A stretch of DNA of 38,901 nt, taken from assembly GCA_020831485.1 (NCBI GenBank), contig JAFIGG010000033.1, positions 1-38,901 of the forward strand. Reading direction: 5' to 3'. This document shows, one piece after another, positions 1-38,901 of the stretch (position 1 is its first letter; each line of letters starts with the position of its first letter). The stretch comes from Opitutales bacterium. GTDB lineage: Bacteria; Verrucomicrobiota; Verrucomicrobiia; Opitutales; Oceanipulchritudinaceae. Under the pieces are notes generated by a model, which worked only from the letters and a program-made list of their open reading frames with translations, had not been told where the DNA came from and did no database searches. Made by a program: the position numbers and the translations under genes.

Positions 1-557
1 TCCTTCGGCGGCACCAGCTCCCCGCCACTGACTTCAAGACCAAACAGCCCACTGGCCGCATTGCGTGCATTGGTTCCACCGTCGTATATCACAGCAACCT
101 CAGCCCGCTCCACCTGCCGTGTCAGCGGCTGGTCGCCAATCTTGCTCGTCCTCAAGTCGGCCAGTTCGAACTTCAGCGGCTGACCACGCTCCAGGCCCAG
201 CTGAAAAGTCTTTCCCTCGAACAGAGGCTTCTCCTTGAATTTGGACTGACTGATAATGTCGTCCACACCAGCCGCCAAACTGCGCATAAGCCCAACCACT
301 TCCGATTTGCGGCGATCCGTCAAACCACTCCGCTGACCCTGCTGAGACAATTCCAGCAGGGTCGTAAGGTTACTGCGAATTCTCCCCATCCGCTCTTTCG
401 CACCCTGCACCAGGCGATAGGAGTCCTCGAGATTGTTGGTCGTGATAGGGCGCTTCCGGTCCGCTGCCTGAGCCTGGCCGAACGGTTGGCTCCGCAAGGT
501 GCTGAAAGCAAGCGGGCTAGTGTATTCGGCAATCTGTCTGGTCGTCAGTCTCTGCAT
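1..557 (-). CDS. Flagellin-domain protein, partial (5' part only)
   Basis: Translating the minus strand from the ATG at 557 gives an open frame of 185 codons that runs off the left edge, so the C-terminal part is missing. Residues about 48-115 follow the conserved N-terminal flagellin pattern. A helix ends in LTTLLELSQQG, a second begins LTDRRKSEV, and the segment closes with SKFKEKPLFEG, which matches the familiar 'FNGKKLLDG' turn of flagellins and hook-associated proteins. The usual D0 start (MxINTN, then a serine/leucine-rich RLSSG helix) is not visible; the first 45 residues are unlike it. It may therefore be a divergent flagellin, a FlgL-like junction protein or a flagellin-like accessory protein. 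It is divergent from the 847 gene. No good ribosome-binding site precedes the chosen start. The fold family is fairly secure, the exact role is not. Confidence 0.6.
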   Translation of the reverse strand, partial: MQRLTTRQIAEYTSPLAFSTLRSQPFGQAQAADRKRPITTNNLEDSYRLVQGAKERMGRIRSNLTTLLELSQQGQRSGLTDRRKSEVVGLMRSLAAGVDDIISQSKFKEKPLFEGKTFQLGLERGQPLKFELADLRTSKIGDQPLTRQVERAEVAVIYDGGTNARNAASGLFGLEVSGGELVPPK

Positions 558-846
558 AAGGTTTAACGCTGCATCCTCCAAACGGACGGGCCGCCCCCTG
601 ACTTTAGTAAATTTCCTTGCTGAAGCGCCAAATTTACTTCCTGAAAAATCTTCCTAAAGTCGCAGGCATAAAGTTCCGTATAACCCTGAGGGGATTTCCC
701 ATCCCAAAACTATTCGAAACAATCTTTAAAACTAAAGAATTCCTCAAACAGCTGTTTATCAACATCTTAATTATAACCCAAAAACTCCTTTCCTTAACCT
801 GGCAGTGTTACTGCTTTGCAACGCACGCGCACCCGACAACTTCAAT
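558..846. other. Divergent intergenic region upstream of the motility block
   Basis: This gap of 289 bases separates the flagellin-like gene from the 847 gene. It is clearly more AT-rich than its surroundings, as expected for a promoter region. It holds a sigma-54-like -24/-12 element on the plus strand near its right end. Two TAAAGT boxes near 655 and 669 resemble the -35 half of sigma-28 promoters, but neither has a convincing -10 half. Open frames through it look non-coding: their composition is biased and no domain is recognisable. Confidence 0.5.
800..815 (+). promoter_or_regulatory. Candidate sigma-54 (-24/-12) promoter
   Basis: The sequence TGGCAGTGTTACTGCT matches the sigma-54 pattern TGGCACG-N4-TTGCW. 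The invariant GG is at 801-802 and the invariant GC at 813-814, with the required 10 bases between them. Three less conserved positions differ. Transcription would start near 826, just ahead of the ATG at 847. An NtrC-type activator with an intact GAFTGA loop is encoded at 11118-12566, so the required activator class is present in the window. Confidence 0.5.
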
Positions 847-1800
847 ATGCTCAGCACCAACACCTGGCTTAAACTGATCTCCTTCATTCGCAGTCCCCTG
901 CGGATCGGTCTGATAGTCTTGGCTGCCATCCTCTTTGCCGACGGCACCATCTTCGCTTCGGGTCCGCGCGCCCGTTCGGTCCAGAGTCGAACACCCTCGG
1001 GATGGACAGGTATCGACCTCCGCCCGCAGGAAACCCGGTCCGAGGATAAAAGTTCCGAGACCGAAGATGCGACACACTCACCTGAACAAGAAACAGCGGC
1101 CGCCGAACCTGCGGGATTGAAACCGGTAGCTCCGGAACTGGCAGTCAATGTGGCGGTTGAAGAAGCCGGCACCCAGCCAGCCTTGTTCCAACTGCCTCCG
1201 CGCGAACGCCGGAGCCGCAGCTACAACACGCTAAAACCGCCCGCTCCCGTCCCTTCTCCACGCAAGGTTACTCCCCCTGCCAGTCAGGATCCGCGCAACC
1301 GCATGCACACTGCGGACCTCCCACGCAGCGCACCAAGCATTCACGAGTTCCAGCAGGTTCTTGCTGAGTTAAAGCAGCAGAAGGAAGCCGAGGAGGCAGC
1401 GGAAAAGGAACGCCTGAGTGAGGATTACGAAGACAGCAGCGACACCCGGCCCCGCAGCCAAAGCCAGCGCACCGCTTCAAACGACACCTTGCGACCACTG
1501 GAAGGCATCCAATCCTTTCGGGACCGGCTCCTCTATGACAACATTCTGGATGAGGCCAACCAAGTTGCGTCGCGACGGCCCAACACTCGTAACGACCAGC
1601 TGTTCATGAATGAACCCCTATCGACTGTGCGCCTGAATGAGATTCTCTATTACCTCGAATCCGGTGACAGCGCCCAAGTTATTCGGCTGGCGCCCGGCGC
1701 CCAGAACAACCCTTACTTTAATCCACCCGTCAGCAGCGAATTCCAGCGCAGCCGGGCCGTTTACGAACAGGTTTTCCGTTCCGATGTGCAGACTCGTTAA
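847..1800 (+). CDS. Hypothetical membrane-anchored or exported protein
   Basis: I do not recognise the family. The 317-residue product starts with a short basic and hydrophobic segment (residues about 10-30, with LRIGLIVLAAILFADG), which looks like a signal anchor or signal peptide. The middle is rich in proline, arginine and serine. A charged stretch with HEFQQVLAELKQQKEAEEAAEKE probably forms a helix. The last 110 residues look folded, with a part reading TVRLNEILYYLESGDSAQ. An upstream GTG at 805 would lie inside the sigma-54-like promoter, so I chose the ATG at 847. The stop overlaps the start of the next gene. Its place at the head of a chemotaxis/flagellar gene run suggests a cell-envelope or motility role, but that is only context. 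Confidence 0.6.
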   Translation: MLSTNTWLKLISFIRSPLRIGLIVLAAILFADGTIFASGPRARSVQSRTPSGWTGIDLRPQETRSEDKSSETEDATHSPEQETAAAEPAGLKPVAPELAVNVAVEEAGTQPALFQLPPRERRSRSYNTLKPPAPVPSPRKVTPPASQDPRNRMHTADLPRSAPSIHEFQQVLAELKQQKEAEEAAEKERLSEDYEDSSDTRPRSQSQRTASNDTLRPLEGIQSFRDRLLYDNILDEANQVASRRPNTRNDQLFMNEPLSTVRLNEILYYLESGDSAQVIRLAPGAQNNPYFNPPVSSEFQRSRAVYEQVFRSDVQTR

Positions 1801-2998
1801 GCATCTTTTCCAGACCATTGTTCCAATGTGCCGCCCGCGTATCTTTCTGTTTGGCGGCGCAATGCTCTCCGGAATCCTGCCCCTGTATGCGGAAAAGGAT
1901 CCCGAGATCGATCTGCTCCGCAGCCGCTTCATTGATCAGTTCGATGAAATCCTGCAGATGGAAAGCATGGTCAACTCACGCATTTTTTCCGAGCGCATCC
2001 AAGCCCTCTGGCGGGAGTTTCAAACCGAGATCCCTATGGAAAGGGCTCTCCTGAAATCCCTCTTCCAACACTATTTGGACCGCAATCAGCGCATGGCTGC
2101 CATCGCGGTTCTACAGGAACTTGCGCGCCGGCACGTGGATGACCCCGAACGACAGCAATGGTATTTCCAACTCGGCCAGCTCTACCGCGAAGCGGGGGCT
2201 TTCGAGACAGCCATCGCCCGTTTCTATCAGGTACTGAATCCCTCGGTAGTGCGCTCCGGTGCGCCGACGGAAGAGTATCGGCGACTGTCCCAACGCGCCC
2301 AGTTTGAAATTGCACGGAGCTATTTTGAAATGGGCGACCACGAGCGCTCAACCCAGCTGTTTTCACGCCTGGAGCTCATTGAACTCAGCGATGCCGACCG
2401 CGAAACCGTCGCCTACTACAATGTCCGCAGTCACTATCAACGCAGGCAATACAACCGGGTTATCGCCTTGGCCGAAAATTTCCGCGAACAGTATACTGCT
2501 AGCCGCCGCGAGGCCGAGATTCTCTACATGCAGACACGGGCACTTGAGGCCACCGGAGCCAGAGACCAAGCCTTGGTCGTCACACTGGAGCTGCTTCGGA
2601 GCAGCCAACCCGGATCAGCAAACGGAGCGGAACAATGGCAGCATTGGCAACGTACCACCGGCAATTTTTTCGCCAACCACTACTTTGAACGCGGCGACCT
2701 GAACGCAGCACTGCAGATCTATCAGGCAATGGCACGCCTTAGCGACTCACCCGAGTGGCTCTGGCCCATCGTCTATCAGATCGGCATCTGTACAGAACGC
2801 CTTGGTCTCATGCCAAGAGCGCGCGAAGCCTACGAGTGGATTCTTGCTGAAGCAGACTCCACGGAAATCGAAAGCGCCAGTATCCGCATGCAAACCGACA
2901 TGATTGTGGAAGGCGCGACCTGGCGTCTGGAACGCCTCGATCGACTCGAAGAACTCGATCAACGCATACAGCAACTCAGCAGCAGCATCACCCAATAA
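1784..2998 (+). CDS. Exported TPR-repeat protein
   Basis: The product is about 404 residues. It begins with a likely signal peptide: a basic start, then IFLFGGAMLSGILPLYA. The rest is almost entirely helical with tetratricopeptide-like repeats, for example YFQLGQLYREAGAFETAIARF, FEIARSYFEMGDHERSTQLF and FFANHYFERGDLNAALQIY. TPR arrays bind other proteins, and the signal peptide places this one in the periplasm or envelope. The start at 1784 overlaps the end of the upstream gene by 17 bases; the ATG at 1826 would give a more compact signal peptide and is a good alternative. The next gene starts 16 bases after the stop, so co-transcription is likely. Partner and role are unknown; a scaffold for the flagellar or envelope machinery is possible. 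Confidence 0.7.
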   Translation: MCRLVKHLFQTIVPMCRPRIFLFGGAMLSGILPLYAEKDPEIDLLRSRFIDQFDEILQMESMVNSRIFSERIQALWREFQTEIPMERALLKSLFQHYLDRNQRMAAIAVLQELARRHVDDPERQQWYFQLGQLYREAGAFETAIARFYQVLNPSVVRSGAPTEEYRRLSQRAQFEIARSYFEMGDHERSTQLFSRLELIELSDADRETVAYYNVRSHYQRRQYNRVIALAENFREQYTASRREAEILYMQTRALEATGARDQALVVTLELLRSSQPGSANGAEQWQHWQRTTGNFFANHYFERGDLNAALQIYQAMARLSDSPEWLWPIVYQIGICTERLGLMPRAREAYEWILAEADSTEIESASIRMQTDMIVEGATWRLERLDRLEELDQRIQQLSSSITQ

Positions 2999-3014
2999 CC
3001 CTGAAAAGTAATCT

Positions 3015-3398
3015 ATGAACGCAACCGATCAACTCAGCGAGATCCTTGAACAATTCGAAACCATTGGCAACCGCACTCATGCTCTGCTGGTCAAAGAAAA
3101 CGAACAATTGCAGGACCGCTCACAAGAGGCCGATCCCAGCCTGCTCGACCAAAAGCGTGACCTCATCGAGCAGCTCGACGAACTGGTTCAACGCTGCCGG
3201 GAAGCCGCATACTCCGCCGGTGGCGAACAGTCCTCAATCGTAAACCGCCTGCAAGCCAGATACCTCAAGCTGCTTATGCTGGACCGCGAAAACGAGCGCC
3301 TGCTTCTGCAATCAACAATGCCCAAACCTCCGCCGGTCAAAGCACCTGTACGCAACCTTTCCCAGGCCTATCAGCGTTCCTGCTCCAGCGTTTCCTGA
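3015..3398 (+). CDS. FlgN-like flagellar chaperone (tentative)
   Basis: This small protein of 127 residues is predicted to be nearly all helix and coiled coil, with two long amphipathic helices. The first covers about residues 20-65 and includes LLDQKRDLIEQLDELVQRC. The second covers about 75-105 and includes LQARYLKLLMLDRENERLLL. Length, two-helix layout and the 'N-R/E-x-LL' style of the second helix fit FlgN, the export chaperone of hook-associated proteins FlgK and FlgL. The tail is proline-rich and probably disordered. A flagellin-domain gene lies nearby and cheR begins 8 bases downstream, which supports a motility role. FlgN proteins are poorly conserved, so this rests on pattern and neighbourhood rather than diagnostic residues. 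Confidence 0.5.
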   Translation: MNATDQLSEILEQFETIGNRTHALLVKENEQLQDRSQEADPSLLDQKRDLIEQLDELVQRCREAAYSAGGEQSSIVNRLQARYLKLLMLDRENERLLLQSTMPKPPPVKAPVRNLSQAYQRSCSSVS

Positions 3399-3406
3399 AT
3401 CGACTC

Positions 3407-4279
3407 ATGACTGTTCCCGCCCCAAAGCAGTCGGGAGGAAAGCCGGTAACGATGTTGAATTCTCTGACCGAAAGCGATTACCACTTCATCCGCGACCTCG
3501 TCTACGAGCACAGCCGCATCAATCTCGGCGACGGTAAACGCGAGCTGGTCTTCGCGCGCATTGGCAAGCGCATGCGCCTGAACGGAATCAGCTCTCCCGA
3601 AGCTTATTGTGAGTTACTCCGATCCACCCAAGGTCTTACAGAACTCGGCCACCTCATCGACGTCATATCGACAAATCATACTCACTTTTTCCGCGAATAC
3701 GCCCACTTTGAGTTCCTCCAGCAAGTCGTTCTGCCAGAGTGGCGAAACCTGGCTACCGGCCAGCGCATGAACGTCTGGAGTGCTGCCTCTTCTTCCGGCG
3801 AAGAACCCTACTCCATTGCAATGGCGTTGGATCGCTGGATGCCCCGCCTCAATCTGGACCTCGACTGGCGAATTCTCGCAACGGACATTTCGTCGCGCAT
3901 GCTCGACCGAGCCCGGGAAGGCAGCTACAAGGCAAGTGCCGTCGAAGCCATAGACAGGGACTGGCGCAGTTGCTTTAACAAGGAGAAGGTCGACGGCGAA
4001 CTGCAGTACCGCGTGAAAGACCACATCCGCAGGAAAGTCAGCTATCATCAGATCAACCTGCTCGGTAAAAAAGTGCCAAAAGAAGCGACTTTCGACCTGA
4101 TCTTCTGCCGCAACGTCATGATCTACTTCGATCGCCAAACCCAAACCGAGTTGATCGCACGCCTTCAGGCCGCATTAAAGCCGGGGGCCTACCTCATGGT
4201 AGGACATTCGGAAAGCCTTGGCGGCATCGATCATGGCTTGCGGTTGATTCGACCGTCCATCTATCGTAAAACACCATGA
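3407..4279 (+). CDS. cheR: CheR chemoreceptor glutamate methyltransferase
   Basis: CheR methylates glutamates of chemoreceptors with S-adenosylmethionine and so drives adaptation, opposing CheB. The 290-residue protein has the small helical N-terminal domain (about 16-85). The family signature NHTHFFRE follows at 90-97, then the SAM-binding segment VWSAASSSGEEPYSIAM (about 123-139). Further on are the conserved FDLIFCRNVMIYFD and the C-terminal LMVGHSESL. All are intact, so the enzyme is probably active. The ATG at 3407 follows the previous stop by 8 bases. An internal ATG at 3452 has a GGAGG upstream, though at long spacing, and its product begins like most CheR proteins, so it is a serious alternative. 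The gene overlaps cheB by 4 bases. No pentapeptide-binding insert was looked for in detail. Confidence 0.95.
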   Translation: MTVPAPKQSGGKPVTMLNSLTESDYHFIRDLVYEHSRINLGDGKRELVFARIGKRMRLNGISSPEAYCELLRSTQGLTELGHLIDVISTNHTHFFREYAHFEFLQQVVLPEWRNLATGQRMNVWSAASSSGEEPYSIAMALDRWMPRLNLDLDWRILATDISSRMLDRAREGSYKASAVEAIDRDWRSCFNKEKVDGELQYRVKDHIRRKVSYHQINLLGKKVPKEATFDLIFCRNVMIYFDRQTQTELIARLQAALKPGAYLMVGHSESLGGIDHGLRLIRPSIYRKTP

Positions 4280-5361
4280 TTTCCGATCCGGCATCCAACC
4301 CTGTGCGTGTCCTTATTGTTGACGACTCCGCCGTCATCCGCTCGCTTCTCAAGCGTACATTGAGCAAGGACCCACGCATTGAGGTGGTTGGAACCGCGAT
4401 CAATCCCTATGACGCCCACGATCAGATAAGGGCAAAGAATCCTGATGTACTGACGCTCGACATCGAAATGCCAAAAATGGATGGGCTGACCTTTCTGAAT
4501 ATCCTGATGGAGCGGCATCCATTGCCCACGATCGTCATGAGCTCGATTTCTCAAAAGGGTTCATCACAGGCCATGGAAGCGCTGAAACTGGGGGCCGTGG
4601 ATGTTCTTGCGAAACCATCCGGCTCTGAGCAATTGAGTCAATTGCTGGGCTCGCTGGCAGACAGAATCGTCGAAGCTGCTTCTGCAAAGGTCGGCAACCG
4701 CGAACGGGCAACAGTGGAGAGCAACACACATCTGGATAAGGTCGATTGGCAGGCGGTGGACCCTGACCGCTTGATTCTACTCGGCGCCTCCACCGGTGGC
4801 ACCGAAGCCCTCAACCACGTTATCCGCCAGCTGCCCGCGGACTGTCCACCGATCCTAGTCGTTCAGCACATCCCTGCATACTTTTCAAAAGCATTCGCCG
4901 ACCGCCTCAACAGCACCTGCGACCTTGAAGTGCGCGAGGCGGTTCAGGGCGACCAGATCGAACCGGGAACTGTCCTGATTGCGCCCGGTGACTACCACAT
5001 GATTCTCGACATCCGGGGAAAATCCCGGAAGGTTAGGCTCACTCAAACCTCTCCCGTATGTTATCAAAGGCCCGCAGTCGACGTCCTCTTCCGCAGCGCA
5101 CTCCCATATGCTCCCCATGTGGTCTCGGGGATCCTAACCGGCATGGGCCGGGACGGCGCCGAGGGATTACTCAGGCTCCGCGAAGCAGGGGCACGGACTC
5201 TTGGCCAGGACGAAGCCTCCTGCGTCGTCTACGGAATGCCAAAAGCCGCCTTTGAACTCGGTGCCTGTGAACAGATGAAATCCCTTGGCAGCTATGCCCA
5301 ACACCTTCTACAACTCCTCCAAGAACAACCCAGAACCCGCTCCCGACATGCCCCCTGTTGA
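4276..5361 (+). CDS. cheB: CheB chemoreceptor methylesterase/deamidase
   Basis: CheB removes methyl groups from chemoreceptors, and deamidates them, when its receiver domain is phosphorylated. The 361-residue product has a receiver domain at about 10-125, with the acidic pair in LIVDDSAV and the phosphoacceptor Asp62 in LTLDIEMPKMDG. A linker follows, then the esterase domain. Its catalytic triad is visible: Ser172 in GASTGG, His198 in VQHIP and Asp293 in TGMGRDGAEG. The ATG overlaps the cheR stop (ATGA), a sign of translational coupling. Normally CheA phosphorylates CheB. No CheA is encoded in this window, so the phosphate donor is either encoded elsewhere or is the kinase encoded directly downstream, whose start overlaps this gene. 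Confidence 0.95.
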   Translation: MISDPASNPVRVLIVDDSAVIRSLLKRTLSKDPRIEVVGTAINPYDAHDQIRAKNPDVLTLDIEMPKMDGLTFLNILMERHPLPTIVMSSISQKGSSQAMEALKLGAVDVLAKPSGSEQLSQLLGSLADRIVEAASAKVGNRERATVESNTHLDKVDWQAVDPDRLILLGASTGGTEALNHVIRQLPADCPPILVVQHIPAYFSKAFADRLNSTCDLEVREAVQGDQIEPGTVLIAPGDYHMILDIRGKSRKVRLTQTSPVCYQRPAVDVLFRSALPYAPHVVSGILTGMGRDGAEGLLRLREAGARTLGQDEASCVVYGMPKAAFELGACEQMKSLGSYAQHLLQLLQEQPRTRSRHAPC

Positions 5362-7303
5362 AGCAGCCTCCCTCTCCAAATCGATCCGTCAAACTTCGGA
5401 AGCAAACTCCGGAACCGAAAAAGGACGTCGCTTAACTGAACCTTTCGGCAACGCAAAATACTGCCTGCCCCCTTCTGAGATCTCTTTCATCACCGATTGC
5501 AAGGGCATCATCAAAAATTACAACCGCGCAGAGGCCGCCAGCCTGCGCATGCCCCGCAAGGACCTGACGGGAGAGAACCTGCGCAAATGCCTCACAGAGA
5601 TCAAACCTCATTGGCAAGACCCCCTCGCCGGACCCTTTGTCCATCTGGAGAAACTCCTGCTCCCCTGGAGTCCTGATCCAGCCAGCGCTTCCGCCATGGA
5701 ATGGCAACTCCTGCGCCATGAAGACCTCTGTTTTGTTACCCTAAGCCCAGTCCATTCACTGGTCCTCGACGACGACAAACGCTGGAGCAATTTCCTCAAA
5801 CACTTCTCCGGCGTCTGCTACCGCCAACGGGCGGACCTTTCCTTTCGCTCGATCTCACCGAATGCCGAAAGCCTGCTCGGTCTAACGATGAACAACCTGT
5901 TGCAAAGCGGTGCCTCCTTTCTCAACTGCATTCATCCGGTCGACCTCAACCGCCTGCTCAACCGGCTGGGCAATATCAATCCCGACACCGACGATATTGT
6001 GACCTGGCAGTATCGTTTCCGCAATCCGAGGACTCAGAAGCTCCACTACCTTACAGACGTCCGTGAACCACTTTTTTCGGCGGAAGGCACTTTTATGGGC
6101 TACGAAGGCATCCTTGTCGATGTGACCCGTCAGGCCGTTGCTGAAAAACGTCTGAGCAACGCCTCATGGCAGCAGAACCTGTCGACATTGATCAGTGGTA
6201 TGGCCCACGATTTCGGCAACATCATGACGGGGGTCTACTCGTATTCAGATTCCATTCAACACTTGGTTGAAGAGGATTCGGATATCGCCAAAGGGTTGAA
6301 AAACATCACCCAATACGCCTCAGAAGCCAACCAATTGATCCGGCGCATGGTCGACATAAGCCGCAATCAGGGGCACCATAAAGGGCTGCACAATCTCGAT
6401 AGTCTCCTGGGTGAGCAGGCAGATTTGATCAAAATTATCCTCGGTCGCCGCTTCTCGCTTCAACTGGAAAAGCCAAACCGGGAACTCCCAGTCTACATTG
6501 ATGATTTTGGCTTTCGCCAAATGATACTTAATTTCGCCTCCAACAGCCGCGATGCAATTTCCGGTGAAGCCGAGATCCAGATTTTCCTACAAGCCCTGAA
6601 CCGGAATGAACTGCTCAAGGCACCAGGCATGGACTACGGAGCCAGCGAGGAGTGGGTGGAGCTCATTTTCGCCGACAGCGGCCCGGGGGTCAGCTCGGAG
6701 ATGACGGAAAAGCTTTTCGATCCGTTTTACAGCACCAAAGACCCAGCCAAGGGCTCCGGTCTCGGACTTTACAATGCTAGGATTTACTGTGAGGAACACG
6801 GCGGTACTATCCAGATCGAATCAGGCAAATCAAACGGTTTTCAAATAGTCATTCACCTTCCTCTGTTGGATGAGGAAGCAGTGATGCAAATCCTTAACCG
6901 CCGCCACGACTTGGCCACGGTTGAAGTCCCAGGGCTGATCTACGTGACCGAAGGCAAGCATCAGGACTCGGGCCTCATTCAGCAAATGCTTGATCACAAG
7001 TGGAAAATCCACCAGATCCGGGTTATTGATGACCTTAACAACGACCGCTTACCACGGCAACCAGACCTTCTGGTCATCGACTACTGGACGCTGGCCAAGC
7101 TTGAATCGGATTTTCTAAATGCACTCCATAGCCATTACCCGGAGACACAGAAAGTTCTCAACCTTTTCGGGGTCAACCCGGATGAAGTCGACAATCAAGT
7201 AACCGCTCGTTTCGACATGGTCATTAATGGAGAACCATCCTCACTCAACAAATACAACACACTGGAAAGGTTCTGGAAGGAACAAAAAAAGAGCCATGCA
7301 TGA
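5348..7303 (+). CDS. PAS-domain sensor histidine kinase with C-terminal pseudo-receiver
   Basis: This soluble kinase of about 651 residues has no membrane segments. Two PAS-like regions lie at about 43-130 and 157-265, the second ending in the typical GYEGILVDVTRQ. The H-box is LISGMAHDFGNIMTGV with His287, which resembles the NtrB-type (HisKA, 'HDFNN') class. The ATPase domain shows the N-box (NFASNSRDAI), the G1 box (FADSGPGVS), an F-box (LFDPFYSTK) and the G2 box (GSGLGLYNAR), all intact. The last 125 residues look like a receiver but lack the acidic pair, the Thr/Ser and the Lys, keeping only an Asp in LLVIDYWT. The start overlaps cheB by 14 bases; ATG 5294 and TTG 5285 are longer options. 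Likely partners are the regulators encoded at 7296 and 11118. Confidence 0.88.
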   Translation: MPPVEAASLSKSIRQTSEANSGTEKGRRLTEPFGNAKYCLPPSEISFITDCKGIIKNYNRAEAASLRMPRKDLTGENLRKCLTEIKPHWQDPLAGPFVHLEKLLLPWSPDPASASAMEWQLLRHEDLCFVTLSPVHSLVLDDDKRWSNFLKHFSGVCYRQRADLSFRSISPNAESLLGLTMNNLLQSGASFLNCIHPVDLNRLLNRLGNINPDTDDIVTWQYRFRNPRTQKLHYLTDVREPLFSAEGTFMGYEGILVDVTRQAVAEKRLSNASWQQNLSTLISGMAHDFGNIMTGVYSYSDSIQHLVEEDSDIAKGLKNITQYASEANQLIRRMVDISRNQGHHKGLHNLDSLLGEQADLIKIILGRRFSLQLEKPNRELPVYIDDFGFRQMILNFASNSRDAISGEAEIQIFLQALNRNELLKAPGMDYGASEEWVELIFADSGPGVSSEMTEKLFDPFYSTKDPAKGSGLGLYNARIYCEEHGGTIQIESGKSNGFQIVIHLPLLDEEAVMQILNRRHDLATVEVPGLIYVTEGKHQDSGLIQQMLDHKWKIHQIRVIDDLNNDRLPRQPDLLVIDYWTLAKLESDFLNALHSHYPETQKVLNLFGVNPDEVDNQVTARFDMVINGEPSSLNKYNTLERFWKEQKKSHA

Positions 7304-8573
7304 TAAACCCAAACTTCTGATTGTCGAAGACGACATGATGGTCCGCATGGTCCTCCACGAAACGTTGGAGGCCGAAGGTTATGCAGTCAGTTCCTTCGAG
7401 ACGCCGAGTCAGGCACTCGCCGCCATCAAAGAACACAACTACTGCATGGTTCTCAGCGATCTTCGGCTACCCGAAATGAGTGGCATGGACTTGCTGGATG
7501 AAATACGCAAGGCACAACCCAATGCCGTTCGCATCCTGATCACAGGCTACAGCAATATGGCAACTCTGGCCGAAGGCATCAACCGCGGCTTGCTCTTCCG
7601 TTTCATTTCAAAGCCTTGGACCCGTGAGGAACTGCTGACTACTATTCAGTCAGCAAAGGATCACTATGATCTGGAGCAATCTCACCGCTACCTTCAAGAA
7701 GAAACCAGAGCCCTCAACGAAAGCCTCGCAAGCGTCAACGCAGAGCTCAGGCTGGTCAACCACGAACTGCACAGTAAAATCGACGAACTGGAGCAGCAAA
7801 AGAACGATTTGAACGCACTCAGCAACCGACTCAATGACCAGGTCGAACACACGTTAGAGCTCTGCTATCAATTGCAGGAAAAGAACAACCCCATTCTCGC
7901 CATTCGCACCAAAGCACGGGTTGAGCTGGCACGGGGTATATGTAAAAACGCACCTTTCGATGATGAAGAAAAGCGCTGCCTGATCAACGCCTCCTGGCTG
8001 TGCGACCTAGGGATGATCGGTCTGCCAAGCGCATTGATTGACCGCTACAACCGGAAGCCAGAAAAGCTCTCCAGCGACGAAATCACACAGGTTCAAAACC
8101 ATCCGATTGTCAGCCAGCAGCTGGCTACATTGATCGACAAGTCTTCCACCTTAAGCAACGCCATCCGCTCCCACCATGAACGCCACGATGGCACTGGTTT
8201 CCCGGATGGACTGGCCGGAGACCGTGTCCCGGTAATGGCCCGCCTGCTGGCGGTCATTGTCCACTTCGCGGAATCAGAGGCAGACAACAAAACAATCCTC
8301 AAGGAGATCGAAGCCAAAGCGGGAAGCGATTTTCATCCGGATGCAGTTCGGAGCTTCTTCCGCTACGCCAACCTCGAAGAGCCACCCAGCCGCATGCGCG
8401 AAGTAGTCTTTGACGAATTGGAGCCCGGCATGCGTCTGGCAAATGGGATCTATGGCCCGACAGGCCTTATGCTGGTGGCTAAGGACCGGGTACTGGATGA
8501 AAATACCATTCGCCACATTCGCAATTACAACCAACGCAACCCCCTCCACCAACGCATTTTTGTCTACCGTTAA
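7296..8573 (+). CDS. Response regulator with degenerate HD-GYP domain
   Basis: The 425-residue product starts with a complete receiver domain (about 5-120): acidic pair in IVEDDMM, phosphoacceptor Asp55 in LSDLRLPEMSG, and Lys106 in ISKPW. A coiled coil at about 125-190 leads to an HD-GYP-like domain. HD-GYP enzymes hydrolyse cyclic di-GMP. Here the signature HD is replaced by Cys-Asp (WLCDLGMIGLP, 234-244), and the first helix has no metal-binding His. The usual VADxYDAL motif is replaced by VIVHFAESEAD. The HHERHDGTGFP motif (293-303) and the His in NHP (269) remain. Phosphodiesterase activity is therefore doubtful; a binding or docking role is more likely. A conserved C-terminal module (LEPGMRLANGIY) follows. 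It overlaps the kinase gene by 8 bases and has an AAGGA ribosome-binding site. Confidence 0.88.
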   Translation: MHDKPKLLIVEDDMMVRMVLHETLEAEGYAVSSFETPSQALAAIKEHNYCMVLSDLRLPEMSGMDLLDEIRKAQPNAVRILITGYSNMATLAEGINRGLLFRFISKPWTREELLTTIQSAKDHYDLEQSHRYLQEETRALNESLASVNAELRLVNHELHSKIDELEQQKNDLNALSNRLNDQVEHTLELCYQLQEKNNPILAIRTKARVELARGICKNAPFDDEEKRCLINASWLCDLGMIGLPSALIDRYNRKPEKLSSDEITQVQNHPIVSQQLATLIDKSSTLSNAIRSHHERHDGTGFPDGLAGDRVPVMARLLAVIVHFAESEADNKTILKEIEAKAGSDFHPDAVRSFFRYANLEEPPSRMREVVFDELEPGMRLANGIYGPTGLMLVAKDRVLDENTIRHIRNYNQRNPLHQRIFVYR

Positions 8574-8606
8574 TTTGCTGGCACCAAGCCACCGTCCTCT
8601 TTCAAC

Positions 8607-9131
8607 ATGCCGGTATCCTATCTCAATAGCCCAGCACTATCCCAACGCGTAATCGTTGGTGTTGGCGACTTTGCTGCAGCAAACAATCCCAATGCAGTCC
8701 TCTCGACCTTTGCACTGGGTTCATGCCTTGGCGTGATCGCACTCGATCCGGGCATCAAGGCAGCCGGCTTGCTCCATTGCATGCTTCCCGACTCCACATT
8801 GGACGAGGAAAAAGCGCGCGACCGTCCAGCCATGTTTACGGACACCGGATTCAAACTCCTGATGCGCAATATGCTCGGACTCGGGGCACGAGTTCATCGC
8901 TTGCGTTTTGTCATTGCCGGTGGAGCCAGCAACTTTGGTGACCAGGACTTTTTCCGAATCGGTCCACGCAACCTTGAAACGCTGGATAAGATCATCGACA
9001 CCTACAGCTTCAACATGATCCACCGCTTCACAGGTGGAACGATCAACCGCACTTTGCATTTCAGCCTCAGCACAGGACTGCTGCAGTTGAAGACGCCGCA
9101 GGGCACGAGCGAACACAGCTGTTACGATTGA
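8607..9131 (+). CDS. cheD: CheD chemoreceptor glutamine deamidase
   Basis: CheD deamidates glutamines on chemoreceptors and in some bacteria also works with CheC in adaptation. The 174-residue length is typical. The catalytic Cys40 lies in TFALGSCLGV and His57 in AAGLLHCMLP, both at the expected spacing. The later segments PAMFTDTGFKLLMRNM and FVIAGGASNF also follow the family pattern, and residues 127-170 look like the usual C-terminal sheet. It begins 33 bases after the HD-GYP-like gene and its stop overlaps the ribosome-binding site of the next gene. Together with cheR and cheB it completes a receptor-adaptation set, although no receptor gene is in view. Confidence 0.93.
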   Translation: MPVSYLNSPALSQRVIVGVGDFAAANNPNAVLSTFALGSCLGVIALDPGIKAAGLLHCMLPDSTLDEEKARDRPAMFTDTGFKLLMRNMLGLGARVHRLRFVIAGGASNFGDQDFFRIGPRNLETLDKIIDTYSFNMIHRFTGGTINRTLHFSLSTGLLQLKTPQGTSEHSCYD

Positions 9132-9135
9132 GGAG
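9130..9135 (+). promoter_or_regulatory. Strong ribosome-binding site of asnB
   Basis: GAGGAG lies 6 bases before the asnB ATG and overlaps the cheD stop codon. It is one of the few clear Shine-Dalgarno sites in this window and fixes the start at 9142. This also fits the requirement that the mature enzyme begin with Met-Cys. Confidence 0.75.
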
Positions 9136-9141
9136 CTGGCG

Positions 9142-11028
9142 ATGTGCGGCATTGCAGGCAGTTTCTCCATTGACCGCGAGCGGCATCTCGACCGCAGTCG
9201 TCTCGAACAGGCGCTGACGCGCCTGCGGCCACGCGGCCCGGATGGCCAGGGCCGCCATTGCGCAGCTGGAATCCAACTCGGCCACCGCCGCCTCGCAATA
9301 CTGGATCCGGATAATGCGCCACAACCATGGCTTGAAACCGACCGCGGCGAAGTTCTCAGTTACAACGGTGAAATCTACAATTTTCGCAGCCTTCACAAGG
9401 ATCAACTCAATGGCTGCAAGCTCGCATCCAGCGGTGATACGGCGGTGTTGAGCGCATTGCTTGCGCAACAGGGGCTGGGTGCCTTACCCAAACTCTCCGG
9501 CATGTTTGCCTTTGCATGGTACCAGCCTGGCCAACACCGGATCACACTGGTCAGGGACCCATTGGGAGTTAAGCCCCTTTACTACTGTTTTCGGGAAGGT
9601 ATACTGAACTTCGCTTCCACTGTTCCCGCCTTGCTCGACCTGGCGCATTGGCCTCGAAAACTGGATGGCGTCGCTCTCCAGCATTACCTGACAACGGGGC
9701 GAAATCATTTGGATGGCCGTACCCTGATTCAAGGCATTCACTGCCTCCGACCGGGAGAAGTCCTGCAGCTGGACGCAGCCGGCAAAGTTCTCAGAAGCCA
9801 CCGTTATTGGCAGACGCCCATCGTCACAGAGGGCGAAAAGCGCACATTAACCTGGGAATCAGCCACGCAGGTTTGTCATGAAAAAATTCTGACATCGGTT
9901 AAAGCACAGATGGTCAGTGATGTACCTATCGGAGCTTTCATCAGCGGCGGTCTCGATTCGGCAATAATAGCCAACTCGATCCCTAAGGCAGAACGTTCCC
10001 GCTTGTTTGGCTTCAACGTTGGCTACGAGCACGAAGGTTTCAATGAGTGGCCCTGGGTACGCGATTTGGCAGATAATAGCGGAATTGACACCAGCATCAT
10101 TTCCCTCGGCGGGAGCGACGCATGGAGTGATCTGGCCGCTCAGATTGAATGGAAGGGTCTGCCCCTTTCCACACCCAACGAAATGGCCATTCGCAAGCTT
10201 GCCAACGCCTTCGCACAACGAGGTAAAGTGGCCCTCACCGGTGAAGGGGCCGATGAAATATTCGGCGGCTATGCCCTGCCCCAGGCCGGCGCACTGGACT
10301 ACGACCGCGCACTCAATCTGGACACCTCAGCCCCCCTGCACGCCCGGCTCGCATCGGCCTATGGCCAGTCCCGTTTCCGCTCCCGGGCAGATCACTACCT
10401 CTTGCTCAACAGCTGGACCCGGAAACATCAACGCGATCAATGGCTGAGTCCGGAATTTCAGGCAACCTGGCAAGGTGAGACCGCAGTGCGAACTTACTAC
10501 GACGACAGTCTAGCCGAATTCTCCAGCTGCTCCACAACAGAAGCCTATCTCCACCTGCACACCCGAATCAATCTTGAGGGTTTGCTAGAGCGCGTGGACG
10601 CGTCGACCATGGCGGCATCGGTGGAGGCCCGTGTTCCATTCACCGACCACCAGCTCGTAGAATGGGCGTTTCATCTCCCCTCCGACTGGAAGATCCGCCT
10701 CAACCCAAAGGCCGAAACCAAACTCAGTACGGTCTTCGACTGGTATCCAAACAATCAAATCGAAAGTAAACGCATTCTGCGTGAAGCCTTCGCCCAACGA
10801 GTTCCCCAGTCCATCCTCGAACGCCGCAAATTCAGCTTTCCAACTCCCTTTGAGCAATCCATGCGGAATGAATGGAGTAACGAAGTCCGCACAACTCTGC
10901 AGCAAAGCCAACTGCTTCGGGACATCCTCAAAGACTCACCCGAAAAACTCGCCGATGCAGGTATCTCCACCTGGCTCTGGCTCAACCTGGCCATCTGGGC
11001 TGAGCAGTGGCAAATCGAAGCCAGCTGA
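9142..11028 (+). CDS. asnB: Glutamine-dependent asparagine synthetase
   Basis: AsnB makes asparagine from aspartate, ATP and glutamine. The N-terminal amidotransferase domain begins MCGIAG, so Cys2 can act as nucleophile after Met removal. RGPDGQG, HRRLAILD, SYNGEIYN and VRDPLGVKPLYY follow. The synthetase domain has the pyrophosphate loop FISGGLDSA (about 267-275) and TGEGADEIFGGY (about 366-377), both complete. At 628 residues it has normal length for the bacterial AsnB class. It sits between cheD and a sigma-54 activator, an unusual place for an amino-acid gene. AsnB-like enzymes also amidate surface sugars and peptides in glycan and antibiotic loci, so a role in modifying flagellar or envelope glycans is possible, but no other glycan gene is in view. 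Confidence 0.9.
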   Translation: MCGIAGSFSIDRERHLDRSRLEQALTRLRPRGPDGQGRHCAAGIQLGHRRLAILDPDNAPQPWLETDRGEVLSYNGEIYNFRSLHKDQLNGCKLASSGDTAVLSALLAQQGLGALPKLSGMFAFAWYQPGQHRITLVRDPLGVKPLYYCFREGILNFASTVPALLDLAHWPRKLDGVALQHYLTTGRNHLDGRTLIQGIHCLRPGEVLQLDAAGKVLRSHRYWQTPIVTEGEKRTLTWESATQVCHEKILTSVKAQMVSDVPIGAFISGGLDSAIIANSIPKAERSRLFGFNVGYEHEGFNEWPWVRDLADNSGIDTSIISLGGSDAWSDLAAQIEWKGLPLSTPNEMAIRKLANAFAQRGKVALTGEGADEIFGGYALPQAGALDYDRALNLDTSAPLHARLASAYGQSRFRSRADHYLLLNSWTRKHQRDQWLSPEFQATWQGETAVRTYYDDSLAEFSSCSTTEAYLHLHTRINLEGLLERVDASTMAASVEARVPFTDHQLVEWAFHLPSDWKIRLNPKAETKLSTVFDWYPNNQIESKRILREAFAQRVPQSILERRKFSFPTPFEQSMRNEWSNEVRTTLQQSQLLRDILKDSPEKLADAGISTWLWLNLAIWAEQWQIEAS

Positions 11029-11117
11029 TTTCAACATCCCCCATTCCACTGTTGCATATCGGCAAAATTTTCCTCCTAATAAGGGACTATCCCCCTTTAA
11101 CCTCCAAACAACCAGCC

Positions 11118-12566
11118 ATGGGTTTTGACAGTATCCTTATTTTGGACGACGAAATGATCGTCCGCAAGCACCTGGAAGAAATCCTGCGCAAACGGCGTTA
11201 CCGCGTTCAGTCAGCGGCCTCTCTCGCTGAAGCCGGCGAGCGCATGAGCAAGGGTCAGTACGATCTGATATTTTGCGACCTTCGGCTTCCAGACGGAGAA
11301 GGTACGGACTTTCTTAGACAATATGTGAAAGGGAAGGATGCTCCAATAATTGTGATGATGACAGGGCATGGAAGCGTCGAAAATGCCGTAGAATGCATGC
11401 GTATCGGGGCTTTCGACTACGTGACCAAACCTCTGTCCATCAATCAGGTAGAGGTCATCCTGGATAAAGCGGAACGCTATGAGCAACTGGTCGAGGTCAA
11501 CCAATACTACGCTTCAAGTGAAGACTCGGCGACCCAGTTGCATGGCGAATCCGCAGCCATGCAGCGCCTCAATGAGCTGATTGGCCGGGTGGCGAAAACC
11601 GATGCCACCGTTCTGATTCAAGGCGAAACCGGCACTGGTAAGGAACTCATTTCACACGAGATCTACCGCCTTAGCCAACGGTCTGGCCAACCCTACATCA
11701 AAGTCAACTGTGCGGCGGTGTCGGAGACCTTGATAGAAAGTGAGTTTTTCGGCCATGAAAAAGGCGCTTTCACCGGTGCCCTGCAACGCCGCAAAGGGCG
11801 CTTTGAGCTTGCACATGGCGGCACACTTCTGCTCGACGAGATCAGTGAAATCTCACTGCCACTTCAGGCAAAGCTTCTGCGGGTGCTCCAGGAAAAGGAA
11901 TTCGAACGCGTGGGCGGTAGTTCAACCATTCAGACGGATGTGCGCGTCATCGCTACCACCAATCGCAATCTACTGGGCTCCGTCGAAAAGGGTGAATTCA
12001 GGCGCGACCTCTACTACCGATTGAATGTTTTTCCCCTGCAGTCTCCCCCTCTCCGTGAGCGTCGGGAAGACATTCCATTGCTCGCCCAGAAGTTTCTAAA
12101 GGACTTCAGCCGCAAACACGGCATACCGGTAAAGGGATGCACACCGGAAGCTATGAACGCATTGATTCAACACAGTTGGCCGGGAAATGTTCGGGAACTA
12201 CAAAACCTTGTCGAACACGCGGTCATCATGACACCGACAAACGGTTGGATCGAACCAATTGCTCTTGGAACATTGGCCTACATAGGCGGTCCGCAACCTT
12301 CCGGGCTTCCGGCTGAAATCATGACAACAGGTAACGGCAGCGAAAATCCTGTCGTGGCACAGCATGATGAATCCGGAGACAACTCTGCCAAACCTGTCAA
12401 ATCGCTGGCAGACATTGAGCGCAATCACATTCACCGCGTGCTGATCCAAACCGCAGGCAACCGCTCGCAGGCAGCTGAAATTCTGGGCGTCAACGTGCGC
12501 ACTTTACGCAACAAGCTGAACACCTACCGCGACGAAGGCCACGTGGAATTCAAGGCTTTTGATTGA
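11118..12566 (+). CDS. NtrC-family sigma-54 response regulator
   Basis: The 482-residue protein activates sigma-54 RNA polymerase after phosphorylation. Domains in order: a receiver (about 4-120) with the acidic pair in LILDDEM, phosphoacceptor Asp54 in FCDLRLPDGEG and Lys in VTKPL; an AAA+ domain (about 142-370) with Walker A GETGTGKE, the sigma-54-contact loop GAFTGA (216-221) and Walker B GTLLLDE; and a Fis-type helix-turn-helix at the end (GNRSQAAEILGVNVRTLRNKL). All key residues are present. The start at 11118 gives a normal receiver start; longer versions would run into asnB. It lies 89 bases after asnB. It is a natural partner for the PAS kinase at 5348 and a candidate activator of the promoter at 800-815, similar in logic to FlrC/FlgR systems. 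Confidence 0.92.
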   Translation: MGFDSILILDDEMIVRKHLEEILRKRRYRVQSAASLAEAGERMSKGQYDLIFCDLRLPDGEGTDFLRQYVKGKDAPIIVMMTGHGSVENAVECMRIGAFDYVTKPLSINQVEVILDKAERYEQLVEVNQYYASSEDSATQLHGESAAMQRLNELIGRVAKTDATVLIQGETGTGKELISHEIYRLSQRSGQPYIKVNCAAVSETLIESEFFGHEKGAFTGALQRRKGRFELAHGGTLLLDEISEISLPLQAKLLRVLQEKEFERVGGSSTIQTDVRVIATTNRNLLGSVEKGEFRRDLYYRLNVFPLQSPPLRERREDIPLLAQKFLKDFSRKHGIPVKGCTPEAMNALIQHSWPGNVRELQNLVEHAVIMTPTNGWIEPIALGTLAYIGGPQPSGLPAEIMTTGNGSENPVVAQHDESGDNSAKPVKSLADIERNHIHRVLIQTAGNRSQAAEILGVNVRTLRNKLNTYRDEGHVEFKAFD

Positions 12567-12569
12567 GCC

Positions 12570-13580
12570 CTACTGCTGCTGACTGCGCTGAACGGCGATC
12601 TCAGCTTCCATATCCACGGCAGGAAGCTGGAAATACTCTTCGTAGATGCTTTGATTGAGTCCGATCAAGCGGAGTTGAACCCGATCTATGAATTCGTGCA
12701 GGCCCTCTTCCCAGATATCATCAATGCTGGCGTAAGCGACATCCCCCATCAGGCGACCCGCCAATTTTTCAGCCCGGTTGGCATAGAAGCCCTCATCGGT
12801 CCCCGATATGGATCGCAGTTGTTGTTCCAACTGACGCAGGCAGTAACGAATAGAGCGAGGGAAATTCTGCGAAAGTATCAAGAATCCGGATACATTAAGC
12901 GCATCGGCTTCGCCTGTGCGGTTTGACTGAAAAGCATCCACGGCACTACTGGACCGAAGGATCGCAACCCAAATAGCAATATCCACAGTTCCTCCACCCT
13001 GCTGCCCGTCCGGAAGAGGCAGAAAATACTTCAGATCCAGAATTCGCGAAGTCTGGTCTGCCCTCTCCAGATAGCGCCCGACTTGAAGGAACTTGTATCC
13101 CTCGCTGTGAAAGTAAGTAGCTTCCATCAGGCCCACAAAGCGGTAGGAATAATTTTTGATCTCTTCAAAAAAATCGTAGTTGGTCGTTTCCTCATTATCG
13201 AGAAACTCCTGTTCATTGCGCACAAAGTGATACATCTCATTGATGCACTCCCACATTTCTTCCGAAATCTGATCCCGAATCATTCGCGCGTTTTCGCGCG
13301 CACTGCTGACTGAGGAGAAAATGGAATTTGGATTGTGGGCTTCGCGCGTGAGAAAGGCCGTCACACCGTCCGCGTCGATCCCATCATGGTGTTCGCGAAA
13401 CAATTCGACATCCCCCGTCGATTGCACAATCGCCTCCCAAAAAACCTCTTCAACGCCATCCACATAGGCTTCAAAATCATCCAGCAACTGGAGGTTGACA
13501 TCCAGAATGCGCGCGGTGTTCTCGGCCCGCTCTATATAGCGTCCGATCCAGTAAAGTGAGTTGGCAACACGTGAAAGCAT
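12570..13580 (-). CDS. Alpha-E domain protein (DUF403)
   Basis: The product is 336 residues, all helical. The start MLSRVANSLYWIGRYIERAENTAR is the hallmark of the alpha-E family. Further family features are YLERADQTSRILDLKY in the middle and SIYEEYF near the end. Alpha-E proteins are almost always next to a circularly permuted ATP-grasp gene, as here, and the pair is proposed to make or modify a small peptide or peptide-like conjugate. The biochemical reaction is unknown. It lies 22 bases downstream of the ATP-grasp gene and is probably co-transcribed with it. It converges on the NtrC-type gene with a gap of 3 bases and no visible terminator. Confidence 0.93.
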   Translation of the reverse strand: MLSRVANSLYWIGRYIERAENTARILDVNLQLLDDFEAYVDGVEEVFWEAIVQSTGDVELFREHHDGIDADGVTAFLTREAHNPNSIFSSVSSARENARMIRDQISEEMWECINEMYHFVRNEQEFLDNEETTNYDFFEEIKNYSYRFVGLMEATYFHSEGYKFLQVGRYLERADQTSRILDLKYFLPLPDGQQGGGTVDIAIWVAILRSSSAVDAFQSNRTGEADALNVSGFLILSQNFPRSIRYCLRQLEQQLRSISGTDEGFYANRAEKLAGRLMGDVAYASIDDIWEEGLHEFIDRVQLRLIGLNQSIYEEYFQLPAVDMEAEIAVQRSQQQ

Positions 13581-13602
13581 GAAATATCAGATTCGTTGAA
13601 GG

Positions 13603-15042
13603 TCAGGAGTCATTGCGCAGTACCCAGGTATCTTTGGACCCCCCGCCCTGCGAGGAGTTCACGACCAGGCTGCCTTTGCGTAAAGCAACCCGGGTCAGCC
13701 CGCCGGGAATGATCTTCACCCCATCCCCGTAGAGAACAAAGGGCCTCAAATCCACATGCCGACCTTCAAAGCCCGCATCGGTCCAGGTCGGATGGCGGGA
13801 GAGCGAGATGGTTGGCTGGGCAATAAAGTTTCGGGGATCTGCTTTGATCATTTGACGGAATTCCTCGATTTCCGCCTTAGTTGAGGCCGGCCCGATCAAC
13901 ATCCCATAGCCCCCTGCTTCGTTGGCTGACTTGACCACCAACTTTGGCAAATGCTCCATAATGTATGACATGTCCTGAGGCTCCGAGGCCAGATAAGTGT
14001 CCACATTTGGAAGGATCGGCTCTTCACCCATGTAATACTTGATCATGCGCGGCACGAAGTAATACATCACCTTGTCATCAGCGACTCCGGTACCAACCGC
14101 ATTTGCAAGGGCCACGTTGCCCGCCCTGTAGGCATTCATCAAACCGGGCACCCCCAGCATCGAATCGGGGCGAAACACACTCGGGTCAAGGAATTCATGG
14201 CTGACCCGGCTGTAGATTACATCCACCTGTTTAAGGCCCTGCGTCGTGCGCATAAATACGTGGGAATTGCGCACCACGAGATCCCGCCCTTCAACAATTT
14301 CAATCCCCATCTCCCGCGCCAGAAAACAATGCTCGAAATAGGCACTGTTGTGGACACCTGGGGTCAGTATAACAACCATTGGATCCGGGTTGGCCGAAGG
14401 TGCGATGTAACGCAGCATCCGCAGCAACTCATCGGGATACTGCTTGACCGGCTCGACTTCCGAAGTGGGAAACAGCCGAGGGAAAGTACGCTTCAAAACC
14501 TGCCGGCTTTCCAACATATAGGAGACACCCGAAGGGCAGCGCAAATTGTCTTCGAGCACCAGATAGCGACCCTCCCCGTCCCGGATAAGGTCGGATCCGG
14601 AAATGTGCACATAGATATCTCTGGGGACCTTGGTGCCGACGAATTCTTTACAGAACTGTTTGGCGGAAAGTATGTAACTGGCAGGAATGACACCGTCCTT
14701 GATAATTTTCTGCTCGTGATAAATGTCGTGCAGAAATGCATTCAGAGCGACGATGCGCTGGGTCAGACCCTTTTCCAAATGCGCCCACTCCGTGCGCGGG
14801 ATGATGCGCGGCAAAACGTCGAAGGGGAAAATACGCTCCGTGCCCTGGCTGTCGTGGTAGACCGTAAAAGTTACGCCCTGGCTCAGGAAAGCTGAATCAA
14901 TGTAGCGCCGCCGAATCTCAAACTCATCAGGGTTCAGACGCTCTATGCTCTCGAACAGGCGTTGGTAATGTGGCCGGATCCGTCCATCCGGCTCAAACAT
15001 TTCATCAAAAAATCCTTCGGTCTCGTAATTGTTAAAATCCAT
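13603..15042 (-). CDS. Circularly permuted ATP-grasp protein (DUF404/407 type)
   Basis: The predicted enzyme of about 479 residues belongs to the circularly permuted ATP-grasp family 2. Features visible near the start are [21 protein letters not shown], then [20 protein letters not shown] and [13 protein letters not shown]. Nucleotide- and metal-binding segments are [13 protein letters not shown] and [14 protein letters not shown], followed by [12 protein letters not shown]-grasp enzymes join a carboxylate to an amine or thiol through an acyl-phosphate. The family is linked to peptide-bond chemistry together with alpha-E proteins and often a transglutaminase-like protease; no such protease is in view here. 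I chose the ATG at 15042 because the conserved start of the family begins there; ATG 15072 and a start at 15147 are longer alternatives. No clear ribosome-binding site was seen. Confidence 0.92.
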
Positions 15043-15212
15043 GAAATTAGCAGAGCTGTTTCTCACAGCCATGCACACCCCATACCAAAACCAGCCAAGA
15101 CTCAACTCAAAGTCGGATTTTTTCGATTCTGCGAAATTTTGCCCCAAAACCGACCCCCGATTTCAAGCATAAGCGTACCTTCATACTCTTTTTAGATATC
15201 TTTATCTTTTTT

Positions 15213-15229
15213 ATTATGGACACCATTAT
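15213..15229. promoter_or_regulatory. Imperfect palindrome upstream of the Rrf2 gene
   Basis: ATTATGG and CCATTAT flank a 3-base spacer (ACA), matching at 6 of 7 positions. It lies in a strongly AT-rich segment 34 bases before the Rrf2 start, between two divergent genes. Its size and place suit an operator for Rrf2 autoregulation and control of the downstream oxidoreductase. This is inference only; short AT-rich palindromes are common. Confidence 0.3.
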
Positions 15230-15262
15230 CCTTTTTGCTAATTTGGAATTCATACTTCAATC

Positions 15263-15712
15263 ATGCTCAGCCTTTCCCAAAGTGTCGGATACGCAATCCA
15301 AGCCTTAATTTGCCTGGACGAGGATCCACTCAAATCCCGTCTCGTTAAAGATATAGCGGAAGATACGGGTGTTCCCGCTGCCTACCTGCCCAAACTGCTC
15401 AAAAAACTCAATGACGCAGATATCGTGGCTTCCAAGAGGGGTTACAAAGGCGGAACATGGCTGCGCCGGGCACCTTCACAGATTTCCCTGCTGGACATCA
15501 GTGAAGCAATCGATGGCCGCAAATGGCTGGGGCGCTGCCTCCTAGGTCTGGATGAATGCACCGACAGCCGTGCATGTCCGACTCATGAATTCTGGAAGGC
15601 AACCCGGCAGGAAATAGAAGAGCGTTTGCGCAAAACCTCACTGGAAGAGGTCCGAAGATTCAACCAGCACCGAATTCCGCAGGCAGAAAAAAGCCACTCA
15701 ACTGAACTTTAA
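15263..15712 (+). CDS. Rrf2-family transcriptional regulator
   Basis: The 149-residue protein has the N-terminal winged helix of Rrf2 regulators: GYAIQALICL, then DIAEDTGVPAAYLPKLLKKLNDADIV as the recognition region. The wing reads SKRGYKGGTWL. Three cysteines follow in GRCLLGLDECTDSRACPTH (about 93-110), the arrangement used by many Rrf2 proteins to bind an iron-sulfur cluster and sense redox state, oxygen or nitric oxide. It lies 23 bases upstream of the pyruvate:ferredoxin oxidoreductase gene, so it most likely controls that iron-sulfur enzyme in response to oxygen or cluster supply. No ribosome-binding site stands out. The gene is distinct from IscR by context, as no isc or suf genes are in view. 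Confidence 0.92.
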   Translation: MLSLSQSVGYAIQALICLDEDPLKSRLVKDIAEDTGVPAAYLPKLLKKLNDADIVASKRGYKGGTWLRRAPSQISLLDISEAIDGRKWLGRCLLGLDECTDSRACPTHEFWKATRQEIEERLRKTSLEEVRRFNQHRIPQAEKSHSTEL

Positions 15713-15735
15713 TTGTCGAACCGATCGATACCGAA

Positions 15736-18700
15736 ATGAAAGACGACTCCACCCAAATTCACGATGCCAACGAAGCGGTAGCCTCAGTCGCTTACCGCCT
15801 CAGCGAAAACATTGTCATCTATCCAATCACCCCTTCTTCGCCGATGGCCGAGCTCTCAGATGAGTGGTCGAGCATGAAGCGCAAGAACCTGTGGGATGCG
15901 GTACCGCAGGTTGCTCAGATGCAATCTGAAGGCGGCGCCGCCGGAGCCGTCCACGGCAATCTACAGGCCGGTTCAATGGCAACCACCTTCACGGCATCAC
16001 AGGGTTTGCTGCTGATGATTCCGAACATGTATAAGATCGCGGGCGAACTGACCCCGTTCTGCATGCACGTCACCGCCCGCAGCCTAGCGACCCACGCTCT
16101 GTCGATTTTTGGCGATCACTCCGATGTCATGGCCTGCCGCCAGACCGGTTTTGCCATGCTGGCCTCGAATTCGGTTCAGGAGGCACACGATCTGGCCGCC
16201 ATCGCACACTCGGCAACCCTGAAATCGAGAATCCCTTTTCTGCACTTTTTTGACGGTTTTCGCACATCGCACGAAGTCAACACCTATCAGGCCCTGTCCA
16301 ACGAAGTACTCCGCCAACTGGTCGACGAGGAAGATGTCCGCGCCCACCAACGCCGCGCCCTCACCCCAGACGCCCCGATCATCCGCGGGACAGCGCAGAA
16401 CCCGGATGTGTTCTTCCAGGCCCGGGAGGCCGCCAACAGCTACTACGATGCCTTGCCGGGAATCGTCGAAGACCTGATGGAGTCCTTCCACAAAATCACC
16501 GGCCGCGCTTACAAACTCTTTGACTATGTCGGTCCGGATGATGCCGAAGAACTTATTATCATCATGGGATCGGGAGCTGAAACGGTTGAGCAAACTTCGG
16601 CCTGGCTGAACCGCAAAGGCCGCAAGACCGGTGTTTTAAAGGTTCGCCTGTTCCGCCCATTTTCAATCGAACGCTTTGTTCAAGCAATCCCCCCAAGTAT
16701 CCGCAAGATTGCTGTGCTGGACCGGACCAAAGAGCCCGGTGCCATTGGCGAACCGCTTTATCAGGATGTGCTGTCCGCCCTCGCCGAAGCCCGGGCCAGC
16801 GGAGAAACTCCAGAAACCTTCAACCCAGTCGTAGTGGGTGGCCGCTACGGACTGGGATCCAAAGAGTTTGACCCCGGCATGGTTCGCGCTGTCTACGACA
16901 ACCTCAAGACAGACAAACCGCGCAATCACTTCACGATCGGCATTGTTGACGACGTCACGCATACCTCGCTGGATTGGGACAAGAATTTCAGCATTCAGGC
17001 TGAGGACGTATTCAGCGCGGTCTTCATCGGCCTGGGATCGGACGGAACCGTCGGCGCCAATAAAAACACGATCAAAATCATCGGCACCGAAACGGACAAC
17101 TACGCTCAGGCATATTTTGTCTACGACAGTAAAAAGTCCGGGGCCATGACCGTTTCCCACCTGCGATTCGGTCCGCGCCCAATTCATGCGCCGTATCTAG
17201 TCGGCAATGCCCACTTTGTCGGCTGCCACCAATACTCCTTCATTGACCGCTTTGATGTGCTCGATCGAGCAGCCAACAAGGCTGTGTTTCTGCTCAACTC
17301 GCCGCACAGTGTCGATACAATCTGGGAACGCCTTCCCCAGGAAGTGCAGCAGACGATCATCGACAAGCAGCTCGAGTTCTACGTGATCGATGCCTACAAG
17401 GTATCACGTGAAACCGGCATGGGAAGTCGCATCAATACGATCATGCAGACTTGCTTCTTTGCGATTTCAGGAATCCTGCCGCGCGACGAAGCCATCGAAA
17501 AAATCAAAAACACGATCGAAAAGACCTATTCCCGCAAGGGACGTGCAGTTGTTGAGAAAAACTATGCCGCAGTCGATGGGACTCTGGCCAATCTGCACAA
17601 GGTTGAGATTCCGGAGACAGCTACCTCGACCCGTCAAATGTTGCCCCCTGTCGCCGAAGCTGCACCCGACTTTGTGCAAAAAGTTACCGGAGTCATGCTC
17701 GCCGGCAAAGGAGATCTACTGCCCGTTTCCGCATTCCCGATCGACGGCACCTGGCCGGTTGCAACCAGCCAGTGGGAAAAGCGCCGCATCGCCCTGCAGG
17801 TTCCGACCTGGGAACCAGACCTCTGTATTCAGTGCGCCAAATGTGTGCTGGTTTGCCCACACGCAGCCATTCGCGCCAAGGCCTATCCTGAATCAAGCAT
17901 GGTCGCCTCGCCTGAAGACTTTCTCAGCAAGGAGTTCCGCTCCCGTGAAGTCAAAGAGCACCTCTACACCATTCAGGTGGCTCCGGACGACTGCACAGGC
18001 TGTCAACTCTGCGTCAACGTCTGCCCGGCCAAGGACCGCAAGAGTCCAAACCGCAAGGCCATCAACATGACCGACCTCGATCCGGTCCTCGAGCGGGAAC
18101 AGAAGAACTACGACTATTTCCTCGAACTTCCGGAGCTGGACAATTCCGAGATGCGCCTCGACGTCAAGAGCAGCCAGCTGAAGAAGCCGCTCTTCGAATA
18201 CTCGGGTGCCTGCTCCGGTTGTGGCGAAACCCCTTACATTAAGTTGCTCACCCAACTGGTCGGAGACCGCCTGATGATTGCCAACGCCACCGGCTGTTCG
18301 TCGATCTACGGCGGAAACCTGCCAACCACTCCCTACACGGTCGATGCCAATGGGCGTGGGCCAACCTGGTCCAATTCACTCTTCGAGGACAACGCGGAGT
18401 TCGGTTTTGGCCTGCGCATGGCAGTGGATTACAAGGCCAATACGGCGGCAGGACTGGTCACCGCACTGGCCAGTGAACTGGGCGATGACTTTGTCCAAGC
18501 CATCGTCGCCAACCCTCAGGATTCGCAGAAATCGATCGACCAGCAACGCCAGCAGGTGCTCGCCCTGCGCGAAAGGTTGAAGGGCATCAAAGATCCACGG
18601 GCAAGAATGCTCGAACCCCTCGCCGACTATCTGGTCCGTAAATCGGTCTGGTGCATTGGTGGAGACGGCTGGGCCTACGACATCGGCTTTGGTGGTCTTG

Positions 18701-19299
18701 ATCAAGTCCTGGCCAGTGGCCAGAATATCAACATTCTGGTACTCGATACCGAAGTCTATTCCAACACCGGGGGCCAGTCCTCCAAATCGACTCCAATGGG
18801 GGCCGTCGCCAAGTTCGCCGCAGGCGGCAAGGCACGGGGCAAAAAGGACCTGGGACTCATAGCCATGGGTTACGGCCACGTCTACGTCGCGACAGTCGCC
18901 ATGGGCGCCAAAGACCTGCAAACCGTGCAGGCACTTGCCGAAGCGGAAGCCTACGATGGCCCGTCCCTGGTCATTGCCTACAGCCACTGTGTGGCCCACG
19001 GCTACGACCTGGCACAAGGTCTCGACCAGCAGAAACTCGCGGTCCAAACCGGCTACTGGCCCATCTACCGTTTCGATCCACGCCGCGCCGCCGAGGGTCA
19101 ACCGGGCCTCAAGCTGGATTGCAAGGAACCCGACACACCCCTGCGGGAATACATGAACAACGAAATGCGCTTCCGTATTCTGCAAAACAGCAATCCGGCA
19201 CAGGCAAAGATTCTGGCCGAAGAAGCGCAAAAGCAGATTCATGTCCGCTACAACCACTATCAAAGCCTGGCCACCGCCAAACCGGAACAAGACGCATGA
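15736..19299 (+). CDS. nifJ: Pyruvate:ferredoxin (flavodoxin) oxidoreductase
   Basis: This 1187-residue single-chain enzyme converts pyruvate and CoA to acetyl-CoA and CO2, reducing ferredoxin or flavodoxin. It has the full-length fused layout. The N-terminal pyruvate domain shows the family motif YPITPSSPMAE (about 31-41). The ferredoxin domain has two 4Fe-4S motifs, CIQCAKCVLVCP near residue 697 and CTGCQLCVNVCP near 753. The C-terminal TPP domain begins with CSGCGET near 826, whose cysteines help hold the proximal cluster, and continues with the TPP/Mg motif GGDGWAYDIG near 975 and YSNTGGQSS. All cysteines are present. The enzyme is oxygen-sensitive in most hosts and signals a fermentative or facultative lifestyle. 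Its stop overlaps the start of the next gene (ATGA). Confidence 0.97.
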   Translation: MKDDSTQIHDANEAVASVAYRLSENIVIYPITPSSPMAELSDEWSSMKRKNLWDAVPQVAQMQSEGGAAGAVHGNLQAGSMATTFTASQGLLLMIPNMYKIAGELTPFCMHVTARSLATHALSIFGDHSDVMACRQTGFAMLASNSVQEAHDLAAIAHSATLKSRIPFLHFFDGFRTSHEVNTYQALSNEVLRQLVDEEDVRAHQRRALTPDAPIIRGTAQNPDVFFQAREAANSYYDALPGIVEDLMESFHKITGRAYKLFDYVGPDDAEELIIIMGSGAETVEQTSAWLNRKGRKTGVLKVRLFRPFSIERFVQAIPPSIRKIAVLDRTKEPGAIGEPLYQDVLSALAEARASGETPETFNPVVVGGRYGLGSKEFDPGMVRAVYDNLKTDKPRNHFTIGIVDDVTHTSLDWDKNFSIQAEDVFSAVFIGLGSDGTVGANKNTIKIIGTETDNYAQAYFVYDSKKSGAMTVSHLRFGPRPIHAPYLVGNAHFVGCHQYSFIDRFDVLDRAANKAVFLLNSPHSVDTIWERLPQEVQQTIIDKQLEFYVIDAYKVSRETGMGSRINTIMQTCFFAISGILPRDEAIEKIKNTIEKTYSRKGRAVVEKNYAAVDGTLANLHKVEIPETATSTRQMLPPVAEAAPDFVQKVTGVMLAGKGDLLPVSAFPIDGTWPVATSQWEKRRIALQVPTWEPDLCIQCAKCVLVCPHAAIRAKAYPESSMVASPEDFLSKEFRSREVKEHLYTIQVAPDDCTGCQLCVNVCPAKDRKSPNRKAINMTDLDPVLEREQKNYDYFLELPELDNSEMRLDVKSSQLKKPLFEYSGACSGCGETPYIKLLTQLVGDRLMIANATGCSSIYGGNLPTTPYTVDANGRGPTWSNSLFEDNAEFGFGLRMAVDYKANTAAGLVTALASELGDDFVQAIVANPQDSQKSIDQQRQQVLALRERLKGIKDPRARMLEPLADYLVRKSVWCIGGDGWAYDIGFGGLDQVLASGQNINILVLDTEVYSNTGGQSSKSTPMGAVAKFAAGGKARGKKDLGLIAMGYGHVYVATVAMGAKDLQTVQALAEAEAYDGPSLVIAYSHCVAHGYDLAQGLDQQKLAVQTGYWPIYRFDPRRAAEGQPGLKLDCKEPDTPLREYMNNEMRFRILQNSNPAQAKILAEEAQKQIHVRYNHYQSLATAKPEQDA

Positions 19300-20321
19300 A
19301 TGTAGACCTGAAAACCCAATACCTTGGATTGAACCTGCCCCATCCGCTGGTTGTAGGGGCATCTCCCCTCGTTGACAGCCTGGACCGGGTGCGTGAGATT
19401 GAAGATGCCGGAGCTGCGGCCCTGATCATGCACTCGCTCTTCGAGGAGCAAATACTGATGGATGAGCTAGCGGAGGACAGCTATGTCCACGGGCATGAGG
19501 AGACCTTTGCGGAGGCTACCTCCTATTTCCCCGCTTCGTCCACTTTTGCGCTGAATCCGGAGACATACCTTGAGCGTATTCGCAAGATCAAGGAGATAGT
19601 CTCCATGCCGGTCATTGGCTCCCTGAATGGGCGTACCCCAAGCGGTTGGACCGATTACGCAAGTGACATCGAAAGCGCCGGTGCGGACGCCCTGGAACTG
19701 AACCTCTATTTTCAGCCTGCTTTACACGCGGATCATCCGGCAAAAATCGAGGAAGACGCGATCAAGATCGTCAAATCGGTCTGCGACCGGGTTCAGATTC
19801 CGGTTGCGGTCAAGCTCTCGCCCTACTTCACCTCGCTGCCGCACTTCGTTAAGCAGGTGGCCGGGGCCGGGGCCAAGGGAGTTGTTCTATTCAATCGATT
19901 CTATCAACCGGACATCGATATTGAGGAATTAAAGACTGTACCTCAACTCAAGCTTTCGGAAAGCTCTGAGCTTCTGCTGCGCCTTCGCTGGTTGGCCATT
20001 CTGAAGGATCAGGTCTCCATTGACCTCTCCTGCAGTGGTGGTGTGCACACACCCGTGGATGTCATCAAGGCGGTCATGTCCGGAGCCGATTCGGTGCAGC
20101 TGGTCAGCTGTCTGCTCAAAAACGGTGCCGGTTACCTGTCCGCGTTGCGCACGCAGTTGCTGCATTGGCTCGAAGAACACGAATATCCGTCCCTTCAGGA
20201 AATGAAAGGCAGCATGAGTTACCGCAACACGCCAAACCCGGATGCCATTGAGCGCGCCAACTATGTGAAGATTCTAACGGCCGCGCAAATTCAGGACCGA
20301 TTTGGCCCTGTGAAGTGGTAA
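19296..20321 (+). CDS. Dihydroorotate dehydrogenase-like flavoprotein
   Basis: The 341-residue product has the FMN-binding TIM-barrel pattern of dihydroorotate dehydrogenases: LPHPLVVGASPL at the start, VIGSLNG, PVAVKLSPYF, and the phosphate-binding CSGGVHTPVDVIKAVMSGADSVQLVS near the end. The loop after strand 4 reads ALELNLYFQP, where true dihydroorotate dehydrogenases have a catalytic Cys or Ser in N-x-S/C-x-P-N. That residue seems absent, so pyrimidine synthesis is unlikely to be its main task. It overlaps the oxidoreductase gene by 4 bases. Proteins of this type are repeatedly found beside pyruvate:ferredoxin oxidoreductase, so a role in electron transfer or in handling ferredoxin-linked redox is a reasonable guess. 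A strong terminator follows. Confidence 0.88.
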   Translation: MNVDLKTQYLGLNLPHPLVVGASPLVDSLDRVREIEDAGAAALIMHSLFEEQILMDELAEDSYVHGHEETFAEATSYFPASSTFALNPETYLERIRKIKEIVSMPVIGSLNGRTPSGWTDYASDIESAGADALELNLYFQPALHADHPAKIEEDAIKIVKSVCDRVQIPVAVKLSPYFTSLPHFVKQVAGAGAKGVVLFNRFYQPDIDIEELKTVPQLKLSESSELLLRLRWLAILKDQVSIDLSCSGGVHTPVDVIKAVMSGADSVQLVSCLLKNGAGYLSALRTQLLHWLEEHEYPSLQEMKGSMSYRNTPNPDAIERANYVKILTAAQIQDRFGPVKW

Positions 20322-20356
20322 ACCTTTCTTGCCCAGATCCATTATACGAAGCCCAC

Positions 20357-20396
20357 GAAACCCGCTCTGCAGCCGCAGTGCGGGTTTCCCATTTTT
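20357..20396 (+). terminator. Rho-independent terminator after the nifJ operon
   Basis: GAAACCCGC (20357-20365) pairs perfectly with GCGGGTTTC (20380-20388). Inside, after one T-T mismatch, CTGC pairs with GCAG around the loop AGCC. The stem is followed by CC and then ATTTTTC. The GC-rich stem and T run make this the best terminator in the window. It separates the nifJ operon from gshF, so gshF needs its own promoter between about 20397 and 20437 or nearby. Confidence 0.9.
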
Positions 20397-20437
20397 CGGG
20401 CCCCGACAACTCCCATCCTCGACATTTCAGCGTAATC

Positions 20438-22762
20438 ATGGCCCAATCACCTGTTATGGATTTAGCCTCCGCGATACGCAGCAATGAACGCCTGAAACGC
20501 CTCTTCTGGCAGGGCAAGTTTGGTCTCGAAACCGAACGCCTGCGCGTCGATAGCAAGGGTTGCCTGGCGCACTCCCCCCATCCTGCGGGTCTGGGCAGCA
20601 AATCCGAGCACCCGTTCATCACCACGGATTTCTCCGAGAGTCAGCTTGAGTTGATTTCGCCACCAATGGATTCCCTGGAGAGCGCCCGTGGCTTTATTCA
20701 GACCCTGCTCAATGTAGTTCAGTCAGAACTGCCGGAGGGCGAGCAACTGTGGCCTCAAAGCATGCCATGCGCATTGCCCGACGAAGAACAGATTCCCCTT
20801 GCCCGTTTCGACGGCGACGCCAGCGGCCGCACCGAATACCGGGAATACCTCTCCCGTATCTACGGCCGCTCCCGCCAGACAATCAGCGGCAGCCATTTCA
20901 ATTTTTCGTTTCTTCCCGAGTTCTTTGAGTTACTGTCCAGGGAGACCGGACTCGCTGAAGCTGAGGTCAAAGAACAACTCTACCTGAAAATGGTTCGCAA
21001 CCTTATGCGCGACCGGTGGTTGTTGGTTGGCCTGCTCGGACGAAGCCCCCTCGCCCACGAGAGCCTCCACCTCAAGGAGCTCGTCTCCGGCAAACTCATT
21101 CCTGTCTGCTGCAAGCACGGGGTGTCCATTCGCTGCAGTGCGATTGGCTACCGAAATCCGGAGTCACTGCCTGCTGACTACAGCAGTGTTCAGAACTACC
21201 TGGACGGCCTCAACGCACTGGTGAGCGCCGGCAAGCTGCTCAATCCCAACGAACTCTACCTGCCGGTCCGGATGAAGACTGCAAGTGACGGCAAAACAAT
21301 TTCCCACATTGAGCTGCGCATCATGGACATCGACCCTGAGGACCCCACGGGAATGCCCTTGGACGCGCTGCGCCTGCTGCACCTTGGAGTGCTTTTCGCC
21401 GCGCTGAAGGATGAGAACGATGCCTTCGAATGGGAGCAGCAGATCGAGGCCGACCATCTTCAAAACCAGATCGCCTGCTGGGGCTTCAGCGAAGATGCCA
21501 CAGCCTTCTGCGAGGCCCAGCCGAATCCCGGCTCCAGCCTGCGTTTACAGGCAAGCGAGCTGTTCGATGATATAGAGCGGCGTGTTTTCGGTGCCTTCCC
21601 TGTGGCACCCGCGCCTTACAGGCAATCCTTCGAAAGCTACAGGAGCACATTGGAAGACTGGAACAACAGTCCGGTCAACAAACTGAAGCAAGGGATCGAA
21701 ACACAGGGATTCATCCCCTACCACCTCCAGCAAGCCGGCAGCCACGCGCTGGAACTGGCCTCCGAAAGCTTCAAATTCCATGCCTTCACAGACCTCGAGC
21801 TGTCCACACAACTCCTGCTGAAGGCAGCCGTTCGCAAGGGTATCCAATTTGAGATACTGGATCGCAAGCGGAATTTCATCCGTCTAAATCGTGGCGCCAA
21901 GCAGGAACTGGTAATCCAGGCGACCAAAACCTCGCTCGACCGTTACAGCACGATCCTGGCGATGGAAAACAAAAAGGTAACGAAGCAGATCCTTCGCGAG
22001 CACGGAATTGCAACGCCAGCGGGTCGCGATTTCAACTCGCCTGAAGAGGCCCGGTCGACCTGGCCGCTGTTCAGCGGCCATGCCATTGTCGTAAAACCAA
22101 TGAATACCAATTTCGGCATCGGTATCAGTATCCTTAAATCCAATACCGACCGCGTATTATTCGATTCCGCTATTGAGGCGGCTTTCCGCGAAGACCAGCA
22201 GATCCTGATTGAAAACTATATTTCCGGAAGAGAATTTCGCTACTTTCTGATCGAAGACCAGGTGGTCGCAATTCTCCACCGCGTGCCCGCAAATATTACT
22301 GGCGACGGGCGGCTTTCAATCCGTGCGCTAGTCGAGCGCAAAAACCTCGATCCCCTGCGCGGAAAGGGCTACGTAACCCCACTTGAACGCATAGCACTCA
22401 ATGCAGCCGAAGCGCAGCACCTCAAATCCCAGGGACTGAATTTTGACTCTATTCCCGCCGAGGGAGAAACTGTCTATCTGAGAGAGAACTCAAACATCAG
22501 CACCGGTGGTGACAGCATTGATTTCAGCGACCGTATTCACCCAAGCTACGCCCGCGTGGCCTCCGCGGCAGCGAATGCCCTGGGCGTCAAGATCACCGGC
22601 CTCGACATGATCATCCAGGACATTGACCAGCCGGCCAACGCCGACAACCATTCAGTGATCGAGATGAATTTCAATCCTGCCATCCACATCCACTGTCACC
22701 CCTTTCAGGGCGAAAACCGCAGGCTGGACGAGCGGATTCTGTCGGCCCTGGGCTTTATCTGA
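20438..22762 (+). CDS. gshF: Bifunctional glutamate-cysteine ligase/glutathione synthetase
   Basis: GshF makes glutathione in two steps on a single chain. The 774-residue length is typical. The N-terminal half is a GshA-like ligase: FGLETERLRVD near residue 30, ISGSHFNFSF near 150, and IELRIMDIDPEDPTGM near 290. The C-terminal half is an ATP-grasp domain with TKQILREHGIATPAG, IVVKPMNTNFGIGISI, the loop IENYISGREFRYFL and the metal-binding end VIEMNFNPAIHIHCHP. The start at 20438 (or ATG 20456) is downstream of a strong terminator; longer frames would run through the terminator hairpin. Fused GshF is best known in Firmicutes and some Gram-negatives, so acquisition by transfer is possible. It converges on the isocitrate dehydrogenase gene. 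Confidence 0.93.
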   Translation: MAQSPVMDLASAIRSNERLKRLFWQGKFGLETERLRVDSKGCLAHSPHPAGLGSKSEHPFITTDFSESQLELISPPMDSLESARGFIQTLLNVVQSELPEGEQLWPQSMPCALPDEEQIPLARFDGDASGRTEYREYLSRIYGRSRQTISGSHFNFSFLPEFFELLSRETGLAEAEVKEQLYLKMVRNLMRDRWLLVGLLGRSPLAHESLHLKELVSGKLIPVCCKHGVSIRCSAIGYRNPESLPADYSSVQNYLDGLNALVSAGKLLNPNELYLPVRMKTASDGKTISHIELRIMDIDPEDPTGMPLDALRLLHLGVLFAALKDENDAFEWEQQIEADHLQNQIACWGFSEDATAFCEAQPNPGSSLRLQASELFDDIERRVFGAFPVAPAPYRQSFESYRSTLEDWNNSPVNKLKQGIETQGFIPYHLQQAGSHALELASESFKFHAFTDLELSTQLLLKAAVRKGIQFEILDRKRNFIRLNRGAKQELVIQATKTSLDRYSTILAMENKKVTKQILREHGIATPAGRDFNSPEEARSTWPLFSGHAIVVKPMNTNFGIGISILKSNTDRVLFDSAIEAAFREDQQILIENYISGREFRYFLIEDQVVAILHRVPANITGDGRLSIRALVERKNLDPLRGKGYVTPLERIALNAAEAQHLKSQGLNFDSIPAEGETVYLRENSNISTGGDSIDFSDRIHPSYARVASAAANALGVKITGLDMIIQDIDQPANADNHSVIEMNFNPAIHIHCHPFQGENRRLDERILSALGFI

Positions 22763-22780
22763 GAGCCCTGACAAGCAAAG

Positions 22781-23797
22781 CTATTTCAAATGCTTCAGCA
22801 CGGCTTCGGTGAACACCGTAGTGCTCGCCTTACCGCCAAGGTCCGCCGTGCGGTTTTGCGGAAGTTTAAGCGCCTCGCCCACCGCCGAACGGATCCGGCT
22901 GGCCGCGTCCACCTGACCGATGTGGTCCAGCAACATGGCGGCGGACAGCGTCAAAGAGCTCGGGTTGGCGATGCCCTTGCCTGCAATGTCCGGAGCCGAA
23001 CCATGCACGGCCTCAAAGACTGCTTCGTTCTTGCCAATATTGCCTGCCGGAGCAAGGCCCAATCCGCCGACAAGGCCTGCAATCAAGTCCGATAAAATAT
23101 CGCCGAACATGTTCTCCATCACAAGGACATCGAACTGGTGGGGATTCACCACCAGTTGCATAGCCGTTGCGTCGACAATGCGGTCCTCGAAATCGATCTC
23201 ACCCGCATACTCTTTGGCGACCTCACGGCCTACATCCAGAAAGAGCCCTTGAGTGCACTTGAGGATGTTGGCCTTGTGCGCCAAGGTGACCTTCTTTCGT
23301 CCGTTGGCGCGTGCATACTCGAAAGCGCTGCGCACAATGCGTTCGGAACCGTGGCGGGTGATGATCATAACCGACTCGGCCGCAGCCCGGGGGTCTCCGC
23401 CCAGGCCGATAAAGTGCTCAACCCCAACATAAAGACCTTCGGTATTTTCCCGAAAAAGCACCAGATCGACATCCTCATAGCGGCTGCCAGGAACCATCGA
23501 CAGCGCCGGCCGAACATTGGAAAAAAGGTCAAACTCCTTGCGGATAGCCACATTCAGCGAACGAAAGCCGACGCCCAGCGGAGTGGTCAGCGGCCCTTTC
23601 AGGCAGACCCGGTTCGTCCGAATGGATTCAATCGTCTGCTCCGGCAAAGGGCTCTTAAACTCTTCCATAGCCGCCGTGCCGGCGAGCTGTACTTCGTATT
23701 TCAGATCCGCCCCGGCAGCCCGCAAAATGCGCAGCGTGGCGTCCGTCACCTCCGGGCCAATGCCATCGCCCGGAATTATAGTAATGGTCTGTGTCAT
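22781..23797 (-). CDS. Isocitrate dehydrogenase-like decarboxylating enzyme (probably NAD)
   Basis: The 338-residue protein belongs to the isocitrate/isopropylmalate dehydrogenase family. It shows ITIIPGDGIGPEV at the start and the substrate loop FRSLNVAIRKEFDLFSNVRP, in which the Ser-x-Asn pattern favours isocitrate. Other visible elements are FRENTEGLY, the metal-site segment VMENMFGDILSDL and the cofactor loop EAVHGSAPDIAGKGIANP. The short length and lack of an insert fit the NAD-type, IDH3-like class rather than E. coli Icd (416 residues). Cofactor use cannot be fixed by eye, and homoisocitrate or isopropylmalate remain alternatives. The gene stands alone, convergent with gshF and divergent from the heme oxygenase gene. 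Confidence 0.85.
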   Translation of the reverse strand: MTQTITIIPGDGIGPEVTDATLRILRAAGADLKYEVQLAGTAAMEEFKSPLPEQTIESIRTNRVCLKGPLTTPLGVGFRSLNVAIRKEFDLFSNVRPALSMVPGSRYEDVDLVLFRENTEGLYVGVEHFIGLGGDPRAAAESVMIITRHGSERIVRSAFEYARANGRKKVTLAHKANILKCTQGLFLDVGREVAKEYAGEIDFEDRIVDATAMQLVVNPHQFDVLVMENMFGDILSDLIAGLVGGLGLAPAGNIGKNEAVFEAVHGSAPDIAGKGIANPSSLTLSAAMLLDHIGQVDAASRIRSAVGEALKLPQNRTADLGGKASTTVFTEAVLKHLK

Positions 23798-23869
23798 ATG
23801 TTTTTACGTTTAAACAAATTGAAGAATAGCCTGCAATTGCAAACTGTAGATACTCGGTCATTGCGCACC

Positions 23870-23898
23870 TTGACAGTCATAATCCGCTGATCTAGATA
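23870..23898 (+). promoter_or_regulatory. Candidate promoter of the bphO-bphP operon
   Basis: TTGACA at 23870-23875 is a perfect -35 box. After exactly 17 bases comes TAGATA (23893-23898), a weak -10 box. Transcription would begin near 23905, only a few bases ahead of the GTG start at 23912, giving a nearly leaderless message. A short perfect palindrome, TGCAATTGCA, lies upstream at 23832-23841 and could be a regulator site. Confidence 0.4.
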
Positions 23899-23911
23899 AA
23901 GAAAACCTACA

Positions 23912-24520
23912 GTGAACTCCATTGGATCCAGCGCGCCCACCCTGCTTGAACAGCTGCGAACGAAAACCAAGGCACAACATGATGCCCTGGAATCGAGCAC
24001 GCTGCTCAAAGGCTTGCTGGAAGAGTCCCTCCAACTGGAGCTCTATGCGGATATCCTGAAGCGTTATTTTAGCCTCCTCATACGGTTTGAGGAGCAGGTT
24101 GCGGGCCATCCCGGCTGGGAATTCCTGAATAGAGACTTCGAGTCTTGTCTCAAATCACCAATACTGCTTCAGGATCTGGACTACCTCGGAGTGGAGCCTG
24201 AGCAACGGATGCATCCGGTCACCAGCGAGCTTCGCTTCGACTGCTCGGGTGTACCCGAGTTTATGGGAACGCTTTACGTCATTGAGGGCTCCTCTCTGGG
24301 CGGACGCGTCATTTCACGAAAGCTGGAGCAGCACCTTGGTCTGACAGCCAGGGCTGGTGCGGCCTATTTCAACGGATACGGTGACCGCACTTTCAGCAAC
24401 TGGCGCGATTTTTGCCAGCAACTTGAGCTTTACGGCGATTCCATCGATGACCCATTGCCCATCGTCGCTGCGGCGAACCACGCCTTCTCCACCTTTAAGC
24501 AGGCAATGTCGAGCGAATGA
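23912..24520 (+). CDS. bphO: Biliverdin-forming heme oxygenase
   Basis: Heme oxygenase opens heme to biliverdin, the chromophore of bacteriophytochromes. The 202-residue product is all-helical and of normal size. [10 protein letters not shown] near residue 20 contains the proximal heme-ligand His in its usual H-x-x-x-E context. The distal helix reads [17 protein letters not shown] (about 122-138), matching the conserved glycine-rich turn over the heme. The start is GTG at 23912, as no upstream in-frame ATG is available before a stop. The gene overlaps the phytochrome gene by 4 bases (ATGA), the standard arrangement of BphO with BphP, so both are made together. Confidence 0.92.
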
Positions 24521-27318
24521 ACAGCAACACGCAGAGCGAGGAAGAAACGGTCAACCTGAACAATTGTGACCGGGAGCAGATCCATCTCATTGGAATGGTG
24601 CAACCGCATGGCGTTCTGATCGCCGCGGACAAAAGTCATTTCCGGATCACCCATGTGAGCGCAAACAGCAAATCCGTTCTGGCCGCTGATCCTGAATCCC
24701 TGATGCATTCGGATCTACGAAGATTCCTCAACGAAACAGCCTTCGCTTTTATTGAAGAACCCGAATCCGTAACCACACAGGCTGTGCAAACAGAGTGCTA
24801 TTATGCATTTCGATTCGGGGACATGTTGTTGGATGCCACCCTCTACGCATCCGGAGCCTACTGGATTCTGGAACTCAAACGAAACTTAGGTAAAGGGGTA
24901 CCGGATCCTTTAGAACGAACTCACATTAACCGCTATTGGATTGAAAAGCTGCGGGGTTGCAACGAATGGAGAAGCGCGGCCCAGGTGATCACGGAGGAAA
25001 TTCGCTTTTTCACCGGCTATGACCGGGTGATGCTCTACCGCTTTGCCGAAGACGAGCACGGCTGGGTTGCCGCTGAATCCAAAAGAGAGGACTGGGAGCC
25101 TTACCTCGACCTGCACTATCCGGCCACGGACATACCCGCACCTGCCCGGCGCTTGCTAAAAGCCCACCCTTTGCGCCAAATCTGCGACGTTAATGCCGAA
25201 GGCGTGCCCATCCTTTCTGCAGATAACGAAACACCCGCGACCGCGCTGGACCTTACGCACTCTGCGATTCGACAGCCTTCCAGTATTCATCTCGAATACC
25301 TGCGCAACATGGGGGTAAATGCCACCCTTACCGCATCCATCATAGTCAATGATCGCTTGTGGGGCCTCATCGCCTGCCACCACGGCACTCCCCTGCAGCT
25401 AGCGCGGCGGCAAAAGGCCAGCGTGCTTTCGATGGCCCAAATCGCAGGCTACCAATTCGCCCTGTTTGAATCGCAACAGATGCTGGACCACAGTGTGCGC
25501 ACTGGCTCGATTGAGACCCGGATTGTAGAGGCTGCACTCGACCCCACCAGCCTGGTAGAGGAGTCCATCTCCAAAAGGGTCAAGGCTCTGGTTGACCCAA
25601 ATCTCGAGACGATGTTGGAGCTGAATAATTGCCACGGCATTGCCATCTTTCTGGGCCAGGAATGGCACCTGTTTGGCAAAACGCCAGAGCTAACCGTCAT
25701 CGAAAAGCTCGTGCAGGCGTTTCAGGCAAGTGACCGTGGCTACTCATTTTCCAGTTCCAATCTGAGGGCAGATTTCCCGGACATCCAACTCAAAAAAAGC
25801 GATCCAGCCGGTGCCTTCATCCACCTCTCACAATCCAGTCGCCAACGCTACGCAGTCTGGTTTCGACTTGAAACCGTTCAAACGGTCCGCTGGGCAGGCA
25901 ACCCGTATGAATCGACCAAGGAATCGAACGCTGAGAACGAAGTGCCGCAAAACCTCTCGCCACGCAAGTCCTTCAAAGCTTGGAAGCAGACAAACTCAGG
26001 GATGTCGAAACCCTGGCTCTCCGTTCAAGTGGACAGCCTGCTAACTATCGGAAATACACTCATGGCCCGCTGGGACTTCCTCCAGCGTCTGATCGCCGAA
26101 CAGGATCTAGTCCAGGCCAAAGAGAGTGCGGAAAAAGCCAATCAGGCAAAATCAGATTTCCTCGCGAACATGAGCCATGAAATCCGCACACCTCTGAATG
26201 GCATCATAGGCATGACGGATGTTTTGCTCGATACTCAGCTCGACTCGCATCAAACCGAATTTGCTGTCACCGCCCAAAGGTGTGCCGACCACCTATTGGC
26301 TCTGTTGAATGACATCCTTGACTTCTCCAAAATCGAAGCGGGCAAATTGGAACTGAGTGCCGTTGAATTCGACCTTCGTGACGAAATTGGAAGCACCATA
26401 GATATGTACGGTGAACAGGCGCGCCAGAAAGGCCTTGAACTCACAGTATCCATCGAAGAACAACTACCGGACTACATCGTAACCGATCCAGTGCGGCTGC
26501 GCCAGGTTCTGTCGAACCTGATCGGGAACGCTGTCAAATTCACCCTATCCGGGAAAGTCGAAGTACAAATTCGTCTGGATCAAGAGCTGAACGATCAATG
26601 CACGATTCATTTTTCAGTCAAAGACACAGGGATTGGCATTGAAAAAAAAGCCATGGACCGGCTATTCAATGCTTTCGAGCAGGCCAGTCAAGAGACAGGA
26701 CGCCGCTTTGGAGGAACGGGATTGGGATTGGCGATTTGTCGCAAGTTGACCGAGAAAATGGGCGGCTCCATCGGCGTGCAAAGCGAACCGGGTGCCGGTT
26801 CTGAATTCTGGTTTACAATTGTAGCGCGGAAGGGAACTTCTCAGCGGCCCGATGGGCGCCGAAACGCAATTACCACAAAACAAACATCGGAAGCCCCGAT
26901 ACCTCTGCCTACACCAAGGAGGCTGCGCATCCTGGTCGCCGACGATAATGCGACGAATCGCAGAGTCGCACAGCTTCAATTGGCAAAACTCGGCTACAGC
27001 CCGGACTTTGTAACCACCGGTGCGGAAGCCCTTGCAGCGCACCAGCGAATTCGCTACGACATCCTTATTCTGGACGGGCGCATGCCTGAAATGGACGGAT
27101 ACGAAGCCACCCGGAAGATACGCAGCGAGGAGAAGAATTCCGCGACCACCAATCCCGTCCACATTATTGCAATGACCGCGGAGGCTATGGAAAGCGACCG
27201 GCAACGGGCCTTTGATGCCGGAATGGATAACCACTTGGCCAAGCCGGTCAAAATGGACAAACTAATCGAGGCTTTAGCCAAAGCCGACCCCGAACTGCAC
27301 ACCGATATGGGTCGGTAG
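24517..27318 (+). CDS. bphP: Bacteriophytochrome hybrid histidine kinase
   Basis: This red/far-red light sensor has 933 residues: PAS (about 15-120), GAF (about 150-310), PHY (about 330-515), HisKA plus ATPase (about 545-770) and a C-terminal receiver (about 802-920). Cys17 in [10 protein letters not shown] is at the biliverdin-attachment position. The chromophore pocket shows PATDIP with Asp205 and His288 in IACHHG. The PHY tongue carries the PRxSF motif as PRKSF (482-486). His554 in [10 protein letters not shown] is the phosphorylation site; N-box, DTGIGI and FGGTGLGLA are intact. The receiver has Asp853 in [11 protein letters not shown] and a Lys in LAKPVK. So the chain can sense light and pass phosphate internally. 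No separate target regulator is adjacent, so the output is unknown. Confidence 0.96.
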
Positions 27319-27334
27319 CTGCAGGCACTCGCGC

Positions 27335-27544
27335 TCAGTCCTCAATGGTGAAGCCTATTTTCAGGCCCACCTGAAAGTGCGCAACCTTCTGATCGTCGAT
27401 GTGCCCACGAATCTCCTGCACCTCAAACCAGCGCATGTTCTTAACGGATTTCCCCGCACGGTTTACGGCGTTATTAATGGCGTCTTCGACCGAAGTCTGT
27501 GAAGAGCCGACGATTTCGATCTTTTTATAAATATGGTCACTCAT
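27335..27544 (-). CDS. Dodecin flavin-binding protein
   Basis: Dodecins form hollow twelve-subunit shells that store and protect flavins. The 69-residue product has the standard size and pattern: a first strand with HIYKKIEIVGSS, the helix SVEDAINNAVNRAG, and MRWFEVQEIRGHI, whose Trp stacks on the flavin in this family. The last strand is FQVGLKIGFTIE. An AAGGA ribosome-binding site lies 7 bases before the ATG. It is convergent with bphP, with 16 bases between stop codons, and has its own likely promoter. Confidence 0.95.
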   Translation of the reverse strand: MSDHIYKKIEIVGSSQTSVEDAINNAVNRAGKSVKNMRWFEVQEIRGHIDDQKVAHFQVGLKIGFTIED

Positions 27545-27579
27545 TGTTTTTCCTTAGTTGTTTTTTACAGTTGGGAAGT

Positions 27580-27607
27580 ACTATAACCCCTTCCGGCAAC
27601 AACTCAA
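27580..27607 (-). promoter_or_regulatory. Candidate promoter of the dodecin gene
   Basis: On the minus strand, TTGAGT (27602-27607) and TATAGT (27580-27585) form -35 and -10 boxes with a 16-base spacer. The start would be near 27573, leaving a leader of about 30 bases before the ATG. This suggests dodecin is expressed on its own rather than only by read-through from the efflux operon. Confidence 0.45.
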
Positions 27608-27626
27608 TTTAAAACCTCGAATCCCT

Positions 27627-28940
27627 TCACTGCCCGATAGCATATGCCATAGCCGCCCTTGCAATCGTGAGATCGTGCTCGGCCTGAACGGCATTCGCAC
27701 GAGCGGTGCTAAGAGCGACCTGGGCGGAGAGCACATCCAACTGAGTCGCCGCGCCGCTGCGCTGGCGTTCCTGTGCCAGTCGAAGGGATTCTTCAGCCCG
27801 TTCAACGACACGGGATGCAGCGGACACCAGCTTACGCGCTTCCACCAAATTCAAATACGCCTGTCGTACCTGAAACTCGATCTGCAGACGCAGGTCAACT
27901 TCGGCAGCACGGGTCTGGTTAAGTTGGGACTGCGCCTGCTGGACGCGTGCACGCGTGCGGTGACCATCCCACAGGTCCCAGTTCATTTCCAAACCTACCA
28001 GCCATCCACCGTCGGAATCCCCAACGCGATTCGAATCAAAGGCCTTGCGCCACTCATATCCGCCCACGGCGGCAACAACTGGATGTTGGCGCCTGCGTTG
28101 ACTCGAAAGCATGGCATCACCGGATTCCACCAGCAGTTCGCTACGTTTGACCTCAGCCCGGCGGTCAAAGGCCAGCTCAATTGCTTCGCCAAGGCTCAGG
28201 CGAATGTCCGGCTCGTCAAACTCACCTTGCACTTGAACCGGGCGACGATCCCCGAATTCAGCCAAGCCAATGCTCTGCAACAGAGCATCCAAGGCCGAGT
28301 CGATGCGGTTGCGGCTGCGAATCAGTCCTGGCTGGGCATTGTCCAGTTCAACTTCCGCGCGCAAAACCTCAAATCGCGATGAGCTACCTGCCTCGAGCCG
28401 GTTACGGGCGTCAACCAGTTCACGCTCCAGAAGTTCAATAGTCTGTTCCTGAACCTTCAGTTGTGCCCTAGCCAACAAGACCCCGTAGAAACGCTGCCGA
28501 ACTTCGAACAGAACCTCCTCAATCGTGGCCTGCAGTTCATAGTAAGACGCTTCACGTCTCAGGTCCTGAGCCTGCAATGCTGAAAACACCGCACCGCCGG
28601 CATAGACCATCTGACGAATTTGAACACCGAAGCTCCAATCGCGATCGGCAACCGGCATGCCCGGTCCACGATCGCCCAAATTCCGGTCGAACAAGCTGTA
28701 GCGCGCATTGGCCGACAGCTGTGGAAGTATCTCCGCCCGCAACTCAATGCGGATGCCTTCCTGCTCCTCAATGCGCTCCCGCGCAGCCTGTATGCCGGGA
28801 TTGAACTCCAGGGCACGACTCAAGGCCGTTCGCAGGTCAAGCGCCGAAGGCAATGCCGGCTGAGGCCCCGTTGCATGAACAACCGACTGGGCCGCAAAAA
28901 CGCTGAACAAAGTCAGCAAAACAATGGTTAGATGACGCAT
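27627..28940 (-). CDS. TolC-family outer-membrane efflux channel
   Basis: The 437-residue product is the exit duct of a tripartite efflux pump. It has a clear signal peptide (MRHLTIVLLTLFSVFAAQSVVHA) followed by two related halves typical of TolC. Examples are ALSRALEFNPGIQAARERIEEQEG and IELAFDRRAEVKRSELLVESG, each with long helices that form the periplasmic barrel, and RQAYLNLVEARKLVSAASRVV late in the chain. I chose the ATG at 28940 because a GAGGA site precedes it and the signal peptide then starts properly; the upstream ATG at 28964 would overlap the pump gene. It lies 13 bases after the pump gene and is the last gene of the operon. Confidence 0.93.
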   Translation of the reverse strand: MRHLTIVLLTLFSVFAAQSVVHATGPQPALPSALDLRTALSRALEFNPGIQAARERIEEQEGIRIELRAEILPQLSANARYSLFDRNLGDRGPGMPVADRDWSFGVQIRQMVYAGGAVFSALQAQDLRREASYYELQATIEEVLFEVRQRFYGVLLARAQLKVQEQTIELLERELVDARNRLEAGSSSRFEVLRAEVELDNAQPGLIRSRNRIDSALDALLQSIGLAEFGDRRPVQVQGEFDEPDIRLSLGEAIELAFDRRAEVKRSELLVESGDAMLSSQRRRQHPVVAAVGGYEWRKAFDSNRVGDSDGGWLVGLEMNWDLWDGHRTRARVQQAQSQLNQTRAAEVDLRLQIEFQVRQAYLNLVEARKLVSAASRVVERAEESLRLAQERQRSGAATQLDVLSAQVALSTARANAVQAEHDLTIARAAMAYAIGQ

Positions 28941-28953
28941 GTTTCTAGATTCC

Positions 28954-31900
28954 TCAATTTTCATTACGGGCGGGCATCAGAGATTCCGACCATTCCTTAC
29001 TCGGATCCTCAGCGGTGCTACGATCCTTTGCAATCAGGAGATACAAAGTTGGCACCACAAACAAAGTGAAGAACGTCCCGATGACCATCCCGCCGACAAC
29101 AATCAATCCGATACTGTTACGTGCGGCGGCCCCCGCCCCACTGACGAGCACCAGCGGAAGATAGCCGAAAACCGTCGAGAAGGTTGTCATCAAAACCGCC
29201 CGCAGGCGGATTTTTGCCGCCTCTCGAATGGCAACCGCCTTCTCAAGCCCACGGTCCTGTAAGGCATTGGCAAACTCCACGATCAGAATCCCGTTTTTGG
29301 CAATGATTCCGACAAGGGTCACCAGCCCCACCTGCGAGTAGATATTCAAGGTGGTAGTGAAACTGTCTGTCCAAAACGGAAGGTTCGGATTCGGCATGCG
29401 CAGGAAGGTAAAGATCATCGCACCAAACATGGCCAATGGCACAGAGCCCGCGAGAATTACAAACGGATCGCGGAAGCTGTTGAACTGAGCTGCCAGAACC
29501 AAAAAGATCAATACAATCGCAAGGCCAAATGAAAACAGAAAGGCACTTCCTTCAGCCCGCAACTGGCGGGATTCTCCAGTGTAATCGATCGAATAGCCGG
29601 CTGGGAGAATATCCGCCGCCTGATCTTCAAGATACACCAGCGCTTCATCCAGGGGCCGAATCGCTACGCCGCTGATTTTAACCGCATTCAACTGCTGAAA
29701 ACGATTCAGCGAACGCGGCACCACAGTCCTCTCAAAACCTGCGATGCTCTCCAGCGGAATCAATTCGCCCTCAGGACCAGTCACATGGATCTGAGCCAGT
29801 TGCTCTGGATACAGGCGCTCCATTCGGGTGACTTGAGGGATCACACGATAGCTTCGCCCGGCAATACTGAAACGATTGACGAGATTTCCGCCCACCATTG
29901 AACTGATGTCCTGACCAACCACCTGCAGGTCCAAACCGAGTGCGGCTACCTTATCGCGGTCAAACACGATCTGGGTTTGCTGCTGATCCAAGCGTACATC
30001 GACAATAGGTGGAAAAGCAAAAATACCCGACTCTGCCGCACGTTCGGCCAGTTGATTGGCAAAACCAACGATTTCCTCTGTGTCTGCCGTTGAGGCAATG
30101 ACAAATTCTACCGGGAACTGACCACCGCCCGGTAACGCAGCCGGAAGGGTCGCGAAGGCCTGAATGCCAGGAATGCCGGAGAGACCTTCCTGAACCTCCG
30201 GAAGGATCTGTTGAACGGAGCGGCTACGCTGATCCCAGGGTTTCACAATCAAACCTGCAATGCCGAAGGTTGGAGAGGTTATTTGAAAAGTCTGCTCCAT
30301 TTCCGGAACAGCTGCGTAGACGTTAAAGACTTCATTGCCAGCTACACTGACCTGCTCAAGAGTAGCATTTGCGGGCATGTCAAGTATGCCGAATACGACT
30401 CCCTGGTCCTCCGTTGGTGCAAGCTCTGTCGCAGACTGGGTAAACATGGCAACCGCAAGGAGAATCGCGATGACCCAGAACGTATAAACCGCTCCGCGGA
30501 CCTCAAGCACCCGGTCCAACATACGACCGTAGATTTCGCGAATGCGGTCCAGACCGGTGTTGATACGTAAAGACAGACCCTTCTGATCCGCCCCTGGCTT
30601 GAGCAGTTTGGACGCCAGCATCGGTGACAGCGTTATGGCCACAAAACCGGAAATAAGCACTGCCCCCGAGAGAGTCAGGGCAAACTCACGAAACAGCGAG
30701 CCCGTCAATCCACCCTGAAACCCAATGGGAGTATAAACGGCAGCAAGGGTAACCACCATGGCGATGATCGGTTTGACCAGTTCGCGGGCACTAACAATCG
30801 CAGCCTGAAAGGGCGTCAAACCCTCCCGCATGTGCCGCGATACATTCTCCACCATAACGATCGCGTCATCAACCACCAGACCCACCGCGAGTACAATAGC
30901 CAACAGCGTCAGCAAATTGATGGTGAAGCCAAATACCTGAAGCAGAAATACAGCGCCAATCAATGCCACTGGAATGGACACCAGAGGAATCAATACTGAA
31001 CGGAACGAACCAAGGAATAGGAAAATCACGATGACCACGATCAAGAGGGTCTGCGCGAGCGTCCGAACCACCTCGTTCACCGCATTGTCGATGTATTCGG
31101 TGGCATCGTAGGCAACCGTAGCCTGCAGGCCTGTCGGTAGATCGGCCTGAAGCGCTTCCATTTCCAAATTGACCCGCTCAATGACCTCAAGAACATTCGC
31201 GGTCGGAAGCGGCCAGACCCCCATGAACACAGCGGTTTGACCGGTGAAAGTAACCTCCGCATCATAGTTTTCCGCCCCCAGAACAACATTTGCGATATCA
31301 CGTAAACGAATCACCGTGCCATCGACTTCCCGCACCACGAGGTCGCGAAACTCCTCGACCGACTGAAGGTCCGTGTTGGCCGTCAGGTCCACCTGCATCA
31401 AGCCCCCTTTGGTTCGGCCAACAGCCGCCAGGTAATTATTCGCTGCCAGAGCCCTGCGAACTTCGCCCGGGCTGATGCCATAGGCACCCATTTTCTGGGA
31501 ATCCAGCCAGATCCGCATGGCAAAAGTCTGCCCACCCAAAATCTCAGCCCGCTGAATTCCCTCAATCGCGGACAAACGCGGCTGCACAACCCGGATCAGG
31601 TAATCCGTTATTTCGTTAGGTCGGAGAATATCGGAGTCGAAACTCAAATACGCTGAGGCAAATTGCGAGTCTGCCGTTTCAATATTGATAATCGGCACTT
31701 CAGATTCCGGGGGCAATTCGTTGCGAACTTGATCCACCTTGGAGCTGATCTCGGAAAGCGCCTTGTTTGGATCGTAATTCATTCGCAAACGGGCGGTTAT
31801 GGTGGACATTCCCTGGGTACTCTCCGATTGAATGTAATCGATTCCATCGGCCGCCGCAATCGCCCGCTCCATGGGAGCTGTGATGAATCCGCGAACAAGC

Positions 31901-32070
31901 TCGGCGTCGGCGCCAATATAGACTGTGGTCACCGTGACCGATGCATTGTCACTTTGCGGGTACTGGCGCACACTCAAACTTGAGATCGCTTGCAAGCCGG
32001 CGATAATGATGACCAGGTTCACCACAATGGCGAGAACCGGACGCCGTATAAATAGGTCGGTAAATTTCAT
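28954..32070 (-). CDS. RND efflux pump inner-membrane transporter
   Basis: The 1038-residue length and layout are those of AcrB/MexB-type proton-driven exporters. The start MKFTDLFIRRPVLAIVVNLVII is typical of the hydrophobe/amphiphile exporter class. TM4 reads AVGLVVDDAIVMVENV, with the two Asp that carry protons. Two large periplasmic loops (about 35-330 and 555-860) separate the twelve predicted membrane segments. The second half ends with LVTLVGIIAKNGILIVEFAN and VIGTFFTLFVVPTLYLL, also classic. An AAGGA ribosome-binding site precedes the ATG. It lies 21 bases after the adaptor gene. Substrates cannot be read from the sequence; the sequence flavour is closer to MexI/MdtB-like pumps than to heavy-metal pumps. 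Confidence 0.97.
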   Translation of the reverse strand: MKFTDLFIRRPVLAIVVNLVIIIAGLQAISSLSVRQYPQSDNASVTVTTVYIGADAELVRGFITAPMERAIAAADGIDYIQSESTQGMSTITARLRMNYDPNKALSEISSKVDQVRNELPPESEVPIINIETADSQFASAYLSFDSDILRPNEITDYLIRVVQPRLSAIEGIQRAEILGGQTFAMRIWLDSQKMGAYGISPGEVRRALAANNYLAAVGRTKGGLMQVDLTANTDLQSVEEFRDLVVREVDGTVIRLRDIANVVLGAENYDAEVTFTGQTAVFMGVWPLPTANVLEVIERVNLEMEALQADLPTGLQATVAYDATEYIDNAVNEVVRTLAQTLLIVVIVIFLFLGSFRSVLIPLVSIPVALIGAVFLLQVFGFTINLLTLLAIVLAVGLVVDDAIVMVENVSRHMREGLTPFQAAIVSARELVKPIIAMVVTLAAVYTPIGFQGGLTGSLFREFALTLSGAVLISGFVAITLSPMLASKLLKPGADQKGLSLRINTGLDRIREIYGRMLDRVLEVRGAVYTFWVIAILLAVAMFTQSATELAPTEDQGVVFGILDMPANATLEQVSVAGNEVFNVYAAVPEMEQTFQITSPTFGIAGLIVKPWDQRSRSVQQILPEVQEGLSGIPGIQAFATLPAALPGGGQFPVEFVIASTADTEEIVGFANQLAERAAESGIFAFPPIVDVRLDQQQTQIVFDRDKVAALGLDLQVVGQDISSMVGGNLVNRFSIAGRSYRVIPQVTRMERLYPEQLAQIHVTGPEGELIPLESIAGFERTVVPRSLNRFQQLNAVKISGVAIRPLDEALVYLEDQAADILPAGYSIDYTGESRQLRAEGSAFLFSFGLAIVLIFLVLAAQFNSFRDPFVILAGSVPLAMFGAMIFTFLRMPNPNLPFWTDSFTTTLNIYSQVGLVTLVGIIAKNGILIVEFANALQDRGLEKAVAIREAAKIRLRAVLMTTFSTVFGYLPLVLVSGAGAAARNSIGLIVVGGMVIGTFFTLFVVPTLYLLIAKDRSTAEDPSKEWSESLMPARNEN

Positions 32071-32091
32071 GACAGATTCCTTAAACCTTGA

Positions 32092-33219
32092 TCAGGCTTC
32101 GTCCGGCTGCGGATTGAAACTCGGCTGGGCAGCCTTGTCGTTGTCGATACGGACTTTTAAATCATTGCGCAGTTTAAAGGCGCCGTCGGATACCACCAGG
32201 TCCCCTTCTTCAACACCCTCCTCGATGACCACGTAATCCCCTACACTGCGGCCGCGGCGCACGAAGCGCTGACGTACTATCTGTGCACCGTCCTCACGTT
32301 CCTGAACCACAAAGACACTGTCGCCGTAGGGGGCTGCGAGAACGGAAGTCGCAGGGATCAATTTAACGTCCTGCTCTTCCGGCAAGACCACTGCAACCCG
32401 GACAAACATGCCTGGACGCAGCAAAAGGTCGGGGTTTTCAAAGCTCGCCTGCAACCGCACGCTACGGGTCCTGCCATCAACGGCTGGCTCAATCGTCGTC
32501 AATTCGCCCTCGAAGACTTTGTCCGGCGAGGCATCGCTGCGCACCCGTATCAACATCCCCGTATTGAGCTGCGAGAGACGCTGCTGTGGCAAAGTAAAGT
32601 CGACATAGACGCTCTCCATCGCCTGCAGCGACACAACGGCTGCCCCACTGTTCAAGAACTGACCCAACTGAACCCGGCGAACGCCCAACTTTCCGTCAAA
32701 GGGTGCGCGAATGGTTTTACGGTCGATGGTTGCCCGCATTGCTTCCACCCGGGCCTGGGCCTGAAGTTGATTAGCTTCGGCAGCATCCAGCTCAGCCCTT
32801 GGAATGGCCTCTTTGCCATACAAATCACGCGAGCGCTCAAGATTGAGTTCAGCAAGCCGAACCGATGCTTCAGCAGAAGCGAGCTCAGCTTTCTCCACCG
32901 CAACATCCAATTGTAAAAGTAAATCGCCTTCACGCACTGTTTGCCCGGAGCGAAAGGCGATCTCCCGCACAACGCCGGGTGCGTCTGCGGCAATATCGAC
33001 GCCAAAGACTGGCGAAACAGTCCCCAGGGCGGTGAGGGTCTGTTCGACCGAACGAACTTCCACCGTATGTGCGGCGACCGTTTCCTCAGGTTCTGGCATG
33101 GATTCCCCAGCCTCGATCAAGGCTGCGATTTGCAAACCTTTCACTCCAACAAGGATTCCGACGATCACGACGATACCCACACCAACGACGAGAAAAGAAA
33201 AGAGACGTTTGCGTTTCAT
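32092..33219 (-). CDS. Periplasmic adaptor (membrane fusion protein) of RND pump
   Basis: The adaptor links the RND pump to the TolC-like channel. The product of about 375 residues begins with MKRKRLFSFLVVGVGIVVIVGILVG, a signal anchor. The lipoyl half-motifs PGVVREIAFRSGQTVREGDLLLQLD and IRAPFDGKLGVRRVQLGQFL bracket a short coiled-coil hairpin (ELASAEASVRLAELNLERS). Beta-barrel and membrane-proximal domains follow. The start at 33219 is chosen because it begins at the basic tip of the anchor; the longer start at 33270 would reach into the palindrome upstream. It is the first gene of the pump operon, read away from the tetR-type gene. Confidence 0.94.
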   Translation of the reverse strand: MKRKRLFSFLVVGVGIVVIVGILVGVKGLQIAALIEAGESMPEPEETVAAHTVEVRSVEQTLTALGTVSPVFGVDIAADAPGVVREIAFRSGQTVREGDLLLQLDVAVEKAELASAEASVRLAELNLERSRDLYGKEAIPRAELDAAEANQLQAQARVEAMRATIDRKTIRAPFDGKLGVRRVQLGQFLNSGAAVVSLQAMESVYVDFTLPQQRLSQLNTGMLIRVRSDASPDKVFEGELTTIEPAVDGRTRSVRLQASFENPDLLLRPGMFVRVAVVLPEEQDVKLIPATSVLAAPYGDSVFVVQEREDGAQIVRQRFVRRGRSVGDYVVIEEGVEEGDLVVSDGAFKLRNDLKVRIDNDKAAQPSFNPQPDEA

Positions 33220-33235
33220 AAATTTAGGATTGAGC

Positions 33236-33263
33236 ACCCTAGTCAAAGTTGACGCACCGTCAA
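33236..33263 (-). promoter_or_regulatory. Candidate promoter of the efflux operon
   Basis: On the minus strand TTGACG (33258-33263) and TAGGGT (33236-33241) are spaced by 16 bases. The -35 box and spacer lie inside the palindrome at 33245-33267, so a bound TetR dimer would block RNA polymerase. The -10 box is a weak match. The transcript would begin near 33229, about 10 bases before the ATG. Confidence 0.45.
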
Positions 33264-33267
33264 CTTT
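33245..33267. promoter_or_regulatory. Perfect palindrome, likely operator of the TetR regulator
   Basis: AAAGTTGACG and CGTCAACTTT are exact inverted repeats of 10 bases around the 3-base spacer CAC. The site is centred between the divergent efflux operon and the TetR-family gene, overlapping the likely pump promoter. Its 23-base size suits a TetR-type dimer. Chance occurrence of a perfect 10-base arm at exactly this place is unlikely. Confidence 0.75.
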
Positions 33268-33305
33268 CAATTGACAAAACTTAATGTAAAGGGAGATTTA
33301 TCTAT

Positions 33306-34034
33306 ATGGTTCGCAAATTAACCCCCAAGACTTTGCTGGAGCGTGAGACCCAAATTTTGGACCTTGCCCACGATATTCTTCTAACGGAAGGCCCTGCCTT
33401 TGTCACCATGGAACGCATTGCCGAACTTGTTCCATTTTCCAAAGGCACCCTCTATAATCATTTTAAATCCAGAGAAGATGTGCTTATGGCCCTGTTCTGC
33501 CGGATTCAGGCAGGCGTCCACGCTATTTTCAGCAAGGGAGCCAGCTATCCGGGAAGTTCCCGCGACCGCTACGCTGCTATCATCGCAGCTTCCGAAGTGC
33601 GCAGCTGGTCGGAAAGCGATTGCTGCCCCCAGATCATAGCGCCGGAGGTGCTCGAGAAAGCCTCTCCTGAATACCATCAGCGCCTGACGGAGCTGCACCA
33701 TAAGATCCTTGGATTGCTGAGCTCGATCGCCACGGACGCTATCGAAGCGGGAGAATTGCCCCGCGATACTCCGCTTGAAGAATTGATTTATGGGACTTGG
33801 GCACTGGCAGTCGGAGCGGATGAATTGCACCGGCAAAAAATGATCTACCCTGAGCTCACAGAAGAAACCTTCGCGCCCATTAGGCGTGGAATGCTGCACC
33901 GAATGCTGGATGGCTATCAATGGCAACCGCTTTCCCTGGAACGGGATTACGAAAGCATTCACCAAAAGGTGCTTTCCACTGTTTTCGCCGAAGAATGGGC
34001 CGAACGCAAAGACCAACTGAAAGACGAAAATTAA
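33306..34034 (+). CDS. TetR-family repressor of the efflux operon
   Basis: The 242-residue protein has the TetR DNA-binding domain in its first 65 residues: ILDLAHDILLTEGPAFVTMERIAELVPFSKGTLYNHFKSREDVLMALF, with the recognition helix around FSKGTLYNHF. The remaining helices form the ligand-binding and dimer region and have no obvious relatives by eye. The gene is divergent from the adaptor-pump-channel operon, with a perfect palindrome in between, so it most likely represses that operon and releases it upon binding a pump substrate, and may repress itself. A GGGAG site lies 10 bases before the ATG. Its stop codon is 2 bases from the convergent tRNA-Gln 3' end. Confidence 0.93.
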   Translation: MVRKLTPKTLLERETQILDLAHDILLTEGPAFVTMERIAELVPFSKGTLYNHFKSREDVLMALFCRIQAGVHAIFSKGASYPGSSRDRYAAIIAASEVRSWSESDCCPQIIAPEVLEKASPEYHQRLTELHHKILGLLSSIATDAIEAGELPRDTPLEELIYGTWALAVGADELHRQKMIYPELTEETFAPIRRGMLHRMLDGYQWQPLSLERDYESIHQKVLSTVFAEEWAERKDQLKDEN

Positions 34035-34036
34035 AG

Positions 34037-34111
34037 TGGCAGGCCCACAAGGACTTGAACCTTGAACGACTGAACCAAAATCAGCTGTGTTACCAATTAC
34101 ACCATGGGCCT
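34037..34111 (-). tRNA. trnQ: tRNA-Gln (anticodon TTG), CCA encoded
   Basis: Read on the minus strand, the 75 bases fold into a full cloverleaf. The acceptor stem is AGGCCCA with TGGGCCT. The D stem is GTGT with ACAC. The anticodon stem is GCTGA with TCAGT around the loop TTTTGGT (anticodon TTG at 34076-34078). The T stem is CAAGG with CCTTG around TTCAAGT. The discriminator G is followed by an encoded CCA. The anticodon reads CAA/CAG glutamine codons. The gene is convergent with, and nearly touching, the TetR-type gene. Confidence 0.95.
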
Positions 34112-34161
34112 AACCGTAGAAGAGCATGGACTATGGAAACTCGGAAGCGCCCGTCAAGCAT

Positions 34162-35388
34162 TCAAGAAGATTCTGAACACATTTTTCTGCGAGCCAGCTT
34201 TCCGCTGAGTGTGAGGCCAGGCTCATCGAGCCAGTTGTAAACACGCGGGATCTGGTAGGGAGTCAATTGTCCGGCCAGTTTTGCGCGAATTTTCTGATCC
34301 GACATGGGTTCGCCATGCAAATCCGCGCAAACCAGGGTACCCACCACAGGGTTTTCACGTCCATATACATGCGCCAACTTCACCCCGGGAATCGACTGCA
34401 ACGCGGCCTCCACGACGGCTGGATCGACCCGATAGCTAGCGGTGTGAATGACATCACCCTTACGCCGGCGAATCTGAAAACGGCTGCTATTCTCAGGATC
34501 CGGGTCCACCAGATCTCCGGTCCGAAACCAGCCTTCACTCTCCTTTGGCGATAGCGCTCCCTGCCCCAACAGGGTCGCATGCAGGCAGATTTCGCCACCA
34601 TCAATGCGCACTTTATCCTTCAGGACGGGAGGCAGCGTAAACCAAAGTCCGTCCGAGGCAAACAGGCTGCCTCCCTCTGTCGAAGCGTAGATGTTTCTTA
34701 CCCGGGCCTTAGGAAAAGCAAAATGGAGCCGCGCCAGCAATGCCTCATCGAGAGGCTCACCGCCCAGGCTTACCTGTTGCACAGTTTCACAAGGAGCGCC
34801 AAAAGGCATCTGTAGACGAAAAAAGCTGGGGGTGCCCGCCAGGTGGGTTGCCGGCACCTGTTTCAATTCCTTTTCCAGACAGTTGTAGCCCATCCTGTCT
34901 ATCGGCCAGATGGCATCGCCGCACCAAAGAGCCTGCAGCATCAACTGAACACCCGCCATGTGCGCGGGATGATAAGCGCTGGCCCAAATCCTCGGTTTTG
35001 CCGGCAGGTGCTCCCGCACCCCTCGCACAAGGGATGGAAGGCGGTGAAGCAAATGCTTTGGCGAAGCAGTGGTCCCAGAGGTAAACAAACTCAATCGAAA
35101 ATCCTTTTGCTCCTGCCAATGGGCACGCCAGACGCTTAAAGGTGCATCTTCAGAAGGTGTGGCTGCAGCATTTGCCCACTCGCACATTCGGCTATTGAGT
35201 ATCGCTTCAGCCATAGCCCGCTCCCGGGCAGCGGCGTCCGCGTCCAAAAGAATCAAGTGACTCCCCTGCGTCATAGCCCGGACCAAATGCCGTAGCACTT
35301 CAAAACAATCGTTCGAAGCCACGACTTCAACCGCTGCAGCCGGTTGAAGCGCAAACGCCTTCAATTCAGACCATGCGGTGTGCGCCAT
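34162..35388 (-). CDS. Short AMP-forming acyl/aryl ligase (ANL superfamily)
   Basis: This adenylate-forming enzyme activates a carboxylic acid with ATP, usually for transfer to CoA or a carrier. The P-loop-like A3 motif is LFTSGTTASPKHLLH (about 101-115). The A5 motif is NIYASTEGGS, and the hinge region reads GWFRTGDLVD and RRRKGDVIHTASYRVDP. The C-terminal catalytic Lys lies in LTLSGKLARRK. So the active-site set is present. At 408 residues it is much shorter than common acyl-CoA synthetases (500-650); the missing part is N-terminal, ahead of A3. Size and shape recall MenE-like or other compact ligases, but the substrate is unknown. I chose ATG 35388, 7 bases after the channel gene; a start at 35451 would overlap that gene. 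No other menaquinone gene is nearby. Confidence 0.85.
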   Translation of the reverse strand: MAHTAWSELKAFALQPAAAVEVVASNDCFEVLRHLVRAMTQGSHLILLDADAAARERAMAEAILNSRMCEWANAAATPSEDAPLSVWRAHWQEQKDFRLSLFTSGTTASPKHLLHRLPSLVRGVREHLPAKPRIWASAYHPAHMAGVQLMLQALWCGDAIWPIDRMGYNCLEKELKQVPATHLAGTPSFFRLQMPFGAPCETVQQVSLGGEPLDEALLARLHFAFPKARVRNIYASTEGGSLFASDGLWFTLPPVLKDKVRIDGGEICLHATLLGQGALSPKESEGWFRTGDLVDPDPENSSRFQIRRRKGDVIHTASYRVDPAVVEAALQSIPGVKLAHVYGRENPVVGTLVCADLHGEPMSDQKIRAKLAGQLTPYQIPRVYNWLDEPGLTLSGKLARRKMCSESS

Positions 35389-35395
35389 AGTCCAA

Positions 35396-36217
35396 TCAAT
35401 CCGACTCACCAGAAGATTCCGGCGGTCCTTTGGGTTTGCCCTGCCTCGCACGCGGCGGCGGATCAGCAGTATTCCAATCGCGCACTTCGATTTTGTTCAG
35501 CACTTCACGCGCCATGCGGTCGAGCCGCTCAAGACGCTCATCCTGTTCCTCGTTCGAGCCACTGAGGAGAATAGACGCCATGGCCCCGGACAGTGTCCCA
35601 AACAAGCCAATACCTACTACCATCAAGGCCGAGGCGATGATGCGTCCCTCTAGGGTAACCGGATAAAAGTCCCCGTAGCCGACCGTCGTCACCGTCACCA
35701 TCGACCACCAGATCGCGTCATTCGCATTCAGAATGTTCGCGTCCGGATGCCCAGCCTCGACCTCCAGGATCAGGACTGCGCCACTGAACAAAGCAAGGCA
35801 GCCGGTCAACAAACCGATGCTTAGGGCGCTCTGCCCTTTGCGGTGGAAAATATAGGAAATCAAGGTCTTCCCGGAACGGAACGCACGGAGGATCCGGAGG
35901 ATACGCAATACCCGGATTATACGGGCCCAGCGCAATTCATTGACCACCGGGATGCTTGCCAGCAGGTCAATCCAGCCCCATTTCATGAAGGCCTTCTTGT
36001 CCGGCGCCCTATATAAGCGCCAAAAGAAATCTGCCAGAAAGACCATGCAGACAGCGAAATCGATGCGGTTGAGAACCTTGACCGTCTCCGGGCTCAAATC
36101 CAGCATCACCTCGATCGCCAGTGCGCCGAGAACGAAAACAGAAAGCACCAGGATAACCAGATCGAAGCGGTTGAAATCCTCCGCCTTCCCCGGGTTCATG
36201 GGCCGCTCAATTGCCAT
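35396..36217 (-). CDS. Voltage-gated-type potassium channel
   Basis: The product of about 273 residues has six predicted membrane segments. S4 is arginine-rich (RWARIIRVLRILRILRAFRSGK), the usual voltage sensor. The pore carries the K+ selectivity filter TVTTVGYGDFYP between S5 and S6. A charged C-terminal helix (EEQDERLERLDRMAREVLNKIE) could be a coiled coil for tetramer assembly, followed by a proline-rich tail; there is no RCK or cyclic-nucleotide domain. The layout resembles KvAP/Kch-like bacterial channels. I chose ATG 36217, 4 bases after the glutaredoxin gene; the longer start at 36253 would overlap it. It sits in a tight run with glutaredoxin and the AMP-forming ligase, suggesting one transcript. 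Confidence 0.93.
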   Translation of the reverse strand: MAIERPMNPGKAEDFNRFDLVILVLSVFVLGALAIEVMLDLSPETVKVLNRIDFAVCMVFLADFFWRLYRAPDKKAFMKWGWIDLLASIPVVNELRWARIIRVLRILRILRAFRSGKTLISYIFHRKGQSALSIGLLTGCLALFSGAVLILEVEAGHPDANILNANDAIWWSMVTVTTVGYGDFYPVTLEGRIIASALMVVGIGLFGTLSGAMASILLSGSNEEQDERLERLDRMAREVLNKIEVRDWNTADPPPRARQGKPKGPPESSGESD

Positions 36218-36221
36218 CGCC

Positions 36222-36518
36222 TTAGTTCCAGTCTTCCTCGTCGCCAAAGCCAAGCTGCCGCTTCATCTCCGGCACCTGCTCAATCTCGTCGAGGAACTCC
36301 TCCACGCTGAAGTCCGCCACCACGAACTCATCGAATTCAAAAGTCGGAGTCAGACTCTGCCCGCTGACTTCAACCATGCGCTGCATATCCCGTTTACTGC
36401 GAGTGACATCGCGAATCGACACTTCAACTCCATGTTGCGAGAAAAAGGTCATCGCTTCTCGGCACCAGGGGCAACCGGGTTTGATATAAAGGATGGGTGT
36501 GGATAAAGAGGAACTCAT
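36222..36518 (-). CDS. Glutaredoxin-family thiol-disulfide protein
   Basis: The 98-residue product has the thioredoxin fold of glutaredoxins: [18 protein letters not shown] with the CPWC active site (about residues 16-19), then [10 protein letters not shown] and the cis-proline motif [16 protein letters not shown]. The last residues are acidic (GFGDEEDWN). It could reduce protein disulfides or glutathione mixed disulfides; a glutathione synthase gene (gshF) elsewhere in the window shows that glutathione is available. It is the first gene of a compact three-gene run with the potassium channel and the ligase, and divergent from uvrA. Confidence 0.9.
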
Positions 36519-36601
36519 ATCAATTAGTTTATGGGGTTTTCTTTATTCCGCTTCCTGCTTTAACTCAACCCTATTTGAATGATTCCATCGTAAATCCACT
36601 G

Positions 36602-38901
36602 ATGCAGCCCAAAGACTTCATCCACATCAAAGGTGCCCGCACCCACAACCTGCAAGACGTCGAATTGCGCCTGCCGCGCAATCGGATGACGGTGCTCACG
36701 GGCGTCAGCGGATCAGGCAAATCCTCACTGGCCTTCGACACGCTCTACGCGGAGGGCTACCGTAAATTCATGGACAGCCTTTCCCCCCGGGCGCGGATGT
36801 TGCTGGAACAGGCACCAAAACCGGATGTCGACTTCATTCACGGCCTGTCACCTGTAATCGCGGTTGAGCAACGCGAAGCCGCGGGCTCGAATCCGCGCAG
36901 CACGGTAGCCACGGTCACTGAGATAGCCGACTATGCCCGCCTGGTCTGGGCACTGGCGGGCATCCCCCACTGCCCGAAAGATGGGGGTCGCATAGAGCGC
37001 CGCTCGCTGGACGATTGCCTGGACCGTGTCTTCGCCGAACCCGAGGGCAGCCGCCTGCTGATCATTGCCCCACTTTTCAAAGCGAAAACCTCCGTCATCC
37101 GCGGAGAATTAACTCACCTGCGCATGAAAGGCTTCCAGCGGATTCGCATTGATGGACAGGTCAGCGAGGTCGACGACGCGGACGCCCTGCCCTCCAGCAA
37201 GGAAGAACACCAACTGGATGTTGTGATTGATCGCATTGTGCTGCGTCCGGACCAGCGCAGCCGCCTAGCCGATTCGCTCGAAATCGCCTTCAAGGAGGGA
37301 CAGGACCAGGCCGTTGTCAGCCTTCAGGGACCCGACCGTGGTAAATGGCAGGACATCCCCCTGAGCCAGCACTTGAGCTGCAGCATATGCGCCAGTGTCT
37401 ACCAACCGGTGACGCCAAAGCTCTTCTCACATGACCATCCGCGCGGCGCCTGCTCGACCTGTGGTGGGCTCGGAGAAACACTGCAGTTCCGCGAAGAACT
37501 GGTGGTCCCAGATCCATCCAAGAGCGTGCGCGGCGGAGCTATCAAACCCTGGCGTCTGGGCTCGAAACGCATGATCATCCAGCGCAATGCCATGCTCAAG
37601 CAGCTCTCCGAGCAGATCCCCTTCGACCCGAAGATGGCCTGGAACGAGCTGGCGGACTCCGTAAAGCACATCCTGCTCCACGGGGACCCCGACCGGCTCT
37701 ACGACTTCAAACTCAAAGGCGGCAACAGCAAACCGGTGCCGACCCGCTTCGAAGGAGTTCTGGCCGACCTCGAATCCACACGCCGTGAAACCAGCAGCGA
37801 TGGCCTCCGCCAAAAACTCCTGCTCTATCAGACCCGCAAGCTTTGTCCCGACTGCCAGGGTCAGCGGCTCTCCGCCGAGGCACGCGCGGTCCTCGTTAAA
37901 GGCCTCAGTTTCAGCGCCTTCATGCAGATGAGTCTGCAAGAGGCCTATGCAATCGTTTGCAGTTGGTCATTCCCGCAGCTCGAAGATGCCGTCCAGGGCC
38001 TGCAACACCGTCTGCATTTCCTCAATCAGGTGGGCCTGGGTTACCTGAGTCTGAACCGTCCCTACGCCAGCCTCAGTGGCGGCGAAGCCCAGCGCGCACG
38101 CCTGGCCTCACACCTGGGCATGGGACTGGTCGGTGTCACCTATGTGCTCGACGAACCGACAATTGGCCTCCACCCCACCGATACCGAACGCTTGATTGAA
38201 TCGGTGCGTACCCTGCGCGATCAGGGCAACACGGTTGTGCTGGTGGAACACGATGGCGATGTGATCGAAGCCGCCGACCGCCTGATTGAACTCGGCCCCG
38301 GAGCCGGCGCCAACGGTGGGCAAATCGTTTTTCAGGGAGCTGTCAGCGAAGCCAAAGCCGACCCCAAATGCATCACCGGCCAGTTCCTTTCCGGACGCTC
38401 CCGTATCGAAGCCGGTGGCGACCGGGTGCAACCGACGCCCGGCGCGCAGATCGAGGTTCTCGGCGCTTCCGAACACAATCTAAAAAATGTCGATGTCGCT
38501 TTTCCCATTGGCTGCCTGACGGGAGTGACGGGGGTCAGCGGCTCTGGCAAAAGCACCCTGATCACCGAAATTCTGGCCAAGGCCGCCTCCATGCGCCTCA
38601 ACCGTTCCAAGCAGATTCCCGGACGTCATAAAGGCCTCAAAGGGCTGGAGCACTTCGACCGCATGGTGCTGGTTGATCAGGAACCCATCGGACGCAGTCC
38701 GCGTTCCAATCCGGCCACCTATGTGAAATTGTTCGACGACCTGCGCCGGCTCTTTGCCCAGTGTCCGCTGTCGAAGGTGCGCGGCTACAAGGCCAACCGT
38801 TTCTCATTCAATGTGCGCGGCGGTCGCTGCGAGCGCTGCCAGGGCGACGGTGCCATCCGCATGGACATGCAGTTCCTGCACGATGTCTACGGCGAGTGCC
38901 C
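36602..38901 (+). CDS. uvrA: Excinuclease ABC subunit A, partial (3' end cut by window)
   Basis: UvrA finds bulky DNA damage and loads UvrB in nucleotide excision repair. The frame from ATG 36602 is open to the right edge (766 codons), so only the C-terminal end is missing. The first ABC module shows Walker [21 protein letters not shown] (about 34-53). A zinc site CSIC...CSTC lies in the middle, and the signature [12 protein letters not shown] and Walker [13 protein letters not shown] lie near 495-525, followed by [23 protein letters not shown]. The second module has [13 protein letters not shown] (about 641-653), then [13 protein letters not shown] and [15 protein letters not shown], the first half of the second zinc finger. 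Many substitutions from common UvrA occur (for example HCPKDGG), so it may be a second, UvrA2-like copy. Confidence 0.94.

Follow-up and report, generated by a model that had tools for sequence, protein, structure and literature searches.

A conserved tandem-PAS kinase embedded in a chemotaxis adaptation run of an Opitutales bacterium, and a degenerate HD-GYP regulator associated with flagella in its class

Chemotaxis genes divided over complementary operons that together hold a full set are described in the main text of PMC2829493, where an isolated cheA is also noted for Opitutus terrae. Flagellar systems can include the cytoplasmic kinases FlrB, FleS and FlgS, the first two with PAS input, whose partner is an NtrC-type regulator, as set out in the passages of PMC7064773 that deal with them. 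The NosR response regulators (NF053512), which combine a receiver with a degenerate HD-GYP domain, are fed by NosK, a soluble kinase of the same operon, according to the relevant part of PMC12570481. On flagellar control in Verrucomicrobiota, there was no title among those listed in a title-level literature search.

The window, i.e., the whole stretch of 38,901 nt analyzed here, carries a run in which cheR, cheB and cheD are interleaved with a histidine kinase (HK) and a response regulator (RRHD). The initial annotation had placed CheR, CheB, a kinase, an HD-GYP-like regulator and CheD at 3407-9131 and had assigned a receiver to CheB; all five genes, on the + strand, and the receiver were recovered. 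The genes of the run and its surroundings are as follows:

1637-2998, + strand: TPR protein of the same run, upstream of cheR (Pfam TPR, synteny)
3015-3398, + strand: small protein with a coiled coil, weakly assigned as a possible flagellar chaperone of the FlgN type (FlgN E 0.047, below the cut-off)
3407-4279, + strand: cheR, MCP methyltransferase, 290 aa (PF03705 and PF01739, the latter at E 2e-58)
4276-5361, + strand: cheB, receiver-methylesterase, 361 aa (PF01339 1.6e-58, receiver PF00072 4.2e-24)
5348-7303, + strand: HK, PAS-PAS-DHp-CA histidine kinase with a C-terminal pseudo-receiver, 651 aa from ATG 5348
7296-8573, + strand: RRHD, response regulator with a receiver and a degenerate HD-GYP domain, 425 aa from ATG 7296
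8607-9131, + strand: cheD, receptor glutamine deamidase, 174 aa (PF03975 2.7e-22)
9142-11028, + strand: asparagine synthase-like amidotransferase, flanked by cheD and the NtrC-type gene (PF00733, PF13537)
11118-12566, + strand: NtrC-type sigma-54 activator (PF00158, PF00072, PF02954)

By sequence reading, cheR and cheB overlap by 4 nt. The overlap of cheB with HK is 14 nt with the likeliest HK start at 5348 (frame open from TTG 5285), that of HK with RRHD is 8 nt if RRHD starts at ATG 7296, its frame being open from 7227, and a 33-nt gap separates the end of RRHD from cheD. The NtrC-type frame is open from 11007, with an in-frame ATG at 11118. Base 1 of the contig (C100) is the window start, and leftward neighbours lie off the contig. 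In some relatives, synteny places homologs of the TPR gene near cheR, HK or NtrC-type genes, and the small coiled-coil gene is paired with the TPR gene in three loci (L162-L164).

The absence of CheA, CheW and a receptor, also claimed in the initial annotation, held for this contig and not for the genome. A genome search located single copies of CheA, CheW and MCP on another contig (C75), adjoining flgBC-fliEFG; all CheW-domain (CheA, CheW) and MCP matches fell on that contig and none inside the window. The genome encodes CheA, CheW and MCP together with a flagellum, as expected of flagellar chemotaxis, and an orphan adaptation set without a core is ruled out by these core genes. Three CheB-domain matches were found in the genome, of which only the window copy lies in a stand-alone frame. 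In one relative (G226), a single stretch carries CheW-ORF-TPR-ORF-CheR-CheB-HK, three ORFs, a double-receiver gene, CheA and FlgB. That genome has a combined che cluster yet no RRHD match.

Next, the domains of HK were examined. Pfam matches to PAS_3 (1.4e-5), HisKA (3.8e-4) and HATPase_c (9e-17) define a layout that was also read from AF2 domains, and no strongly hydrophobic stretch is present (maximum KD19 of 1.12 vs 2.94 for the MCP); by its PAS domains and KD19 hydropathy, HK shares with FleS, FlrB and FlgS the character of a soluble kinase with PAS input. The earlier NtrB-like label did not survive scoring with NCBIfam models, as the kinase core reached 122-128 bits with CckA/VirA-type models vs 41 bits with NtrB, and the CckA DHp-CA region was among the fold matches. 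The tail adopts a receiver fold with AmiR as its top match (PDB 1qo0 chain E, E 1.7e-4, TM 0.51). None of 50 HK proteins matched PF00072 at E<=0.1, and an Asp at the acceptor position occurred in one of 50 rows (2 gaps). A hybrid histidine kinase with a phosphorylatable C-terminal receiver was rejected for HK, the tail having no conserved acceptor Asp. The single row with the Asp is the window's own, which leaves some room for a hybrid receiver in this copy.

RRHD deserves the name HD-GYP-like for its domains, a receiver (2.4e-24) and HD_5 (1.4e-21), and loses it at the ligand positions, which we take to be the first-motif His and the late Asp of HD-GYP domains. The receiver residues are kept (D in 80/80, T in 78/80 and K in 79/80 sequences). 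In the first ligand motif, the histidine corresponding to that of GHxxRV in PDB 5z7c is lost in 77/80 and retained in 3/80, the window having R227, while the late Asp (the AD of PDB 5z7c and 4r8z) is lost in 77 of 78, being D in 1/80 with 2 gaps and V345 in the window. The HD dyad reads C259-D260 in the window; H is found in 42/80 and D in 64/80, and many relatives keep the dyad. The window RRHD lacks the first His, the HD dyad and the late Asp of HD-GYP phosphodiesterases. Judging from these residues, RRHD is probably an enzyme-dead regulator that accompanies the flagellum in many relatives; considering its intact receiver and degenerate HD-GYP domain, it most likely acts by partner binding rather than c-di-GMP cleavage.

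To describe the genomic context, HK loci were collected, and three of 58 (L106-L108, weak or partial matches) were left out before counting. In 43 of the 49 readable loci among the remaining 55, the next gene after HK is RRHD, 39 by rule and four (L070, L094, L095, L101) that are adjacent with called frames starting too early; L094 is on the same contig as L142. Three of the six readable loci with no RRHD after HK are records of G012, G014 and G013. A class sample contained 38 genomes with an HK match at E<=1e-20, of which 25 at >=140 bits were counted as strong and 13 weaker ones (76-107 bits) were not. RRHD lies directly downstream of HK in 21 and is linked in 22 of the 25; these loci overlap with the 55, some coming from the same genomes, and the two sets are not independent. 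Among the weaker genomes, RRHD stands beside HK in G289, G254, G221 and G140, and is not found beside HK at the matched places in G097, G058, G091, G074 and G303. Within the window's family, HK orthologs (>=165 bits, the next best kinase reaching 116) occur in 7 of 17 genomes, exactly those bearing CheW. Conservation of the embedded kinase, which had been proposed as a check, was borne out: cheR-cheB-HK recurs in 6/6 family relatives carrying HK (in G013 over two contig ends), and RRHD follows HK in only 3/6. In loci with the window's order, cheB often adjoins HK or RRHD, and a functional tie of HK or RRHD to CheB is possible there. The computed patterns support a genuine embedded HK whose conservation spans genera and families and which has a phyletic tie to both flagella and chemotaxis.

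The phyletic tie extends to both genes. FliE is encoded in 24 and CheA in 22 of the 25 strong-HK genomes, and only 24/90 FliE genomes have a strong HK. FliE accompanies RRHD in 74 of 77 class-sample genomes; conversely, RRHD occurs in 74/90 genomes with FliE and in 3/294 without (G140, G190, G287), which makes it a strong candidate for a standard element of flagellar control in this class. Fisher values overstate this evidence because genomes of one class are related. At the threshold used, RRHD was absent from 16/90 FliE genomes, among them g24 (G226), g93, g107 and parts of g87 and g110; by eye, FliE members of genera g16, g18, g50 and g53 have RRHD, and the listed FliE-less members do not. 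CheA occurs in 57/77 RRHD genomes, and RRHD in 0/30 genomes with CheA only and 17/25 with FliE only.

Where RRHD and FliE share a contig, they lie <=10 kb apart in 26 of 36 cases. Genes of the flagellum (flgB group or fliC/fliD) were found in 25/55 HK loci and 12/23 class-sample loci, and flagellar or che genes in 33/55 and 13/23, respectively; the queries used detected neither in 22/55 HK loci, many of them short. Two separate flagellar clusters, flgBC-fliEFG and fliC-fliD, are involved. To extend the analysis across the phylum, 194 genomes were sampled, giving 31 RRHD matches at E<=1e-40, 14 within the class (502-612 bits) and 17 outside it (142-251 bits). Just one (G504) of the seven FliE genomes outside the class is among these matches, and the flagellar tie is therefore a matter of the class.

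We consider it fairly probable (about 0.64) that the locus combines the adaptation half of a CheA-fed flagellar chemotaxis system with a separate, flagellum-linked HK-RRHD pair. The CheR, CheB and CheD run would be the adaptation half of a single system whose core half (MCP, CheW, CheA and a double-receiver protein) is encoded on the other contig beside flgBC-fliEFG, and the CheA encoded there would phosphorylate CheB. HK, as a soluble tandem-PAS kinase, may sense a cytoplasmic cue and pass phosphate to RRHD within its own two-component pair; the partner bound by RRHD would be the flagellar motor, chemotaxis or gene-expression machinery. Computation shows the gene content, the conservation and linkage of the genes, their phyletic association, the lost residues and the pseudo-receiver fold; all phosphotransfers, the enzymatic inactivity and the output are what we infer from it. 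Among the three transfers from HK proposed initially, to CheB, to the HD-GYP-like regulator and to the sigma-54 regulator, the one to RRHD appears best supported.

RRHD could instead be a CheA-fed chemotaxis response regulator with HK as an optional extra input or phosphatase, a tentative reading that is compatible with the preferred one, as each could apply in some lineages. Among 20 further RRHD loci, chosen by hand from 77, cheB meets RRHD without an intervening HK in seven, where flgB/flgC adjoin and a CheA frame lies in the same stretch in four; another donor, perhaps CheA, must act on RRHD in these seven. The RRHD tree implies at least 5-6 changes of HK adjacency, with L181 (G051) labelled as lacking HK though a weakly HK-like frame of 261 aa precedes its RRHD. 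The frequent presence of CheA in RRHD genomes fits this reading; the retention of RRHD in most CheA-less FliE genomes and its adjacency to HK in most strong-HK genomes do not. A broader and equally speculative picture makes RRHD a class-wide flagellar component, a phosphorylation-switched pseudo-HD-GYP effector docking on the motor or export apparatus, which might be CheA-wired where it stands behind cheB with no kinase and HK-wired where HK is present, a single output node thus combining chemotaxis adaptation with a second cytoplasmic input.

It seems unlikely that HK is an assembly-checkpoint kinase of the FleS/FlrB/FlgS type acting on the NtrC-type regulator at 11118-12566, with RRHD as a side branch. 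A soluble PAS kinase beside flgBC-fliEFG, as in 10/55 loci, does recall the anatomy of FlrB and FleS as outlined in PMC7064773, and an NtrC-type gene comes right after HK in G104 and further along the run in G000, G015 and G016, in the last two following CheD after one small ORF. Such adjacency was nevertheless rejected as a general rule, G104 being the sole case among 25 class-sample loci vs 21 for RRHD, and the proposed feeding of the sigma-54 regulator is not supported; in G104 itself RRHD is elsewhere in the genome, beside fliC-fliD, and in the window the NtrC-type gene is separated from HK by RRHD, cheD and a further gene. A scan with a sigma-54 consensus (<=2 mismatches) gave 28 sites in the window vs 23.5 expected from shuffling and 6 vs 10.6 in locus L004, an excess in neither, and none within ~1.2 kb upstream of cheR. 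One site with 2 mismatches (800-815, + strand) lies ahead of the run's first frame, which does not exceed chance expectation; the site counts lend no support to a sigma-54 promoter before cheR.

Less probable still is the initial proposal that HK is a main phosphate donor of CheB, serving RRHD and the sigma-54 regulator as well and linking adaptation to expression without CheA. The overlap of cheB with HK in the window, cheR-cheB adjoining HK in 10/55 loci, the clear receiver of CheB and the downstream NtrC-type gene of the window, G015 and G016 speak for it. Against it stand the CheA of this genome and of nearly all strong-HK genomes, the usual neighbour of HK being RRHD, and the loci in which cheB-RRHD is kept and HK gone; outside the window's order, no class-sample locus has cheB directly beside HK and nearly all have RRHD there. 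That HK and RRHD were swept into a che operon as a chance or housekeeping neighbourhood, with no role in motility, is very improbable, for although gene order varies by lineage and HK adjacency repeatedly changes, the RRHD-FliE tie (74/77) exceeds that of CheA itself (65/95) and linkage reaches both flagellar clusters.

Returning to the preferred reading of an adaptation half beside a separate HK-RRHD pair, RRHD offers a defined case for testing the function of degenerate HD-GYP domains, and the locus one for testing how additional kinases can be accommodated in a chemotaxis operon. Among known systems, CckA/VirA-like hybrid kinases give the best scores for the HK core, far under their family cut-offs, and differ in that the HK tail has no conserved acceptor Asp. 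The receiver-like domain that best matches this tail belongs to AmiR, an amidase operon regulator, whereas in HK the like domain caps a kinase; the AmiR domain is not known to be phosphorylated. The window run resembles the complementary che operons of PMC2829493 in that its genes are split and jointly make a full set, but the main text of that paper uses neither 'HD-GYP' nor 'orphan', and its section on such operons describes no embedded kinase. Compared with FlrB, FleS and FlgS, as covered in part of PMC7064773, HK is likewise a cytoplasmic kinase associated with flagella, but it has tandem PAS domains and a pseudo-receiver tail, and RRHD rather than an adjoining NtrC-type partner is its usual neighbour. 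RRHD itself shares its receiver and degenerate HD-GYP architecture with NosR, matching the NCBIfam model over its full length at 299 bits, below the cut-off of 400; the linkage of RRHD is flagellar, whereas that of NosR, in the relevant part of PMC12570481, is to nitric oxide.

The initial annotation had placed CheR, CheB, CheD, a kinase and an HD-GYP-like regulator in a single overlapping run, and this gene reading proved correct. Frame and domain calls defined the five genes of the run, which are listed here with their neighbours.

1637-2998: TPR gene, upstream of cheR
3015-3398: small coiled-coil gene, upstream of cheR
3407-4279, + strand: CheR
4276-5361, + strand: CheB with receiver
5348-7303, + strand: HK, a PAS/HisKA/HATPase_c kinase
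7296-8573, + strand: RRHD, a receiver-HD regulator
8607-9131, + strand: CheD
9142-11028: asparagine synthase-like gene, downstream of cheD
Downstream of cheD: NtrC-type sigma-54 activator

Junction bases give overlaps of 4, 14 and 8 nt from cheR through RRHD; HK could also begin at a TTG (5285) in the same open frame, and the ATG at 5348 leaves the shorter overlap with cheB. Base 1 of the contig (C100) is the window start, in a genome of 3.86 Mb and 142 contigs that is 96.8 % complete. Elsewhere in the window, a heme oxygenase gene overlaps that of a 933-aa bacteriophytochrome hybrid kinase (23912-27318; PAS_2-GAF-PHY-HisKA-HATPase-REC), a pigment-making and light-sensing pair. An Alpha-E protein adjoins a circularly permuted ATP-grasp protein on the reverse strand (12570-15147), and 15736-22762 holds a 1187-aa pyruvate:ferredoxin oxidoreductase plus a dihydroorotate dehydrogenase-like frame, together with an 815-aa frame fusing glutamate-cysteine ligase with ATP-grasp domains.

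The reported lack of CheA, CheW and a receptor holds for the window's contig but not for the genome, where all three were found on another contig, C75. The two CheW-family matches are CheW itself (181 aa) and a CheA frame (781 aa) that carries Hpt, dimerisation, ATPase and CheW domains, and the one MCP match is a 686-aa receptor. In the relevant part of C75, one strand carries MCP, a TonB-C protein and CheW, and the opposite strand a double-receiver protein, CheA, flgB, flgC, fliE, fliF and fliG. Also on C75 (L003:12567-14211), a protein whose weak flagellin match falls below the cut-off lies beside FlbT and FlaF, flagellin regulators known from Alphaproteobacteria. The window's CheB is the only stand-alone copy among three CheB-domain matches; the other two (L006, G000 C111:6640-7167; L008, G000 C31:8185-8712), whose open frames in the same genome span 1370 and 1391 aa, are probably CheB fusions, and the L008 match has a TAA inside. 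Most of the window and C75 pieces share a single 19.5 kb stretch in G226, a genome from another family of the same order: CheW, ORF, TPR gene, ORF, CheR, CheB, HK, three ORFs, double-receiver protein, CheA, FlgB and FlgC. No MCP was seen in that stretch, and the class-sample search gave no RRHD match in G226. It is ordinary for a che set to be divided among complementary operons; according to PMC2829493, 74 % of the 101 species that lack a complete operon have this arrangement, and Opitutus terrae is cited as a species with isolated cheA.

Within Oceanipulchritudinaceae, an HK ortholog clearly above other kinases was found in 7 of 17 genomes (the window's own included), exactly the seven with CheW. 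The embedded kinase is indeed conserved: cheR-cheB directly precedes HK in all six relatives carrying it, including G013, where contig ends break the HK gene and cheR-cheB lies on one of the contigs. RRHD follows HK in three of these six. Strong HK matches (at least 140 bits) occurred in 25 of 384 class-sample genomes, and a scan of named species genomes yielded 58 loci, of which 55 were kept, nearly all titled as Verrucomicrobiota (Opitutales, Puniceicoccaceae, Opitutaceae, Limisphaerales, Pedosphaera). The same HK appears in records titled Klebsiella pneumoniae (L069), Proteobacteria (L088), Akkermansia muciniphila (L098) and Omnitrophota (L102), MAG labels that are probably wrong.

Six of the 55 loci end inside or just past HK; in the 49 readable for the downstream gene, RRHD follows directly in 43 (39 by script, four more by gene maps). 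In the class sample it lies immediately after HK in 21 of 25 genomes and is linked in 22 (19 direct and one more among 23 fetched loci, plus G000 and G015); the exceptions are G277, G226 and also G104, which has an NtrC-type gene in its place. Judged by linkage, RRHD is the likely partner of HK. The cheR-cheB pair abuts HK in 10/55 loci and in six of the 25 class-sample genomes, all six from the window's own order. Other loci place HK-RRHD near flagellin and FliD (identity Pfam-checked in one locus), with fliC or fliD in 15/55 and 8/23 loci; flagellar or che genes occur in 33/55 and 13/23, counts affected by varying stretch lengths and by queries that miss diverged genes. In Limisphaerales-type loci, HK-RRHD is often followed by another PAS kinase, of hybrid type (e.g., L148:11951-14242); the single copy that was scanned has a recognisable receiver. 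The TPR gene is found again close to che or flagellar regulator genes, next to a small coiled-coil gene homolog in L162-L164 and to a small unmatched ORF in L160, L091, L101 and L070.

We read 20 further RRHD loci of our own choosing. In seven (G031, G187, G058, G097, G101, G279, G109), cheB leads directly to RRHD without an intervening kinase, in divergent orientation to flgB/flgC; a separate cheR precedes cheB in five, and cheD comes next in six, the exception being G187, whose locus lies close to the end of its contig and showed none. A quick RRHD tree of 47 rows requires six changes in HK adjacency, five forced by starred branches; the window and G328 rows are long-branched and unsurely placed. 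These HK-less loci and repeated changes indicate that cheR-cheB-...-RRHD-cheD is the more lasting part in the window's order, within which HK is a module present or absent. Such coming and going beside a lasting RRHD argues against HK as the CheB kinase. The proposal that the embedded kinase feeds CheB is thus not supported, since HK-less loci keep cheB-RRHD and RRHD is the usual neighbour of HK. CheA may phosphorylate RRHD where HK is absent.

AF2 modeling of HK from a 50-row alignment (mean pLDDT 81) gave PAS 45-136, PAS 156-258, DHp 260-338 and CA 345-505, names that we assigned from structural elements and Pfam, and an alternating beta-alpha tail (529-650). H287, N395, N399, D443, G445, G447, G469, G471 and G473 are invariant in all 50 rows. 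Modelled alone (pLDDT 89.5), the tail best matched AmiR (1qo0_E, E 1.7e-4, TM 0.51) and CheY-like receivers (TM about 0.65) in the PDB. PF00072 at E<=0.1 matched 0/50 HK proteins, and the aspartate position holds D in one row, the window's own. Going by fold and residues, the tails of this family are pseudo-receivers, and phosphate would therefore be expected to pass from HK in trans; the tail of the window's HK, which keeps D, may still be active.

Of the 384 class-sample genomes, 90 have FliE and 95 have CheA (H-kinase_dim). FliE accompanies HK in 24 of the 25 strong cases and CheA in 22; by gene content, HK occurs in 22/65 genomes with both, 2/25 with FliE only and 0/30 with CheA only. RRHD (E<=1e-60) was detected in 77 genomes, 74 of them with FliE: 57/65 with both, 17/25 with FliE only, 0/30 with CheA only and 3/264 with neither. 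As a built-in control, only 65 of the 95 CheA genomes have FliE. At this threshold RRHD was not found in 16 of the 90 FliE genomes. The two share a contig in 36 of 74 genomes, at most 10 kb apart in 26 of the 36. Kinship of genomes inflates any p-value, and the counts themselves are the evidence. Beyond the class, RRHD-profile matches were weak, with no tie to FliE.

Together, our results favour, with a probability of roughly 0.64, the adaptation half of an ordinary flagellar chemotaxis system accompanied by a separate, flagellum-linked HK-RRHD pair; the figure is slightly lowered by the family relatives, in only half of which RRHD follows HK. Receptor methylation via CheR, CheB and CheD most likely serves the one MCP found, and we infer that CheA most likely phosphorylates CheB. 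HK would most likely sense a cytoplasmic cue through its PAS domains and set RRHD~P, which would in turn act on flagellar function. That a pseudo-HD-GYP response regulator should be tied to the flagellum across the class was unexpected, as was its position inside cheR-cheB-cheD operons. This link may be novel: no paper on flagellum-linked RRHD or HK in Verrucomicrobiota was among the top literature matches, weak evidence given that the search covered few subscription journals.

Residues of RRHD were counted in 80 sequences, which remained of 88 loci once near-duplicates had been removed. In the receiver, Asp is conserved in 80, Thr in 78 and Lys in 79. The His aligned with GHxxRV of PDB 5z7c is H in 3/80, mostly Q, and R in the window; the late Asp is D in 1/80 (two gaps) and V in the window, an Asp/Val mismatch also seen against PDB 4r8z. 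In HD-GYP enzymes, both lost residues are metal ligands. Another five residues of ligand type are retained together in 39/80 sequences; in the window's RRHD, C stands where the HD dyad has H. Among named families, NosR comes closest (299 bits vs. a cut-off of 400). Given this likeness and the lost ligand positions, we predict that RRHD lacks phosphodiesterase activity and works through contact; relatives keeping the other five residues could have some activity. NosR, as described in PMC12570481, is like RRHD a degenerate HD-GYP regulator, and is phosphorylated by a soluble kinase, NosK.
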